Below are positions 1 through 64,000 of a stretch of 64,000 nucleotides of DNA, piece after piece; the stretch's first letter is position 1, and each line of letters starts with the position of its first letter. The notes beneath the pieces are model-generated. The model was not told where the DNA came from, ran no database searches, and was given only the letters and a program-made list of their open reading frames with translations. Origin of the DNA: Chloroflexus sp. Y-396-1 (GTDB lineage: Bacteria; Chloroflexota; Chloroflexia; Chloroflexales; Chloroflexaceae); NCBI RefSeq assembly GCF_000516515.1, contig NZ_KI911784.1:310001-374000 (forward strand), in the 5' to 3' direction. The translations under genes and the position numbers were made by a program.

Positions 1-1
1 C

Positions 2-2869
2 TACCCACAGGACTGGGCAAGTGACGGTGAAGCAGTGTATTTCACCAGTGATATTGAACAGATGGGGTATGGCATCTACCGTGTTGGTATATCCGGTGGG
101 ACACCAGCGCCAATCTATCTTGAACCATATGAACAGCTCGATCAGGTTGCTGTCGCTCCAGATGGGCAGCGACTGGCATTTGTAAACGTGCGTGAACGCT
201 GGTGGCGACGCGGTCCCCATCCCTTTTCGCCCAATGAAGTCTGGCTAGGCCCAGCCTATCCCGACTATCGAGCGCTCTGTCAGTATGCGGGTCCTAACGG
301 TCATAGGTTGCGCTATGCAGGCAAACTAGGGTGGCCACTGTGGGCACCGGATGGACAGGGATTGTATATTGTCTGCGATTATGACGGGCACGAGAATCTC
401 TGGTATCTTCCCTTTGGCGAAGGTGAGCCACGTCAGATTACCTGCTTTCGTGAAGGCAGATTGTTTTTTCCAACAATCGCCCGCCGGAACGGTACCATTG
501 TCTGCGAACGAGGTGACGGGCAATTGTGGCGTATTGATCCGTTGAGCGGTGAAGCAGCGCCTATTCCTATCCGGGTACGGATCGATAGCAAACGTACTCC
601 GGTGCGGATCGAACGCTGGACGAGTGGCTTCAGCGAGGTTCATCTCAGCCCTGATGGTAAGAAGCTGGCTTTTGTCGCCCGTGGTGATGTTTTTGCCGAT
701 TTTGCCGATAAGGAGACGGATCGCGATCTGCGGCAGGGGCCGGCTTTTCGCATTACCAACACGCCAGCCCGCGAGTGGAGTGTTGCTTGGACACCCGATT
801 CGCAGCGCTTGATCTACCTCTCCGACCGTCACGGTGAAGTTGAACTGTTCTGCTACAATTTCAGCAGTGGTCAGGAACGGCAACTTACCCACGATGGTCG
901 GCCGAAAATGTTACCACGAATTGCCCCTGATGGGAAGACCATTGCATACATCCGTGATCAGATGGTCATTGAGACAATCGATATTGAAGGAGAGTCACCA
1001 CGTGAAGTATGCCGAGCAAGGTTTGCTGTGGCTGCCGATCTCTGTTGGTCCCCCGATTCACGCTACCTGGCCTTCATCGCACAAGATGGTCGACTCTTCA
1101 GCAATGTTTATGTAGTGTCGGCAAGTGGTGGTGAGCCACGTCAGATCACCTTTCTCAGTAACCTGGAAGGAGGGAATCTGTGTTGGGCGCCAGATGGTAG
1201 CTTCATCATCTTCACTACCGAACAGTATCGTTTAGAAGCTCAGATCGCTCGTGTCGATCTCCGTCCTCCACAACCGGTTTTTCGCGAAACGGCTTTTGAA
1301 CAGTTGTTTGTGAAAAAGGAGGAGCAACCGGCCAAAACCGATGATCAATCTGCCACCAATGCCAGAGCACTCGAACCGCCAAACACATCTATCGTCTTTG
1401 AAGGGATTGATCGTCGTCTGCGCCTGCTCACACCACCACAAATGAACGCGATGGCGGGAGCCATCAGTCCCGATGGGAAAGACCTGTTATTTCTGGCGTC
1501 AGTAGCCGGCAAGGTCGATGTCTGGACCCTCCCCCTCGATGAGCCACGAGCCAATCAGCCGCCACGCCAGTTGACTGCCAGCGACACGCGCAAGGGATTT
1601 CTACAGTTTGCCCCTGATGGTCGGAGTTTTTACTATCTTGAAGACGGGCAGGTGGTGGTGCGTCGCTTCCCTGGCGGGAATGAACCAAACCGGCTCTCAT
1701 TACGGGCCGAAGTAGAGGTTGATTTTCACCGCGAAAAAGAACAAATCTTTATTGAGGCCTGGCGCGAACTCCGCGACAGCTTCTACGATCCAACCTTCCG
1801 TGGTCAAGACTGGCAGGCAGTTCGTGACCGCTTTGCCCCCCTGATCAGCACGGTACAAACGACCGAAGAGCTTCATACGCTGATTAACCTGATGGTTGGC
1901 GAACTACGGACGTCACACCTAGGTAGTGGCTTTTATAGTGGTGAGAGTGATGACGGCTTTATCGGTATTCTCTTTGCCACCGAACCACTGCTACGTGAAG
2001 GTCGGCTTATCGTTGAGCGCATCTTACCCGATGGCCCGGCAGCCCTGGCGCCTGAACCACCACAGCCTGGTGAAGAGCTGGTTGCAATTGATGGCACCCG
2101 CCTGAATGGAACCATCTCCATCCATAAGTTACTCTTGCGCAGTGCCGAGCGGCGGGTACGAATCAGATTGCGAGCCAATGACGGTAACGAACGCGAAATC
2201 GTCGTTCGTGCGATCGGTCAAACTGCGTACCAGAAATTGCGCTACCGCGATTGGGTGACAACCAACGAGCAGTACGTCCATCGGCTCAGTAAAGGTCAAC
2301 TCGGCTATGTCCATATTGCCGAGATGAGTTATTCCGCCTATCAACAATTTTTGGTCGATCTCGATGCTGAAACGCACAGCAAGGCCGGTGTCATTATTGA
2401 TGTGCGGTACAATAGGGGTGGGCATACGGCAACGTTCATTCTTGATGTGCTGATGCGACGTTCGGCATTACGCAGTGGCTTTCGCGATCTTGGCACGACC
2501 GACGCCAGTCATCTGGCAGGTAATCGCGTGCTCGACCGACCAACCGTGCTGGTGACTAACGAACGTTCGGCAAGCAACACCGAGATGTTAAGCGAGAGTT
2601 ATCGGCGGTTGAAGCTCGGTAAAGTAGTAGGCCGCCCAACCGCTGGCGCAGTTATCTGGACATACCAGATTCAGTTGCTCGATGGTGCCTGGCTGAGCCT
2701 GCCTCGATTGTACGTGGTGACGCCGGAAGGTGAAGACTTGGAAGGGCGAGGACGACCGGTTGATGTTGATGTTGTCCGGCCACTAGGTGAATGGGCTACA
2801 GGACGCGATAGTCAGCTCGAAGCAGCAATCACTACCTTGCTCAAAATCGTTCGGCGAAGACGCCCGTGA
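2..2869 (+). CDS. Tricorn-like protease (S41 family), 5' end missing
   Basis: The reading frame is open from the first bases of the window and already encodes propeller sequence (WASDGEAVYFTSD), so the true start lies upstream and the GTG at 35 is internal. Order of parts: WD40/TolB-like propeller blades with repeated SPDG/APDG turns (to about residue 560 counted from position 35), a helical tail-protease core, a PDZ-like segment and the S41 catalytic domain. By family comparison the catalytic residues are recognisable: the SH pair in GELRTSHLGSG (residues 627-628), the nucleophile Ser in ERSASNTEM (about 847) and the Glu in LEGRGRP (about 903). Tricorn proteins degrade peptides released by the proteasome or other ATP-dependent proteases, and this one is probably cytoplasmic. 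About 950 residues are visible against roughly 1,070 for the archaeal enzyme, so the missing part is probably short. The next gene starts 200 bases downstream. Confidence 0.85.
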   Translation, partial: YPQDWASDGEAVYFTSDIEQMGYGIYRVGISGGTPAPIYLEPYEQLDQVAVAPDGQRLAFVNVRERWWRRGPHPFSPNEVWLGPAYPDYRALCQYAGPNGHRLRYAGKLGWPLWAPDGQGLYIVCDYDGHENLWYLPFGEGEPRQITCFREGRLFFPTIARRNGTIVCERGDGQLWRIDPLSGEAAPIPIRVRIDSKRTPVRIERWTSGFSEVHLSPDGKKLAFVARGDVFADFADKETDRDLRQGPAFRITNTPAREWSVAWTPDSQRLIYLSDRHGEVELFCYNFSSGQERQLTHDGRPKMLPRIAPDGKTIAYIRDQMVIETIDIEGESPREVCRARFAVAADLCWSPDSRYLAFIAQDGRLFSNVYVVSASGGEPRQITFLSNLEGGNLCWAPDGSFIIFTTEQYRLEAQIARVDLRPPQPVFRETAFEQLFVKKEEQPAKTDDQSATNARALEPPNTSIVFEGIDRRLRLLTPPQMNAMAGAISPDGKDLLFLASVAGKVDVWTLPLDEPRANQPPRQLTASDTRKGFLQFAPDGRSFYYLEDGQVVVRRFPGGNEPNRLSLRAEVEVDFHREKEQIFIEAWRELRDSFYDPTFRGQDWQAVRDRFAPLISTVQTTEELHTLINLMVGELRTSHLGSGFYSGESDDGFIGILFATEPLLREGRLIVERILPDGPAALAPEPPQPGEELVAIDGTRLNGTISIHKLLLRSAERRVRIRLRANDGNEREIVVRAIGQTAYQKLRYRDWVTTNEQYVHRLSKGQLGYVHIAEMSYSAYQQFLVDLDAETHSKAGVIIDVRYNRGGHTATFILDVLMRRSALRSGFRDLGTTDASHLAGNRVLDRPTVLVTNERSASNTEMLSESYRRLKLGKVVGRPTAGAVIWTYQIQLLDGAWLSLPRLYVVTPEGEDLEGRGRPVDVDVVRPLGEWATGRDSQLEAAITTLLKIVRRRRP

Positions 2870-2943
2870 AGTGGCGCTTGAACGGTAATGAGCGCTAAGC
2901 TAAAAATGACCGTATGTCGTACATCGATACACGCCGACAACAG

Positions 2944-2949
2944 TATAAT
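2944..2949 (+). promoter_or_regulatory. -10-like TATAAT ahead of the isomerase-like gene
   Basis: A perfect TATAAT lies about 125 bases before the ATG at 3073, in an otherwise featureless spacer. There is no convincing -35 box 16-18 bases upstream and no TG extension, so this is only a weak promoter call. Confidence 0.25.
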
Positions 2950-3072
2950 AAGAGCAGTGCATTGCAGAAACACCTGACCGGCCAACCGCTTACAAGCGCT
3001 GTGCGTCTTCACGTCGCTATCGCGGGTCGGGTTACGTGATAGCGATACTTGTGCAGAAAAGTGAGGTTGAAG

Positions 3073-3843
3073 ATGTCGACCCTCGCACCGCTCCGCTTCT
3101 CAGTCTGTCTCGATATGATCTTCACCGATCGCCCGTTTGAGCAGCGCCTCGAACACATTGCCGATCTTGGCTTCCGCGCCTACGAATTCTGGACGCGACG
3201 GGGCAAGGATATGAACATCACGATTGCCCTGCAAACAGCATTGCGCTTGCACTGTGTAGCCATCTTTGGCAGTGAAGCCTCACCAAACGATCCCGATCAA
3301 CGTGCCCTCTTTCGTGAAGAAGTGACGCGCAGCGCTGCCCTGGCAGTCGATCTCGCCTGCGATAATCTCATCGTACACGGTGGAATCAGTCGTGCAGACC
3401 TGGATTATGCCAGTCAACGGGCATGCCTGATCGAGGCGTTACACGAGGCAGCCGAAACTGCGGCTGATGCTGGTTTAAACTTGTTACTCGAACCGCGCAA
3501 TCCACTCGACCATCCGGGGAGTTTTCTCTGGTCATCTGATGAGGGATTCGCGATTATTCGTGAGCTTGGGAAACCGCACGTTAAGTTGTTGTTCGACTGC
3601 TACCATCAGCAGATCAGTGAAGGCAATCTGACCCGTCGCATTCTCGCGAATCTTGATCTCATCGGTCACATTCATGTGGCAGATGTTCCAGGGCGGCACG
3701 AACCTGGTACTGGCGAGATCAACTACGAGCATATCTTCGGGATTCTCCGTGAACACGCCTACAGTGGCTATGTTGGCCTTGAATATACGCCACGGATCGA
3801 TTCCGCTGCCAGTTTACGTGCAGTACGGATGTTGAGCCAGTGA
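3073..3843 (+). CDS. Hydroxypyruvate isomerase-like TIM-barrel protein
   Basis: This 256-residue xylose-isomerase-like (AP_endonuc_2) TIM barrel carries the hallmarks of the hydroxypyruvate isomerase (Hyi/OtnI) group. These are LLLEPRNPLDHPG with the metal-binding Glu, LLFDCYHQQISEGNL with Asp and His, and IGHIHVADVPGRHEPGTGEI followed by GLEYTPR. The family length is about 258 residues, so the gene looks complete. The expected reaction is interconversion of hydroxypyruvate and tartronate semialdehyde or a related keto-sugar acid; the exact substrate is not shown. The ATG at 3073 is chosen because a GAGG motif sits seven bases upstream. An in-frame TTG at 3049 would add eight residues with no family support. 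The genes on either side do not belong to an obvious glyoxylate pathway, so its role is open. Confidence 0.75.
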   Translation: MSTLAPLRFSVCLDMIFTDRPFEQRLEHIADLGFRAYEFWTRRGKDMNITIALQTALRLHCVAIFGSEASPNDPDQRALFREEVTRSAALAVDLACDNLIVHGGISRADLDYASQRACLIEALHEAAETAADAGLNLLLEPRNPLDHPGSFLWSSDEGFAIIRELGKPHVKLLFDCYHQQISEGNLTRRILANLDLIGHIHVADVPGRHEPGTGEINYEHIFGILREHAYSGYVGLEYTPRIDSAASLRAVRMLSQ

Positions 3844-4069
3844 AGAACGGTGATGATTGATTGTGTTAGGTGAGCGATAGCGATGATGAAGCAAGTTCCA
3901 AACCTTCGCGCCACGGCAGACGGATACTGTTAGTAATACGTCTTACGCATCGTGTTGTCTGCCCTTGAACACCGAAACGAAGGGGGCATCGATCAATTGC
4001 ACATCGATCGGCAACAGCCAAAGACTTCATTCGCAATCGAAACGATGATAATACACCGACAATCCAATG

Positions 4070-4075
4070 TATAAT
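4070..4075 (+). promoter_or_regulatory. -10 box (TATAAT) for pheS
   Basis: TATAAT lies 43 bases before the preferred pheS ATG at 4119. A transcript starting near 4082 would exclude the upstream in-frame ATG at 4074, which supports the later start. No good -35 hexamer is visible. Confidence 0.4.
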
Positions 4076-4118
4076 GGCAGTGCACATACCACTCGTGATT
4101 GAAATGCTATGGTGTTCC

Positions 4119-5168
4119 ATGACTACGTTGCTCGATGAATTAACTGCGCTCGAACAAGAAGCCCTTACCGCACTCGAAGCCGTTAGCGATGTCACTGCAC
4201 TCACCGAATGGAAGAGCCGTTTTATTGGAAAGCAGGGCCGTCTTTCCCGCCTGAGTCGCGGCCTCGGTGCCCTACCGGCAGATGAACGACCATTGGTAGG
4301 ACAGCGAGTCAATGCTTTACGTGAACAACTTGAAACCGCATTTGCGGCTGCCAAAGAGCGGCTTGAGGCCCAGGCCATTGCCGCCGAGCTAGCCGCAGAG
4401 CGGATTGACGTGACGATGCCGGGTCGTCGGCCCGCTGTTGGGTATATTCACCTCACCAACCAGATTCTGCGTCAGGTTCAGCACATCTTTGCCGAGATGG
4501 GTTTTCAAGTCTGGGAAAGCCCTGAGGTTGAATATGACGCTTTCAATTTTAGCCTGCTCAACTTCCCCGACGATCATCCCGCTCGTGACATGCAGGACAC
4601 CTTTTACATTGAGATGCCAGCAGGCGCGCCTTCAGTCCTCTTACGAACCCATACCTCGCCTGGACAAATCCACGCGATGCGGCGCAATGCCCCTCATCCG
4701 CTACGGGTCCTGATTCCCGGTAAGGTCTACCGTAACGAACAGGTAACGGTGCGGAGTGAGATGATGTTCCATCAATTTGAGTTCTTAGCGGTTGGTCGCA
4801 ACGTCACGATGGCCGATCTGAAGGGAACGCTGAGCTTTTTTGCCGAGCGTATGTTTGGACCAGGCACTCAGGTGCGCTTGCGTCCCAGCTTCTTCCCCTT
4901 CACCGAACCCAGTGCCGAAATGGATGTCACCTGCTTCCTCTGCGGCGGAAAGGGTTGTCGCATCTGCAAGTACGCTGGCTGGCTTGAAATCGGTGGTTGT
5001 GGAATGGTCCATCCGAATGTGTTACGCAATGGCGGGTATGATCCGGAAGAATTTAGCGGTTTCGCAGGCGGATTTGGTCCTGAACGGGTCGCAATGCTCA
5101 AATACGGTATCGATGACATTCGCTGGTTCTACAGCGGTGACCAACGCTTTGTCGAGCAGTTTGGATAA
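4119..5168 (+). CDS. pheS: Phenylalanine--tRNA ligase alpha subunit
   Basis: The alpha subunit of phenylalanyl-tRNA synthetase charges tRNA-Phe in the cytoplasm as an alpha2-beta2 enzyme. The protein has an N-terminal coiled coil (about residues 1-90, with WKSRFIGKQGRLS typical of PheS) and then the class II catalytic core. Motif 2 is visible as GKVYRNEQ and motif 3 as GFGPERVAMLKYGIDDIRWF. A CX2CX4CX2C cluster followed by WLEIGGCGMVHPNVL is present, as in many bacterial PheS proteins. The preferred start gives about 349 residues, normal for the family. An in-frame ATG at 4074 would add 15 residues unlike PheS and overlaps the -10 box. The beta-subunit gene pheT is not next to it, although pheST is a common operon; the next gene starts three bases after the stop. 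Confidence 0.95.
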   Translation: MTTLLDELTALEQEALTALEAVSDVTALTEWKSRFIGKQGRLSRLSRGLGALPADERPLVGQRVNALREQLETAFAAAKERLEAQAIAAELAAERIDVTMPGRRPAVGYIHLTNQILRQVQHIFAEMGFQVWESPEVEYDAFNFSLLNFPDDHPARDMQDTFYIEMPAGAPSVLLRTHTSPGQIHAMRRNAPHPLRVLIPGKVYRNEQVTVRSEMMFHQFEFLAVGRNVTMADLKGTLSFFAERMFGPGTQVRLRPSFFPFTEPSAEMDVTCFLCGGKGCRICKYAGWLEIGGCGMVHPNVLRNGGYDPEEFSGFAGGFGPERVAMLKYGIDDIRWFYSGDQRFVEQFG

Positions 5169-5171
5169 TCT

Positions 5172-6044
5172 ATGCGCCGTGATGAATTGAATCGAGCAAT
5201 TCACGATCTCTACCGTGCCGAACACGAGGCACTCGGTGAACGTGGTGGCTATGAACTGCTTGACAAAGCGCGCCAGTGGAATTTGACTTCCGTCTTAACC
5301 AGTGGCGGAGTTATTGTCTTTCCCCATGCTGGCGTTGCCGATTGCGGTCATCAGATAGCAGCGGCAGTCCATGCCTGTCTTGATAGTGGCGCCGATCGCG
5401 TGCTTGTGATCAGTGTGCTTCACGCCTGGAATGATGAGATGGAGCAGGCACGCCGTCGGGTTGCGGCTGGTGGCTCTCCTGCTGCCGAGCACTATTGGGG
5501 CATTCAGGGACCAGGTCTCAACCGGGGGAACGAATGGGAGCTTGATCACGCACTCTATAGTTTTCGCTTCTTCTGGCAGCTTGAAACGCGCCGTCGCGGC
5601 ATCCGCGGCCCACAAGTAATAGAGCGTTACCCTTACCTGGCCGGCGGTCATCCAGAAGCGTTGCCCGGTATCGAAGAGTTGGTGGAACTGGCTCGTGATG
5701 CAGTTATCGTCTCAACTGCCGATCCGTTTCATCACGGCATCGGCTACGGCGATCCGCCTGAACAGTCACTGGCTCCAGAGGCAGGCGGGCTCGAACTGGC
5801 ACGACATACCATTGAAGAGGGGATGAACCTGTTGGCGGCTGGTGATTATTGGGGCTACAATCAGCACTGTGTGCGGGCTAAAAGTGATGCGCGCGATGCT
5901 GGCCAAGTGTGCCGCTTCTTACGAGGGCCGCTTCAGGGTGAAATCCTCGATCTGGTTGCGAGCGACGCAACAAAACTGTATCAGACCCCACCACCAACAT
6001 GGGTAGCTGCACCACTCGTGTGCTGGACGAGAGTAATTCCATGA
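5172..6044 (+). CDS. MEMO/LigB-like conserved protein
   Basis: This 290-residue soluble protein starts three bases after pheS and is probably cotranscribed with it. It contains VFPHAGVADCGHQIAAAVH, resembling the PHAG motif of MEMO (AmmeMemoRadiSam B) proteins. Next comes DRVLVISVLHAWNDEM, in the place of the family's strand plus GPSH-like segment, and later STADPFHHGIGYGDPP, matching the position of a conserved His-rich loop. MEMO proteins share the LigB extradiol-dioxygenase fold. The visible His residues could bind metal, but no activity can be assigned. Its ATGA stop/start overlap with the EamA permease gene suggests translational coupling, perhaps transporter and enzyme for one small metabolite. 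The family call rests on motif recall only. Confidence 0.5.
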   Translation: MRRDELNRAIHDLYRAEHEALGERGGYELLDKARQWNLTSVLTSGGVIVFPHAGVADCGHQIAAAVHACLDSGADRVLVISVLHAWNDEMEQARRRVAAGGSPAAEHYWGIQGPGLNRGNEWELDHALYSFRFFWQLETRRRGIRGPQVIERYPYLAGGHPEALPGIEELVELARDAVIVSTADPFHHGIGYGDPPEQSLAPEAGGLELARHTIEEGMNLLAAGDYWGYNQHCVRAKSDARDAGQVCRFLRGPLQGEILDLVASDATKLYQTPPPTWVAAPLVCWTRVIP

Positions 6045-6967
6045 ATCGATATCGCTTGTGGCTGTACACTGTTCTCTTTGCCGGTGTACTGATCGCCTCA
6101 ACTGCATCGATCCTGATCCGTTATGCCCAGGGTGCCGGTATGTCGTCATTGAGTATCGCTGCCGGAAGACTGGGTTTAGCGGCGCTGATCCTGACTCCAC
6201 TGGCGCTCAGTCGATCCAGCAACGAAATACGTCGACTCGCCCGTCGCGATGTTCTCTTCGGCATGGGAGCTGGAGTGTTTCTTGCCCTTCACTTCGCCAG
6301 TTGGATTAGCTCACTTGAGTATACCTCGGTTGCCAGCAGTGCGGCGCTTGTCTCTACCAACCCGCTCTGGGTCGGGTTGGCTTCATTCTTCCTCTTTCGT
6401 GAACGATTACACTGGACGACTCTGGTCGGCATTGCTCTGACCTTAGTAGGGACGATCGTGATTAGTATCAGTGATAGCACCAACACCACGCAGAGCAATC
6501 CGCTGCTCGGCAATACACTGGCCTTGATCGGCGCAATTACCGCCAGTGGCTATCTACTTATCGGTCGTAACTTGCGTCAACGACTCTCGGTATTAGCGTA
6601 CATCTGGCTCGTCTACACCAGCGCAGCAGTGGTATTGGTGGTATGGGCTATCATCAGTGGTCAGCGATTCTTTGGTTTTGAACCTTACGTGTACCTGATT
6701 GTCCTTGGTCTGGCGGTCGGTCCGCAACTCCTCGGTCATACTGCATTCAACTACGCGCTCAGCGGTTTATCGGCCACTTACGTAGCAGTAGCAATTCTCG
6801 GCGAGCCAATCGGCTCATCCCTGCTCGCCTTCATCCTCTTCCGTGAAACTGTCGCACTGTTGCAGCTCGTTGGGATTATTCTCTTGCTCACCGGCATTGC
6901 CGTGGCCTCGATTGCTGAACAGCAATCAACCAGTGAGGGGCAACCCGCTCGGCAGTCTGCCGACTGA
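6041..6967 (+). CDS. EamA-family (DMT superfamily) permease
   Basis: A roughly 308-residue integral membrane protein with about ten hydrophobic segments arranged as two EamA repeats. The first contains SSAALVSTNPLWVGLASF followed by FLFRERL, and the second contains GLSATYVAVAILGEPIGSSL followed by LFRETV. Members export amino acids, nucleotides or other metabolites; the substrate cannot be read from sequence. The ATG at 6041 overlaps the upstream stop as ATGA, so it is preferred over the in-frame ATG at 5999, which would prepend a hydrophilic segment lying within the upstream coding sequence. The C-terminal tail is polar and rich in Ser, Gln and Glu. It is the last gene of the pheS group, and a repeat-rich spacer follows. 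Confidence 0.85.
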   Translation: MNRYRLWLYTVLFAGVLIASTASILIRYAQGAGMSSLSIAAGRLGLAALILTPLALSRSSNEIRRLARRDVLFGMGAGVFLALHFASWISSLEYTSVASSAALVSTNPLWVGLASFFLFRERLHWTTLVGIALTLVGTIVISISDSTNTTQSNPLLGNTLALIGAITASGYLLIGRNLRQRLSVLAYIWLVYTSAAVVLVVWAIISGQRFFGFEPYVYLIVLGLAVGPQLLGHTAFNYALSGLSATYVAVAILGEPIGSSLLAFILFRETVALLQLVGIILLLTGIAVASIAEQQSTSEGQPARQSAD

Positions 6968-6992
6968 TCACGGTGTGAGGACGCACCGCTAC

Positions 6993-7316
6993 CTGTGCAC
7001 GACTGTACTCTGTCGCACCCTTATCCTAGAGCATGATCAAAAACTCGCATTTCTCACCAGGCTCGTACCGTGCCCGTGCAACCATTGTGTGGAAGGTTGC
7101 CACTATTCTTTCGCTCCCGGTTGCACCCTCCCCCTTCCTCTCCCGCAGTGCGGGCTGTGCACAACTGTACTCTGTCGCACCCTTATCCTAGAGCATGATC
7201 AAAAACTCGCATTTCTCACAAGGCTCGTACCGTGCCCGTGCAACCATTGTGTGGAAGGTTGCCACTATTCTTTCGCTCCCGGTTGCACCCTCCCCCTTCC
7301 TCTCCCGCAGTGCGGG
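6993..7316 (+). repeat. Two 162-bp direct tandem copies of an intergenic element
   Basis: Positions 6993-7154 are repeated almost exactly at 7155-7316. I see only two differences: CACGACTG against CACAACTG near the start, and CACCAGG against CACAAGG. Each copy carries GAGCATGATCAAAAACTCGC followed by TTTCTCA, and ends in the GC-rich half-palindrome CCCTTCCTCTCCCGC. The period is a multiple of three, so a reading frame stays open through both copies, but it has no protein-like character. Confidence 0.9.
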
Positions 7317-7328
7317 AGAGGAAGGGGG
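7292..7328. repeat. Perfect GC-rich inverted repeat (17-bp arms)
   Basis: CCCCCTTCCTCTCCCGC at 7292-7308 is perfectly complementary to 7312-7328, with a three-base loop. Similar palindromes lie in at least six other spacers of this window. It could act as a terminator for the pheS group, but no T run follows. Confidence 0.85.
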
Positions 7329-7880
7329 CTGGGGGGAAGGTGAGGGCGCCAGGCGTGCTCCGCAGCACCGGCGCTGAACCCGGCGCCACCCGTTTCCATC
7401 GCGTCAAGACAACGCCTGCGGTGTCTGCCAACGTCCACTGTACCATTCTGGAGATGCCATATCGAGCCTCATCAAAGACCTGGGCTTGTGATAAGGCTCG
7501 CAGTTGCTCGCCACTTCAGCCGACGCCCCTGCCGAGCGCCTGATCAAAACCACGAGTTTCTGATCATGCACTTAGCCTTTGACAGCACAACACCGACGAA
7601 CGTCATGCACGTGCCAACGGCGATTCCGATCCGTTTAGTTTCCCCGAAAGTGCAGGACGCTGATGCGCACCCTGTGGAATCGGTGACAGAAAGCGTACTC
7701 ACATCAGAAGCACGTTATAAAGAACGGCGGGGCTGTCGGAGCCATTCGCCAAAACGGGAGGTAGCGCGTTTCTGTACGAGCTACGAGTAGATTCGGAAAC
7801 CCTCTATTCTGCTATTCTGCGCTCCTCACTACTGCCAGGTCGGAGGAGAACCTGAAAAACCCTGACGAGACATTGTTAAG
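7329..7880. repeat. Degenerate copies of the intergenic element
   Basis: This stretch holds no convincing gene. It holds a GGCGCCAGGCGTGCTCCGCA segment also seen near 38349, and an imperfect inverted repeat at 7462-7500 that begins CGAGCCTCATCAAAG and ends AAGGCTCG. A further diverged copy of the GATCAAAA module lies near 7541-7566. The open frame at 7488-7790 has low-complexity, non-family sequence and is not called. Confidence 0.55.
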
Positions 7881-7901
7881 TTCAGCATAAAACGTTTGTT
7901 A

Positions 7902-7910
7902 TGGTATAAT
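7902..7910 (+). promoter_or_regulatory. Extended -10 promoter TGGTATAAT
   Basis: TG-N-TATAAT ends 30 bases before the GTG start at 7941. A weak TTCAGC at 7881-7886 could serve as the -35 box with an 18-base spacer. Transcription would start near 7917. Confidence 0.6.
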
Positions 7911-7940
7911 GTTTATCCTGAAAGTGTGTGAGGTTTGGCC

Positions 7941-8936
7941 GTGTTGATCGGTCTTTCTATCTTAAGTTTTAGTTATCGTTGTGGATTGCTTGGGCGAGGC
8001 ACGTCTCGTGCTGTGAGTCGGCCACTCGATGTTGAAGACATGGTGGCCCTAGCCACGAGAGCTGGCTTGCAGAGCATTGAAATACCTCTGAGTCTGCTTC
8101 CCGACCTATCTCCTAATCGATTGCATGCGCTCCGCGAACGCCTGAGCCTGTGTGGACTAACGCCAGTAGCGGATAGCGACGTCGTTGATGTTGAGGTACT
8201 GCGAGCGCACATTCCTGCTGCAGCGATGCTCGGTGCACGTGTACTGCGAGTGCTGATCAGTCCGGTGTTGGAAGGATATCGTCGTTCTTTCACCGATAAC
8301 TGGTCAGCTCATTTGGCCGAGATTACTGATCGATTGCGCGCCGTGATCGATCTGGCAGCCGAACATAACGTTATCCTGGCCGTTGAGAACCACCAAGATG
8401 CTACCAGTGCTGATCTGGCTGCCATCTGCGCTGCTGTTGACAGTCCGTACATCGGTGTCTGCTTCGATGCCGTGAATTGCCTGATTGTCGGTGAAACTCC
8501 ATACGCTGCCTTTGAACGACTGAGGCCACTGATCCGGAATGTACATCTTGCTGATTATGAAACATATCCCACCCCTCATGGCTGGCGGCTCGTTCGTTGT
8601 GCGTTAGGTGAAGGTGATCTTGACATTCGCCGCATCTTTAACCTGATCGAGCAGTATACCCCTGAAGTAGCTTGCCAGATCGAGCTAGTTAGTCACAGTG
8701 CACGCCACGTGCGTATTCTCGATGATGACTGGTGGCAAGGATACCCTCCATGCGATGTGCGTGAGGTGCTACCGGTCTTACGCCTCTTTGCCCAAACAAT
8801 GCGTTTACGCGATGACGACTGGCGGACACCCTGGGAACGAGGCGCCGGCGAAGAGCAGATTTGCCTGTACGAAGATCAGCAGTACGCCGCTTCGATTGCG
8901 TATTTACGGGCAATTGGTGTGCTACCCCGTCTATAA
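7941..8936 (+). CDS. Sugar phosphate isomerase/epimerase-like TIM-barrel protein
   Basis: A 331-residue xylose-isomerase-like TIM barrel. Metal-site style motifs are visible: LAVENHQDATSADLAAI (strand 5, Glu and His), IGVCFDAVNCLIVGE (Asp), IRNVHLADYETYPT (His and Asp) and CQIELVSHSARH (Glu). This pattern is typical of isomerases/epimerases acting on keto sugars, but no specific substrate can be assigned. GTG at 7941 is chosen as the start because a GAGG at 7930-7933 lies seven bases upstream; the TTG at 7935 is too close to that site. The C-terminal 70 residues extend beyond the barrel and contain two similar DDDW segments. It appears monocistronic, with its own extended -10 promoter. It is only distantly similar to the isomerase-like protein at 3073-3843. 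Confidence 0.7.
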   Translation: MLIGLSILSFSYRCGLLGRGTSRAVSRPLDVEDMVALATRAGLQSIEIPLSLLPDLSPNRLHALRERLSLCGLTPVADSDVVDVEVLRAHIPAAAMLGARVLRVLISPVLEGYRRSFTDNWSAHLAEITDRLRAVIDLAAEHNVILAVENHQDATSADLAAICAAVDSPYIGVCFDAVNCLIVGETPYAAFERLRPLIRNVHLADYETYPTPHGWRLVRCALGEGDLDIRRIFNLIEQYTPEVACQIELVSHSARHVRILDDDWWQGYPPCDVREVLPVLRLFAQTMRLRDDDWRTPWERGAGEEQICLYEDQQYAASIAYLRAIGVLPRL

Positions 8937-8988
8937 AAATCAGTACTAAATTCCTGTATCGCCTCCTGTTCTCGCTATCAGATGAGCG

Positions 8989-8997
8989 TGCTACAAT
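8989..8997 (+). promoter_or_regulatory. Extended -10 promoter TGCTACAAT ahead of the beta-helix genes
   Basis: TG-C-TACAAT lies 78 bases before the ATG at 9075. No strong -35 is seen. It is the best candidate for driving the two-gene surface-protein transcript. Confidence 0.45.
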
Positions 8998-9074
8998 CTA
9001 CATCAAGTGAAACGTTGCTGATCGTCGCTGCTTCGTAATATGCCGGGCGCTATGTGTCGGCGCAAGGAGAGAGC

Positions 9075-12000
9075 ATGTCTGCACGCAAAATCTGGTGGCT
9101 CGTTGTTGGTCTGTTCTTGCTCGGAAACACCTTGTTCTGGCCACAACAGAGTTTCAGTCAGGTAAGTCTTACACTGTACGTCGATACTCTGGCTGATAAT
9201 GCCGTAACCGATCTCAATGTGCATTGTACCGATCAGTTAACCAATAACAATTGTAGTCTGCGCCAGGCAATTGCAAAGGCAAATGCTAGCAGCGGTACCG
9301 ATCGGATAACGATCAGCTTTGATTTGATCACTGAAGGGTCGGTGGGATCAGCGCCTTATGTCATCACCACCACGCAACGGTTACCACCAATTACCCGACC
9401 AAATGTGACGATCAGTGCTGATCTCCTGAGCGGTGCACCGCAGGTTGCAATTAACGCCAATGCTGGCGATGCTGGTCTGGTGCTCAGCGGTGGTGGCGCA
9501 ATTATCGAAGGGCTGGCCATCTACGGTGCCAGCAACGACGCCGGGAGCTATCGCGGGAGTGGCATCTATATCAGTAGCGCTGATAATGTGGTCCGCAATT
9601 GTACTATTGGCTTACTGCTCGATAACACTAACACTATACCACCCGACAACTTACGGAACCGCAACGGAATTGTGATCAGTGGCAGTGCTGCTCGCAATAA
9701 CCAAATCGGTACAGCTAATGCACCGAACACAATTGCCGGGAACACCGTTAATGGTGTCGTTATCAGCAATGCGTCACAAAATCGCATTCAGGGTAATCGG
9801 ATCGGCGTTATCTTTACCAGCACAACTGCTGCTCGTCCCAATGGTGGGTTCGGGATTCAGATTCTCAGTGACACGACTATTGACCCGAATGGGCGGGCGG
9901 AGCTGAATCTGGTCGGTGGCTCGACCAACGCTGAACGGAACATCATTGGTGCCAACGGATTGAGTGGGATTCTGATCAGTGGTTCGCAAACGTATACGAC
10001 GACTGTTGCCAGTAATCTGATCGGAGTTAATCTGGAGGGCGAAAGTGCATTTGCCAACGGCGGTGATGGCCTCCGCATTGAAGATGGCGCCCAAGCCACG
10101 CAGATCGGGAGCACGAGTGCAACTCAACCGTTAGTCATTGGTGGCAATAACGGGGTCGGGATCAGAATCCACGCGAATGGAGGCGCCGCGCCAGCCAACA
10201 CGAACCTCAATGGTTATGTGTCGATTGGTTTAAGTCGGGGTGGAAACAGTGCCCGTCCAAACGCTCAGGGTGGCATCTATGTAAGTGAGAGCGCCGGAGT
10301 GACGACTATTGGCAGTGCTGACACGTTTCTACGTATCGGTGGCAATGGTGAAGCGGGTATTTGGATTGGCCCTAACGCCAGCAATATCGCAGTGGTAAAC
10401 GCATTTGTTGGCGCACTCCCCGGTGATGTAGTCATTGCTAATGAACGAGGTCTGGTTATCGATGGCGCCAGTGGCATTACTGTCACTGCTTCCACAATAG
10501 CCGCCAATACCACCGCTGATGTTCAGATACAAAATGCCAGCAATGTAATCCTCGATAACAATGTGGTCGGGTTACACGCCAGCCGCCGTAGTGTCGCAGG
10601 GAGTGCTGCTGCCGGCATTACTGTGAACAACAGCACCAATCTGGCACTTGGTCTGACAACTGGAAATGTGATCGCGGGTGCGAACGGTCCTGGGATCGAC
10701 ATTAGTGGTAGCAATAGTGTGAGTATTACGGTCCGAGCCAACATTTTTGGTCTCCGCCGTGATACCACTGGTGATGCCTATAGCGTTGCTGCGGCCAATC
10801 TCGGCCCTGCCATCCGTGTTAACAGTGCATCGCAGGTAACGATTGCTAGCAATGTGATCGGCGGAAATAGCAATACTGCCGGTATCGATCTGACCGATGT
10901 CCAGACAGCAACCATCACCCAAAATCGGATTGGCTGGATTGCCGATCCAGCCAGCAGCTCCACGCTGCTGCCGCGTCCGGCCGGTGTTGGTATTGCGTTA
11001 ACGAACGTTACGACCGCTACCTTGAGCGGTAATTTGCTGCGGCTGAATACTGATGATGGTATTCGCCTGACCGATTCAAATACGGTCACGATTGACAATC
11101 TGAATGAGATTGAGGAGAACGGTGGTGATGGGGTGCAGATCGATGGTACTAGCCGTAGTGTGGTGATAACCGGCAATCGCATACGATCCAATGCCGGTTA
11201 TGGGGTACTGGTAACCGATAGCGCCCAGCGAGTTCGTGTCACGCAAAATCAGATGTCAGCGAATGGGCTGGGTGGTATTCACCTCGATAACACAACGCTG
11301 TATAACGGGACCGGCTCTGATCCTGATCAAACCCTCAACCGGCCTAATCACAGTATTGATCCACCCTTTGATCTGCAACTTTCACAAGACGGTTTGATAA
11401 CCGGTCGTGTTTTACCCAGCGCGGCTGAACGCGAAGAAGACCTTATCCCGATCTCGGCATGCGCTGGCTGCACAATCCAGGTCTACACGCCGAAACCTGA
11501 TCTAGCTGTCCCTGACGGGCAGGGCTGGCAACAGATCGAGCTGTTGGTCAACGGTACTACCCGCTCTGAGATCGATCAGGTGAATGCTAGTGGTGTCTTC
11601 AATGCGCAAATGCTCAATCTCCCTGCCACGTATCCTCAACTCATCTTTGCCGCGACAGACCGGTTTGGAAATACATCACCATTTCGTATCTTCACACCAA
11701 CCATTGATGTCCGTCTAACGCCACTTGGTCCGATCGAGCAGAGCGCAGCACCCGGCAGCACTGTTCGTTACCGTCTACAGGTAGAGAATCACGGTACATT
11801 GCAGATCAACCGTCTCCGCCTCAACACCACGGGCACCCTGAGCGGTTGGACGGTAAACGCCGAGCCGAACGACCGCTTTAACCTACCACCAGGCGCTGGT
11901 CGTGTGCTCACGGTGACGCTCACGTTGCCATCCGGCGCTCACCCATCGATCCAGGTACCGATCACCGACACTACGACCCTATCATTAACTGCACCTGGTC

Positions 12001-12824
12001 TGAACGAGATAACACAAACATTACGTACAGCAGTGCAGGCATTACCGGTATTAACGGCCAGTCCGGCAAATAGCTCGGCTACCGTGCTTCCTGCCGATAC
12101 GTACATCTATCGTCATCAAATCACGAACAATGGCAACGTGACCGTGCCCATCGATGTGAGTGCAACCACTGCCGACCTGATTGGGCTTGACACCTACAAT
12201 ACGACAGTGTTAACACCAACGGTAACCCTGGCGCCGGGGGCGAGTGCAGAGATTGCCGTTCGGATCACAGTTCCTACCGGTGCACAAACGACTACGCCAG
12301 ACGGCAATCCGGTTCGTGCAACAACGATTATCACCGCTACCCCACGCGGATTTGGTGCACAGGCCATCACCATAACCGACACCACCACCGTTGGTCTGCG
12401 CTATAGCGCTGAATTGCGCAGCAGTTACGAACAAGATGTGCAGGCTGGCCGCGAGGTTGTCTTCTTGCACACATTACGTAACACCAGCAACGGACGGGCA
12501 ACGTTCCAGCTCAATTTTGCCGCCAGTCGTGGTAGCACTCTGATCGCTTTTGAGTCGGCAACTGCTGGCGTCACCATCAGTGATAATCGGGTCACACTCG
12601 ACAATGTGGCCGGTAGTGGCAAGGTTAATCAGATGGTACTACGGGTACGGGTACGGATTAGTGAATTGATCTTGCCCGGCACCCGTGAAACGTTGCGCAT
12701 CTGGGCATCGATACCTGGTACTACTGAGCCACTCAGCGGCGCTGAAGTGCAGGATATAGCAGTTGTTCGTGATTCGTCGGGGATTCTGGTACCGGCAGTC
12801 TGGATACCGTTGGTCGTAAATTAA
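9075..12824 (+). CDS. Secreted CSLREA/parallel beta-helix surface protein
   Basis: A protein of about 1,249 residues. An N-terminal signal peptide (hydrophobic WWLVVGLFLLGNTLF, cleavage likely after SFSQ) is followed by a CSLREA-type motif, NNNCSLRQAIAKANA. Next come roughly 650 residues of right-handed beta-helix repeats, rich in N-x-I-G/N-x-V-x-G-N ladders such as NRIQGNRIGV, then NEW3-like beta-sandwich domains (PGSTVRYRLQVENHGT and similar). The protein ends in GILVPAVWIPLVVN with no LPXTG motif and no terminal membrane anchor. The ATG at 9075 has AAGGAG five bases upstream, while an earlier in-frame GTG at 9054 would spoil the signal peptide. Such proteins are usually surface adhesins or polysaccharide-binding proteins; no catalytic site is evident. 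It is in an operon with the next gene, 11 bases away. Confidence 0.8.
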   Translation: MSARKIWWLVVGLFLLGNTLFWPQQSFSQVSLTLYVDTLADNAVTDLNVHCTDQLTNNNCSLRQAIAKANASSGTDRITISFDLITEGSVGSAPYVITTTQRLPPITRPNVTISADLLSGAPQVAINANAGDAGLVLSGGGAIIEGLAIYGASNDAGSYRGSGIYISSADNVVRNCTIGLLLDNTNTIPPDNLRNRNGIVISGSAARNNQIGTANAPNTIAGNTVNGVVISNASQNRIQGNRIGVIFTSTTAARPNGGFGIQILSDTTIDPNGRAELNLVGGSTNAERNIIGANGLSGILISGSQTYTTTVASNLIGVNLEGESAFANGGDGLRIEDGAQATQIGSTSATQPLVIGGNNGVGIRIHANGGAAPANTNLNGYVSIGLSRGGNSARPNAQGGIYVSESAGVTTIGSADTFLRIGGNGEAGIWIGPNASNIAVVNAFVGALPGDVVIANERGLVIDGASGITVTASTIAANTTADVQIQNASNVILDNNVVGLHASRRSVAGSAAAGITVNNSTNLALGLTTGNVIAGANGPGIDISGSNSVSITVRANIFGLRRDTTGDAYSVAAANLGPAIRVNSASQVTIASNVIGGNSNTAGIDLTDVQTATITQNRIGWIADPASSSTLLPRPAGVGIALTNVTTATLSGNLLRLNTDDGIRLTDSNTVTIDNLNEIEENGGDGVQIDGTSRSVVITGNRIRSNAGYGVLVTDSAQRVRVTQNQMSANGLGGIHLDNTTLYNGTGSDPDQTLNRPNHSIDPPFDLQLSQDGLITGRVLPSAAEREEDLIPISACAGCTIQVYTPKPDLAVPDGQGWQQIELLVNGTTRSEIDQVNASGVFNAQMLNLPATYPQLIFAATDRFGNTSPFRIFTPTIDVRLTPLGPIEQSAAPGSTVRYRLQVENHGTLQINRLRLNTTGTLSGWTVNAEPNDRFNLPPGAGRVLTVTLTLPSGAHPSIQVPITDTTTLSLTAPGLNEITQTLRTAVQALPVLTASPANSSATVLPADTYIYRHQITNNGNVTVPIDVSATTADLIGLDTYNTTVLTPTVTLAPGASAEIAVRITVPTGAQTTTPDGNPVRATTIITATPRGFGAQAITITDTTTVGLRYSAELRSSYEQDVQAGREVVFLHTLRNTSNGRATFQLNFAASRGSTLIAFESATAGVTISDNRVTLDNVAGSGKVNQMVLRVRVRISELILPGTRETLRIWASIPGTTEPLSGAEVQDIAVVRDSSGILVPAVWIPLVVN

Positions 12825-12835
12825 GGAGTGACACT

Positions 12836-15800
12836 ATGGATCGTCGCTTTCGGATTGCACTCCTTACGTTTCTCCTGGTCAGCCTGTTTCCGATCGCCGA
12901 ACCGGTACAGGCAGCATCACTGATAGTCAATTCGCTTGCCGATACCAACGATGGCGCCTGCACCACCGATCCAGGGGGCTGTACATTGCGCGAGGCCATC
13001 ACTGTTGCCAACAATAATGGCGTACCCGACACAATTACCTTCAGTGTGAGTGGTACCATTTATATCCGCGATAGCGGTCTACCACCTCTAACCGAAGGAA
13101 ACACGACCATTGATGCTGGCACAAACCATACCGTCGTTCTTAGTGGAGAACAGCTCCGCGACAGTAGTAACAACATTATCCCGGCCCACGGTATTGTCAT
13201 CGCTTCAAATAACAATGTCATCCGCGGGTTGGTGATCATTCGTTTTAGCAAGAGCATCGGTTTCACGAGCGGAGGCTCCGGTATCTATCTCCGCAACAAT
13301 GCCCAGAATAATCTGATTGTGAATAACTGGATTGGGCATTTGAACGGCTTACCAGAGCCAAATACTGGCTACGGCATTCTGATCGACGGTGGGGCCAGTA
13401 ATAACCGGATCGGTACCGGTAATCCCGCCGACCGGAATGTGATTAGTGGTAATACTGTTGCCGACATCGGGCTGAGCAACAACCTGAGTACAACCCCACT
13501 CGATGGCAACCAGATTGTTGGAAACTTTATTGGTACGACAGTAAACGGCGATGCTGATCTTGATCCGACCATCGCTGCGGATAATCTCGGTGGCATCTCA
13601 GTAGAGAATTACGCCTACAATACATTCATCAGTGATAATGTTATCGGTGGCTACACCGGCACGAATGCCGCAGGAATTGTCTTGTTTAGCAATGCTGCAA
13701 GCAGCAACGCCCCCTCTATTCCTCGTAACACCCGCATTACCGGTAACTGGATTGGTGTAAACCCGACCGGTACCGTCATTGCCAACCGCATCGGTGTCCT
13801 GGTTAGCGGCGGTGGTGCGTATGGCGCAATCAATACCGAGATCGGCGATCCACTGAATCCCCTTGCCGGACGGAACTATATCAGTGGGAATGCCAGAGGT
13901 GGGATTGTTATTGCCGATACCCCATTTGCTACCGGACCTACGACAATTGCTGGGAATTACATCGGTGTGGCGCTTGATACAGGTGGTAATCCCTTCCCAG
14001 TCGGGAACGGTACCATTAACCAGTCAGTCGGTGGCGAAGGTGTGTTTGTTGGTCGTAATGCTATTTCGACCACTATTGGACCAGGTAATGTGATCGCCGG
14101 TGCACGTACAAACGGTATCCGCATTCGCTCTGGGAATACAGTGGTACGGGGGAATTACATCGGCGTTCATCCAAATGGCACCCAGACGACAACGACAACC
14201 ATTAGCAGTTCGACTGTAGGCTACGGCACCGGCGACGCTGGCATCTGGATCGAGAACGGGAGCGATTCCATTATTGGGGGACCAAATCCGGCGGATCGCA
14301 ATGTGATTGCCGCTGGGAACTTTGCCGTTACTGGTTCTGGCGCCGCCGTGCTGATCGAACCTTGTACGACAATCTGTACAGCTAATAACAATACTGTCTG
14401 GGGCAACTACCTCGGCATTCGAGCTGATGGTAGTGATATTCTAGTCGGTAGTACCAGCAATATTGTGTTCGAAAGTGAAGGTCTACGGATCAGCAACGCC
14501 AGTAATAATGTTGTCCGAAATAACCTGATTGGTGGGGTTGATCGCGGGATTAATCTTCGTAGTAACGCGAATAACAACCTTATCACCGGGAACCGAATAG
14601 GTGTGCGGGCATCAAGCAGCGATACCCCCGGTAGTGGCACAACGACGCGCAAAGACGGTATTCAACTTAATAGCGGTAGTAATAATCGGATCGAGTTTAA
14701 TCTCATTGCATTTACCGGCCAGGGTAATACTTCTACATCCAATGCGACTCATGGTATCACCGTCAGGAGTAGCAACAATCAACTGTTCGGCAACCGGTTA
14801 GTACGAAACGGTCGTATCGGCGCCGGTCATGGGATTTTCGTGGCCGATAACGTGACTGGTGTCTTGATTTCACGGAATACAACACAGGACAATGCACAGG
14901 ACGGAATCGGTCTTGGCAGCGGCGCGAATGGCGGACTTACCGCTCCGACATTCAATCCGATCACAGCCGGTTCACCAATTGTTAGCGGCACAACTGGCTG
15001 CGGTGCAAATTGTGTCGTCGAAATCTTCACCACTAGTGCCAGTGTAACTGACCGCAACCGCGAGGGGCCGGTCTTTTTAACTAGTACCACAACCGGTAGT
15101 AGTGGAACGTTCAGTGCGAATATTACCGGATGTCTGGGATTTATTACGGCAACCGTCCATAACCCCACAACCGGCAACAGCTCACCTTTTTCAAATGCGC
15201 TCGACGTGAATGCAACTGATGCGTGCAGTACACCAACTGCCACTCTGACGGTTGTCGGTGGTAGCAGCCGCGCAGTTAGTATCGGCAGTACATCAACATA
15301 TACGCTCACCCTGAGCCATACTGCTTCGGTGACCCGTACCTATACGCTGATCCTTGATAGCAATCGTGGATGGACGAGCGGACCAGCGCTGGTAGAGGTG
15401 CCACCAAATGGTAGTGCGCAAATTCTCATCAGTGTGCTCGTTCCCTTGACCGCTACTGCTGGTGATACCGATACCACAACTGTGACCGCACGTAGTGATC
15501 AAACCGTCTCGAACCCGTTGACATTAACTACGACGGCCCAGGCTGTCACGATTATTCCGGCGCGCCCTGAAGTTTCACCGGGTCAGATTGTTGAACGGAC
15601 GGGGAATACTATCACGTTTGTTCATACTATCACCAATACCGGTCAGCTCAGTGGTCTCTTTAGTGTTATTCGGCCAGATGATAGCAGCGGTCTGCCTATC
15701 TTCACTGGAACACCACCTACCGGTTGGAGTATTCAGTCTGCAACCCTAGCCAGCTCAACTTTGAATCCTGGTGCGATAACAACGCTGACTATCGTTGTGA

Positions 15801-18004
15801 ATACGCCAGATAGTACGACCCTCCTCGCGGGAGACTATCCATTCTCATTCCGAGTGCGAGCGGTGAGCCAGCAGGGGAGCCAGACCTTTACCGAGCAGAG
15901 CGATCCGGCGACGGTTGATACAATTCGTGTCCCCGTTGTGCGCAACTTTTCGTTCGTCGCCCAACCACCGACCGTTCAACAACTGACTCCGGCAGCAACG
16001 GTGAACTTCAGCTATACCATCACCAACACCGGCAACTTCACCGATACTTTTTCGATAACGCCACCCACCACTACCAGTCCCACCTCTAGTCTCACCTTTA
16101 ATGTGACGCCAGCAGGCTTATTCACGCTGGCCGCTGGTCAAGCTCGTCCGATTACGCTTACCGTCACCGCAAGCGCCAGTGAGCCAGTCGGAACGTACAA
16201 TTTCACCGTTCAGGCTGGCGTGACAGGGGGCAGCAACCCACCAGCGCCCCAAACGGCAAGTGGCACGGTGCAGGTCATCGGTGGCGGTACCCCGGTGTTC
16301 GTCGGTACGCCGTTGGTAACGCCTGCCTCAGTTCTCCCTGGTGATACAGCAACCATCACTGTGACAGTGCGCAACGGTGGCAATGCAGCAGCACCTTTTG
16401 ATTTCGATCAAACATTACCTACAGGGTGGAGTCTGATTAGCGGTAACAGCACCTGTCCATCGCCGCTACCTGCCGATAACACGACCTGCACGTACACCCT
16501 ACAGGTAAGCGTACCTGCAACTGCCGACGGCGGGAATGCTATTGTAGAAGTACGGGCGATTGCGCGTAACGGTGGTCAAATACCTCCTGCACCTGATAGT
16601 ACTGCCAGTACGAACGTTACTGTCACGATAGCGACGATTCGCGATCTGAGCTTCGCTCCAACACCACTTACCGCTAACGGCGATCCTGGCGAGGTGATCA
16701 CCTTCACCCACATTCTGACGAACACGGGCAATGCGGCTGACGTCTTCACACTTACGCTGAGCGGATTACCGGTTGGTTGGAACGCAACGGTTGTTCCGAC
16801 AACCACAACTACCCTGGCGCGTAATGCCAGCACAACCGTCACCGTACAGATTACCATCCCCACTGGCATCAGCGTCGGGACCACGGTAACGGCCATTGTG
16901 CGAGCAACCTCTCAGGGGAACCCCACCGTTAGTGCTGACGTGCTTGATAGTGTCACCGTCAACAGTGTTGATCGGGCTGAGCTGTCAGCAGGGACAACCG
17001 TTAACAGTTTACCGGGGGCCACAGTGATCTTGACGCACACGCTGCGCAATAGTGGATCATCAACCATTGCCTACGATCTCAGTGTACAAAGCAGCGATGC
17101 AAGCTGGACAGGTCTCAGTGTCAATCCTGCCACCAGTCCAGTTTTAGTACCTGGTAGTAGTACGGTGATCACCGTGACGATACCCATCCCAACTAGTGCA
17201 CTGCCCGGCACCAGCAATACGATCACGGTTGAGGCACGGGCCAATGGCGGTACGACCCTGCTCGCCGCGGCTGAAAACATTATTCAGGTCGGTGCCTTGC
17301 GCGATGTTGAGATTACACCATCACGAACCGTTACTGCACTGCCTGACTCCACCACCGTCATCACGCACACTGTGCGTAACCTCGGCTTTACCGCCGATTC
17401 GTACACGATCACTGCACTACAAGGTGATGGTCACAGCGTGATTGCGACTCCCAATCAGGTCGATCTAGGGCCGGGGGAAAGCCGTGACATCGCCGTTTTA
17501 CTCACCTTGCCGGCTGGTCTCGCTGCCAACACCGCACTGAGCAGCATCCGTGTCACAGCCACGTCGCGGAGCGACGAAACGATTACCGCAAGTGTCTTCG
17601 ATAGTGTCCGCGTTGGGCTGGTAACCGGCGTTGCGCTCAGTAGTGACCGTCTCCAAGGTATCCCTGACGGTCGTAACCGAATTACGTTTAGTAGCATTAT
17701 GCTGGAAAACCTGGGTAATGACACTGACACCTTCGATCTCTCAATCAGCGGGCTGAGCAACAAATTCAGAGTAGAGGTGGTGCCGGAGAGTGTGACTCTC
17801 AACGGCGGCGCAATTGATGTTGGGATTATCGTCAACGTTGATTTACCATTGATCCAACCGGCACCATTACGCCACGATCTGATCCTGACGGCAACATCTC
17901 GCCGTGACCCGAATCAACGCAGTAGCATTCGGCTATCGATGATCTATCTCACTCGTCAGGCGATCTTTGGCGAACCGGTGTTCATTCCGATTGTAGCTCG
18001 CTAG
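12836..18004 (+). CDS. Secreted CSLREA/beta-helix protein with many NEW3-like domains
   Basis: A 1,722-residue protein with signal peptide (RIALLTFLLVSLFPIAEPVQA) and the CSLREA-type motif GGCTLREAITVANN. About 650 residues of beta-helix follow, with recurring GNYIGV and NRIGV rungs. The C-terminal ~950 residues are tandem beta-sandwich domains of the NEW3/CARDB type, with recurring cores such as VTFSYTITNTGNFTDTF, ITFTHILTNTGNAADVF and VILTHTLRNSGSSTIAY. It ends in FGEPVFIPIVAR. The ATG at 12836 has AAGGAG seven bases upstream, and that site overlaps the stop codon of the preceding paralogue, indicating coupled expression. The two proteins share N-terminal architecture and probably arose by duplication. 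It is likely a long stalk-like surface protein; no enzymatic residues were recognised. Confidence 0.8.
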   Translation: MDRRFRIALLTFLLVSLFPIAEPVQAASLIVNSLADTNDGACTTDPGGCTLREAITVANNNGVPDTITFSVSGTIYIRDSGLPPLTEGNTTIDAGTNHTVVLSGEQLRDSSNNIIPAHGIVIASNNNVIRGLVIIRFSKSIGFTSGGSGIYLRNNAQNNLIVNNWIGHLNGLPEPNTGYGILIDGGASNNRIGTGNPADRNVISGNTVADIGLSNNLSTTPLDGNQIVGNFIGTTVNGDADLDPTIAADNLGGISVENYAYNTFISDNVIGGYTGTNAAGIVLFSNAASSNAPSIPRNTRITGNWIGVNPTGTVIANRIGVLVSGGGAYGAINTEIGDPLNPLAGRNYISGNARGGIVIADTPFATGPTTIAGNYIGVALDTGGNPFPVGNGTINQSVGGEGVFVGRNAISTTIGPGNVIAGARTNGIRIRSGNTVVRGNYIGVHPNGTQTTTTTISSSTVGYGTGDAGIWIENGSDSIIGGPNPADRNVIAAGNFAVTGSGAAVLIEPCTTICTANNNTVWGNYLGIRADGSDILVGSTSNIVFESEGLRISNASNNVVRNNLIGGVDRGINLRSNANNNLITGNRIGVRASSSDTPGSGTTTRKDGIQLNSGSNNRIEFNLIAFTGQGNTSTSNATHGITVRSSNNQLFGNRLVRNGRIGAGHGIFVADNVTGVLISRNTTQDNAQDGIGLGSGANGGLTAPTFNPITAGSPIVSGTTGCGANCVVEIFTTSASVTDRNREGPVFLTSTTTGSSGTFSANITGCLGFITATVHNPTTGNSSPFSNALDVNATDACSTPTATLTVVGGSSRAVSIGSTSTYTLTLSHTASVTRTYTLILDSNRGWTSGPALVEVPPNGSAQILISVLVPLTATAGDTDTTTVTARSDQTVSNPLTLTTTAQAVTIIPARPEVSPGQIVERTGNTITFVHTITNTGQLSGLFSVIRPDDSSGLPIFTGTPPTGWSIQSATLASSTLNPGAITTLTIVVNTPDSTTLLAGDYPFSFRVRAVSQQGSQTFTEQSDPATVDTIRVPVVRNFSFVAQPPTVQQLTPAATVNFSYTITNTGNFTDTFSITPPTTTSPTSSLTFNVTPAGLFTLAAGQARPITLTVTASASEPVGTYNFTVQAGVTGGSNPPAPQTASGTVQVIGGGTPVFVGTPLVTPASVLPGDTATITVTVRNGGNAAAPFDFDQTLPTGWSLISGNSTCPSPLPADNTTCTYTLQVSVPATADGGNAIVEVRAIARNGGQIPPAPDSTASTNVTVTIATIRDLSFAPTPLTANGDPGEVITFTHILTNTGNAADVFTLTLSGLPVGWNATVVPTTTTTLARNASTTVTVQITIPTGISVGTTVTAIVRATSQGNPTVSADVLDSVTVNSVDRAELSAGTTVNSLPGATVILTHTLRNSGSSTIAYDLSVQSSDASWTGLSVNPATSPVLVPGSSTVITVTIPIPTSALPGTSNTITVEARANGGTTLLAAAENIIQVGALRDVEITPSRTVTALPDSTTVITHTVRNLGFTADSYTITALQGDGHSVIATPNQVDLGPGESRDIAVLLTLPAGLAANTALSSIRVTATSRSDETITASVFDSVRVGLVTGVALSSDRLQGIPDGRNRITFSSIMLENLGNDTDTFDLSISGLSNKFRVEVVPESVTLNGGAIDVGIIVNVDLPLIQPAPLRHDLILTATSRRDPNQRSSIRLSMIYLTRQAIFGEPVFIPIVAR

Positions 18005-18038
18005 CGCAGAAGAGATCAACCTAGATGTACAGACCATT

Positions 18039-18060
18039 GCCCCACCGCCTCAGGTGGGGC
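18039..18060 (+). terminator. Hairpin terminator after the beta-helix operon
   Basis: GCCCCACC pairs perfectly with GGTGGGGC across a six-base loop, 35 bases after the stop. Only TTCAAT follows, so the U tract is poor; termination is inferred from position. Confidence 0.55.
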
Positions 18061-18160
18061 TTCAATCTAAGATTGCATCTTGATACGAACCCATACTCTA
18101 GTTCCACTCACGCATCGCAGAACGTGGGTCAAAAGCTATACCTACCTTTCTGGTCCGAGA

Positions 18161-18166
18161 TATAAT
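18161..18166 (+). promoter_or_regulatory. -10-like TATAAT ahead of the GNAT-like gene
   Basis: TATAAT lies 118 bases before the start codon. No recognisable -35 or TG extension is present, so support is weak. Confidence 0.25.
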
Positions 18167-18278
18167 AAAGCATCCATCTGACCAAGTGATAGCGAACCAA
18201 GGCACAAGCGACGAGGCCGAACAATGACCGGTCACGTGCAGACACAGAACACCTCATCAGGGAGAACTATCATAGCTA

Positions 18279-19436
18279 ATGAGCATTCACCTCTCGGAAC
18301 AGCGCATGGTACACATCGAACGAGTGGATTTTGCTAACAAACAACAGATTAAACGCTTCGTTCAACTACCGCACCGACTATACAAAAGCTGCCCGCAGTG
18401 GGTGCCACCACTCAATATCGATGTCTATGCTCAACTCAACCCGCGAAAACACCCTTTCTACGAGCATTCGGATGTTGAGTGCTTCCTGGCTGTACACAAA
18501 GGACGCGACGTTGGGCGCATTGCCGCCATCGAAAATCGGCCATACAATAAGTACCACGGTGTCAGAGAAGCCAATTTCTACTTTTTCGACTGCGAAAACG
18601 ATCCAGAAGCTGCCGCTGCTCTGTTCGAGACCGTCTTTGCCTGGGCCTGCAAGCGTGGTCTGAGCCGCGTTGTTGGCCCGAAAGGCATGGGACCGCTTGA
18701 CGGCTATGGCCTGCTCACCTCCGGCTTTGAACATCGCCAAACGATGACCATGCTGACATACAACTACCCCTATTATGTTGACCTGGTTGAAGGGATCGGT
18801 TTTCAAAAAGAAGTCGATTTTGTATCCTGCTATTTGCCCTCTGACAGCTTCAAGATTCCAGAACGTATCGAACGGATTGCCCGGCGCGTGATGGAGCGCC
18901 ATCGCTTGCAGGTTAAGCATTTTTCCAGCAAACGTGAACTACTTCAGTGGGTGGATCGTATTGGGGAGGCTTATAACAAAGCGTTCATCCACAATTGGGA
19001 GTATTACCCGCTCACCAAACGAGAAACTGACTTTGTGGTGCAGAGCATTATCACCGTGGCCGATCATCGTCTCATCAAGATTATTACGCACGCTGGTGAG
19101 GTGGTCGGATTCCTTTTCGCCTTTCCTGATGTCTCGGCTGCCTTACAGCGTGCCAGGGGACATCTCAACCCGCTCTCGCTGGCCGATCTGTTGATAACCA
19201 TGCATCGCACAAAGGCAGTAGTGATTAACGGTATGGGCATTTTGCCGGCATTTCAGGGACGAGGAGGTAACGCTTTACTCTACTACGAAATGGGAAAGAC
19301 ACTGCTAGCATTCAGACGATTCACTCACGTTGAAATGACTCAGGTAGCCGAAACCGCTCGTCAGATGCGTGCCGACTTGAAGAACCTAAACGGCGTGGAA
19401 TACAAAAACAATCGCGTGTATTTCATGGATTTGTAG
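18279..19436 (+). CDS. GNAT-like acetyltransferase family protein
   Basis: A 385-residue soluble protein. The C-terminal part contains GILPAFQGRGGNALLYYEMG, which fits the acetyl-CoA-binding Q/R-x-x-G-x-G/A motif of GNAT acetyltransferases. An earlier strand, CFLAVHKGRDVGRIAAIEN, fits the first half of a second GNAT-like fold. The N-terminus (FVQLPHRLYKSCPQWVPPLN) is a recurring feature of a conserved, mostly uncharacterised bacterial family. The substrate is unknown. The ATG at 18279 has GGAGA 13 bases upstream, a long spacing. An ATG at 18306 is an alternative that would trim nine residues. It stands alone, between the surface-protein operon and a repeat-bearing spacer. Confidence 0.6.
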   Translation: MSIHLSEQRMVHIERVDFANKQQIKRFVQLPHRLYKSCPQWVPPLNIDVYAQLNPRKHPFYEHSDVECFLAVHKGRDVGRIAAIENRPYNKYHGVREANFYFFDCENDPEAAAALFETVFAWACKRGLSRVVGPKGMGPLDGYGLLTSGFEHRQTMTMLTYNYPYYVDLVEGIGFQKEVDFVSCYLPSDSFKIPERIERIARRVMERHRLQVKHFSSKRELLQWVDRIGEAYNKAFIHNWEYYPLTKRETDFVVQSIITVADHRLIKIITHAGEVVGFLFAFPDVSAALQRARGHLNPLSLADLLITMHRTKAVVINGMGILPAFQGRGGNALLYYEMGKTLLAFRRFTHVEMTQVAETARQMRADLKNLNGVEYKNNRVYFMDL

Positions 19437-19762
19437 GGGTTCATTCCCACATTGCCTGCCAAACGCCGATTATGCCGGTCTCGGCATTCGTGGGGTTAGA
19501 ACCCCTCACCGTCCCTCGATCCCCCCTCCTTTCTCGCACGGAGCGAAGAAGGGAGAGGGTAAGGTGCATTCGCTAGGAGACAAACCCTTTTTTGCCGCGT
19601 AGCAGGTCGGAGGCCCGCGCACCCAGGAAGTTTTACGATAGACGCACAGGAATCATTTCTTAGGTACAATAACTCTGTCGCGGAAAAGCAGGCTAGAGGG
19701 GATCAGAGGTTAGTACGCAGGACCTTCGATCACAAGATCATTTGAACACGAGACAGAAAGTT
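19437..19762. repeat. Spacer with a diverged GC-rich palindrome
   Basis: No gene is visible. Positions 19505-19575 contain CCCCCCTCCTTTCTCGC and, after a short loop, GCGAAGAAGGGAGAGGG, then AAGGTGCATTCGC. This is a decayed copy of the GC-rich module found in other spacers. Confidence 0.55.
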
Positions 19763-20210
19763 ATGACAACCACTATTCTCGTTCTCCACGGCCCCAACCT
19801 CAACATGTTGGGCCGCCGTGAACCGCATATCTACGGAACGACGACACTCGCCGACATTAATACTGCTCTCCAACGGCGTTGCGAGGAAGCAGGTGTCAAC
19901 ATCATCTGTATTCAGTCAAACCATGAAGGTGAACTGGTAGATGCCGTGCAAACACACGGCTGGGAAGCAGCAGGTATCATCATCAATCCAGGTGCGCTCA
20001 CCCACTATGGCCTCTCGCTCCGTGATGCGTTGGCGATGGTATCTGCACCGATTATCGAAGTACATCTATCAAACGTCTACCAGCGTGAGGCGTTTCGTCA
20101 CACCTCTGTGATCGCCCCCCATTGCCCGCGGCCAGATTACCGGCCTAGGCTGGCGTGGGTATCTGCTAGCGTTAGAGTGGTTATTGGCCGAACGCACTTC
20201 CTCTGGTTAA
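19763..20210 (+). pseudogene. aroQ: Type II 3-dehydroquinate dehydratase, frameshifted
   Basis: The N-terminal ~117 residues are a clear type II dehydroquinase, which removes water from 3-dehydroquinate in the shikimate pathway. Visible motifs are LHGPNLNMLGRREPHIYG (with the catalytic Arg and Tyr), SNHEGELVD, INPGALTHYG and EVHLSNVYQREAFRHTSV (with the active-site His). After SVIAP the frame changes at a run of six C (20115-20120). As written, translation continues in another frame to 20281 with a non-family, Arg/Pro-rich tail. With five C it reads IARGQITGLGWRGYLLALEW and stops at 20210, giving a 148-residue protein, the normal family length. So one extra base breaks the gene. This is either a sequencing error, a true recent mutation or, less likely, programmed slippage. 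The ATG at 19763 is preferred over the TTG at 19742. Confidence 0.85.
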
Positions 20211-20283
20211 CGGCGCCCGCCAGCACACCGGTCGAGCGGGAGCCAAAGGACAGCGGTGGAGTTCTTTACAAAGAAAGATGAAA

Positions 20284-20304
20284 GGGCGCGGTGGTACCGC
20301 GCCC
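20284..20304 (-). terminator. Intrinsic terminator for the amidohydrolase operon
   Basis: GGGCGCGGT and ACCGCGCCC form a perfect nine-base stem with a three-base loop. Read on the minus strand it is followed by TTTCATCTTTCTTTG, a U-rich tract. It lies 128 bases past the amidohydrolase stop. It may also stop aroQ transcripts from the other side. Confidence 0.6.
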
Positions 20305-20431
20305 TGACACGACGTGCTCTGCGATCTAACCGCTCACCACAGGATGCCGGACAGAAGTTGTCCTACTCAAGTCAGAGAACTTCTACCAGACATGCTCGCG
20401 TACCGTTCAGCGCAGCCACTCCTTTCTCGTA

Positions 20432-21436
20432 TCAAGCTGCGATACCAAGACTCCGCTTCTTCTCTTCCACATCAATGCCGTGCAAGCGGGCAAGGTTCAG
20501 ACCGAGGATCTTCTTCTTCGCCTCCTTCGTTAATTGACCACAGCCGTACCCTTGTACAATATCTTCTGGCAGCTCAAACTCCCAGAATGCCTTCAGCGCA
20601 CCGCGCGGATGCCAGATTGGCGTCTCACCACCGTAAATAATCTTATCCTCGCCACACCAGAAGAGCAACTTCGCCATCGTCTCAGCAAAGACTCGTGGTG
20701 AACGCACTACAAAATTGACCGTAGCCGCGATTGAGGCATAGAGGTTAGGATAGCGTACCAGTTGCCAGCAGATTTCATCGATAAAGGGTAGACCGACGTG
20801 AAAGATGATGAAATTGATCTCGGGGAAATTGGCTGCCGCACCGTCCATATCCCACGCCTGGGTATGCTCAACCGGCTGCGGGCCAAGTGGCACCCCCTTA
20901 TGCACGCCGATAATATTCACACCCAGTTCAAGTGCCTTCTCGAAAATGGGAAACGCAACCCGCGGATCATCCATTCGCCATGGGAATGGTTGGCCATAAT
21001 CGTAGCGCACATTGTAAAGTTTGAAACCCCGCGCACCATACTCCTTTACTTGGATTTCCATCAAATCGAGCGCCTTTTTACCCTCTAGTGGGTTCACCGA
21101 CCCCCAAAAGATAGTCCGCTCAGGATAGCGGCGAGCCATCTCAGCACAGCGCTCCCAGCTCGACAGCCCATCCTTGAACAGATCGGTTAACGGCAATGGT
21201 TGCGCCACAATCATATCGGTGGGGCTTTCGTCGAAGACCATGCGGGCGATCTCATCGACGTGCCACTCGCGCATGTACTCCTCGCGGCTTAACGTCTTTT
21301 CACCGGGTGCATTGAGAACCTGGTGAAACGCATACAAATGTTCGATAAACATCTCTCCCGGCTTCCCGAACGCATTCGATTTGTCGAAATTGAACACATG
21401 ACATACGCCGTCGAAGACAAACACATCGTCAATCAT
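20432..21436 (-). CDS. Amidohydrolase family protein (COG2159-like)
   Basis: A 334-residue predicted TIM-barrel amidohydrolase. In order it has VFDGVCHVFNF near the N-terminus (first metal-ligand region), RGFKLYNVRYDYG, IIGVHKGVP (His), INFIIFHVGLPFID (His) and IIYGGETPIWHPRG, in the place of the usual GSD-P strand-8 motif. Members hydrolyse or decarboxylate small organic substrates; the substrate here is unknown. The ATG start overlaps the stop of the upstream DUF59 gene by four bases (ATGA), so the two are translated as a coupled pair. The N-terminal HxH of many amidohydrolases is reduced to a single His here, so metal binding may be atypical. Confidence 0.7.
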   Translation of the reverse strand: MIDDVFVFDGVCHVFNFDKSNAFGKPGEMFIEHLYAFHQVLNAPGEKTLSREEYMREWHVDEIARMVFDESPTDMIVAQPLPLTDLFKDGLSSWERCAEMARRYPERTIFWGSVNPLEGKKALDLMEIQVKEYGARGFKLYNVRYDYGQPFPWRMDDPRVAFPIFEKALELGVNIIGVHKGVPLGPQPVEHTQAWDMDGAAANFPEINFIIFHVGLPFIDEICWQLVRYPNLYASIAATVNFVVRSPRVFAETMAKLLFWCGEDKIIYGGETPIWHPRGALKAFWEFELPEDIVQGYGCGQLTKEAKKKILGLNLARLHGIDVEEKKRSLGIAA

Positions 21437-21825
21437 TGCGCTCCCTCCTTCTGAGTCGCACGTAATCGTGCCTCACGCAGTGGCAGCAACTGCTCAAGAG
21501 GTAATCGTAACCGTTCACGTGCCAATGCCGACATTCGTTCTGGCGACCACGGCGTATCCCAGGTAATATTGACTTGCACCTGCTCAATACCGGGTAACGC
21601 TTTCACCTCCTCTTCCATCATTTGCAGCAAATGTACGGCAAACGGACACCAGCCCGTCGTGAGAATCATGTCAATCACTACCTGGCTGCCCTCCACCTCC
21701 ACCCGTTCAATCAGTCCCATATCAACGACGCTCACTTGCCGCTCCTTACAGCAAGGGTCGTAGCACCGCCGGAGCACGGCCATAACGTCATCTTGACTGA
21801 TGCTGACCTTCGTTGTCATATTCAT
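21433..21825 (-). CDS. DUF59/MIP18-family protein (PaaD/SufT-like)
   Basis: A 130-residue protein of the MIP18/DUF59 family, which acts in iron-sulfur cluster targeting or, in PaaD-like members, in oxygenase assembly. Visible features are DDVMAVLRRCYDPCCKERQV at the N-terminus (family proteins have DPE or DP here), VDMGLIERVEVEG, the conserved ILTTGWCPFAVHL with its Cys, and VNITWDTPWSPERMS. The start at 21825 is chosen because a strong AGGAGG lies five bases upstream; longer in-frame starts at 21855 and 21840 lack such a site. It is the first gene of a two-gene operon with the amidohydrolase, suggesting that enzyme or a partner depends on a metal cofactor. The N-terminal Cys-rich DPCCKER is unusual and could bind metal. 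Confidence 0.75.
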   Translation of the reverse strand: MNMTTKVSISQDDVMAVLRRCYDPCCKERQVSVVDMGLIERVEVEGSQVVIDMILTTGWCPFAVHLLQMMEEEVKALPGIEQVQVNITWDTPWSPERMSALARERLRLPLEQLLPLREARLRATQKEGAQ

Positions 21826-22129
21826 TGACACCTCCTGCATGTGGCGGAATAACAAAAAGCTCTCGCGTAGCTGTGGCGAGAGATGAGGGTGTCATACGCT
21901 ACGCTGCGCGGATGAGAGGGTAGAAAGGAAATATCTAAGAAGAATATATCACATACACACAAGGAATTTCAAGTCAATTGCAAGATAACGGTGCAGAGAA
22001 TCGCTGAACGCTTTCAGGTACTCTATTAGACGACGCATACCTTGCTTCTACGAAGGTCTAAAAGTAGGTCATCGGATAGATGATTTCCTAATCTGCTGAG
22101 GCAAGTACATCGGTATTCCACAAACTCCC

Positions 22130-22160
22130 TAGACTGCTGAGGCCAGGCTTCAGCAGTCTA
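22130..22160. repeat. Perfect inverted repeat, 11-bp arms
   Basis: TAGACTGCTGA (22130-22140) is perfectly complementary to TCAGCAGTCTA (22150-22160), with a nine-base loop. It lies between two minus-strand genes and could be a terminator or mRNA-end hairpin for the PQQ-repeat gene, but no U tract follows. The related ATCTGCTGAGGC occurs just upstream at 22091. The rest of 21826-22256 shows nothing recognisable. Confidence 0.6.
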
Positions 22161-22256
22161 TAGAATCAGGTCATAGACTCCGGTTCGCAATGGACGTTCC
22201 ACTAGGTAGGTGACTCGGACTGGCGCTGATATAAGTAAGTGGCTTCCCTTCTGAGC

Positions 22257-22390
22257 GTGCTCCGCACGGTGCGGCTGTGTCGCACACAGCATGCACCCCC
22301 TCACTTCCCGCTGCTCCCCTTCCTCTCCCGCCAGGGGAGCAGAGCATCATCGGAAAGGGGATGTTTTTCAGACACACTCTAAGGAGAAGA
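22257..22390. repeat. GC-rich intergenic repeat module
   Basis: It contains GTGCTCCGCACGGTGCGG and then CTCCCCTTCCTCTCCCGCCA followed by GGGGAGCAGAG. These are the same building blocks seen near 7290, 28240 and 38300. No gene is apparent. Confidence 0.55.
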
Positions 22391-22412
22391 GCTTTTCTTT
22401 ATTTTCTCTCTT

Positions 22413-24560
22413 TCATCTCCTATCTCCTCCTAATCTCTGCAACTCCTGCATTGGTAAACGATCCAACACCTCAATCTGAGCTGGCGTTGTAGCAATGATG
22501 ACCGGATCGCCCTGATACCACGTGATGACCCCGCTCACCCGAACCTCCTGCCCAACCTGATAATGCACTTCAGGTCGTCCGCCAAAATGCTCCCAGTCTA
22601 CTTTCCGAATGAGAACTTTGAAACTCCCCTGGTGCGGGTTGCTGAAGCCCAGGAATACTTGCTTACCGTTGTTGAACACGTAGCGTAGGGTTCCGGTCAC
22701 GAACACCATCCGCCCATCCCAGGCCCGAGCTGCTGTATGTGAGATAGTTACTACCGGTCGCGTATCAGGCAGCGATTGCGATACTGCAACTGGCCGTGCA
22801 TAAGAGACTGCACTTGCTTGTGGATTACCACTCGTCAACGCCACCACTGCACCATCAGCGCTAACAAAGTATACATTGTCATTGCTGACCGTCCATGTTG
22901 CATATTCGCGCCAGTACCGATCGTATACATTCCCCTGCTTATAGTAAATGTAAAACCCAAAGTCGTAGAAGCGCGTGTTTTCCAGCCCGCCTGGACAGTA
23001 GTGTGATAAGCTGAATGAGCACGTTCTCGCGTTGTCTTGTGACATAACAATCGTTGCCAGGCGCTGGGTCGTAATCTTGTTGTTGAAACTACCGCGCGTC
23101 GCCGATCTGTCCAAAATGCGCATTGCAAAACCGGCTTCCCAGTGAGCGCCAAATAGGTAGTCACCTGCCATCGACACATTTGGCTGTTCGTCGGTAATGA
23201 TGTACGGATTAGTACTGCCTGGCGGATGGTCGTAAGCGATAAAGCGCACATCGCCACCCTGCAGCCCAGGCACCGTTTCGCTATCAAGCATCATCTCGCC
23301 GAAGTGCGAATCCCAGCGTGGGTCGTAGGCATGCTTGGCACGAATAATGGTATAGACCACCTCACGTCCATTCGCGAGTCGTTTAACAACCGGCTGCGGA
23401 CCCATCGGCATATAGTCACCGTCCCCATAGCCACCGTGTCCTACGTTAGCAATAAATGGCTTACTCCCGTCGTCGAGATCGAGCACAAATAGTGCCTGTT
23501 CGCCGGGATTCTGGGTTAGAAACTGGCGCATCCCACTGTTGGTCTGTGGCCAGTCACGCCACAAGGTACCCCACTCCAGGCGCACTTTGACTAGCACATA
23601 CCCGACGCCGTCGGCAATCACCGGCCAGCCATAACGAAACTCGGTTGGGTCAGTAAAGGTACGACTGGAGTGTACCGGACGCACCCGCCACTTTCGCGTG
23701 CCATTGGCGTTGTTGATTGCATGTACGTATAGGTCTGGCTCGGTGGCCACCACCACCACATTACGCGAAAGAGAATAGGAGGGTGGTGTGGCAACAGTTA
23801 CGTCAGTGTTGTATCGCCAGATTTGCTGCATCGTTTGTTTATTCACAGCGTAGACAGAGTTCCCCATCGCGAAAATCACGCGGTCGCTAAGGACGGCAGG
23901 CGGCAGCGGCAGATCACTGCGCTGTCCGGTATTGAACTGCGCAAGGATACTGCCATCCTGAGCGCGTAATTTGTAAAGAGTTCCATTGGCAGAAACAACA
24001 AATACTGCCGCAGTATCGCGGTCGTATGCGACGGTTGATCGAATATCGCCAATCCTATTACGCTGCCAGATCTGCTGACCATTAGCCTCACTCAAGGCAA
24101 AGACACCGTCCACGCCAGCAGCAATGTACACCCTGCCTCCCCCGGTAACCGGCTGAACATTACGCGGTAGGGAGCCATTAGCAGTAACCTTGGCAATCCC
24201 ACCACTGGCATTCGGGCCGTTCCATGACCAGCGCCAGCGCCAGGGATAGGGAACAGTTTGCGGTGTGTAACCGGTACGCTGAGCATTATGCGCATGCTGA
24301 CTCCACTCCTCGGATTGGCCACTGCCGGGAAAATCCCGAAATACCAGCGGCAAATATACTGAGACAGTATTTCTCAGGATCGGTACGGAGGTAGACGTCG
24401 CAGATTCAGGCCACACAGTTTGTTGAGTTACACTCGAAGGCTGCACCGGATTCTTGCGCTCGAACGACCTACCCTGCATCGTACCTGCGAGAGGTAAGAG
24501 CATACCAAGAACTGTTAAGACTACTACGACCTGCAACCATCGAAAAATGTTGCGCCTCAT
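22413..24560 (-). CDS. Secreted PQQ-like beta-propeller protein with C-terminal OB-like domain
   Basis: A protein of about 715 residues. The signal peptide (WLQVVVVLTVLGMLLPLAG) is followed by a Ser/Thr-rich linker containing SVYLPLVFRDF, then a PQQ-type propeller. Blade motifs include VYIAAGVDGVFALSEANGQQ, TLYKLRAQDGSILAQF and SVYAVNKQTMQQIWRY. A long insert follows, then a last blade and a C-terminal segment around VQEVRVSG-type sequence (GQEVRVSGVITWYQGDPVII), resembling an OB-fold. It is likely extracellular or sheath-associated; no catalytic motif was recognised. The ATG at 24560 has GGAG seven bases upstream; a GTG at 24578 is less likely. The LPLV stretch resembles the C-terminal tails of the giant surface proteins but sits near the N-terminus here. 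Confidence 0.7.
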   Translation of the reverse strand: MRRNIFRWLQVVVVLTVLGMLLPLAGTMQGRSFERKNPVQPSSVTQQTVWPESATSTSVPILRNTVSVYLPLVFRDFPGSGQSEEWSQHAHNAQRTGYTPQTVPYPWRWRWSWNGPNASGGIAKVTANGSLPRNVQPVTGGGRVYIAAGVDGVFALSEANGQQIWQRNRIGDIRSTVAYDRDTAAVFVVSANGTLYKLRAQDGSILAQFNTGQRSDLPLPPAVLSDRVIFAMGNSVYAVNKQTMQQIWRYNTDVTVATPPSYSLSRNVVVVATEPDLYVHAINNANGTRKWRVRPVHSSRTFTDPTEFRYGWPVIADGVGYVLVKVRLEWGTLWRDWPQTNSGMRQFLTQNPGEQALFVLDLDDGSKPFIANVGHGGYGDGDYMPMGPQPVVKRLANGREVVYTIIRAKHAYDPRWDSHFGEMMLDSETVPGLQGGDVRFIAYDHPPGSTNPYIITDEQPNVSMAGDYLFGAHWEAGFAMRILDRSATRGSFNNKITTQRLATIVMSQDNARTCSFSLSHYCPGGLENTRFYDFGFYIYYKQGNVYDRYWREYATWTVSNDNVYFVSADGAVVALTSGNPQASAVSYARPVAVSQSLPDTRPVVTISHTAARAWDGRMVFVTGTLRYVFNNGKQVFLGFSNPHQGSFKVLIRKVDWEHFGGRPEVHYQVGQEVRVSGVITWYQGDPVIIATTPAQIEVLDRLPMQELQRLGGDRR

Positions 24561-24845
24561 AATAATCTCCGTGATCATTCAGGCAAAACGCCCGATAATG
24601 GTGATATGCAGACAACAATCAGACATGTCTGAGCATAGCCTGGTTTAACGAAAGGATAGGACGCTAACTGCAAATGCAAGAATGGAAGCAAAGGTAGATC
24701 ACAAACTCGCCGAAATGCAACACTGGCTAAACCTATGTGTATGATGATTGATCTTGGGAAACAATGCAATACATTAGCTATTGGACATATTCCCCCAAAA
24801 TGTGGTAGGATACAGCAGGCTCAGCAAACAGCAAGGAAACAGCGT

Positions 24846-25355
24846 ATGAGTCATCAGGAACATCGCCGCCTTGCCGCAACTCAGACCACAGCAATCCCTT
24901 GTGCGGTACTGACCATCAGCGATAGTCGTAGCGAAGCCACCGACGAAAGCGGCCAATACATTCGCACAGCGTTGACGCAAGCCGGCCACAATGTGGTACA
25001 ATATGCCGTGGTGCGAGATGAGCCGGCCCAAATCGTCGAAATGGTACGACGGTTCGCTGCTGAAGGGTGTAAAGTCATTATTACAAATGGCGGTACTGGT
25101 ATTTCCCGCCGGGATAGTACCTTTGAAGCGATTGATGCCTTGCTTGAAAAGCGCTTACCCGGTTTCGGTGAAATCTTCCGCATGCTTTCATTCGCCGAGA
25201 TCGGGCCGGCAGCAATGCTGTCGCGGGCAACAGCCGGTATCATAGGGGGAACGTTGATTTTTTGCCTACCCGGCTCGCCAAACGCTGTGCGGCTTGGAAT
25301 CGACCGCCTCATCTTGCCCGAACTGGCGCATCTGGTCTGGGAAACTGTGCGCTAA
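24846..25355 (+). CDS. MoaB/Mog-family molybdenum cofactor protein
   Basis: A 169-residue protein of the MogA/MoaB family, which adenylylates molybdopterin ahead of molybdate insertion. Motifs seen are VLTISDSRSEATDESGQYI at the N-terminus, IITNGGTGISRRDSTFEAI (family consensus TGGTG-xx-RD-xT-E), FGEIFRMLSFAEIGPAAMLS and LIFCLPGSPNAVRL. The protein is complete for the family. The ATG at 24846 has AAGGA eight bases upstream; an open frame extends to 24735 but lacks protein-like sequence. It is divergent from the PQQ-repeat gene. It cannot be told apart as MoaB versus MogA from sequence alone, and no other moco genes are nearby. Confidence 0.85.
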   Translation: MSHQEHRRLAATQTTAIPCAVLTISDSRSEATDESGQYIRTALTQAGHNVVQYAVVRDEPAQIVEMVRRFAAEGCKVIITNGGTGISRRDSTFEAIDALLEKRLPGFGEIFRMLSFAEIGPAAMLSRATAGIIGGTLIFCLPGSPNAVRLGIDRLILPELAHLVWETVR

Positions 25356-25366
25356 TTGCGATTTTC

Positions 25367-25375
25367 TGTTATAGT
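25367..25375 (+). promoter_or_regulatory. Extended -10 promoter TGTTATAGT ahead of the V4R gene
   Basis: TG-T-TATAGT starts 12 bases after the MoaB/Mog stop and ends 60 bases before the V4R start. It suggests separate transcription of the V4R-yidD pair. Confidence 0.45.
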
Positions 25376-25434
25376 ATGTGTGTTGTCGTAAAGAGTTGTT
25401 CTCTTCGTAGCTGTGAGAAGGAGCCAGAGAACCC

Positions 25435-26073
25435 ATGACGTCAGTAGAAGCCTTCCGCGGCCTGTACTATCCTAATAAGATCGGCCGACTCTGCTTCCTG
25501 TCGCTGGAGGAAGTCATGGGTCAGAACGGCGTGAAGGCCTTGCTCCGGCTTGCCGATCTGCAACAGTACATCGATGCCTATCCGCCGAATGACCTCAAGC
25601 GTGAGTTCCCCTTCGAGGCCATCTCGAAATATTCAGTGGCTCTCGGTACGATGTACGGACCGCGCGGAGCACGCGGTCTTGAGTTGCGAGCCGGACGAGT
25701 GGCTTTCTCGCTTGGTCTGAAGGAGTTCGGGCCGTTGCTTGGCATGGCTGACCTGGCATTAAAATTAATGCCGATCACCATGAAACTCAAGATCGTACTG
25801 AACGCCACTGCCCAGACGTTTGATCGTTTCTCCGACCAGTCGAGCCACGTTGAAGAAGAGCGCGGGCGCTTTGTGTACCATATCACCCGTTGCTCGAACT
25901 GTATTACCCGCCCAGAACCCGGCCCCGTCTTCTATATTGCCCGCGGCATCCTCGAAGAGGCGACCGCATGGGTCAGTGGTGGTCGGCGCTTTGCGGTTGA
26001 ACAGTTGTCGTGCATCGGTCAGGGAAACTGCTCGTCATGCGCTTTCGCTATCGGGAAGGATCCACTGGAGTAG
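25435..26073 (+). CDS. V4R-domain protein (BchJ-like family)
   Basis: A 212-residue protein whose C-terminal ~70 residues form a V4R (4-vinyl reductase) domain. A Cys pair in RCSNCITR is followed by a hydrophobic stretch with Glu (GILEEATAW), then [18 protein letters not shown] with three more Cys. The V4R fold binds small hydrophobic ligands and often a metal through such Cys residues. In phototrophs the family includes BchJ, linked to bacteriochlorophyll synthesis, while other members act in signalling. The N-terminal half ([20 protein letters not shown]) is also family-typical. In a phototroph a pigment-related role is plausible but not shown, since the neighbours are MoaB/Mog and yidD. 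The yidD gene starts four bases downstream. Confidence 0.75.
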
Positions 26074-26077
26074 AGCT

Positions 26078-26290
26078 ATGCTACGCTGGCTACTCCTAAA
26101 GTTGATTCGCTTCTACCAGGTCGCTATCTCGCCTTGGACGCCGCCGAGCTGTATTTATACTCCAACCTGCTCGCACTATGGCTATGAAGCGATCAAGAAG
26201 TATGGGGCGCTGCGTGGTGGCTGGATGACGCTGAAGCGGATCGCACGCTGTCATCCCTTTGCCCGTGGTGGCTATGATCCGGTACCGTAG
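26078..26290 (+). CDS. yidD: Membrane protein insertion efficiency factor YidD
   Basis: A 70-residue protein that fits YidD along its whole length: a short amphipathic N-terminus ([19 protein letters not shown]), [20 protein letters not shown] with the conserved Cys pair, [15 protein letters not shown] and the final GGYDPVP. YidD assists YidC in inserting membrane proteins. The start has GGAG seven bases upstream inside the V4R stop region, so the gene is cotranscribed. In many bacteria yidD lies between rnpA and yidC; here it has moved to a V4R partner. Confidence 0.92.
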
Positions 26291-26291
26291 T

Positions 26292-26315
26292 AGGGACGCA
26301 TCATTGTGCGTCCCT
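26292..26315 (+). terminator. Hairpin after yidD
   Basis: AGGGACGCA pairs perfectly with TGCGTCCCT across a six-base loop, immediately after the yidD stop. No U run follows, so it may be a weak terminator or an RNA-stabilising stem. Nothing else is visible in 26316-26680. Confidence 0.5.
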
Positions 26316-26680
26316 GTGCTGGTTGACGGCAAAACAATTCTCCGCTGGCATTGCACCACTCACTCTAGCTCGGGTTTGCATACGGTGGTGCCTCCACGCG
26401 GAGATTTGGTTGTAGCGTGATCTACCAGCATAGAACGGGCGGGGACATGCTCCTACCTGTGCACGAAGAGATTGCAGGTATTGCATGGTGAGCACATCAT
26501 TCGGGTTCAGCCCACATTCCTGCGGGTGTAGGAACATCTCTACACGCCGTTACAGATGGGAATCCTGCCCTTACTTTCCTGCGGCAAGCAGGCTCTCATT
26601 CCGAGCTTCCCATACTGACCGTGATGATTGTTGCCAGCCAGACCACCGGCAAGAATTTCACCCGTTTATAATCTGATTCG

Positions 26681-26709
26681 TGCAACTTTTATCACTGCGC
26701 TATCGTCTA
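26681..26709 (+). promoter_or_regulatory. ECF-type promoter candidate TGCAAC-17-CGTCTA
   Basis: TGCAAC (with the AAC core typical of ECF -35 boxes) and CGTCTA (CGTC core of ECF -10 boxes) are 17 bases apart and lie about 78 bases ahead of the ECF sigma gene, as expected for autoregulation. A housekeeping-type TATAAT also occurs at 26667-26672. Confidence 0.45.
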
Positions 26710-26786
26710 TATGATCAGCCAGTCTGCTGTGCGCCGATCGCAGCATAAGTGTGATGCCCGGAAAGGTATCGCGGGAGTAAGAAACA

Positions 26787-27461
26787 GTGGCTGAACCATC
26801 TCGTGAGACGATTGTGCGCGCCCAACAGGGTGATCAACAAGCACTCACCGAACTAATTATCAGTCAGCAGCATTACGTCTACAGCATTGCGATGAGCGTG
26901 CTCAAAAATGCCGATGATGCTGCTGATTTGACCCAGGAAGCATTTATCCGTCTTTTTCGTACCCTTCCACAGTACAACGGTGAGAGCCGCTTTACCACAT
27001 GGCTGTACCGACTGGTCATTAATTTGTGCCGTGATGAATTGCGCCGACGTGGACGCCAGGTTGCCATTGTGCCACCGGCAACTGACGATGAAGAACTCGA
27101 TGCTCTGCAAACCATCGCCGATAATGACCGACTGATTGACCCTGCACAGTCGCTCGACCTGAGTCAGTTACGGATCGAAGTACGACGGGCACTAGAACAA
27201 TTAGAACCGCACTACCGCCTTGTCTTGACCTTGTATTATTTTGAAGATTTGAAATACACGGACATTGCCGAAATCCTTGATCTTCCCCTCAATACGGTTA
27301 AGAGTCATATTCGGCGGGGGAAAGAACGGCTGGCTCAATTGCTGCATACAACCGAACCACCGGCAACTCGTGTTGTTGAGCAAGCGGTACGCAAAACTCC
27401 CGACGAGCAAATGCTCCAGATCACACCATTACGCCTGTTGCCGGGGTGGGGAAGGAGGTGA
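26787..27461 (+). CDS. ECF-subfamily RNA polymerase sigma factor
   Basis: A 224-residue sigma factor. Region 2 spans about residues 10-85, with DAADLTQEAFIRLFRTLPQY (core-binding 2.2) and FTTWLYRLVINLCRDELRRR (region 2.4, -10 recognition). Region 4 spans about 130-185, with YRLVLTLYYFEDLKYTDIAE and the helix-turn-helix LPLNTVKSHIRRGKERL. There is no region 1 or 3, so it is group 4 (ECF). About 40 residues follow region 4, longer than usual. It starts with GTG and has GGAG nine bases upstream. The downstream small membrane protein starts three bases after the stop and is a likely partner. An ECF-like promoter upstream suggests autoregulation. Confidence 0.9.
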   Translation: MAEPSRETIVRAQQGDQQALTELIISQQHYVYSIAMSVLKNADDAADLTQEAFIRLFRTLPQYNGESRFTTWLYRLVINLCRDELRRRGRQVAIVPPATDDEELDALQTIADNDRLIDPAQSLDLSQLRIEVRRALEQLEPHYRLVLTLYYFEDLKYTDIAEILDLPLNTVKSHIRRGKERLAQLLHTTEPPATRVVEQAVRKTPDEQMLQITPLRLLPGWGRR

Positions 27462-27464
27462 CAA

Positions 27465-27923
27465 ATGAGTACTCCACTATCTACACCACCACCAGAAGAA
27501 CTACTCGATGCAGCGTTGCGTCACGAGCTGCGCTGGGAAGCCCCACCCGAATTAACCAATCGTTTGCTGCAACTGGTGCCCGGTACAGTGCCGGTTGTCG
27601 TCGCCGAAAACCCACCGCTCCCGCGCTGGCGTTTCTATCTTGCCATTGCGCTGATCGCTGTGCTTACTCTGGCATCGATGCTCGGTGTTTCATACCTGTA
27701 TCAGCTTGTCTGGTTCCAGTTAGGAGCAGCTCAGTTCGTCGCGCAACTTGAAGTATTGCCGGCTCGTCTGATGCAGACCCTATACGAGACTATGCCATTC
27801 GCTCGTGAACTGACGAGCCTGATTGCCCTGATCCGCACGCAATTACACTGGTTGTTACTGGCGCTGGTGCTATGGATTATTCTCGATAACTGGCAGGCAG
27901 ATTTTCAGGTACGACGCAGCTAA
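27465..27923 (+). CDS. Small membrane protein, possible anti-sigma factor
   Basis: A 152-residue protein of no recognised family. A polar N-terminal region of about 55 residues (ELLDAALRHELRWEAPPELT) precedes a first membrane helix (FYLAIALIAVLTLASMLGV). An amphipathic segment follows, then a second hydrophobic helix (LHWLLLALVLWIILDNW). It starts three bases after the ECF sigma gene, with a strong AAGGAGGTGA overlapping the sigma stop codon. This arrangement is typical of membrane-bound anti-sigma factors that hold the sigma factor in their cytoplasmic N-terminus. The zinc-binding HxxxCxxC motif of ZAS anti-sigmas is absent. The anti-sigma role is inferred from position and topology only. 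Confidence 0.65.
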   Translation: MSTPLSTPPPEELLDAALRHELRWEAPPELTNRLLQLVPGTVPVVVAENPPLPRWRFYLAIALIAVLTLASMLGVSYLYQLVWFQLGAAQFVAQLEVLPARLMQTLYETMPFARELTSLIALIRTQLHWLLLALVLWIILDNWQADFQVRRS

Positions 27924-27940
27924 AGTCGTTACAACGTCAG

Positions 27941-27967
27941 GAGGGGCACAGCGCTGCTGTGCCCCTC
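27941..27967 (+). terminator. Strong hairpin after the sigma operon
   Basis: GAGGGGCACAGC pairs perfectly with GCTGTGCCCCTC across a three-base loop, 18 bases after the stop. No U tract follows. Confidence 0.6.
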
Positions 27968-28199
27968 TATATACCAGTAAGAAATTATCAACCGCACGTC
28001 GTAAGGGACAGTTGATCTCTCTCGAGATGGTGACTAGTATCAAGTTGGCGGCCACATAGCACTGCTGAACCCTTCTGGCACCGTTTTTTTGGAACGGAAG
28101 GGAGTTAGGAGAGGGTAAAGTGCCCAGATGTACCGCACCGCGATGCGCAACAGAACATCGTCAGAGACTAATTCAGGCCAAGGCCAATCCGATCACACC

Positions 28200-28453
28200 A
28201 AGTTACGGAAGCATGGTGAGCGGCCCTCACCTTTCCCCTGGCCCCCTTCCTCTCCCCGTCGGGGAGAGGAGGGGAAGGTGGGTAGCGGGGTGAACGTCGC
28301 TCACCCAACCTGTCACGCGCAGCGCCTGGCGCTGCCCGCTCGGCAGTGGGAACGTGCGGCAGATGGCGGAACAGAACGTTGGCCACCGAACGCAATGGTC
28401 GCAGATGCACGGTACGAGCCTCATGAGAAATCCGAGTTTTTGATCAGGCTCTT
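28200..28453 (-). repeat. Intergenic repeat element (minus orientation)
   Basis: Read on the minus strand it starts AGAGCCTGATCAAAAACTCG at 28453, continues ATTTCTCATGAGGCTCGTAC, and ends with the palindrome CTCCCCGACGGGGAG near 28250. The same order is seen near 38197 and 60058. An open frame at 28128-28517 runs through it but is repeat-derived and is not called. Confidence 0.75.
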
Positions 28454-28479
28454 GGAGATGTATGGCCTCCCGCCGTTGT

Positions 28480-29085
28480 TTACGCTACCGGCACTGCCTC
28501 GTTCCAAAGATAACTAGCCCATTCTTCTGCCGGATAGACGCGCTGTGGACGGAGCGGATTGATACGCGCATTAAACATTGCCCCTCGTCGCAAGTGCGGC
28601 AGACCAGCCTCTTCGACCAACCAGATCACTCGTGCTTCATAGGGACGGTTCGCCGGCGGATAGACCCACAGTGTCAGTTCAACTTCCACTGCTCGCATCA
28701 AGATAGCACGCTTATACGAACCGACCATCGTGACCTTTAGTAACTCGGCGCGTACCGGTACCGATGTCGCCAGATCACGTTCCATGGCTTGTTGAATGAT
28801 AACGCGCCGCCGCTCAAAACGTTTCAGTGCTGTATGTACTGACGGCACCAGCAGCAACGATGTGCTGATAATGGCATACGGCAACATTTGCCCAAGATGT
28901 AGTCGCTGCTCGTCACCATTCACGGTACGGCAGCGAAAGGCCAGCACACCGTCACTTCGATCCGGTTGCAGCTCACCAACACAGACAATCGGCCCTATCA
29001 CACGGGCTAGATCAGGCATAAAGACCAATCCGGTCGTGCCGCAAATAAAACCGAGTAACAGGCTAAGAGCGATCCGTACAAACAT
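28480..29085 (-). CDS. Uncharacterised membrane protein
   Basis: A 201-residue protein with two hydrophobic segments, FVRIALSLLLGFICGTTGLV at the N-terminus and LPYAIISTSLLLVPSVHTAL around residues 70-95. Between them lies a polar loop of about 45 residues with two Cys, and after them a C-terminal soluble domain of about 105 residues (VELTLWVYPPANRPYEARVI, then VIWLVEEAGLPHLRRG). No family was recognised. The ATG at 29085 has GGAGGGG six bases upstream and is preferred over the in-frame start at 29139. It lies downstream of the large hybrid kinase on the same strand, after a 140-base gap, and could belong to a separate transcript. Confidence 0.65.
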   Translation of the reverse strand: MFVRIALSLLLGFICGTTGLVFMPDLARVIGPIVCVGELQPDRSDGVLAFRCRTVNGDEQRLHLGQMLPYAIISTSLLLVPSVHTALKRFERRRVIIQQAMERDLATSVPVRAELLKVTMVGSYKRAILMRAVEVELTLWVYPPANRPYEARVIWLVEEAGLPHLRRGAMFNARINPLRPQRVYPAEEWASYLWNEAVPVA

Positions 29086-29226
29086 AAGGCGCCCCTCCGG
29101 TGGAAGAGTGCTGGTTGCCAGGATGACGAGATCGGTCATTATAGTGGCAGTGGGGGCAGACGAGGAACACCGATCTCATTAGTTATGTCTTATTGTAGCA
29201 CGTCGTCTATACCAGAGCGTATCGAA

Positions 29227-32200
29227 TCAGTGGGCATGTTGGGAACGGGTCAAAAGCTGCTCGATTCGTGCCACCAACCGCTGTAAGCGGATCGGTTTGG
29301 CGAAGTAGTCAGTTGCACCGGCCAAGAGACAGCGTTCACGATCACCGGGCATCGCCAGCGCCGTTACCGCAATAATTGGCGTCTGGGCAAACCGCTGATC
29401 GGCGCGTAGCCGTTTGATGACCTCAAGCCCGTCGATCCCAGGTATTTGGATGTCCATGATGATCAGGTCGGGATGCCATTCTGTGACAAGCGCCAACGCT
29501 TCATACCCGGTATGGGCCACACGCAGTTCATACCCATGGGCGATCAAGTAGTCGCTCAGTATCACTCGATTGGTTTCGTTATCTTCGGCCAGTAAGATGC
29601 GGGCAACGGTCGTACGCTGATTGGCATGATCGATGCTCGATGAAGCCATCTTCAGTTCTGAAAGCTGGCTCAACGCTTGCCGCAGCATAGCACGACTGAT
29701 CGGTTTTACCAAATACGCTGCGGCGCCAGCGGCCAGTCCACGTTCAGGCTCATCAACAACCGATACAATAACAACCGGGATCGGAGCCAGTTCAGGATCT
29801 CGTTTCAGGTCGGCCAGTATCTCCCAGCCTGACCGATCGGGTATTTGCAGATCAAGTAAGATCAGATCAGGACGCAGATCTTTTGCCCGTGCAACGGCTT
29901 CGTTACCATACGTGACCAAGACCGGTTGAATCTGCAATTCTTCCAGGTAGCGAGCCAACTGATCAGCAGTCGTCACCGAATCTTCGATCACGAGCGCTAA
30001 CTGCATCTGCGGCACGCTATCAGCCTGTTGTGATTCATCGGTATACAAGACCGGTTGATACGGTAGGGTAACTGTAAATGTGCTACCGACACCCGGCGTA
30101 CTTTCGACTGCAACGCGACCACCGTGCAGCTCGGTCAGCCGTCGTACCAACACCAGGCCTAGACCGGTTCCTTCATGCTGGCGCCGCAACCCACTATCAA
30201 GCTGCAAAAACGGCTGAAAGAGCCGCGATAGGTGTTCAGGCGCAATCCCGATGCCGGTATCACTCACCGCAAAGCTGATCGTTCCCTGGGTAACATCGGT
30301 CGTTACCTGCAAGGTCACCGTACCACCAGCCGGAGTAAACTTCACCGCATTACTCAGCAGATTAACCAGAATTTGCTTGAGCCGACGTGGATCGGCGAGA
30401 AAACGGGCCTGACGGTCTTCAAGGTGTAACGAAAGTTGAATCTGCTTCTTGTTCGCCTGCTCTCTGATCAAGGCTAAGCTCGCCTCACACACATCACTTG
30501 CAGCCACGACTTCCTTTACAACATCCATCCGCCCGGCTTCAATCTTCGCCAGATCGAGGACATCGTTGATCAATGTTAGTAAATGCCGACCACTTGCTTC
30601 AAGGGTATGGATTGCGGTTCGCTGTCGTTCACTTAACGGGCCGTACAACTCTTCCAGCAAACTTTCGCTCAGAGCCAGAATTGAGTTCAGCGGCGTGCGC
30701 AACTCGTGGCTCATGTTGGCCAGAAATTCATCTTTAGCTCGTGCCGCACGGGAAAGCTCGGCATTCGCCAGCCGCAACTCGGCTGTACGCTCAGCAACTC
30801 GTTGTGCTAACAAATCGCGCTCGATCTGTAATTCCTGTTCTGCAAGACGCCAGTCGGTTATATCACGAATAATCGCAATTGCTTCGGCGCTCAACGGATT
30901 AGCTTTGATCCGAGCCTCGAAAAAACGCTCGCGATCAGCAATCGACAAGCAATATTCTAGCGTTTGTAATTCACCGCTTGTAAACGCTGCTTGCAATGAA
31001 GCCCGATACTGAGCACCAACCGCGGGCGGAAAGACCTGATCAATTGGACGATTAAGAATCTCTGCCGGTGCAGCGGAGGTAAAAACGGATGGTGTTGCGG
31101 CGATGTCGATAACGAGACCATCGTCACGCAACCGCAACACAAGATCGGGGAGCGCACTTACTATCAGATGGTTACGTTGTTCACTTGCTCGCAATTGCGC
31201 CTCTTGTTGCCCAACGACAATCGCGAAGGCAATATCCTGGGCCAATTCGTTGAGCAAACGTAGTTCGTCGGTATCAAAAAAACCTGCCTGATCGGCGTAG
31301 AGGCTGAATGTAGCATAGACCTCATCATTGACCAGCAACGGAAAACTCGCTGATGAGCGATACCCAATCTGCATGGCGATGTCACGCCAGGATGCCGTTA
31401 ATTGATTCATCGCTAGATCGTTTATGATCACCGGTTCACGTCTTAAAAATGCCTGCACTGTCGGACAGGCGCTATCGTCAGTTATCTTGAAATCAAACTG
31501 AACGAGGTAATCTCTTGCTTCACCAGCGACGGCCACCGGCTCGATTCGCTGTTCGACGAGGTCTGGTCGGCCAATCCACGCCATCCGAAATCGACCTTCT
31601 TGAACAGCAATCTGACACACGGCGGTGAAGATGCGTTGTGGATCACGTTCACGGATGATCGTCTGGTTAATGGCACTTAACAACGCATAGGTACGCATCA
31701 GTCGTCGCTGACGTGCTTCGTGCTGTTGCCGTAGCGCAACGAAGAGAAAAAAGACTACAACGCTGGCCATAACCAGCACCGAACTCTGGATGGCGTTGAT
31801 ATTAGACCAGGGACGTGGATAACCAGAACCAGGCCGAAAGACAAACTGCCAGGAACGACCGTAGCGTTCAATCTTTCTGATGATCGCTGCCTCACGGATA
31901 TATGTCTCCAGATCGACAATGACGGTTGGAGATTGAACCCTCCTACCCGACAGATAAGCCAGTGGCCGGATCGAAGAATCAGTTGTATCAACCAGTAGCA
32001 ATTCCATATCAGGAATATCTATCGGTTGCAGGGCTTGTTCCATCATCACGTCCGGCGATACAAGCATCGTAATAATGCCACGGATTCGCTCCTGACGTGC
32101 TGCGACGGTCGGTGGAAACGGGCCAGGCCTATACACCGGTGCGATCAACAGCACTGCTGGCGTCATAACATCCGTAAGATACGGTCGAATTGGAGCCGTC

Positions 32201-33279
32201 ATCATGACACGGCCGCTGTCACGAGCCTGCACAATGGTATCGCGACGTATTGGCTCTACAAGCATATCCAACCCAAGCATGGCCCGCCGCCGCGCAAACG
32301 GCTCAACGTAAGTCAGAGGATAATACTCATCGCGAACCGCAGCCGGTGGGCCAGGTACTCCTGGTTCGCGAATGGAAAAATCAGGGATGCCATTTTCGCG
32401 TATCTGACGCTCGAAGAACAAACGCTCTGCCTGAGTAACACGCGGCGCCCATCCTACCGATTGCAAGGCGGGCAATTGTTCCAGCAGCGAGCGGCTAAAT
32501 GTACTGAATTCGGTCTGTTCAATCTGTTGTGAAGCCGCAAAGAGGCCCTGAACGCTCTGGACCTCCTGTTCATAACGGGTAAGCCGATCATCGATCAGAT
32601 TGACAATTTCCGTGGCATCAGTCTGTAATTGTCGCTCATACTGTTGCAAGGCATCGCGCCAGATCAGTTGAAGCGAAAACAACATTAATGCTAGTAACAG
32701 ACTGGCTACCGGCCATACCAACAGATCGGCTGTGCGTTGCGCCTGCCTCTGGAAGCCAACGACAATCCACGGCGCGATGAACCATACGCCAGTAATCACG
32801 TTCAGCCACCATTGCCAGAGGGTGGTTGGCGCACCAGCCACCATTGGTACCTGCACAGCTACCAGAATCACAACTGCAATAAATGAGGTCGGCAGAATTG
32901 CTAATGCTAGTAGACCACAACTATACAAGCTACGCCAAAGAGACAGCGGTGGCAGAGCTTTAACGAAACGATGCACGAGCCAGCTTCCCAGCCATGCCTG
33001 AGCCACAGCACTGAGCGCCAGGCCAACTGCAATAACTATCACCCGTGTTCCGTCGAGGCCCAATTGCGCGAAGACGGCAGTATAACCAAGAAAAGCCCCG
33101 ACCAGAATAATCGGCAAAAACTGGTTACCGGCTACCAATGCACCACCCATTGCGACCCCGGCTGCAACCCAGATAAAAGGAATGCCACGTTGTATCAACA
33201 ACGGTTGGGCGCCTACCCATATCGCGATGGCGTACACCAGACCTAAACCAATAAGGGTAGATCGGGGTAAACGGATCAT
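29227..33279 (-). CDS. Hybrid sensor histidine kinase (MASE1-CHASE-GAF-PAS-HisKA-HATPase-REC-REC)
   Basis: A membrane sensor of about 1,350 residues. Residues 1-215 hold about eight hydrophobic helices of MASE1 type. A CHASE-like extracellular sensor (about 230-500; EEPxxR-like LTYVEPFARRRAMLGLDM) is followed by a membrane helix (VLVMASVVVFFLFVAL). Then come a GAF domain (AVCQIAVQEGRFRMAWIG to LAQDIAFAIVVGQQ) and a PAS domain. Next are HisKA with phospho-His 858 in NMSHELRTP and an HATPase with DTGIGI and GTGLGLVLVRRL. Two receiver domains at the C-terminus have phospho-Asp at 1143 (LLDLQIPD) and 1276 (IMDIQIPG). The ATG at 33279 has GGAG eight bases upstream; an earlier start at 33417 would add a non-hydrophobic stretch. 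The ligand and output are unknown, since no response-regulator output gene is adjacent. Confidence 0.9.
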   Translation of the reverse strand: MIRLPRSTLIGLGLVYAIAIWVGAQPLLIQRGIPFIWVAAGVAMGGALVAGNQFLPIILVGAFLGYTAVFAQLGLDGTRVIVIAVGLALSAVAQAWLGSWLVHRFVKALPPLSLWRSLYSCGLLALAILPTSFIAVVILVAVQVPMVAGAPTTLWQWWLNVITGVWFIAPWIVVGFQRQAQRTADLLVWPVASLLLALMLFSLQLIWRDALQQYERQLQTDATEIVNLIDDRLTRYEQEVQSVQGLFAASQQIEQTEFSTFSRSLLEQLPALQSVGWAPRVTQAERLFFERQIRENGIPDFSIREPGVPGPPAAVRDEYYPLTYVEPFARRRAMLGLDMLVEPIRRDTIVQARDSGRVMMTAPIRPYLTDVMTPAVLLIAPVYRPGPFPPTVAARQERIRGIITMLVSPDVMMEQALQPIDIPDMELLLVDTTDSSIRPLAYLSGRRVQSPTVIVDLETYIREAAIIRKIERYGRSWQFVFRPGSGYPRPWSNINAIQSSVLVMASVVVFFLFVALRQQHEARQRRLMRTYALLSAINQTIIRERDPQRIFTAVCQIAVQEGRFRMAWIGRPDLVEQRIEPVAVAGEARDYLVQFDFKITDDSACPTVQAFLRREPVIINDLAMNQLTASWRDIAMQIGYRSSASFPLLVNDEVYATFSLYADQAGFFDTDELRLLNELAQDIAFAIVVGQQEAQLRASEQRNHLIVSALPDLVLRLRDDGLVIDIAATPSVFTSAAPAEILNRPIDQVFPPAVGAQYRASLQAAFTSGELQTLEYCLSIADRERFFEARIKANPLSAEAIAIIRDITDWRLAEQELQIERDLLAQRVAERTAELRLANAELSRAARAKDEFLANMSHELRTPLNSILALSESLLEELYGPLSERQRTAIHTLEASGRHLLTLINDVLDLAKIEAGRMDVVKEVVAASDVCEASLALIREQANKKQIQLSLHLEDRQARFLADPRRLKQILVNLLSNAVKFTPAGGTVTLQVTTDVTQGTISFAVSDTGIGIAPEHLSRLFQPFLQLDSGLRRQHEGTGLGLVLVRRLTELHGGRVAVESTPGVGSTFTVTLPYQPVLYTDESQQADSVPQMQLALVIEDSVTTADQLARYLEELQIQPVLVTYGNEAVARAKDLRPDLILLDLQIPDRSGWEILADLKRDPELAPIPVVIVSVVDEPERGLAAGAAAYLVKPISRAMLRQALSQLSELKMASSSIDHANQRTTVARILLAEDNETNRVILSDYLIAHGYELRVAHTGYEALALVTEWHPDLIIMDIQIPGIDGLEVIKRLRADQRFAQTPIIAVTALAMPGDRERCLLAGATDYFAKPIRLQRLVARIEQLLTRSQHAH

Positions 33280-33498
33280 GGGCTGCACTCCGGTAGAGAG
33301 ATACGTATATACGTACCCAGTTGCTACGATGCGGGCAGTATACCACCTCAAGAGGACAGATTGCGGTAGGATCGCCGGCAGTTCACTCGCCACCGAGTCG
33401 GTTGCAACGGTCGCCAAATCTGCCCACCATCGCGTAGTTCAGTGAGCAACTTGGATTATTTCATCCTACCAGAGTGGATCGTACCACGCTATACCGGT

Positions 33499-33987
33499 TT
33501 ATGCCAGCGTTGGCGACAGTTCGGCCAACTGCCGATACGCTCCGGCGAAGTATAGCAGCGGATCACCTTCTGCAGCTCGCCGTAATGCAACGACACGCCC
33601 CAGAACAATCCAATGATCACCACCGTCGAGCAACCGCTCACGCGCACAAACCAACGTAGCCAGACTGTCTCGCAGTACCGGTACACCGGCCAAGTCGGTC
33701 ATCGTGACCTCCAGATCGGCTTGTGGCCGACCGGCAAAATGACGGGCGACAGCCTCTTGATCAGCACGCAGAATGTTGACCGCAAAATGAGAGGCAGCAG
33801 AGATCACTGCTGCCATACGAGCTTTACGATCGATACATACGAGCAACAGTAGAGGATCAAGTGAAACAGAAGTCAGGGAATTGGCAGTCATCCCTCGCAT
33901 TTGCGTGCCATCACTAGCGGTAATGACTGTTACCCCCGTGGCAAAAAGGCCTATCGTAGCACGGTATTCACGTGGATCAATCGTCAT
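33499..33987 (-). CDS. Flavin reductase-like, FMN-binding protein
   Basis: A 162-residue protein of the flavin reductase domain family (HpaC-like). It has YRATIGLFATGVTVITA at the N-terminus, GMTANSLTSVSLDPLLLLV (the conserved T-A-N-S-x-x-S-x-S-L-x-P segment that binds FMN), HFAVNILRADQEAVARHFAG and a C-terminal DHWIVLGRVVAL with the family His. It would supply reduced flavin to a monooxygenase or act as a stand-alone reductase, but no such oxygenase is adjacent. It is complete for the family (about 160-170 residues). Confidence 0.85.
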   Translation of the reverse strand: MTIDPREYRATIGLFATGVTVITASDGTQMRGMTANSLTSVSLDPLLLLVCIDRKARMAAVISAASHFAVNILRADQEAVARHFAGRPQADLEVTMTDLAGVPVLRDSLATLVCARERLLDGGDHWIVLGRVVALRRAAEGDPLLYFAGAYRQLAELSPTLA

Positions 33988-34343
33988 GGTGCATCTCTGT
34001 CGATTTCAAAAGATGTTTCTTACATATTAGCAGTATACGTCAATTTGAAGCATTCGGGCAAGCACACCGTCGTAGTTCAAGGGCTTTGCGCGGGGGTTAA
34101 CCCGTCTCCCCCGCTACAATGACGGGCATCACCAGCGAGCCAATGGGGATGTGGGTAGAACAGTGTCCGAACGGGAAGGTACCGGTTTCGTCGTGCACGA
34201 AGATTACCGACACCATGACCAGGTAGGGAAAGAACGTTGACAAAGAACTAATGGCAAAACAGTTGTCGCTCAACAGCCTCTGTGCTATGCTGTATGAAAC
34301 GCAATACTGTCGTAAACTCGGCTCGGATTAAGCAGGTGCACCT
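33988..34343. other. Divergent spacer with a hairpin
   Basis: This 356-base spacer separates the flavin reductase (minus) from an unknown gene (plus). GCGGGGG (34090-34096) can pair with CCCCCGC (34108-34114), followed by TACAAT. No gene or strong promoter pair was recognised. Confidence 0.4.
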
Positions 34344-34799
34344 ATGACCATCACTGATCGCATGCTCACCGGCGCCATCGCCAACAATCCCGGTAACTAC
34401 CATGGTGACGGTGAATGGCGCTACTCGATTACGCAACGTACACTGTACTTCAGCAAAGCTGCCGCCCCCGATCCACGCGATCAGGAACCGTTCTTCTCGT
34501 TGCCCTCATTGAATCCCGATGGATCGGGGCGTATGGAGCGCGCCTTCCGGCAGTTTATTCGTCGGCGCTGGCCGCCAAGTCGCTGTGCCGAGATCGAGAA
34601 GTTCGCCGAGCGTCGGGGCTGGCATCTGGCAATGGAGCTGAAGTACGGAGGCGGCGCCCTCGAAGATCACGAAGCCGCCGAGTGGCAATACGTCGTCAAT
34701 CGTGAACTTCAGCGACTGGCCGCTGAAGTTCGCGCACGGATTGCCGAACTGGAACGTCAGGCTACTCAACCTGAGCAGACACCTGCATCTGGCGAGTAA
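34344..34799 (+). CDS. Hypothetical protein
   Basis: A 151-residue soluble protein of no recognised family. The N-terminus has a TDRMLTGAIANNPGNYHGDG segment, then basic sequence (FRQFIRRRWPPSRCAEIEKF). It ends in a long helix (residues about 110-140, ELQRLAAEVRARIAELERQA) that looks like a coiled coil. The ATG is preceded by AGGTG about ten bases upstream. Its last 38 bases overlap the end of a minus-strand gene. Composition matches neighbouring genes, so it is probably real. Confidence 0.6.
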   Translation: MTITDRMLTGAIANNPGNYHGDGEWRYSITQRTLYFSKAAAPDPRDQEPFFSLPSLNPDGSGRMERAFRQFIRRRWPPSRCAEIEKFAERRGWHLAMELKYGGGALEDHEAAEWQYVVNRELQRLAAEVRARIAELERQATQPEQTPASGE

Positions 34800-35142
34800 G
34801 AGTTTGCCCCAGGATGCGGTAGACGAGCGTTACCGTGATGGTGTAAGCCTCACCGCTGTGCGCATTTCCGATGAGAGGCACTTCAGCCTCTAACGCCTCA
34901 CCATCAACGGTAACGCTGCCATACGCCCCATCGGCAAACTGTACGTCGAAAATTACATTTACCGGTCGGTTACCGGGGCCATACCCCCAACTCAACATCG
35001 CATAGACCGGCCCGATCCCGCTCAGGCTGGTCATCCGCGGATTACGCAACCGCGCCGGAATCAATGCCCCGCGCACCGTCATCCAGGTTACGACCGTCCA
35101 GAATGAAAGCCAGAAACCACGCTGTAAGGCTTTTACATTCAT
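34762..35142 (-). CDS. Small protein with N-terminal membrane helix
   Basis: A 126-residue protein. A hydrophobic N-terminal segment (FWLSFWTVVTWMTVRGALI) is followed by a beta-rich domain (NVIFDVQFADGAYGSVTVDG, then EAYTITVTLVYRILGQTL). No family was recognised. The start overlaps the yhbY stop by four bases (ATGA), so it is the last gene of the glycosyltransferase operon. Its end overlaps the convergent gene at 34344-34799 by 38 bases. Confidence 0.6.
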   Translation of the reverse strand: MNVKALQRGFWLSFWTVVTWMTVRGALIPARLRNPRMTSLSGIGPVYAMLSWGYGPGNRPVNVIFDVQFADGAYGSVTVDGEALEAEVPLIGNAHSGEAYTITVTLVYRILGQTLTRQMQVSAQVE

Positions 35143-35426
35143 ACCCGTATCTTTCTTTGAGCAGGATCGGCGTGTTGTCGGTAGAGAATCGCGGTATGAC
35201 CGATGATCGCAACCAGATTGGCGCCTGTCTCGGCGACGATGGTATCGGTGAACGATTGCTTCATATCTTTGTAATCGAGAAAGCGTACCTTGATCAGCTC
35301 GTGAGCATTCAGCTCCTGTTCAATTTTGGTCAAAAGACCCTCAGTAAGGCCATTCTTCCCAACCATCACCGTTACGGGCAACGAATGGGCCAGTCGGCGG
35401 AGATAAGCACGCTGGGCAGGGGTCAT
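35139..35426 (-). CDS. yhbY: YhbY/CRS1-type RNA-binding protein
   Basis: A 95-residue protein with a full CRM domain: YLRRLAHSLPVTVMVGKNGL, then LTEGLLTKIEQELNAHELIK, then VRFLDYKD and VAIIGHTAILYR (family GxxxVLYR). The family binds pre-50S ribosomes in bacteria. It overlaps both neighbours by four bases, in an operon of glycosyltransferases. The protein is complete. Confidence 0.92.
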   Translation of the reverse strand: MTPAQRAYLRRLAHSLPVTVMVGKNGLTEGLLTKIEQELNAHELIKVRFLDYKDMKQSFTDTIVAETGANLVAIIGHTAILYRQHADPAQRKIRV

Positions 35427-36205
35427 CGTGGAGCAACCTCCTCTATCGGGGCGGATGTTACATCATATCGCCCACACAAATCATTAATACGAACACGCAA
35501 CACATCACGCAAATTCCGCCACGAGTCGCGCAAGGGATTAACCTTCGTTTCGCTACCGTAGCGCCATCGCACCGGGATTTCGCTGATTGGGTAGCCACGT
35601 CGCTGGGCCAGAAAGAGCAATTCCACATCATAGGCAGTAACTGCCGCATCGCGCAATACTGGGGCATTATCACCGTAGATCCGCACCCGCTGAAACAGAT
35701 CACGAGCGACTTCGCGTCGTAATGCCTTAAAACCACATTGCGTGTCATTAATGCCGCGCAATGCAACTAACCGGATGATCCAGTTGAAGACCCGACCCAT
35801 CACATGACGATACCAGGGTTCACCTTCACGTGATGCACCTACTCCTTCACGTGAGCCAATGGCGATTGGATAGCCACTTTCGATAGCGGCCCGCAGCCGT
35901 GGCCATTCTTCAATTGGCGTTGCCAGATCGGCATCACACAGCAAGATGATCGCGCCGCTCGCTGCTAAAGCACCGGTACGCACGGCAAACCCTTTGCCGC
36001 GATGATCACAGCGAATCACCGTGACTCCAAATGACTCTGCCAACTCTGCTGTGCGATCCTCACTGCCATCATCAACTACGATGATCTCAGATTCGTATGG
36101 CTCGTTGGCAAGAAATGTCTTAATGGCGGTCAGTGTTTCCGGTAAACGGCGCTCTTCGTTATAAGCCGGAATCACTATCGAGAGAAATGGTTGATCACTC
36201 ATCAT
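35423..36205 (-). CDS. GT2 glycosyltransferase, dolichyl-phosphate glucosyltransferase-like
   Basis: A 260-residue GT-A enzyme. The N-terminal SIVIPAYNEERRLPETL binds the nucleotide sugar, EIIVVDDGSEDRTAEL follows, and LLCDADLATPIEEWPRL carries the metal-binding D-x-D (DAD). NDTQCGFKALRREVARDLF is the conserved GT2 segment, followed by VELLFLAQRRGYPISEIPVR. This pattern matches dolichyl-phosphate beta-glucosyltransferase-type enzymes, which transfer sugar to a polyprenyl phosphate at the inner face of the membrane. It has no C-terminal membrane helices. It overlaps yhbY by four bases. Start codons at 36205 and 36202 are equally possible. Confidence 0.85.
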   Translation of the reverse strand: MMSDQPFLSIVIPAYNEERRLPETLTAIKTFLANEPYESEIIVVDDGSEDRTAELAESFGVTVIRCDHRGKGFAVRTGALAASGAIILLCDADLATPIEEWPRLRAAIESGYPIAIGSREGVGASREGEPWYRHVMGRVFNWIIRLVALRGINDTQCGFKALRREVARDLFQRVRIYGDNAPVLRDAAVTAYDVELLFLAQRRGYPISEIPVRWRYGSETKVNPLRDSWRNLRDVLRVRINDLCGRYDVTSAPIEEVAPR

Positions 36206-36229
36206 TCATCACTATCTCTCCACTGTCAG

Positions 36230-37168
36230 CTACCCAAGATCGAGTGCTTTGGCAATTAATTCTGTTTCTGCGGCGGTAAGTGACCGCCGTGACCAAAAGT
36301 GAGGTAAGGCGCGCAGCCCGGCCAACTGACCACGCAAGCGCGCCCGAGCTGCCGGCTCGCGAATATGACGCAGGCTATGCAGCGCAAACCGCAATTGCGA
36401 AGCAATGAGCGCCGGCCAGTAGCGTCGCATCAAGCCTGACGGCATGTTTTTAACCCATACCAGTGGGAAATTGCGCCCACAATAGTAACTGGCCAGTGCT
36501 CCACCACCACTGGAGCTCAGGCGATGATAGACTACCGCCGTCGGCACGAAAATGGTGCGCAATCCCTTCCGACGGGCACGTAAATTCAAGTCAACATCTT
36601 CACAGTACATTACCAGTGCTTCGTCAAATACACGCCCATCTTCGGCCAGAAGATCGAGTGCACTGCGCCGATAGGCTGCGGCACCAGCACATGGCCCAAA
36701 CACTTCACTGTACGCATCGTATTGACCGCGATCTTCTTCCCAAACCCCACGGTTACCCGGCTCACCATTTGGACGATAAAAATCACCGGCTGAATGCAGA
36801 ACATTGCGCCGATCAAACAGCCGTAACTTAGATGCGGCAAAGGCAAATTGCGGCCAGCGTTCGAGCGCGCCGATCAGTGCTGCCAGCCAGTGCGGATCAG
36901 CCTCGGTATCGTTGTTAAGCAGGGCCACAAAAGGCTGGTGCGTAGCCGCCAATCCTGCATTGACCGCTGCCGCAAAACCGCGATTCTGAGCTAAGCGTAA
37001 GACCTGCACTTCCGGGTAGCGCGACGTTATAATGGCTACCGAGTCATCTGTACTGGCGTCATCGACAACGGTTACCGTGAAGTCACGTCGGGTCTGTGCA
37101 CGTAACGAATCGAGACAGATGGGCAGAAGGGTGCTACCGTTGTAGTTTGGAATAATGACATCGATCAT
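36230..37168 (-). CDS. GT2 glycosyltransferase, rhamnosyltransferase-like
   Basis: A 312-residue GT-A family 2 enzyme. It has DVIIPNYNGSTLLPICLDSL at the N-terminus, VTVVDDASTDDSV, and VALLNNDTEADPHWLAALIG, in which the NNDT motif replaces the D-x-D and is typical of WbbL-like rhamnosyltransferases. FGPCAGAAAYRRSALDLLA and YCEDVDLNLRARRKGLRTIF carry the catalytic-base ED. Its start overlaps rfbD by four bases, so dTDP-rhamnose made by that pathway is a likely donor. The C-terminal ~80 residues are helical. Confidence 0.85.
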   Translation of the reverse strand: MIDVIIPNYNGSTLLPICLDSLRAQTRRDFTVTVVDDASTDDSVAIITSRYPEVQVLRLAQNRGFAAAVNAGLAATHQPFVALLNNDTEADPHWLAALIGALERWPQFAFAASKLRLFDRRNVLHSAGDFYRPNGEPGNRGVWEEDRGQYDAYSEVFGPCAGAAAYRRSALDLLAEDGRVFDEALVMYCEDVDLNLRARRKGLRTIFVPTAVVYHRLSSSGGGALASYYCGRNFPLVWVKNMPSGLMRRYWPALIASQLRFALHSLRHIREPAARARLRGQLAGLRALPHFWSRRSLTAAETELIAKALDLG

Positions 37169-38016
37169 GACAACAATTCATTGCGCAGCCGCGCCAGATA
37201 CACCGCAAGCGCCTCTTGCCACGGTCGAAAGGTAATGCCTAGTGCCGCTCCGGCTAGATTGGCAAGGGGAGTGTACGGTGGCGGCGTACTATCACGCTGA
37301 AAATCACGTAAACGGATCGGATGCAGCGGCGTGCTCATGCCAAGCTGACGCAGAATCTCGGCGGCAAACTCATAACGTGAGCAGATGCCGTCGTTGACAA
37401 AATGGTACGTCCCGTAGTAGTCAGTGTTGATCAGGCGAGCCAATCCGATCGCAACATCATACGTATACGTTGGACTACCAATTTCATCGGCCACCATACG
37501 CAGGCCCTGAGCTGGTGGATTACTCGCCAAACGCAGGACGGTACGCACAAAATTACGTTCACCGCCGAAGAGCCAGGCCACCCGCACAATAAAGTGTTGG
37601 GATATTAGCGTTCGCACAACCTGCTCACCAGCCAGTTTACTCTGCCCATACGGATTGATTGGCCGGGTAGGATCGTCTTCAACATACGGACGCTGCCCAT
37701 CACCTGCAAAGACCTCGTTCGTGCTGATATAGACCATCGTTGCCTGAATGCGCCGACATCCAAGCGCTACATAGCGCGTTCCCAGACCATTGACCCGATA
37801 GGCCAGGATTGGATCCCGCGCACACCCATCAACATTTGTGTAAGCAGCAGCGTGAATCACCACATCAGCGCCCGTGGCGGCAATATGATCAACTGTTGCC
37901 GGATCGGTTAGCTCAAGCTGATCGTGGCCTAATGGTATCAACTCATGCTGATCGGCCAATGTGGCGACAAGCGCCCGGCCTAATTGTCCATTTGCTCCGG
38001 TAATTGCAATCCGCAC
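37165..38016 (-). CDS. rfbD: dTDP-4-dehydrorhamnose reductase
   Basis: A 283-residue SDR-family enzyme that performs the last step of dTDP-L-rhamnose synthesis. It has RIAITGANGQLGRALVATL (Rossmann GxxGxxG), VVIHAAAYTNVDGCARDP (RmlD signature), YISTNEVFAGDG (family STDYVF; Asn-Glu replaces Asp-Tyr here), NPYGQSKLAGEQ with the catalytic Tyr and Lys, and a C-terminal GLARLINTDYYGTYHFVND. The GTG at 38016 has GAGGAG seven bases upstream; the in-frame ATG at 38085 is unlikely. rfbA, rfbB and rfbC are not in the window. It is the first gene of the five-gene minus-strand operon ending at 34762. Confidence 0.88.
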   Translation of the reverse strand: MRIAITGANGQLGRALVATLADQHELIPLGHDQLELTDPATVDHIAATGADVVIHAAAYTNVDGCARDPILAYRVNGLGTRYVALGCRRIQATMVYISTNEVFAGDGQRPYVEDDPTRPINPYGQSKLAGEQVVRTLISQHFIVRVAWLFGGERNFVRTVLRLASNPPAQGLRMVADEIGSPTYTYDVAIGLARLINTDYYGTYHFVNDGICSRYEFAAEILRQLGMSTPLHPIRLRDFQRDSTPPPYTPLANLAGAALGITFRPWQEALAVYLARLRNELLS

Positions 38017-38196
38017 GTTGTGGCTCCTCAGATACCAGTTAACCGACTTCACAGAGTAGCAGAAGAGCCGGTTTGCGTCAACCAATCTCGTTGATCTACT
38101 TTCAACATTCTCACCCGACCTGGCAGACGTGAGGATAGCGGGGAGGTCGCAAGGAGTGAGCCGGAATCACCTGCTAGAGCACGGCATGTCTCATAA

Positions 38197-38520
38197 GAGC
38201 CTGATCAAAAACTCGGATTTCTCATCGAGCACATACCGTGCCCGCACGACTATTGCGTGAGGAGTTTCCAGCGTTCTTTCTCTCAGCCCCACCTTCCCCC
38301 TTCCTCTCCCACAAGGGAAGAGGAAGGGGGCGAGGGGGAAGGTGAGGGGCGCCAGGCGCGCTCCGCATCACAGGCCCTGAAACCGTTAAAACCCTTCTCC
38401 ATCGCGTAGTGGAGTAGCGGAGACGCATGCGTTGCCCGCCAGCGTTCCCCTAAATACGATATTACGTATCATTGTCGAGCCTCATCAAAAGCCCAGGTTT
38501 TTAATCACGCTCTAGGGGTA
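38197..38520 (+). repeat. Intergenic repeat element (plus orientation)
   Basis: It starts AGAGCCTGATCAAAAACTCG at 38196, continues GATTTCTCATCGAGC, and includes CCGTGCCCGCACGACTATTG. The palindrome CCCCCTTCCTCTCCC is at 38297-38311, with its partner GGGAAGAGGAAGGGGG at 38315-38330. Then come AAGGTGAGGGGCGCCAGGCG and a degenerate second GATCAAAA-like module near 38480-38515. It sits between rfbD and the REC-PAS kinase gene; no gene is seen in 38017-38719. Confidence 0.75.
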
Positions 38521-38719
38521 CGGCGCGCCGTGCTCCTACAGCCCCCCCTCATTACCCCAAAACCCTTCGCTAGGAGCGAAAGGGTGATTTAGAAAGGAAT
38601 GTGCAGACATGCTGTTAGCCCACGATACGGCCCTGAACTGCTTAGCGCCGCTATCTCCCTGTACGCACCGTTACAAGAGGCCATCGCTGTTGGTTAGAAC
38701 TTCGCTCGAAATCCCTGTT

Positions 38720-40174
38720 CTAAGCAAACGGAATGCGCAATTCAACGCAAATACCGGGCCGATCAGGTCGGTTCCGCATCTGATAGCTCCCCCCTACTGC
38801 CAGGATAATCCGCGCCACCTGAGCCAGACCCAGTCCCATCCCTTCAACCTGGCCGGTAAAACTGCGTTCAGCCTGGTAATAAGGTTGCCATATCTTCTGC
38901 AAATGCTCAGGTGGTAAATGCACACCATCGTCACAAAATACCAGACGAACCTGCTGCTGGGCAAGATCGGCGTCAACCTGTAACGTCACGACCGGACGTT
39001 GTTGAGGATGAAATTTACGTGCATTTTCACACAATTCACGCAAAACGATTTCTAAGCTACGCCGTGAAATGAGTAAACGACGAGAGTCAAGTTCCGGATC
39101 AATCTTGAGACTGATCGTTGGCATCGCCAACTCTTGATTGATAGCGGTAACAATCACGGGTAAATCAAAGACAGTACATGGATCAACTTGCTGAATGTCA
39201 CCAGGACTACGTACATAAAGTAAAATATCATCAATAGAATGTTTTAGACGATGAGCGCCACTCAGCGCAATCGCTGCAATATTTCTTGCCATTGCGCGAT
39301 CCATATGCTCGATATTATCGTGGAGAATATTCAAACCACCTATAATACTGACCAAAGGGGTTCGCAATTTATGCGAAATGGCGGTGTGAAACGTCCACAT
39401 ATCACGTTGTGCGGTAATTTGTTGGGTTACATCACGGAGCGTAACAACTACTTGATCGTCTGTAGCCTGGATGAGTGCAGCTTCAACCTGAAGCCACTGT
39501 TCAGGGCTATGGAGTGTTTCTGGATGAACAAGGTAGCGCGGTTCCGCCGTCGCAACAGGCCATTGTTCCCACGCCTCTGGTGGAACTAGGCGATAACGCT
39601 GAGAAACTAATTCCCGCAATGTCTGAACAGGATGATCCTGCTCACTAAGACCAAGATAGGTGCGGGCACGCTGATTAGCATACCGAATCCGATCATTCCG
39701 GTCGATAATTACGTAAGCGTTATCAGATGTCTCAACCACCCATTCAAAGCGCGCCCGCTCGGCATTCACTCTGGCCTGCTCTTGGAGCAGCCGACGGTAC
39801 CGATTCAGGCGTAAGACGGTGTTAATACGCGCCTGTAATTCACCTGGATCAAACGGCTTCGTAATGAATTCATCGGCGCCAGATTCAAATCCGCGGATCT
39901 TTGCCTCACGATCATGCAGGCCCGTGATCATCACAATAGGTATCTGAGCCAGCAGCGGATCGTCGCGTAGCCGCCGACACACCTCGAAGCCGTCCATATC
40001 TGGCATCATCACATCGAGCAAAATCAGGTCAGGCAGGTGCTGCTGGGCAAGCTGCAATGCCTGTTCACCGCGCTGGGCGGTAAGCAGGCGGAGGTTGAAA
40101 GGGGTAATAATTTCGACGAGCAGTGAGCGCATCAGCTCATCGTCGTCAACGATCAAGATCGTATTTTGTTCCAT
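38720..40174 (-). CDS. Response regulator-PAS-histidine kinase fusion
   Basis: A 484-residue cytoplasmic signalling protein. The N-terminal receiver (ILIVDDDELM, phospho-Asp 54 in LLDVMMPDMDG, Lys in EFITKPFDPGE) is followed by a PAS domain (residues about 145-255). HisKA comes next, with phospho-His 268 in AISHKLRTPLVSI, then a C-terminal HATPase with N-box ELCENARKFHPQ, FCDDGVHLPPEHLQKIWQPY and GMGLGLAQVARIILAVGG. No membrane segments are present, so it probably receives phosphate from another kinase. The ATG at 40174 is chosen because REC begins four residues later; the start at 40198 adds a short non-conserved segment. It has no cognate output regulator adjacent. Confidence 0.88.
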   Translation of the reverse strand: MEQNTILIVDDDELMRSLLVEIITPFNLRLLTAQRGEQALQLAQQHLPDLILLDVMMPDMDGFEVCRRLRDDPLLAQIPIVMITGLHDREAKIRGFESGADEFITKPFDPGELQARINTVLRLNRYRRLLQEQARVNAERARFEWVVETSDNAYVIIDRNDRIRYANQRARTYLGLSEQDHPVQTLRELVSQRYRLVPPEAWEQWPVATAEPRYLVHPETLHSPEQWLQVEAALIQATDDQVVVTLRDVTQQITAQRDMWTFHTAISHKLRTPLVSIIGGLNILHDNIEHMDRAMARNIAAIALSGAHRLKHSIDDILLYVRSPGDIQQVDPCTVFDLPVIVTAINQELAMPTISLKIDPELDSRRLLISRRSLEIVLRELCENARKFHPQQRPVVTLQVDADLAQQQVRLVFCDDGVHLPPEHLQKIWQPYYQAERSFTGQVEGMGLGLAQVARIILAVGGSYQMRNRPDRPGICVELRIPFA

Positions 40175-40198
40175 AGTTATATCGTACCACAGAGGCAT

Positions 40199-40942
40199 TA
40201 CGGCTGTCGTGACAAAATTGTTCTTTTTGAAGGGGTTTTTGCCGGGTCAAGATAGACCGCGTTGTCTGTTAGCGCATCAAAAAGCTGGGTTCTTGATCAA
40301 GCTCGAAATCTGTTCAACCCATCCGGCAACATCGCCGGTGTATCAGGCGATCAAAATGGCAGGTTCTGATCAGAAAGCGTGCGCATAGCACCATCAAGTA
40401 TTGCTAGGGGCAGCCCATGCGTTGCCGCTCCAAATAGATAGGGCGTTGTCGAGGAGTCATTCCACAAATGATTACACGACCACGTGCGCGCAAGCCAGGC
40501 ATCATGCATACTATGTGACATTCGTTGAGACACGACATACCGTGTCCGTCAGTGGTACCGGGGCGGAGTGCCGAACATACAGACGGTAACAACAGTGGCG
40601 ATACGATCTGTATCGGTTGGGGTATCGCTACTCTTTCGCGTCGGGTCAATTACCCGACTCTCACGTCAAGCCGGATGCGAGGAATGCCTAAGTGACGAAT
40701 GGATTATTGATCAGACGCCGAGAGTGGGTCTGAAGAACGTCCCGTTGCCTGGAAACGTGAGCCTCTGACCCGCATCCTGAAGGAAGCGGGTGAAATCTGT
40801 CTGAGCGGAACAATACACGACAGCAGAACGCGGCTGCGTTCCGCAGCCACCTTAGCTTCCCTCGTCCCTTCCTCTCCCAAAATGAGAGAACAGATGGGTT
40901 AGCAGACGGTAAGGTGCGGAAAGGGAATGCCTAGAAACCCTT
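40199..40942. other. Non-coding spacer with decayed repeat modules
   Basis: No convincing gene. A diverged GATCAAAA-type inverted repeat lies near 40270-40305 (GCATCAAAAAGC to TTCTTGATCAAGCTCG), and a GC-rich CCCTTCCTCTCCC half-module at 40863-40877. The open frames at 40404-40649 and 40568-40768 lack protein-like composition. Confidence 0.5.
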
Positions 40943-41368
40943 TTAAACCGGCCCCAATCCCGCTCGTGTGGCTTGGATGATGCTCAACAGCTCATCATCG
41001 CTTAACGAATAACCATTCTGCTCCCACCACTGCCGATACCAGGCCAGATTGGCCGTAAACGCTCGGATCACCTCATCACGACTGAGCGGTGGTATCTTCC
41101 GCCGCAATGCCTCCCGTATCTCCTGCCGATCATCTTCGGTCAAATCAGGCAACGATTCGAGAATGCGGTCGGCGCGAAGCAGAAACAACTCGCGCTCAAT
41201 GGTTGGAAAGTCGCCACCGATCTGGCGAATATTGCCGAGATAGGCAACAGTTCGTTGCCGTGGTTGACCGCGTTCATCACGATAGCTCTCAACCAGATAG
41301 GCATCGTAGAAATTGGTGTTGGCAATCTCGGCATTTTTGTGTTTACGCACAACCCAACGGATATACAT
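40943..41368 (-). CDS. Small protein resembling an IS1634-type transposase N-terminus
   Basis: A 141-residue protein. Residues 1-50 contain YDAYLVESYRDERGQPRQRT followed by VAYLGNI. This resembles the start of IS1634/IS1380-type transposases, which open with a similar VESYR-x-G-x-PRQR-VxYLG segment, but the catalytic domain is absent. The rest is helical and acidic (ESLPDLTEDDRQEIREALRR), ending in a short Gly/Val tail. The ATG at 41368 has AGGAG seven bases upstream; the frame stays open upstream only through spacer repeat sequence. It has a strong promoter and a 160-base leader, so it looks like an expressed stand-alone gene rather than debris. No terminal inverted repeats were seen. Confidence 0.6.
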   Translation of the reverse strand: MYIRWVVRKHKNAEIANTNFYDAYLVESYRDERGQPRQRTVAYLGNIRQIGGDFPTIERELFLLRADRILESLPDLTEDDRQEIREALRRKIPPLSRDEVIRAFTANLAWYRQWWEQNGYSLSDDELLSIIQATRAGLGPV

Positions 41369-41536
41369 AGCGCAACTCCTGCGCGAATGCCCGGCAATAC
41401 TGCATGAAGTGGTTGAGTAAGAATGAAGAACATTATCTCTCTGGCCGATAGGGTACCGACTGATGATCGGTAGGTTTCCCCTTCCATCCATAACGACAGA
41501 GACACGGATATTTATAGACTTTGCTTTTATTTGCCT

Positions 41537-41565
41537 ATTATAGCATATTCGCCCAGTTTTGTCAT
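41537..41565 (-). promoter_or_regulatory. Strong sigma-A-type promoter ATGACA-17-TATAAT with TG extension
   Basis: On the minus strand ATGACA (41565-41560) is 17 bases from TATAAT (41542-41537), with TGC just before the -10. Transcription would start near 41530, leaving a leader of about 160 bases before the ATG at 41368. Confidence 0.7.
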
Positions 41566-41651
41566 GCCTTTTTGTTTTTAAATCAAAAAATTGTCTGAAA
41601 AACGCATTTCGGCTGACCGGTATTGTGAGGCATAGCCCCCTACTTTCCCCC

Positions 41652-41689
41652 GCCCCCTTTCCTCTTCCTCTGTGGAAGGGGAAGGGGGG
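41652..41689. repeat. GC-rich imperfect palindrome
   Basis: CCCCCTTTCCTCTTCCTCTG followed by TGGAAGGGGAAGGGGGG. This is another copy of the GC-rich module seen in other spacers of the window. Confidence 0.55.
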
Positions 41690-41691
41690 CA

Positions 41692-41729
41692 TAAAAACAG
41701 GAGGAGCGAGTATCTCTTCGCCCCTCCTG
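41692..41729 (-). terminator. Intrinsic terminator of the giant gene
   Basis: On the minus strand CAGGAGGGGCGAAG and CTCGCTCCTCCTG form a stem with one mismatch and a short loop (41729-41698). TTTTTAT follows directly. It lies 55 bases past the stop codon of the giant repeat gene. Confidence 0.7.
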
Positions 41730-41783
41730 TCTCCCTAGCCTGATCGAGCTAATTACCGTTACGTACAGTGACAGGGCGCTGCC

Positions 41784-44700
41784 TCAGCGCTGAATAATCG
41801 GCACCAGCACCCGATAGGTGAACTGAATCGCCGGACTGATCAAGCTGAATTCATGCCGTTCACCATCTGCTTCGATCTCGACCAGCCAGTAGTGATAGCT
41901 CACATTCGGCTGCGCCGTGCGGTCAAACCACTGGTAGCTGGCGCCACTGCCTGCACTGCCCTGAGCCGGAATTGGTGTGGCGACAATGGGCATAGCATCG
42001 GCGCGATCACCAGTACTACTGCGCAGCAACAGGAAGCCAACTGTGTCGCGCTCACTACCGGTAACCCAGCGCAGCAGCACACCACTTCCCTGGCGCTCGG
42101 CAGTGAAGCTGAGCAGCGTGATGGCGGTTGGCGGCGCCGGTTGATGGATGCCTGCCCACCAGCTTGTATCGGTCTGACCGTACCCTAGCGTGAAGATAGC
42201 TGTCTGCTGCGTATTCGGATCGACATCGCTATCACGGTTGTCGTCACCTCCCTGGTCAGGGGCACTGAATACCCAACCGTTCGGAATTGTAAACGTGAGG
42301 TAGTATTCTCCCGGTGGCAGGTTTGTGAACAGGTAGGAACCGCTACTATCGGTTATTTTTGTATCCACCAGCGTTCCATCAGATCGGTAGAGACTGACGG
42401 TGATTCCACTGACACCCTGTTCTTCTGGGTCGGCAATACCATTCGCATTGATGTCATGCCAGACCCGGTTGCCAATGCTGGCCGGGCGGTAGAGGCCCGC
42501 ATCCCAAGTCAGGTCCACTTCGCCGGACTCGAGCACCGTAGCACTCATAACACCGGTTGAATCGGCGTCGGAGTCGAGTTCGTCGTTCCCCCGATGAACT
42601 GCCGTGAAGACATACCCTGCTGGCGCAACCACCGTCACCGTGTACGTACCCGGCGCCAGGTTCTCGAAGCGGTAAAGGCCATTGCCGTCGGTCACGGCTG
42701 TCCGGCTCATGACCACACCAGCACCAGTTATGCCACTCAACTGCACTGTGACGCCTGCCACCCCCGGCTCACCGGTCTCCTGCACGCCATTGCCGTTGAG
42801 GTCCTCCCAGACGACGTTGCCAATGCTGGCCGGACGGTAGAGGCCCGCATCCCAAGTCAGGTCCACTTCGCCGGACTCGAGCACCGTAGCACTCATAACA
42901 CCGGTTGAATCGGCGTCGGAGTCGAGTTCGTCATTCCCCCGATTAACTACCGTGAAGACATACCCTGCTGGCGCGACCACCGTCACCGTGTACGTCCCCG
43001 GCGCCAGGTTCTCGAAGCGGTAGAATCCATAGTCGTTTGTAACAGCACTAGTATCAATGCTATTCCCATCAATGTCGGTACCGATTAACCGTAACGTAAC
43101 TCCTACCAGTCCCGGTTCACCATCGTCCCGGAGACCATCACCGTCTCGATCTTCCCAGACCAGATCACCGATACTGGCTGGCAAGATCAGTCCGGCATCC
43201 CGTCGATCAACGTCGGTTCCACTCTGCAAGGTAAAGACCGCCGTTGAGCTGTTATTCGGATCAACGTCGGAGTCAGTTGATTCATCACCTCCTGCACCAG
43301 GCCTGGTGAAGCGGCCACCGGTTGGAAGCTCACTGAAGACCAGATAGTAGGTACCGGGTGGCACATCCTCGAACATGTAGAAGCCGTCGCTGTCTGTCCG
43401 TTGAGTAGCGACAACGGTATCGTCGGTTGTGCCAACATTCCCATCGTCTCCCACATCGTAGAGCGTAACCAGCACACCCTCGATCCCCGGTTCACCACCG
43501 TCCTGGATGCCATTCCCGTTCAGGTCGTTCCAGACCCAATCGCCAACCGTTGCCGGACGGAAGATACCGAAATCAACAGTCAGGTTGCTATTGCGGCCAT
43601 CGCCATCGACTGTCGTGTCTGGCTCGGTATCAGGTCGCAGGGTTATCAGGCTACTGATAATGGCCGCATTACTTTGTCGCGTACCGTTATCGTCGTTGTC
43701 GAGATCGCTGTTTACCAGAACACCAGGCTCATACGGCCCGCTAGTCAGCGAGCGAGCGCCGGTGCTGCTACGATAGCCATACCACGGCGAGTCGGCTGCA
43801 AACTGCGTACCCGGCAATACCACAAAGTAGTCACCTTGCGGCAGGTCCGTGAAGCGGTAGAAACCATCACTATCGGTAAGAGCGTTGCCGGCCAGCGTAT
43901 CGGCTTCATCCCATACACCACTTCCATTGCTATCACGGTAGAGCAGAACCTGGATTCCAGCAGCGCCTTGCTCACCGCTATCAACAATACCATTGTTATT
44001 GACATCCTCCCAAACCAGATTCCCCAGACTGAGCAGCTGGTAGAGACCTGCATCGCGACTCAGATCGGTCTGGTTGCTGAGCAGGGTGAAGCTGGCGGTC
44101 TCACCAGTTGCGGTGATCACATCACTATCAGTAGCGTCATCACCACTGCTGTCAGCCGGGCTGAAGGTTAAGCCGGCTGGAATATTCGTGAACTGTAACC
44201 GATACTCGCCGGGCGGCAGACTCGAGAAGATGTATTCGCCATTGTCATCAGTTGTGGTAGTGCGGACGATGTCATCCGCCGTCCCGAACACTCCATCAGG
44301 ACCGGTTCCGGTCAACGTCACTACAATGCCACTGATGCCCGTTTCAGTAGCGCCTTGCACCCCGTCGCCATCCGCATCGAACCAGACCCGGTCGCCAACG
44401 CTGGCCGGGCGGTAGAGGCCCGCGTCCCAAGTCAGGTCCACTTCGCCGGACTCGAGCACCGTGGCGGTCATCACGCCCGTGGTCGGGTCGGCGTCTGAAT
44501 CGGCTGCATCATCACTCCCCTGGTTGGCTGCCGTGATGAGGTACCCTGCTGGCGCGACTACTGTCACCGTGTACGTCCCCGGCGCCAGGTTCTCGAAGCG
44601 GTAAAGGCCATTGCCGTCGGTCACGGCTGTCCGGCTCATGACCACACCAGCGCCAGTTGTGCCACTCAACTGCACTGTGACGCCTGCCACCCCCGGCTCA

Positions 44701-47700
44701 CCGGTCTCTTGCACCCCGTTGCCGTTGAGGTCCTCCCAGACAACGTCGCCAATGCTGGCAAAGCGGTAGAGGCCCGCGTCCCAAGTCAGGTCTACTTCGC
44801 CGGACTCGAGCACCGTGGCGGTCATCACGCCCGTGGTCGGGTCGGCGTCTGAATCGGCTGCATCATCACTCCCCTGGTTGGCTGCCGTGAAGACATACCC
44901 TGCTGGCGCGACCACCGTCACCGTGTACGTCCCCGGCGCCAGATCGTCGAAGCGGTAGAGGCCATTGCCGTCGGTCACGTCTGTCCGGCTCACGACCACA
45001 CCAGCGCCAGTTGTGCCACTCAACTGCACTGTGACGCCTGCCACCCCCGGCTCACCGGTCTCCTGCACGCCGTTGCCGTTGGTATCGAGCCAGACCCGGT
45101 TGCCGATGCTGGCCGCACCAAACAAGCCAGCATCCCAACTCAGATCCTCTTCACCCGAAACCAGCGTCGTTGATGGCATCGCGCCACTGCTATCGGCATC
45201 GGAGTCTCGTGCATCATCACCGCCTTGGTCAGCCACGGTGAATCCATCGCCGGTCGGGGCAATCACCGTGATCGTGTAGGTCCCTGGCGCCAGGGTATCG
45301 AAGCGGTAGAAGCCGGTAATCGTGGTCGTTGCCGTCAGATTGACCGACGTGCCAAAACCGGTCGTGCCACGCAACTGCACCGTGACGTTCGCCACCCCCA
45401 GCTCACCGGTGTCCTGTACGCCGTTGCCGTTCGTATCACGCCAGACCCGGTCGCCAATGCTGGCCGGGCGGTAGAGGCCCGCATCCCAAGTCAGGTCCAC
45501 TTCGCCGGACTCGAGCACCGTGGCGGTCATGACGCCCGTGGTCGGGTCGGCGTCTGAATCCGCTGCATCATCACTCCCCTGGTTGGCTGCCGTGAAGACA
45601 TACCCTGCTGGCGCGACCACCGTCACCGTGTACGTCCCCGGCGCCAGAGTAGCGAACTGATAGAAGCCAGTGATGGTCGTGGTTGCCGTCAAACTGACAG
45701 TCGTGCCTACGCTGGTTATACCGTTCAACCGCACTTCGACGCCTGCCACCCCCGGCTCACCGGTCTCCTGCACCCCGTTGCCGTTGAGGTCCTCCCAGAC
45801 GACGTTGCCAATGCTGGCCGGGCGGTAGAGGCCCGCGTCCCAAGTCAGGTCCACTTCGCCGGACTCGAGCACCGTGGCGGTCATCACGCCCGTGGTCGGG
45901 TCGGCGTCTGAATCGGCTGCATCATCACTCCCCTGGTTGGCTGCCGTGAAGACATACCCTGCTGGCGCGACTACTGTCACCGTGTACGTCCCCGGCGCCA
46001 GGTTCTCGAAGCGGTAGAGGCCATTGCCGTCAGTCACGTCTGTCCGGCTCACGACCACACCAGCGCCAGTTGTGCCACTCAACTGCACCGTGACGCCTGC
46101 CACCCCCGGCTCACCGGTCTCTTGCACCCCGTTGCCGTTGAGGTCCTCCCAGACAACGTCGCCAATGCTGGCAAAGCGGTAGAGGCCCGCGTCCCAAGTC
46201 AGGTCTACTTCGCCGGACTCGAGCACCGTGGCGGTCATCACGCCCGTGGTCGGGTCGGCGTCTGAATCGGCTGCATCATCACTCCCCTGGTTGGCTGCCG
46301 TGAAGACATACCCTGCTGGCGCGACCACCGTCACCGTGTACGTCCCCGGCGCCAGATCGTCGAAGCGGTAGAGGCCATTGCCGTCGGTCACGTCTGTCCG
46401 GCTCACGACCACACCAGCGCCAGTTGTGCCACTCAACTGCACTGTGACGCCTGCCACCCCCGGCTCACCGGTCTCCTGCACGCCGTTGCCGTTGGTATCG
46501 AGCCAGACCCGGTTGCCGATGCTGGCCGCACCAAACAAGCCAGCATCCCAACTCAGATCCTCTTCACCCGAAACCAGCGTCGTTGATGGCATCGCGCCAC
46601 TGCTATCGGCATCGGAGTCTCGTGCATCATCACCGCCTTGGTCGGCCACGGTGAATCCATCGCCGGTCGGGGCAATCACCGTGATCGTGTAGGTCCCTGG
46701 CGCCAGGGTATCGAAGCGGTAGAAGCCGGTAATCGTGGTCGTTGCCGTCAGATTGACCGACGTGCCAAAACCGGTCGTGCCACGCAACTGCACCGTGACG
46801 TTCGCCACCCCCAGCTCACCGGTGTCCTGTACGCCGTTGCCGTTCGTATCGCGCCAGACCCGGTCGCCAATGCTGGCCGGGCGGTAGAGGCCCGCATCCC
46901 AAGTCAGGTCCACTTCGCCGGACTCGAGCACCGTGGCGGTCATGACGCCCGTGGTCGGGTCGGCGTCTGAATCCGCTGCATCATCACTCCCCTGGTTGGC
47001 TGCCGTGATGAGGTACCCTGCTGGCGCGACTACTGTCACCGTGTACGTCCCCGGCGCCAGAGTAGCGAACTGATAGAAGCCAGTGATGGTCGTGGTTGCC
47101 GTCAAACTGACAGTCGTGCCTACGCTGGTTATACCGTTCAACCGCACTTCGACGCCTGCCACCCCCGGCTCACCGGTCTCCTGCACCCCGTTGCCGTTGA
47201 GGTCCTCCCAGACGACGTTGCCAATGCTGGCCGGACGGTAGAGGCCCGCGTCCCAAGTCAGGTCTACTTCGCCGGACTCGAGCACCGTGGCGGTCATGAC
47301 GCCCGTGGTCGGGTCGGTGTCTGAATCCGCTGCATCATCACTCCCCTGGTTGGCTGCCGTGAAGACATACCCTGCTGGCGCGACCACCGTCACCGTGTAC
47401 GTCCCCGGCGCCAGAGTAGCGAACTGATAGAAGCCAGTGATGGTCGTGGTTGCCGTCAAACTGACAGTCGTGCCTACGCTGGTTATACCGTTCAACCGCA
47501 CTTCGACGCCTGCCACCCCCGGCTCACCGGTCTCTTGCACGCCGTTGCCGTTGAGGTCCTCCCAGACAACGTCGCCGATACTGGCGAAGCGGTAGAGGCC
47601 CATATCCCAACTCGGATCGTTATCACCCGATCTGAGCGTAATGATAGTGGTCTGGCGCGAAATCGGATTGACATCGCTATCAGTTGCGTCATTACTCCCT

Positions 47701-50700
47701 TGATCAGGCGTACTGATGGCAAAACCGGTAGGCAGGTTAAAGAGCAAGTAATACTCACCCGGCGCCAAACCACTAAAGCTGTAGTTACCATTGGTATCAG
47801 TGTTGGTAGCAGTAATGAAGACATCATCACCGCCGCCAATTACACCGTTCGGGCCAACGCTGAAGATAGCAACGGCTACACCTGTTACCCCTGTAGTCTC
47901 AACCGCATCCTGGACACCGTTGCCATTCGTATCGAGCCAGACCCGGTCGCCGATGCTGGCTGGACGGTAGAGGCCCGCGTCCCAAGTGTTATCGGTCTGA
48001 TCGCTTACCAGGGTGAAGGTGGCTGTTCGACCGGTTGTCCGGTTCGCGTCCGAGTCGCTCGTATCCGTACCCTGATCGGCCATAGTAAAGACATAGACAG
48101 CGGGCAGGTTACTGAATTCGAGATAGTACGCACCGGGTAGCAGACCGCTGAAGCTGTACGAGCCGCCGCCAGTCGTGGTGACGGAACCAACCGCAGTTCC
48201 GTCGGCTCGATACAGGGTCACGGTTACTCCATCGATCCCATTCTCGCCACTGTCTTGCTGTCCGTTGCCATTGACATCTTCCCAGACGAAGTTGCCAACA
48301 CTGGCCCGATTGAAAACGCCCATATCCCACGTCGGGTCATTATCCCCGGCGTTTAGCGTAATCACAGTGGTGCGGCGCGTAGTTGGATCGGCATCACTAT
48401 CAACGGTGTCATCACTCCCTTGATCGCGTGGGCTGACATCGCTATAGCCAGCCGGTAGCGCGAATTGGAGGTAGTACGACCCGGGGATTAGGTGCGTGAA
48501 GCCGTAAATACCGTTCACGCCAGTTGTTGTGCTCGCCACTAACGTATCGTCACCGCCGCCAATCGCGTTGTCGGGGCCAGCGCTGAATAGTTCAACCACG
48601 ACGCCACTGATCCCGTTCTCTCCACTATCCTGCACGCCATTAGCATTCTGGTCGTGCCAGACCAGATCACCGAGCCGGGCCTGACGGAAGAAACCAAAGT
48701 CAACCGTTAAATTACCGTTCGTGCCGTCGCCGTCAACAGCAACGTCCGGCTCAGTACCGCGGGTGAGAGTGATCGGCGCGCTGTCAACATTACCACTGCC
48801 ACCAGTGGTACCGTTGTCATCATTGTTTATATTGCTATCCGGATCGGGTGCCGCCTCGTAAGAGCCGGTTGCCACGCCGTTGGCTCCGGTGCTGGAAACA
48901 AAGCTGGCCAGGGGCTGCCCGGTTGCGAATTGACTGGCCGGAATGCGCACAATGTAATTCCCCTCGATCAGATCGGTGAAGGTGTACAAGCCGCCGCCCG
49001 ACGTGGTAGTGGAGGCCACAAATTCGCTATCGTCAGCCTGGTTGTTGCCGTTGCTGTCAAGGTAGAGTTCGACCCGTACTCCATCAATACCGGGTTCACC
49101 AACATCAACGATCCCGTTATTGTTCAGATCGTTCCAGACCAGATTACCGAGAGTAAGCGGCTCGAAGAAGCCAAAGTCGAGCGTGAGATTGCCGTTATTC
49201 CCGTCACCATCGGTGGTTGGCTCAAACGATGGATTGAGCGAAATAACACCACTGACAACTCCGTTGATCGTGTCGGTACCGTTGTCATCATTGTCTACAT
49301 TGTTATCCGGATCGGGTGCTGGCTCATAAGGCCCAGTTGCGGATCCATTGCTACCGGTGCTTGAGCGATGGCGATAGAGAGGCTGACCAGCAGCGAAGTT
49401 GCTGGCCGGAATGACCACAATGTAGTCACCCTGCTCCAAACCGCTGAAGAGATAGGCACCGTTGCCATCCGTCGTTGTGAAGGTAACAAACTCTCCTGAA
49501 TCGGCCTGGCCATTACCGTTGCTATCGCGGTATAGCTCAACCCGCACGTTGGGAATACCGCTCTCGCCACTGTCAACGACACCGTTGTCGTTGGCATCGT
49601 ACCAGACCAGATTACCCAGCGTGAGACGCGGATAGAGGCCAAGATCCCAACTCAGATCATTATTATTGGTGTTGCCAAGTGTGATATTGGCTGTTCGCAA
49701 GGTTGTCGGATTGACATCTGAGTCGGCTGTATCATTACTACCCTGATCAGACGGACTGACGGCATACTGAGCAGGAATGTCACTGAAGACCAGATAGTAA
49801 GTACCGGAAATCAGGTATCTGAACAGATAGCTAGTGGCTGCCGCGACTGACGTGCGGGTGATCGGCTGGATTCCAGGTGTATTCGGATCGCCATCAAGCG
49901 GCTGGTTGGTTGCGGCATTGTAGATTGTGACTGTGACCCCAGCGATGTCAGTCGTCTCACCACCATCCTGAATGCCATTCCCATTCGCATCCAGCCACAC
50001 CCGGTCACCAATCTGACCTTCATCGAACAGACCAAAGTCAATGGTCAGATTACTGTTCGCATCAATAGCCGGATTGGTCACACCATAGGGCATGGTTATA
50101 TCGGGTTCGCCAGTGGGCATCATCCCAACGCGCACCGTAAAGACAGCGCTGCGCTCGTTGTTTCCATTCGCCGTACCGTTGTCATCATTATCAACCGTGC
50201 TGGCGTCGGGATCAGGTGCCGGTTCGTAGGGGCCGGTAGCCATACCATTAATACCGGTGCTCGACACATTATTAGCATTCGAGACCAATTCTACAACGTA
50301 ATTTCCGCCATCACGGAGGCCACCAAACAGGTAACGACCGCCGTTACTGGTCGTCGTGGTAATGACGGCTGTCGCTTCACTACCATCTAGTACGCCATTG
50401 CCATCGGCATCGTAGAACAAGCGCATCTCTCTACCGTTGACATATCCGGTACTTGCATCTCCAGCATCAAACACGCCATTGTTGTTGTAATCGAGCCAGA
50501 CCCGATTCCCAATCGTCAAGCTGTAGAAGCCGAAATCAACGGTCAGGTTCGTATTGCTATCACCATCTTCGTCGGTTGGCTCACCACCGAGGCTGAGCGT
50601 TACTGCTGCGCTGCGAACGAGATCGGTTGCAGCGCCGGTCACAACCCCCACGTTCGGTCCGATACCATTGTCATCGCCGTCAGTGTCGGTATCGGGATCA

Positions 50701-53700
50701 GCGGCGCTATCGTTGGCGTTCCCACCATCGCTGCTGCGGAAGAAGCGTAAGGCGCCACCACTGGCAAAGTTGTTGGCCGGAATGACGACCAGATAATCAC
50801 CAGGTACCAGGTTGTCAAAGCGGTAATTCCCGCCACCACTGGTGGTAGTCGTTGCCACCAGCGTATCGGTACCGGCATCATAGCTACCGTTACCATTCAC
50901 ATCGCGGTAGAGTTGGACAACGACACCATTGATGCCCGGTTCACCCGAATCAACAGTGCGATCATTGTCGTAGTCGTGCCAGACCAGGTTGCCCAACGCT
51001 AGCGGGCGGAAGAAGCCAAAGTCGAGCGTGAGATTGCCGTTATTCCCGTCACCATCGGTGGTTGGCTCGTCTTGTGAGCGCAGGGTGATAATGTCAGAAA
51101 GGATATTACCGCTACCATCATCAGTACCGTTATCGTCATTATCAATGTTGTTATCAGGGTCTGGTGCCGCCTCGTAAGGACCGGTTGCACTTCCCACGGT
51201 ACCCGTGCTCGAACGGAACGCGGGCTGTGTACCACTCGGCCCCAGCGTCTGACCAGTGTTGAAGTTACTCGCCGGAATCTCGACCAGATAGTTGCCCGGA
51301 TCGAGGTTGGGGAAGCTGTAGAAGCCGCCACCGGAGGTTACGGTTGATGCGATGGGTGTATCTTCGCCGGAGTCAATCGTGCCATTACGATCTGTGTCGC
51401 GGTAAAGATTGACCGTTACCCCATCAATCCCATTCTCGCCAGCATCGAGCAGGCCATTATTGTTGACGTCATTCCAGACCCGATTACCCAGATTGACAAG
51501 CTGGTACAGACCGGCGTCCCAGGTCAGGTCTTCCTGACCGACAGATAGTGTAGTGAGGCTGGTAAAGCCGCTTGTCCTATCAGGATCGCTGTCAGTTGCA
51601 TCATTACCGCCCTGATCTTGCGGACTACGGACATAGCCGGTCGGTAGGCCAAAGCCCAGATAGTAGTTACCTGGAATGAGATAGCTGAAACCGTAGTTTC
51701 CACTGGCATCAGTAGTGGTGGTCGCCACCAGGGTATCACCAGTACTCGGCTGACCATCACCATTCGTATCGTAAAAGAGTTGGACCGTCACGCCACCGAT
51801 ACCGGTCTCGTCACCACCATTCTGCACACCGTTAGCATCGCGGTCAAACCAGACCAGATTCCCGATCTGGGCCGGTCGGAAAAGACCGAAGTCAACGGTC
51901 AGGTTGCTGTTTTCGTTGCGCGCCGGGTCAGTAAGTGCAGCAGGTAACGGATCGCTCTCACCGGTTGGTTCACTATTGGGCCGCAAACGCACAATGGTGC
52001 TCCGCACCACACTACCGCTTTGGGTACCGTTATCATCACTGTCAGTCGCGTCGGTATCAGCATTGGGCGCCGGTTCATACGGCCCGCTGGTGCTCCCGTT
52101 CGTGCCGGTGCTCGACACATAACCTGCCGGTAAGACCACTTCTACCAGATAGTCGCCCTGCACCAGACCACTGAACAGGTAGTAGCCACCGTGGTTCGTC
52201 GTGGTTGTAGCGACTGGCGTCGTCTCACCGCTATCGTTCACATCACCATCGCCATTGAGATCACGGTAGAGATGTACCATAACGCCATCAATACCAAACT
52301 CACCCGTGCTGAGTTGACCGTCGTTATTGGTATCTTCCCACACCCGATTACCCAACGACAGAAGCTGGTAGAGACCGGCATCCCAGGTCAGATCATTCTC
52401 GCCTGACTCGAGATCAATCGTGATTGTGGTCGCTGTCGCGCTCACACCGGTCGGCACGTCGGAGTCCGTAGCATCGGTCGCTGCCGGTGCATCGCCGACG
52501 GTGAAGGCGTAGCCATTAGGCCGCGTGAATCGCACACGGTAGAGGCCGGGTTGCAGATTCGTAAAGCTATATGCGCCGCTGCCATTGGTCGTTGCGGTTG
52601 CCAATGTATCATCAGATGTGCCGAAAGTGCGGTCACGTCCGGCGCCGATCAGCGCTACAGCAACATTGGCAAAACCGGGTTCACCCGTCTCTTGCACACC
52701 GTTCCCGTTCAGGTCTTCCCAGACGAAATCGCCCAGGTTAGCCGGAATAACCAGACCTGCATCCCACGTTAGATCGGTCTCACCCGAATCAAGCGTCGTC
52801 GCGATCATAACGCCTGACGCATCAGCATCACTATCATTGGCATCATTCGCTCCGGCAACTTCGGTTGCTGTTATATCGCGATAGGTGAAGACTTCGCCGG
52901 TCGGTGCAGTGACGGTTATCTGGTATGTGCCCGGTACCAGATTGGTAAAGCTGTAGAAACCACCACCTGACGTCGTGATTGTCTGATTAACAAGGGCGCC
53001 ACTACCGGTTGTACCAGTTAGTGTCACTGTAACATTATCAAGTCCCGTTTCACCGGTATCTTGCACCCCATTGCCGTTCGTATCGCGCCAGACCCGGTCG
53101 CCAATCGTTGCCGGACGGTACAGACCGGCGTCCCAGGTCAGGTCTTCCTCACCCGATTCGAGGGTTGTCGTGGCCATCACACCAGCACCGTTGGCATCCG
53201 AATCGCCGCTATCGTCACCCTGATCGGCTGCGGTGAAGAAGTAACCGGCTGGAGCAGTGACGGTAATGGTATAACTACCCGGTGTGAGATCGTTGAACAG
53301 ATAGAAACCGTTACTGTCAGTTTGGGCCGTCTGCGACACCGGATCGCCCGCACCGGTCGTACCGTTCAGGGTCACTGTGACATTCGCGATAGCCGGCTCG
53401 CCAGCATCCTGGCGACCATTGCCGTTACGGTCTTCCCAGACGAAGTTGCCAATGCGGGCCAACCGGTAGAGACCAAGGTCGTATTGCAGATTATCCCCTG
53501 ATACCGGCGTGAACGGCGCTGTCTCAAAGGTAACATTGGCATCGCTATCGAGCTGATCGTTCCCACCCCGATCCTGCGGACTACGCACATAGCCGGTTGG
53601 GATTTCGCTGAAGCGAATGCGGTAGGTATCGGGGAAGAGGTTGGTGAACCGGTAGAGACCAGTGCTGTCGGTGTACGTGTAATCGAGCACGACACCATCA

Positions 53701-56700
53701 CTGTCGCGCAACAGCTCAACGCGCACACCAGGAATGCCGGTCGTCTCATCTGTATCCTGGATACCATCGGCATCCCGATCAAGCCAGACCCGATCGCCAA
53801 CAGTGATCGTCTCAAAGATACCGGCATCAACCGTGAGATTGTTATCGCCTGAATTCAGCCGCACGATCCCGGTACGACCGTCGGTCGGATTGGCGTCACT
53901 ATCGGCTGTATCATCACTACCCTGATCCAGCCGGGTGAAGGAGCGGTTGGCCGGTAGGTTACTGAAAACTACATAGTATTCACCTGGCGCGAGATCGGTG
54001 AAGAGGTATTCACCATTGGTATTAGTCGTCTGGGTCACAACGAGCGTACCATTTATGGTATAGAGTGCCACCGTGACCCCACTAACCCCACTCTCGCCAG
54101 CATCTTGAATCCCATCAACATCACTGTCAAACCAGACCCGATTCCCCAGGCTGGCCGGATTCAGCACACCCATGTCAAGAGAACGGTTTGACGTACCGGA
54201 GAGTAGTTCGACAATGGGAGTGCGCAGGTTCGCATCTACATCGCTGTCGGTCTCGTCGGTCGCAACGGCGGCATCACGCGGGCTGAGCAGACTGTAACCG
54301 GATGCAGCACTAAACTGAACGAAATACCGACCTGGTTGCAAACCGGTAAAGAGGTATTCACCGCTACCATTTGTTGTTGCCGAAGTAACCAGGACATCAT
54401 CGGCCGTTCCGGCGATACCGTCAGCCCCAGGCCGGTACAGCGAAACCGATACATTCGCCACGCCAGGCTCGCCGCTATCCTGCCGCCCATTACCGTTCAC
54501 ATCGTGCCAAACCCGATCACCGAGGCTGGCCAATTGATACAAGCCGAGATCCCAACGCAGATCGTTTTCGCCAGCACTCAAGGTTGTAGTCACTGTCTGG
54601 AACGTTGACGGATCAACGTCTGAGTCGGCATTGTCATTACCGCCCTGATCCTGTGGACTGACAATATAACTGGCAGGAACAACGAACCGCAGATAGTAAT
54701 TACCGGCCAGCAGATTCTCGAAGCGGTAGAAACCATCGGCATCGGTCACAGTAGTATTCAGCGGATTACCGGCGCTATCGTACAGTACAACCTGTACACC
54801 TGGGATGCCAGCCGTCTCGCTCGCATCCTGGATACCATCCGCGTTGTCATCGCGCCAGACCCGATCACCGATACTGGCCGTTGGCACAATCCCAAAATCC
54901 CAGTTTGGATCGTTCTCGCCCGGATCAAGCGTTGTCGCCACGGTCTGCCGGGTTACCGGATCGGCATCGCTATCGCGGGTGTCATCGCTCCCTTGGTTCT
55001 GCGGACTGGCGCGATAACCAGTGGGCAGACCAAACTCGACATAGTAATCGCCGGGTACCAGATTGGTGAACGTATAGAGACCGCTGCTGTTCGTAGTTGT
55101 GGTTGCCACCGGCACGCTGCTGCCAGGCCGGTAGAGACGAACCTGCACCCCACCGACACCCGGTTCGCCAGCATCTTGAATCCCGTTGTTGTTGGTATCG
55201 CGCCAGACCAAATCGCCGATTGAAGCGAACACGAACAGGCCCATATCCCAGTTGGGATCATTCTCGCCCGGCGCCAGATCGATCAGAGCGGTGCGACGAG
55301 TCGTTAGATCGGCATCACTATCAGCCGTATCATCACTTCCTTGATCGGTTGCAGTGAGAGCGTAACCGGTCGGCGGCGAACCAAATTGCACAAAGTAGCG
55401 ACCGGGTGGCAGATTGGCAAAGCTGTAGAGACCACTGGTGTCGGTTGTATTTGTAGCCACCAGTTCATCATCAGCCGTACCGGCCACACCATCGTAGCCA
55501 GGGCGATAGAGGCGCACCTCAACGCCACCGACGCCAGGTTCACCAGCATCTTGCACACCGTCGTAATCGAGATCGTTCCAGACCCGATCACCAACACCGG
55601 CCAGCAACGCAACCAGACCGGCATCCCAGCTCAGATCGGTCTGATTGGCGGTCAAGGTGATGACCGGCGTCAATCCACTAGCGTCAACATCACTATCCAG
55701 ATCGTTGTTCGTACCCTGATCAGCAGTCGTAAAGCTATAGCCAGCAGGTAGATTGCTAAACCGTACACGATAAGTACCGACGTTCAAACCGGTAAACCCG
55801 TAACGACCAGCACCATCGGTCACGGTGATCGTCGGCTGTACACCGGCTGTACCCGGATCACTATCAATCGGATTGCCACTACCATCGAGCAATTCAACAG
55901 TGATACCGGCTACACCTGGCTCACCGGCATCCTGAATCCCGTTACTGTTCGTATCAAACCAAACCCGATCGCCCAGGGCTGCCCCTCTGATAAAGCCGAA
56001 ATCGAGAGTCTGATTACCATTTGCATCATCACCATCAGCCGTCGGCTCTCCACCAACCGACAGGGTGATCGGCGACGAGCGAACGCTTCCGCCGATCAGG
56101 GTTCCGTTATCATCATGATCGACATCAGTATCAGGATCGGGCGCCGGATCGTTACCACTACTCGAACGCATTCCGTGCAACACACCACCGGGCGTAAAGT
56201 TATCATCGTCAATCACTACGATGTAATTACCGGCGGCCAGATTGGTAAACTGATAATACCCGGCCTCACCACCGACCGTACTAGTCGTCGCACCGGCAAC
56301 ATATTCTCCGGTATCGGGGATACCGTTATTGTTCACATCACGGAACAGGCTTAGACGCACCCCATCAATACCAGATTCGCCACTTGCCGGCTCATAGCGA
56401 CCGTCATTGTCACGGTCGTACCAGACCCGATTACCGAGACGCAGGTTCCCGGTTGGCACCACCAACCCGGCATCGCGACTGCGATCAAGCTGGTTAGCAG
56501 CCAGCGTGAAGAAACCGGTCCGTCCGGTTGTTGGATCAGCGTCAGAATCCTGGTTATCGTTACTCCCGCTGTCTGCCGTTGTAAAGGTGAAGCCGGTTGG
56601 CAAAACAAACTCAACGAAGTAGCTACCAGCACTCAGCCCACTAAAGAGGTAATACCCCGGATTACCGAGCAGATCATCGGCAGTGACAGTAGTCGCAATC

Positions 56701-59700
56701 AGAGTACCGCTGTTGTTATACAGCCGCACGGTAATCCCGTTGACCCCATCAGAAGGCGGCTCATCCTGGATACCATTCCGATTGCGATCAATCCAGACAT
56801 AATCGCCAACTGCGGTGACGGTCACCAATCCCACATCCCAGCTATCATCATTTTCACCGGAGGTAAGGTTTGTGACCGCACTGTAGCGCGAGGTCGGGTT
56901 AATATCCGAGTCGCGAGCATCGTCACCACCCTGATCAGGCGTTGTAAAACCATACCCGGCCGGTGGTGTGACCCGAATGTAGTAATCACCAGGAGGAATG
57001 TCATCAGGATCAGAGAAGAGATAGTAACCGGGGTTACCATCATTATCGGGGCCAGAGATCGTAAACCCGACCCAGCGGTCACCGGCGCTTGGCCCGGCAA
57101 CACCATCACTGTCCTGGTAGAAATCGATCCGTGCACCATTCACCCCAGTTTCGCCAGGGTCTTGCACACCGTTGAGGTCGGCGTCTAACCAGACGTAATT
57201 CCCATACGAAGGCGGAATGACCGGTCCTCGCCTAATTCCTACCCGTGGCGGTTCAGCAGCCAGCAATGGATTGCCATAAATGTCAAAGGCGCGATAGCCG
57301 AAGCTATTCCACGCAATCTGACCGGGGTCGCCACCCAGCGGCGCCCGCATCGGCCACGTAATCACAATCGAATCTTGGGGATAAAGAATGCGGCTGCCGA
57401 AATCAATTCGTACCGAACGTACCGTCGTTATGTCAGTCGGTAATGTGGTTGACCACTGCGGATCGACACAACCGGGCGCATCGATCGGGTTACCGCTGGA
57501 GTCGGTCAGACCGAGGTCGGGATTGCGACATGGATTGTTCGTTGTACTGTAATAGACGGTTGCCCCATCGGGTACAGCAATAGGGCCGGCCAAATACGGC
57601 TGCCACTGGCTTTCACGCGGCTGATTGAAGCGCACGACACCAACATCACCGACCCACGGCAAAATATCGATTAATACCAGATTGGTTAAGGGAACGGAGT
57701 TGGTATTAGTAATGATCAGCCGATAATCGGCCATACCACCGGGTGTAGTCATACCGGTATAGGGATCGCGCGTCCATTCGGTATCGAGTTGGCCGAGCAC
57801 CCACTTCGCCGAGCTAGCCGTCGCCGCTGCCGCCAGGCTAAGGCTGGTAATCGAGGATGAACAGATCAGTTCACTGATATTGCCATCGCTATCAAAATCA
57901 TGACTGTCAGGCGCTTGTTGAGAACATTGATCGATAAAAATCTGACCGGGCGGATTGGCAAAACTGGCTAACGACGCAGTATTGGCGATGGTACCGGTCA
58001 CCGTAGCCGGATCGATCTGGGCCTGGAAGCGAATCGTAAAGGAAGCATTCGGCGGTAAATTATAGCCCGACCAACGCCAACGCAGCAAAGTACGACCGGT
58101 ACCGTTGTAGTTGTCAATCACATCCAACATCGGATCGGGGGCGCCGGTCGGCTTCGATACCACGACTGAACTGCCAGCAACGTAGCGCAGACTCTCTACT
58201 AACAGATCGGCCAAAACCGGATCAACCAGACCGGCGCTAACACTACCGAGCTGGTTGTTTTCCAGTGTAATCGTGTACGTAACAGTATCACCAGCATAGG
58301 CTACCGCCGGATCCACCGACTTCATCACAACCGCACGAGAGCCTGGCTCGATGATCCGTGTGCGAGCTTCATCAACCCGCGTGGCAGTATACCCGTTGTA
58401 AGTGAAGGTGCTAGTCGCCTGATTAACCACGACCGCATTCACCGGCACTGCGGTCACCACAGCACTGAAATTATGTCCAGTTGCGCTAAATCCAAACGGC
58501 AACGGATCGAGGTAGCGCCAGCGAATAGCAGTAATCCGTTCGCCAGCACCGAGGGTCAGCGTACTACAGCCACCACCCGAGGCTGGGGCAATGTTCACGC
58601 AGCTTGTCGTTGTAAACGTACCAACCGAGGTAAAGGTGGAATTCACATTTGTCGTATACGCCAGCTCAACCCGCACACCGGCAATATTCCCACCAGCCAC
58701 CGTGATCCGCGTCACCTCCAACTCAGGTGGCACTGGATCGGTTACCACGACATCATTCAATGGCGTAGTACCGGTGTTAATAGTATTGAAGGTATAGGTC
58801 ACGGTATCACCCACCAATGCCGAGGTGGGGCCATTCTTGGTAAACCCATACCCTGGCGTTGGCGGCTGGATCCGTCGTACATCATCATCGGTCAACGTGA
58901 TTGTCGCCGAATCGGCCTGGGCAGAGACATTCATCACATTGCGCACTTCAGTACCGACGGGAAACGAAGCCGAGGGGAAGATAACCGTCACCGTGCGAGT
59001 TGCGCAGAGATTGTTTGGCACCGTTAGACTGGTCGCCGGCCAGGTGACCGTATTGGTACCACTATTAAAGGTACCGCCATCAGAAGCACTCACAAACGTA
59101 GCCCCTGCCGGCAACGCATCGTCAATCTGCACGTTGGTTAGATTCAGCGCGCCCGAACCATTATCTGGAATACAAACCTGAAGCTGATATGTGGTCGGCA
59201 CATCAGGCGCACCACCCGACACAAACGTCTTTTCGGCAACAGCACGCGGCTCAGCGCGGGCGGTAATAGTCAACAAATTTGACAAATTCGGCGGCGCTGT
59301 AGTCGAACGCATCTCGGCCCGCAGCGTAGCCGTTGTTCCGTCAGGGGTTGTCCCAGCCGGAAAACGTACCCGCAATTCGAGCCGTCCGGTATCACCCGCA
59401 GCTAATGGTGAATTGAACGTCCATGTCACAGTGCGGGTGGTCGGATTGTACGAAGGCGAGGTTCCGGCACCGAGCGCCTGTATATCACCGGTGCCACCAG
59501 CCAGCTCTGGCGGTATGACTACGGTAACAGTCGCATTTTCACAAGGCGTATTGAGCACGCTCGAACAACTATAATCAACGTTAATCACCGACCAGTCACC
59601 GCTGTTGACCACTGGAAAGTTAGTACTAAGCATTACATTGACAGTGGCATTAGCCAGGACTACATCAGGTCGCAGACCAATGAAAGCCACGGCGAAGATC

Positions 59701-59750
59701 AGTAATAAACTGAGTAATGAACGACGAGCTACGATGCGGTAGTACAACAT
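41784..59750 (-). CDS. Giant secreted SdrD/Cna-B-repeat surface protein (about 5,988 residues)
   Basis: A single uninterrupted frame of about 18 kb. The start at 59750 has GAGG eight bases upstream and leads into a signal peptide (SLLSLLLIFAVAFIGL, cleavage likely near VLANA). Residues of about 40-850 are DUF11-like domains (VGDTVTYTFNTINTGTTPLN). Then come 39 SdrD/Cna-B-like repeats by my count, averaging about 129 residues. Each opens with a variant of IGDRVW-x-D-x-N-x-NG-x-QD-x-GE and holds G-x-Y-x-F-x-x-L-x-PG-x-Y. Most then have DSD-x-D-P-x-T and a closing WDAGLY. The Asp/Asn loops resemble calcium sites. A C-terminal domain (TLLSFTAERQGSGVLLRWVT) is followed by the end RVLVPIIQR. There is no LPXTG, membrane anchor or catalytic motif. 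It is likely a very long calcium-stiffened fibre on the cell surface. It is monocistronic. Confidence 0.92.
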   Translation of the reverse strand: MLYYRIVARRSLLSLLLIFAVAFIGLRPDVVLANATVNVMLSTNFPVVNSGDWSVINVDYSCSSVLNTPCENATVTVVIPPELAGGTGDIQALGAGTSPSYNPTTRTVTWTFNSPLAAGDTGRLELRVRFPAGTTPDGTTATLRAEMRSTTAPPNLSNLLTITARAEPRAVAEKTFVSGGAPDVPTTYQLQVCIPDNGSGALNLTNVQIDDALPAGATFVSASDGGTFNSGTNTVTWPATSLTVPNNLCATRTVTVIFPSASFPVGTEVRNVMNVSAQADSATITLTDDDVRRIQPPTPGYGFTKNGPTSALVGDTVTYTFNTINTGTTPLNDVVVTDPVPPELEVTRITVAGGNIAGVRVELAYTTNVNSTFTSVGTFTTTSCVNIAPASGGGCSTLTLGAGERITAIRWRYLDPLPFGFSATGHNFSAVVTAVPVNAVVVNQATSTFTYNGYTATRVDEARTRIIEPGSRAVVMKSVDPAVAYAGDTVTYTITLENNQLGSVSAGLVDPVLADLLVESLRYVAGSSVVVSKPTGAPDPMLDVIDNYNGTGRTLLRWRWSGYNLPPNASFTIRFQAQIDPATVTGTIANTASLASFANPPGQIFIDQCSQQAPDSHDFDSDGNISELICSSSITSLSLAAAATASSAKWVLGQLDTEWTRDPYTGMTTPGGMADYRLIITNTNSVPLTNLVLIDILPWVGDVGVVRFNQPRESQWQPYLAGPIAVPDGATVYYSTTNNPCRNPDLGLTDSSGNPIDAPGCVDPQWSTTLPTDITTVRSVRIDFGSRILYPQDSIVITWPMRAPLGGDPGQIAWNSFGYRAFDIYGNPLLAAEPPRVGIRRGPVIPPSYGNYVWLDADLNGVQDPGETGVNGARIDFYQDSDGVAGPSAGDRWVGFTISGPDNDGNPGYYLFSDPDDIPPGDYYIRVTPPAGYGFTTPDQGGDDARDSDINPTSRYSAVTNLTSGENDDSWDVGLVTVTAVGDYVWIDRNRNGIQDEPPSDGVNGITVRLYNNSGTLIATTVTADDLLGNPGYYLFSGLSAGSYFVEFVLPTGFTFTTADSGSNDNQDSDADPTTGRTGFFTLAANQLDRSRDAGLVVPTGNLRLGNRVWYDRDNDGRYEPASGESGIDGVRLSLFRDVNNNGIPDTGEYVAGATTSTVGGEAGYYQFTNLAAGNYIVVIDDDNFTPGGVLHGMRSSSGNDPAPDPDTDVDHDDNGTLIGGSVRSSPITLSVGGEPTADGDDANGNQTLDFGFIRGAALGDRVWFDTNSNGIQDAGEPGVAGITVELLDGSGNPIDSDPGTAGVQPTITVTDGAGRYGFTGLNVGTYRVRFSNLPAGYSFTTADQGTNNDLDSDVDASGLTPVITLTANQTDLSWDAGLVALLAGVGDRVWNDLDYDGVQDAGEPGVGGVEVRLYRPGYDGVAGTADDELVATNTTDTSGLYSFANLPPGRYFVQFGSPPTGYALTATDQGSDDTADSDADLTTRRTALIDLAPGENDPNWDMGLFVFASIGDLVWRDTNNNGIQDAGEPGVGGVQVRLYRPGSSVPVATTTTNSSGLYTFTNLVPGDYYVEFGLPTGYRASPQNQGSDDTRDSDADPVTRQTVATTLDPGENDPNWDFGIVPTASIGDRVWRDDNADGIQDASETAGIPGVQVVLYDSAGNPLNTTVTDADGFYRFENLLAGNYYLRFVVPASYIVSPQDQGGNDNADSDVDPSTFQTVTTTLSAGENDLRWDLGLYQLASLGDRVWHDVNGNGRQDSGEPGVANVSVSLYRPGADGIAGTADDVLVTSATTNGSGEYLFTGLQPGRYFVQFSAASGYSLLSPRDAAVATDETDSDVDANLRTPIVELLSGTSNRSLDMGVLNPASLGNRVWFDSDVDGIQDAGESGVSGVTVALYTINGTLVVTQTTNTNGEYLFTDLAPGEYYVVFSNLPANRSFTRLDQGSDDTADSDANPTDGRTGIVRLNSGDNNLTVDAGIFETITVGDRVWLDRDADGIQDTDETTGIPGVRVELLRDSDGVVLDYTYTDSTGLYRFTNLFPDTYRIRFSEIPTGYVRSPQDRGGNDQLDSDANVTFETAPFTPVSGDNLQYDLGLYRLARIGNFVWEDRNGNGRQDAGEPAIANVTVTLNGTTGAGDPVSQTAQTDSNGFYLFNDLTPGSYTITVTAPAGYFFTAADQGDDSGDSDANGAGVMATTTLESGEEDLTWDAGLYRPATIGDRVWRDTNGNGVQDTGETGLDNVTVTLTGTTGSGALVNQTITTSGGGFYSFTNLVPGTYQITVTAPTGEVFTYRDITATEVAGANDANDSDADASGVMIATTLDSGETDLTWDAGLVIPANLGDFVWEDLNGNGVQETGEPGFANVAVALIGAGRDRTFGTSDDTLATATTNGSGAYSFTNLQPGLYRVRFTRPNGYAFTVGDAPAATDATDSDVPTGVSATATTITIDLESGENDLTWDAGLYQLLSLGNRVWEDTNNDGQLSTGEFGIDGVMVHLYRDLNGDGDVNDSGETTPVATTTTNHGGYYLFSGLVQGDYLVEVVLPAGYVSSTGTNGSTSGPYEPAPNADTDATDSDDNGTQSGSVVRSTIVRLRPNSEPTGESDPLPAALTDPARNENSNLTVDFGLFRPAQIGNLVWFDRDANGVQNGGDETGIGGVTVQLFYDTNGDGQPSTGDTLVATTTTDASGNYGFSYLIPGNYYLGFGLPTGYVRSPQDQGGNDATDSDPDRTSGFTSLTTLSVGQEDLTWDAGLYQLVNLGNRVWNDVNNNGLLDAGENGIDGVTVNLYRDTDRNGTIDSGEDTPIASTVTSGGGFYSFPNLDPGNYLVEIPASNFNTGQTLGPSGTQPAFRSSTGTVGSATGPYEAAPDPDNNIDNDDNGTDDGSGNILSDIITLRSQDEPTTDGDGNNGNLTLDFGFFRPLALGNLVWHDYDNDRTVDSGEPGINGVVVQLYRDVNGNGSYDAGTDTLVATTTTSGGGNYRFDNLVPGDYLVVIPANNFASGGALRFFRSSDGGNANDSAADPDTDTDGDDNGIGPNVGVVTGAATDLVRSAAVTLSLGGEPTDEDGDSNTNLTVDFGFYSLTIGNRVWLDYNNNGVFDAGDASTGYVNGREMRLFYDADGNGVLDGSEATAVITTTTSNGGRYLFGGLRDGGNYVVELVSNANNVSSTGINGMATGPYEPAPDPDASTVDNDDNGTANGNNERSAVFTVRVGMMPTGEPDITMPYGVTNPAIDANSNLTIDFGLFDEGQIGDRVWLDANGNGIQDGGETTDIAGVTVTIYNAATNQPLDGDPNTPGIQPITRTSVAAATSYLFRYLISGTYYLVFSDIPAQYAVSPSDQGSNDTADSDVNPTTLRTANITLGNTNNNDLSWDLGLYPRLTLGNLVWYDANDNGVVDSGESGIPNVRVELYRDSNGNGQADSGEFVTFTTTDGNGAYLFSGLEQGDYIVVIPASNFAAGQPLYRHRSSTGSNGSATGPYEPAPDPDNNVDNDDNGTDTINGVVSGVISLNPSFEPTTDGDGNNGNLTLDFGFFEPLTLGNLVWNDLNNNGIVDVGEPGIDGVRVELYLDSNGNNQADDSEFVASTTTSGGGLYTFTDLIEGNYIVRIPASQFATGQPLASFVSSTGANGVATGSYEAAPDPDSNINNDDNGTTGGSGNVDSAPITLTRGTEPDVAVDGDGTNGNLTVDFGFFRQARLGDLVWHDQNANGVQDSGENGISGVVVELFSAGPDNAIGGGDDTLVASTTTGVNGIYGFTHLIPGSYYLQFALPAGYSDVSPRDQGSDDTVDSDADPTTRRTTVITLNAGDNDPTWDMGVFNRASVGNFVWEDVNGNGQQDSGENGIDGVTVTLYRADGTAVGSVTTTGGGSYSFSGLLPGAYYLEFSNLPAVYVFTMADQGTDTSDSDANRTTGRTATFTLVSDQTDNTWDAGLYRPASIGDRVWLDTNGNGVQDAVETTGVTGVAVAIFSVGPNGVIGGGDDVFITATNTDTNGNYSFSGLAPGEYYLLFNLPTGFAISTPDQGSNDATDSDVNPISRQTTIITLRSGDNDPSWDMGLYRFASIGDVVWEDLNGNGVQETGEPGVAGVEVRLNGITSVGTTVSLTATTTITGFYQFATLAPGTYTVTVVAPAGYVFTAANQGSDDAADSDTDPTTGVMTATVLESGEVDLTWDAGLYRPASIGNVVWEDLNGNGVQETGEPGVAGVEVRLNGITSVGTTVSLTATTTITGFYQFATLAPGTYTVTVVAPAGYLITAANQGSDDAADSDADPTTGVMTATVLESGEVDLTWDAGLYRPASIGDRVWRDTNGNGVQDTGELGVANVTVQLRGTTGFGTSVNLTATTTITGFYRFDTLAPGTYTITVIAPTGDGFTVADQGGDDARDSDADSSGAMPSTTLVSGEEDLSWDAGLFGAASIGNRVWLDTNGNGVQETGEPGVAGVTVQLSGTTGAGVVVSRTDVTDGNGLYRFDDLAPGTYTVTVVAPAGYVFTAANQGSDDAADSDADPTTGVMTATVLESGEVDLTWDAGLYRFASIGDVVWEDLNGNGVQETGEPGVAGVTVQLSGTTGAGVVVSRTDVTDGNGLYRFENLAPGTYTVTVVAPAGYVFTAANQGSDDAADSDADPTTGVMTATVLESGEVDLTWDAGLYRPASIGNVVWEDLNGNGVQETGEPGVAGVEVRLNGITSVGTTVSLTATTTITGFYQFATLAPGTYTVTVVAPAGYVFTAANQGSDDAADSDADPTTGVMTATVLESGEVDLTWDAGLYRPASIGDRVWRDTNGNGVQDTGELGVANVTVQLRGTTGFGTSVNLTATTTITGFYRFDTLAPGTYTITVIAPTGDGFTVADQGGDDARDSDADSSGAMPSTTLVSGEEDLSWDAGLFGAASIGNRVWLDTNGNGVQETGEPGVAGVTVQLSGTTGAGVVVSRTDVTDGNGLYRFDDLAPGTYTVTVVAPAGYVFTAANQGSDDAADSDADPTTGVMTATVLESGEVDLTWDAGLYRFASIGDVVWEDLNGNGVQETGEPGVAGVTVQLSGTTGAGVVMSRTAVTDGNGLYRFENLAPGTYTVTVVAPAGYLITAANQGSDDAADSDADPTTGVMTATVLESGEVDLTWDAGLYRPASVGDRVWFDADGDGVQGATETGISGIVVTLTGTGPDGVFGTADDIVRTTTTDDNGEYIFSSLPPGEYRLQFTNIPAGLTFSPADSSGDDATDSDVITATGETASFTLLSNQTDLSRDAGLYQLLSLGNLVWEDVNNNGIVDSGEQGAAGIQVLLYRDSNGSGVWDEADTLAGNALTDSDGFYRFTDLPQGDYFVVLPGTQFAADSPWYGYRSSTGARSLTSGPYEPGVLVNSDLDNDDNGTRQSNAAIISSLITLRPDTEPDTTVDGDGRNSNLTVDFGIFRPATVGDWVWNDLNGNGIQDGGEPGIEGVLVTLYDVGDDGNVGTTDDTVVATQRTDSDGFYMFEDVPPGTYYLVFSELPTGGRFTRPGAGGDESTDSDVDPNNSSTAVFTLQSGTDVDRRDAGLILPASIGDLVWEDRDGDGLRDDGEPGLVGVTLRLIGTDIDGNSIDTSAVTNDYGFYRFENLAPGTYTVTVVAPAGYVFTVVNRGNDELDSDADSTGVMSATVLESGEVDLTWDAGLYRPASIGNVVWEDLNGNGVQETGEPGVAGVTVQLSGITGAGVVMSRTAVTDGNGLYRFENLAPGTYTVTVVAPAGYVFTAVHRGNDELDSDADSTGVMSATVLESGEVDLTWDAGLYRPASIGNRVWHDINANGIADPEEQGVSGITVSLYRSDGTLVDTKITDSSGSYLFTNLPPGEYYLTFTIPNGWVFSAPDQGGDDNRDSDVDPNTQQTAIFTLGYGQTDTSWWAGIHQPAPPTAITLLSFTAERQGSGVLLRWVTGSERDTVGFLLLRSSTGDRADAMPIVATPIPAQGSAGSGASYQWFDRTAQPNVSYHYWLVEIEADGERHEFSLISPAIQFTYRVLVPIIQR
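42140..57215 (-). repeat. Array of 39 SdrD/Cna-B-like domain repeats
   Basis: These repeats lie inside the giant gene. N-terminal repeats are diverged from each other. Repeats around 25-33 (about 43.9-47.6 kb) are nearly identical in places, indicating recent local expansion. A few repeats are enlarged by 20-40 residues with an extra EPTxDGD-type loop. Confidence 0.85.
44404..47229 (-). repeat. 1,413-bp tandem duplication of four domains
   Basis: Positions 44404-45816 and 45817-47229 match base for base over long stretches. Between 44965-45279 and 46378-46692 I find one difference (A45231 against G46644). The period of 471 codons spans four repeats. Small patches (for example 44530-44545 against 45943-45958) have been exchanged with other repeats. 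Confidence 0.85.
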
Positions 59751-59916
59751 AGGTATAGCCTCAGATATCAACTACATATTTCGGCGACAGCCGAAGTACG
59801 ACCGAATGGTCAAAAAACAGTATATGCCTTCGGCGAACCAGCGCATTACCATTACCAGCAATGTTGGGCAATTGTTGCACCGATCTCAGCATCGGTACTG
59901 CGGAGCACGCTTGGTG

Positions 59917-60058
59917 GCATTCACCTTCCCCATCCCCCCTTCCACTCCCCGTGGAGGAGAGGAAGGGAGAACAGCCGGAGCGAATATTGGCAATCTCTCG
60001 CGCCGTGGTTGCCCGAGCACGGTGTGTGCCCGATGAAAAGTTTTTGATCAGGCTCTAA
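59917..60058 (-). repeat. Intergenic repeat element (minus orientation)
   Basis: On the minus strand it starts TTAGAGCCTGATCAAAAACT at 60059, continues TTTCATCGGGCAC, and ends in the palindrome CTCCTCCACGGGGAG near 59950 and GGAAGGTGAATGCC. The order matches the elements near 28453 and 38197. Confidence 0.75.
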
Positions 60059-60340
60059 GATCGTTCCTTGTTTCCTACGCACCACCGTAGCTGGTGCGTC
60101 GACATAGCTCTACGTCTCACGCATGTTCACAAAGGCACTGTTGTATCCAAACAGCGTGAAGATTTCACAACGACGTGCGTGAAGCAGTCGTCACGCAAAA
60201 TGTTTGTACATGCAATGCAATTGATAATTATATCGGTTGATTGAGCTTTCAAAAATCTTTTTTGCCTTCCCAAAGAAATCTTGTTGTCGTATCAAAATGG
60301 TATCTAATAAAACTTTGTGAAAATATGCAAATTTTTGAAG

Positions 60341-60400
60341 TTGACAAGCGATTGCACAAATTTTGCAAATATTGCACAGGGTTGTAATATATGCTATACT
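60341..60400 (+). promoter_or_regulatory. pucC promoter with phased TTGCA-type boxes
   Basis: TTGCAC (60372-60377) and TATACT (60395-60400) are 17 bases apart, and TGC precedes the -10, so this is a strong promoter candidate with a start near 60407. Similar boxes TTGACA (60341), TTGCAC (60352), TTGCAA (60363), TTGCAC (60372) and TTGTAA (60382) follow each other at 11, 11, 9 and 10 bases, one helical turn apart. The surrounding 60190-60420 is markedly AT-rich. Repeated boxes suggest a regulator-binding array. Confidence 0.6.
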
Positions 60401-60553
60401 CCACGTCAGATATGGGATTCCAAATGCCTCGTACCTACATTGATTAGTTGCCACGTCCGCCAGCAGCGAACTTTGCATGATCGGAAAAAAGTAGTACAAA
60501 CTCTGTGCTACAGATGCATTGGTATCGCAGAAACAGCTAGAAAGGTGTGCGTG

Positions 60554-61912
60554 ATGGGCCTGCTCCGTTTCGCCGTCAAAACATTTCGCCTCTCGCTGAT
60601 GCGGGTTGGTGCCGGGTGGATGTTTGCCTTGCTTACCTTTAACTTTAATCGCGTATCGATTGCTGATCTCGGCGCGATGGCGGTGATCGTCACCACGTTG
60701 ATCGGTCTCCACCACTTCATCTCGTTCTTTCAGGTGTACTGGGGGCGCTTTACCGACCGTTATCCCATCTTTGGCTTACGGCGCACGCCTTATGTTATTC
60801 TGTCAAATATTGGCGCATCTCTCATCTTCGTGGCCTTACCCAGCATTGCCATTGGCCTGGGAGAACGCTCATTTATCGCCACAGTTGAAGCATTTGTCCT
60901 TATCTTCATCTTCGGCGTGTTGATGGCAATGAACGGAAGTTCGTCCAATGCCCTTATTGCCGAAGTGACCACACCGCGAGAGCGTGGCGCGGTAGTCGCA
61001 TTCATCTGGGCCACCGTCATCATCAGCGGCATTGTCTCGGCTGGTGTTTCGCGAGTCATTATGCCCGTCTACTCGCCGGAGACAATGCAACAGCTTTACA
61101 ATCTGACCCCCATTATCGTAACTATCACTGTGCTATTGGGCGTGGTTGGCCTTGAAAAGCCGATCTCGAAGGAAGAGCATCAACGCTTGCTTGCTCAGGC
61201 ACCTGAAGGAGGCGAGGCCGGACCGATTGAGACATGGAGGGTTGCTACCGGTCTGATGCGCTACAACCCACAGGTACGTGGCTTTTTCGCCTTCGTTCTA
61301 CTGGCGATTATGGGTATTTTCCTGCAAGATGCAATCCTGGAGCCATTCGGTGCTGAGGTCTTTGGGATGCCGCAGAAAGATACCGCTGCATTTCAACAAA
61401 TGTGGGGTGCTGGTGCCCTGCTTGGTATGCTCGGAATTGGTATCCTCTCCAGCCTGCTCCCGATCCAGAAGAAGACCATTGCAACGATTGGTGGACTGGG
61501 TATCGCCGGTGGGCTGGCAATGCTGATGATCTCGGCTCTGTCATACCATCGTGAGATTATCACCCCCGCCCTGTTTATTATGGGTCTCGGCATCGGTCTG
61601 TTTAATGTCGGTGCACTGGCGATGATGATGGAGATGACGGTCGAAGGTCAGACCGGTCTCTATATGGGGATGTGGGGGATGGCGCAGGGCCTGGGGAATG
61701 GTTTTGCTAATGTCCTGAGCGGCCTGGGACATACGGTGATGATCGAAACCGGTCTGGTGTCACCTGTAGTCGGGTATGGGCTCGTCTTCGGACTGGAAGC
61801 GTTGCTGATGGTCATTGCTATCGGTGTTCTCCGTGGGATCTCGGTGCAGGAGTTCAAGGGTCTTACCCGTCGGGACATCACCACCGCACTGGCAATGGAT
61901 ACGGCCTCCTGA
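60554..61912 (+). CDS. PucC/LhaA-family MFS protein
   Basis: A 452-residue membrane protein with about 12 hydrophobic segments. It belongs to the PucC family of the major facilitator superfamily, which acts in light-harvesting complex assembly or bacteriochlorophyll delivery. Visible are LSLMRVGAGWMFALLTFNFN at the N-terminus, FFQVYWGRFTDRYPIFGLRR (family GRxSDxxPxxGxRRTP) followed by TPYVILSNIGASL. A central PxERG loop (VTTPRERGAVVAFIWATVII) and a second-half GMWGMAQGLGNGFANVLSG are also seen. The ATG at 60554 has AAAGGTG six bases upstream; the frame is open from 60317 but that part overlaps the promoter. It leads the bacteriochlorophyll group; a hairpin at 61925 separates it from the methyltransferase. 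Confidence 0.88.
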   Translation: MGLLRFAVKTFRLSLMRVGAGWMFALLTFNFNRVSIADLGAMAVIVTTLIGLHHFISFFQVYWGRFTDRYPIFGLRRTPYVILSNIGASLIFVALPSIAIGLGERSFIATVEAFVLIFIFGVLMAMNGSSSNALIAEVTTPRERGAVVAFIWATVIISGIVSAGVSRVIMPVYSPETMQQLYNLTPIIVTITVLLGVVGLEKPISKEEHQRLLAQAPEGGEAGPIETWRVATGLMRYNPQVRGFFAFVLLAIMGIFLQDAILEPFGAEVFGMPQKDTAAFQQMWGAGALLGMLGIGILSSLLPIQKKTIATIGGLGIAGGLAMLMISALSYHREIITPALFIMGLGIGLFNVGALAMMMEMTVEGQTGLYMGMWGMAQGLGNGFANVLSGLGHTVMIETGLVSPVVGYGLVFGLEALLMVIAIGVLRGISVQEFKGLTRRDITTALAMDTAS

Positions 61913-61924
61913 AACGGTATTGAT

Positions 61925-61954
61925 AGTGGGAGTGAACGAGTTTTCACTCCCACT
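61925..61954 (+). terminator. Perfect 12-bp hairpin between pucC and the methyltransferase gene
   Basis: AGTGGGAGTGAA pairs perfectly with TTCACTCCCACT across six bases, 13 bases after the pucC stop and 24 bases before the next ATG. There is no U run, so partial termination or mRNA 3' end stabilisation seems more likely than full termination. Confidence 0.55.
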
Positions 61955-61977
61955 CTGGAAAGACGTATCCACTCACT

Positions 61978-62805
61978 ATGGCACTTGACATCACCTTCGA
62001 CAACATCGCCGATGTGTATGATGCGCAGCGAGCCCATCCACCAGATGTCGCAGCCGCTATTGGGAATGCGATTGTGAGCCGTATTGGGCAGGGTAGCCTC
62101 TTGCTAGAGGTAGGTGTAGGAACCGGACGGATTGCTCTTCCGGTTGCCGAAGCTGGTGCAGCAGTGGTCGGGATCGATATTTCAGCCGGCATGCTTGCCA
62201 CTGCACGCAAGCGGGCCACACAGGCCGGTACACATCTGCTGCTCGTACAGGCCGATGCACAGTCGCTTCCATTTGCTAACACGACGTTCGATGCAGTGCT
62301 GGCAGTGCATGTCCTGCACCTGCTGCCTGACTGGCGTGGTGGGCTGGCCGAGATCGTGCGGGTTACAAAACCGGGCGGTCTGATTATCCAGGGGGTTGAT
62401 TGGCGCGATCCCAGTTCGTGCGCCGGGATGCTGCGCGCCCAACTGCGCCAGGTCGTGATGGAACTGCTTCCTGGAGCACGACCGCCGGGTGCTGGCGCGG
62501 CGGTGAGTCAACATTTAGCGAAACTCGGTGCGCCGGTATTCGGAGAGGCTATCGAAGCAGCGCGATGGGAACGCACCCTCAGCCCTGCCGACGTGATCGA
62601 TGGCATGGCAGCACGGATCGATGCCGAAACCTGGGCCTTGAGCGACGATATTTTAGCCGAGGCAATAGCACGGGTGAAGAGCTGGGCTCAACAGCGCTGG
62701 CCCGATCTAAACGAACCGCAAATTGTTGAACACCGCTTTCTCCTCACAATCCATCGCGTTGGTGAGCGCATACCGGCGCAGGTTGAACAGAGCGGAGGCA
62801 GATAA
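61978..62805 (+). CDS. Class I SAM-dependent methyltransferase
   Basis: A 275-residue protein. The SAM-binding motif I is LLLEVGVGTGRIALPVAE, motif II is VVGIDISAGMLATAR, and FDAVLAVHVLHLLPDWRGGL with VTKPGGLIIQG completes the fold. The C-terminal ~110 residues, which would bind the substrate, match no family I recall. It lies between pucC and bchF and overlaps the bchF start by one base, so a pigment-related role is plausible. It does not look like BchM or BchU. Confidence 0.8.
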   Translation: MALDITFDNIADVYDAQRAHPPDVAAAIGNAIVSRIGQGSLLLEVGVGTGRIALPVAEAGAAVVGIDISAGMLATARKRATQAGTHLLLVQADAQSLPFANTTFDAVLAVHVLHLLPDWRGGLAEIVRVTKPGGLIIQGVDWRDPSSCAGMLRAQLRQVVMELLPGARPPGAGAAVSQHLAKLGAPVFGEAIEAARWERTLSPADVIDGMAARIDAETWALSDDILAEAIARVKSWAQQRWPDLNEPQIVEHRFLLTIHRVGERIPAQVEQSGGR

Positions 62806-63293
62806 TGTATACGCCCGAACAACTCGAACGGCGCAATCGATCACCCTGGACAAAAGCGCAATTCATTCTTGCACCCATCCAATTTGTTGTCTTCCTCATT
62901 AGCTTTGCACTGGTGATCCGTTATCTTGCTACCGGTGAGGGCTACTGGATCGCGACCATTAGTGTGTGGCTCAAAATTGCGCTAATTTGGGCGCTTACCA
63001 TTACCGGTATGCTGTGGGAACACGATATTTACGGCAAATATTTTATGGCGCCCGAATTCTTCTGGGAGGATCTCGGCAATCTCATCGCGATCATTACTCA
63101 CAATGCCTATTTCGTTGCCGTTTGGCTCAATCTCGATGAACGCACCGTGATGTGGGTGATGGTCTTCGCCTATGTCACCTATTTGTTCAATGCCGGACAA
63201 TTTATCGTGAAAGGAATTCAATCGGCCAAGCAACGACGCTTGTTGCAAGCCCAGTTACAGGCTCAGTCGGCAGGGACGGCAAAAATGCAATAG
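62805..63293 (+). CDS. bchF: 3-vinyl bacteriochlorophyllide hydratase
   Basis: A 162-residue protein that matches BchF along its length: YTPEQLERRNRSPWTKAQFI at the N-terminus, then LAPIQFVVFLISFALVIRYL and the remaining hydrophobic segments (LKIALIWALTITGMLWEHD, IYGKYFMAPEFFWEDLGNLI). BchF adds water to the C3 vinyl group of chlorophyllide or bacteriochlorophyllide to give 3-hydroxyethyl. It has about four membrane helices. The start overlaps the methyltransferase stop as TAATG with GGAGG upstream, so expression is coupled. The product is the substrate of the next enzyme, BchC. Confidence 0.93.
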   Translation: MYTPEQLERRNRSPWTKAQFILAPIQFVVFLISFALVIRYLATGEGYWIATISVWLKIALIWALTITGMLWEHDIYGKYFMAPEFFWEDLGNLIAIITHNAYFVAVWLNLDERTVMWVMVFAYVTYLFNAGQFIVKGIQSAKQRRLLQAQLQAQSAGTAKMQ

Positions 63294-63369
63294 CAGGCAG
63301 AGACGTGGCACAGCCACCAGTTGAGGTCTTGAGACTACGCTACGGCGTACTAGAAAGTAGATCAAGCGT

Positions 63370-64000
63370 ATGCCGATCAAGTCGCGGGCAGTAGTTATTC
63401 CCAAGCGGAACACGATTGAGATTCGCACGGTGCAGGTGAATGATCCAAAAGCCGGGGATGTCTTGATTAAGACGGCCTTTACCTCGATCAGCGCCGGCAC
63501 CGAACGGATGCTACTTGATGGACGCTTGCCACAACCCCAGCTCCTCTTTCCGGTAGTACCTGGTTATGAAACGGTTGGGCAGGTTGTGCAGGTCGGTAGC
63601 AAGGCACCGAAAGAGTTGCTCGGGCAATGGGTATACATCGGTGGCGCACGCTGTTTCCGCGGTGTCAATGCCGCCTGGGGTGGGCAAAGCGAGTATATTA
63701 CTGCCGAACACGAACGGGTGGTACCGCTCGGATCAATCGAACCGGCAACGGGTGTGTTGCTGGCACTGGCAGCCACTGCACTCCACGGCATCAAAATTGC
63801 CCAGATTCGGCGCAACGATCGAGTGTTGGTTTTAGGGCAGGGCATTGTTGGGCAACTGGCAGCCCGTCTGGCCAAGTATGCCGGCGCCCAGCACGTGGCA
63901 GTCGCCGACCGGGTAGCAGTGCGGTTGCAAGCCAGCCAAGCTGATCAGGTGATTGACGTGACGCGTGAGTCGCTCGATGAAGCGATTGGTGAAGCCAAGG
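63370..64000 (+). CDS. bchC: 3-hydroxyethyl bacteriochlorophyllide dehydrogenase, 3' end missing
   Basis: The first ~210 residues of BchC, which oxidises the 3-hydroxyethyl group made by BchF to the 3-acetyl group of bacteriochlorophyll a. The protein belongs to the zinc-type alcohol dehydrogenase superfamily. It has SRAVVIPKRNTIEIRTVQV, then SISAGTERMLLDGRLPQPQL, PVVPGYETVGQVVQVG (family GYE-x-VG), YIGGARCFRG and the NAD-binding RVLVLGQGIVGQLAARLAK (GxGxxG). The coding sequence runs off the window, and about 100-110 more residues are expected. The gap to bchF is 76 bases and shows no terminator. The start has only a weak GAAAG site. Confidence 0.92.
   Translation, partial: MPIKSRAVVIPKRNTIEIRTVQVNDPKAGDVLIKTAFTSISAGTERMLLDGRLPQPQLLFPVVPGYETVGQVVQVGSKAPKELLGQWVYIGGARCFRGVNAAWGGQSEYITAEHERVVPLGSIEPATGVLLALAATALHGIKIAQIRRNDRVLVLGQGIVGQLAARLAKYAGAQHVAVADRVAVRLQASQADQVIDVTRESLDEAIGEAK

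Follow-up and report, generated by a model that had tools for sequence, protein, structure and literature searches.

A giant, almost lysine-free SdrD_B-repeat protein as a candidate surface fibre of Chloroflexus

A single gene of Chloroflexus sp. Y-396-1 encodes a 5,988-residue protein. It is probably secreted and fibrillar, stiffened by Ca2+ and cross-linked in its head, and would be held at the cell surface by its C-terminus; its repeat number would change by tandem duplication, and its role would most likely lie in contact or in the cell coat. Its domains and its layout are of known kinds, its size is no record, and its type of tail is already catalogued. What is unusual is the combination of these parts together with the near-complete confinement of lysine to predicted isopeptide sites, which is kept across the genus.

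Results

One uninterrupted frame, kept in other Chloroflexus genomes

The window analysed here is a stretch of 64,000 nucleotides (310001-374000) of a genome assembled as a single contig of 4.89 Mb. One frame on its minus strand is open throughout (Table 1), in agreement with the sequence-only reading of a single gene of about 5,988 residues. A GAGG lies 8 bases upstream of the ATG, and the alternative TTG start, which shares the same stop, would give 5,995 residues. The same reading had described a signal peptide, DUF11 domains and 39 tandem repeats in this one frame, and each is borne out: the motif G[DN]xVWxD and the Pfam model PF17210 (SdrD_B) both give 39 repeats, and DUF11 matches the head. 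ORFs were called by length rather than by a gene finder, and signal peptides and transmembrane (TM) helices by our own heuristics. Rfam searches returned no match, and no tRNA was found.

Table 1 Features of the giant gene and of two other genes of the window that carry the same kind of tail
Feature	Position	Strand	Remarks
Whole coding sequence	41784..59750	-	ATG 59750 (TTG 59771 possible), 5,988 aa, stop 41784-41786
Signal peptide, about aa 1-33 (MLYYRIVARRSLLSLLLIFAVAFIGLRPDVVLA)	59652..59750	-	Cleavage site by eye; signal-peptide heuristic passed
N-terminal head, aa 34-849, DUF11/DUF7507 domains, four Lys-Asp-Asn triads, all 10 cysteines	57204..59651	-	
Stalk, aa 850-5875, 39 SdrD_B repeats of 115-167 aa, Asp/Asn loops, one Lys (5798), no Cys	42126..57203	-	
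Repeats 25-33, recent growth zone	44397..47576	-	Near-identical blocks, GC3 0.69-0.77
C-terminal domain, aa 5876-5980	41811..42125	-	FN3-like by eye only
C-terminal tail VLVPIIQR	41787..41810	-	YLP-box-like by pattern
Secreted-like protein of 1,256 aa with a tail of the shared kind (VWIPLVVN), separate from the fibre	9054..12824	+	
Secreted-like CSLREA/choice-of-anchor T protein of 1,722 aa with a tail of the shared kind (VFIPIVAR), separate from the fibre	12836..18004	+	

The giant frame is real and old. Searches with the head gave matches in 18 of 41 genomes at E ≤ 1e-5 and in 13 at E ≤ 1e-80, our own genome included, with one more (G024) just below the 1e-80 level. Seven of eight Chloroflexus genomes carry the giant, and the one from which it is missing (G002) is an 82% complete draft. 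In four of the other Chloroflexus genomes the open frames span 5564, 5540, 5580 and 5578 codons from stop to stop, or 5505, 5517, 5576 and 5574 codons from the start codon. Flanks were examined in G003, G005, G012 and G033, along with any flanking sequence contained in the remaining loci. G003 and G005 keep the neighbours on both sides, G006 and G007 those on the 3' side, and G012, which belongs to another genus, those on the 5' side; the 10-kb 5' flank in G033 holds no neighbour from the window.

Assembly collapse, or an artefactual fusion of several genes, had been named as what would undo the single-gene reading. One block within the stalk is so nearly identical to the next (repeats 26-29 against 30-33, 1397 of 1413 bases identical in this genome) that it could conceal an error in copy number. 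However, the same single frame, at similar length, recurs in other assemblies, two of the four ortholog genomes being single contigs, and we regard such an artefact as very improbable.

In G005 and G007, each of repeats 1-22 finds its best match in the repeat with its own number, in unchanged order; in G006 this holds for 21 of the 22, and in G003 they match in order with one pair merged. Repeats 25-33, by contrast, have no one-to-one match to ortholog repeats. Since the latter have also been copied recently, the stalk can be described as a conserved front followed by a growth zone near the C-terminal end. The growth-zone repeats share their elevated GC3 (Table 1) with repeat 38, which is of the same type (0.72), whereas the other 29 repeats range from 0.48 to 0.65.

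The stalk consists of SdrD_B domains with calcium-type loops

The 39 repeat starts run from aa 850 to 5760. All 39 PF17210 matches in the giant frame exceed the curated cut-off, and the other 18 of the 57 rows belong to other frames of the genome. Columns invariant across the 39 repeats include V4, W5, D7 and D100, with G12, E18 and D98 nearly invariant. The stalk is strongly acidic, with a net charge of -525. Calcium-type Asp/Asn loops, noted earlier from the sequence, recur as the motif D-x-[DN]-x-[DN]-[GR] in every one of the 39 repeats, which is suggestive of Ca2+ binding.

Structure prediction, which had been put forward as a check, was applied to repeats 9-11, the scope of our fold test. 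The AlphaFold2 model, whose input alignment combined this stretch with 33 further triplets of consecutive repeats from the protein (34 of the 37 possible triplets in all), is confident (mean pLDDT 94.8, pTM 0.80) and matches SdrD B domains. Its best PDB match is SdrD A2-A3-B1-B2 (10ps; Foldseek E 3.6e-23, Z 19.5), and SdrD B1 scores Z 19.4 in 8vdk and Z 19.2 in 4jdz, where 114 residues align at 1.3 Å; UafA (Z 18.1), a TIE protein (Z 13.3) and pilin CnaB domains (Z about 8-10) match less well. Foldseek TM-scores among the best 50 rows are 0.39 or less, because the arrangements of the domains differ while single domains match, and this counts against the preferred reading. A profile built from the 39 repeats also retrieves SdrD and UafA by sequence. 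The long secreted fibre of calcium-type SdrD_B domains that the sequence-only reading had proposed is thereby a well-supported prediction, to which PF17210, the repeat profile, the model and the PDB matches all point. At the level of whole proteins, the MSCRAMM SdrD model NF012181 (cut-off 2500 bits) gave 442 bits for a C-terminal piece of 1,072 aa and 13 for an N-terminal piece of 917 aa, the two pieces reported.

A Cna-B identity, also suggested earlier, did not hold for these repeats, which are SdrD_B instead: PF05738 (Cna_B) is listed once, at E 4.7e-6, among the six pieces scanned, and 38 of the 39 repeats lack lysine. We accordingly rejected an isopeptide-locked Cna-B stalk, which would need a Lys-(Glu)-Asn triad in each domain.

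Papers are cited here by the parts of them that were available. SdrD B domains bind Ca2+, and the mechanical resilience of adhesin B domains is said to be lost without it (PMC12407086); a Ca2+-stiffened rod is therefore the natural reading here, with this protein presumed to bind Ca2+ in the same way.

The head carries conserved Lys-Asp-Asn triads

DUF11 matches the head in three stretches with 76.5 bits (cut-off 24.6), and a sequence search of the PDB with the head gave no match at E ≤ 1. We assigned four triads by eye, from order and motif: K174-D211-N271, K305-D338-N443, K477-D515-N590 and K649-D695-N815. In the third domain the acid is taken to be D515, which is invariant and lies in the motif LADLL, whereas D510 varies. 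All 12 triad residues are invariant in the 11 aligned heads (our own and ten others; G001, which is cut, G013, which is split, and G024 were left out of the alignment). The ten cysteines of the protein all lie within the head, and five other Chloroflexus ORFs also have ten.

Lys-Asp-Asn is the signature of CnaA-like isopeptide domains, and in a solved DUF11 domain the bond formed by Lys715-Asp748-Asn806 confers thermal and protease stability, although the bond is missing from some DUF11 domains (PMC12617251). Isopeptide bonds are thus predicted for the head from sequence alone. The Lys-to-Asp distances of 37, 33, 38 and 46 residues resemble those of such DUF11 'CLIPPER' domains, falling within the 33-56 of contiguous CnaA-like domains (33 in 9IFR); of the Lys-to-Asn distances of 97, 138, 113 and 166, the last exceeds 147, the largest contiguous one among the published values covered (PMC12617251). 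The giant also differs from the CLIPPER proteins of that survey in that its DUF11 domains, with bonds that are so far predictions, head a Lys-free SdrD_B stalk. The survey further predicts isopeptide bonds in some SdrD_B domains via a lysine (PMC12617251); the 38 lysine-free stalk domains are unable to form bonds of that type.

Lysine is nearly restricted to the triads

Only one of the 5,026 stalk residues is a lysine. The protein contains a stretch of 5,148 residues without lysine, the longest among 706 sampled ORFs of the genome, where the next longest has 1,036. In the stalk, the reading frame uses AAA or AAG once, whereas the two alternative frames on this strand contain these codons 62 and 33 times; the exclusion therefore acts on the protein. 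Lysine is likewise absent from the stalks of G003, G005, G006 and G007 (4,424-4,497 residues from the first to the last repeat start) and from a 537-residue stalk piece of G004, while seven stalk ORFs from other genera, some of them incomplete, contain 0-28. Counted from the start codon, the whole protein holds 4 lysines in G003, 5 in G005, 4 in G006, 4 in G007 and 6 in this genome. Every lysine in G003, G006 and G007 is a triad lysine, exactly four in about 5,500 residues, and over the five species the triads account for 20 of 23.

We tentatively propose, at somewhat less than an even chance, an amine-free giant fibre, in which selection purged lysine from about 5,000 surface residues and spared the four used in autocatalytic isopeptide bonds. 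If true, the mature fibre would offer almost no side-chain amine to sortases, to thioester or aldehyde chemistry, to cross-linking enzymes or to Lys-specific proteases. Mere compositional drift, in which a lysine-poor ancestral repeat was copied many times, would be a simpler account, and it agrees with the recent copying of repeats 25-33 and with the low lysine content of secreted-like ORFs of this genome in general (mean 1.49% in 69 such ORFs without the giant, against 2.16% in 636 others, and 0.70% in the six other tail-bearing secreted-like ORFs). However, repeats 1-24 are far from recent copies, with best-paralog identities of 43-62% for 23 of them and 66% for one, and none contains lysine; another SdrD_B locus of the same genome does contain it; and both the codon counts in the three frames and the lysine-free stalks of four more species are at odds with drift, which we hold to be rather unlikely. 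With lysine nearly confined to predicted isopeptide sites, the giant would be well suited to the question of what makes a surface protein avoid amines.

A shared C-terminal tail is associated with secreted-like proteins

The protein ends RVLVPIIQR, preceded by a separate C-terminal domain of about 105 residues; a second locus in the genome (L010) encodes a 45% identical relative. The C-terminal domain has no Pfam match at E ≤ 1 and a best PDB match by sequence at E 0.48, and AlphaFold2, run on domain and tail, gave a pLDDT under 50 for model residues 267-345. A tail of this shared type, a feature that the sequence-only reading had not mentioned, also ends two other proteins of the window (Table 1).

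From the three window proteins we derived a strict tail motif, [VILFYMW][VILFM]P[VILF][VILFYA]x[RKN]. In a sample of 864 kb of the genome (the window and 40 stretches) it ends 6 of the 70 ORFs that have a signal peptide but no TM helix, and none of the 636 others; without the window the counts are 3 of 64 and 0 of 607 (P 0.0008), and with a looser form of the motif they are 10 of 70 and 0 of 636. At the DNA level, a form that requires a final Arg and a stop has 37 matches in the genome, and its reversed control 9. All 37 matches were examined: 15 lie at the end of ORFs of at least 150 aa, of which 13 carry a signal peptide, 12 called by the heuristic and the giant as the thirteenth. By comparison, the heuristic has a base rate of 200 of 600, membrane proteins included. 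G030, from another family, has 31 matches; examined likewise in full, they end 23 such ORFs, 20 with a signal peptide.

The DNA pattern exceeds its control in the eight Chloroflexus genomes (212 versus 69) and in five of genus g23 (129 versus 37). Six genomes of genus g20 in family f3 show no excess (101 versus 136), nor in sum do 107 genomes of the phylum outside the order (300 versus 418), of which seven have at least 6 matches and twice the control. The pattern is therefore lineage-limited. The stretches that precede the tail differ among proteins, some being Pro/Thr-rich, and the tail hence looks like a module and not like the last strand of one domain.

We had considered the tail an undescribed motif and dropped this idea, as NCBIfam catalogues a 'YLP-box putative sorting motif', whose description names no machinery. 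The giant's tail resembles the YLP-box in its position at the extreme C-terminus of secreted proteins and in its pattern (hydrophobic-P-hydrophobic...R). The motif has two models, NF050076 and a shorter one, NF053834 ('ultrashort_CTERM'). Of ten tail-bearing C-termini, six match one or both weakly (E 0.009-0.17), with the match at the very end of the protein; the NF053834 cut-off is exceeded in five cases and the NF050076 cut-off in one, and the other four C-termini have no match. Unlike these six, the giant's VLVPIIQR is not scored by the models: at E ≤ 10 no match is seen for its tail, for the tails of the two other window proteins or for three tails from orthologs, with HMMER filters dropping matches as short as these, and none of the 18 NF053834 matches in its genome falls on the giant. 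Searched through 41 genomes, NF053834 found nothing at E ≤ 0.001; at E ≤ 10 it matches in four of four genomes (18, 12, 24 and 12 times) and also in 11 of 14 controls, and is therefore uninformative by itself. These results place a YLP-box-like tail on the largest frame of the window and link such tails statistically to secretion in two genera.

The motif also lies near the N-terminus of the protein at 22413-24578 (14.4 bits to NF053834) and inside a few other proteins. A role in C-terminal sorting is therefore not a given, and the motif may act either as a terminal signal or as a docking strand.

Anchoring routes

The sequence-only reading had seen neither an LPXTG motif nor a membrane anchor at the end of the giant, correctly: a reading of the C-terminus and the TM filter, which the whole ORF passes, showed none of the features of a sortase anchor (LPXTG, TM helix, basic tail). 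LPXTG anchoring was rejected on the absence of the motif, though the genome has four sortases, and SLH anchoring because no SLH domain matches in the genome at E ≤ 0.001. Sortases occur in all six genomes tried, including g20, where the tail shows no excess, and so do not track the tail.

The lack of these anchors would equally suit a giant that is released as matrix or mat glue, with its tail acting as an export or folding signal, and the brevity of the tail motif and its occasional internal or N-terminal position are in keeping with this. Yet the tail is kept in six of the seven other giant-family ORFs that reach a stop, and at C-termini it was seen exclusively on secreted-like ORFs in our sample, an association that fits retention as well as export; we judge release distinctly unlikely. 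The exception among the seven, the ORF on a draft contig of G024, ends mid-domain without a tail and counts against the retained, fibrillar surface protein that we prefer. As for attachment 'by an unknown route', the phrase of the earlier reading, the candidate routes have been narrowed, in that the end resembles a putative sorting motif, but the giant's own tail goes unscored by the YLP-box models.

Discussion

We propose the following model for a surface-held fibre. The protein would be exported by the Sec route via its signal peptide, and outside the cell the head domains would close isopeptide and disulfide bonds. The isopeptide bonds may consume the four conserved lysines, and the fibre would therefore expose almost no lysine amines. 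The 39 stalk domains would take up Ca2+ in their loops, stiffening the rod. The C-terminal domain and the tail, a putative divergent YLP-box, may act as a retention or export handle at the cell surface; we favour a hold by the C-terminus because the tail is group-wide and no other anchor was found. If the tail is the surface handle, the head would lie at the far end, as in MSCRAMM-type stalks. The number of repeats would alter by tandem duplication near the C-terminal end.

Cryo-ET of C. aggregans shows an amorphous external layer of 30-50 nm and no S-layer (PMC7332563). Most likely the giant would serve in adhesion between filaments or within the mat, or as part of this coat, for which it becomes a named candidate in Chloroflexus filaments. 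Tad pili are the main motility candidate (PMC7332563). In the strains of that study, C. aggregans included, neither key LPS genes nor bamA were found, and the outer layer was called enigmatic (PMC7332563); a non-standard anchoring route is therefore to be expected.

The giant might instead be a structural component of the coat, many copies lying tangled or flat to form the amorphous layer with no specific binding partner. The layer described in C. aggregans, together with a protein that is strongly acidic, huge and full-length in this and four other Chloroflexus genomes, speaks for this. Against it, the layer of R. castenholzii is particularly dense (PMC7332563), yet G030, presumed to be a Roseiflexus, has no match to the head, and a conserved, non-repetitive head argues for more than filler. 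We think a purely structural coat role possible but rather improbable.

The size of the fibre deserves separate mention. A straight rod of 39 domains would be well over 100 nm long. Such a rod exceeds the 30-50 nm layer (PMC7332563), which counts against the surface fibre as we picture it.

Literature searches of open-access text found, among the best matches, nothing on the giant protein or on its tail. By term searches, the available parts of two papers on Chloroflexus (PMC9316378 and PMC3150298) hold no surface-adhesin passage, and in that of PMC1569441 C. aurantiacus is only named in a table.

Among known systems, S. aureus SdrD, an MSCRAMM (4jdz, 10ps), shares with the giant the fold of the stalk domains, the Asp/Asn loops and the layout of a head on a stalk of B repeats. 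The giant differs in having 39 B domains where SdrD has B1-B5 (PMC12407086), a DUF11 head and not an adhesin A domain, no LPXTG and almost no lysine. The giant adhesin of Mobiluncus mulieris is likewise a single-chain Ig-like rod, and with 7,651 residues and 51 domains (PMC10619420) it sets a limit on the earlier remark that our protein exceeds most known surface proteins in length, which may be true but is no record. In M. mulieris each domain of the rod is cross-linked by ester, isopeptide, disulfide or thioester bonds (PMC10619420). In the stalk of the Chloroflexus giant, all domains lack cysteine and 38 of the 39 lack lysine; these 38 are therefore unable to carry isopeptide or disulfide bonds and would rely on Ca2+.

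Composition of the giant protein and its gene

Nucleophilic side chains are lost more widely from the stalk, the run of 39 SdrD_B repeats in the 5,988-aa giant protein, with lysine being the extreme case. Cysteine is absent from the stalk and histidine is scarce (0.24%, against 1.46% in secreted-like ORFs), while tryptophan is retained at 1.39%, compared with 1.58% in secreted-like ORFs. At the nucleotide level, the recently duplicated repeats have GC and GC3 clearly above those of the rest of the gene. The same part of the gene shows a weaker rise in the Chloroflexus genomes G003 and G005, and no clear rise in G006 and G007, also of this genus. The raised GC and GC3 may stem, among other possibilities, from biased gene conversion.

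Features in the window and elsewhere in the Chloroflexus sp. Y-396-1 genome (G000)
Feature	Location	Detail
Stalk	window 42126-57203 (-)	
Recently duplicated repeats	window 44397-47576	
Divergent neighbours of the giant gene	window 60317-63999	
Another SdrD_B repeat gene	G000:C1:4685807-4693484	frames L091:5816-8287 and L091:8253-13484
Pair of ORFs	L010:1-1857 and 1872-3323	G000, about 2.685 Mb
Secreted-like protein with BamB/PQQ-type repeats	window 22413-24578	YLP-box-like motif at 24336-24362
Stretches translating to short Pro/Leu/Cys- or Gly/Arg-rich peptides	window 6843-7343, 40943-41692, 59806-60058	

Neighbouring and related loci

By reading, the divergent neighbours are putatively a PucC-like MFS transporter, a methyltransferase, a small membrane protein and a dehydrogenase resembling BchC. 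They are retained next to the giant ortholog in G003 and G005 and, the methyltransferase excepted, in G012, from another genus.

The SdrD_B gene at L091 appears to be split over two overlapping frames (823 aa and 1,743 aa); the apparent break, which falls where sister repeats read through, could reflect a frameshift, a sequence error or a pseudogene.

At L010, an LPXTG-type protein (LPRTGG, a hydrophobic stretch and RR) adjoins a DUF11-like ORF bearing the YLP-box-like tail. The C-terminal domain of this tail-bearing ORF shares 45% identity with the giant's, and the locus has the two types of surface terminus as neighbours. In the BamB/PQQ-type protein, a YLP-box-like motif (VYLPLVFRD) lies directly behind the signal peptide rather than at the C-terminus.

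The three stretches whose translations are short Pro/Leu/Cys- or Gly/Arg-rich peptides, recurrent within the first of them, are perhaps a dispersed intergenic repeat element.
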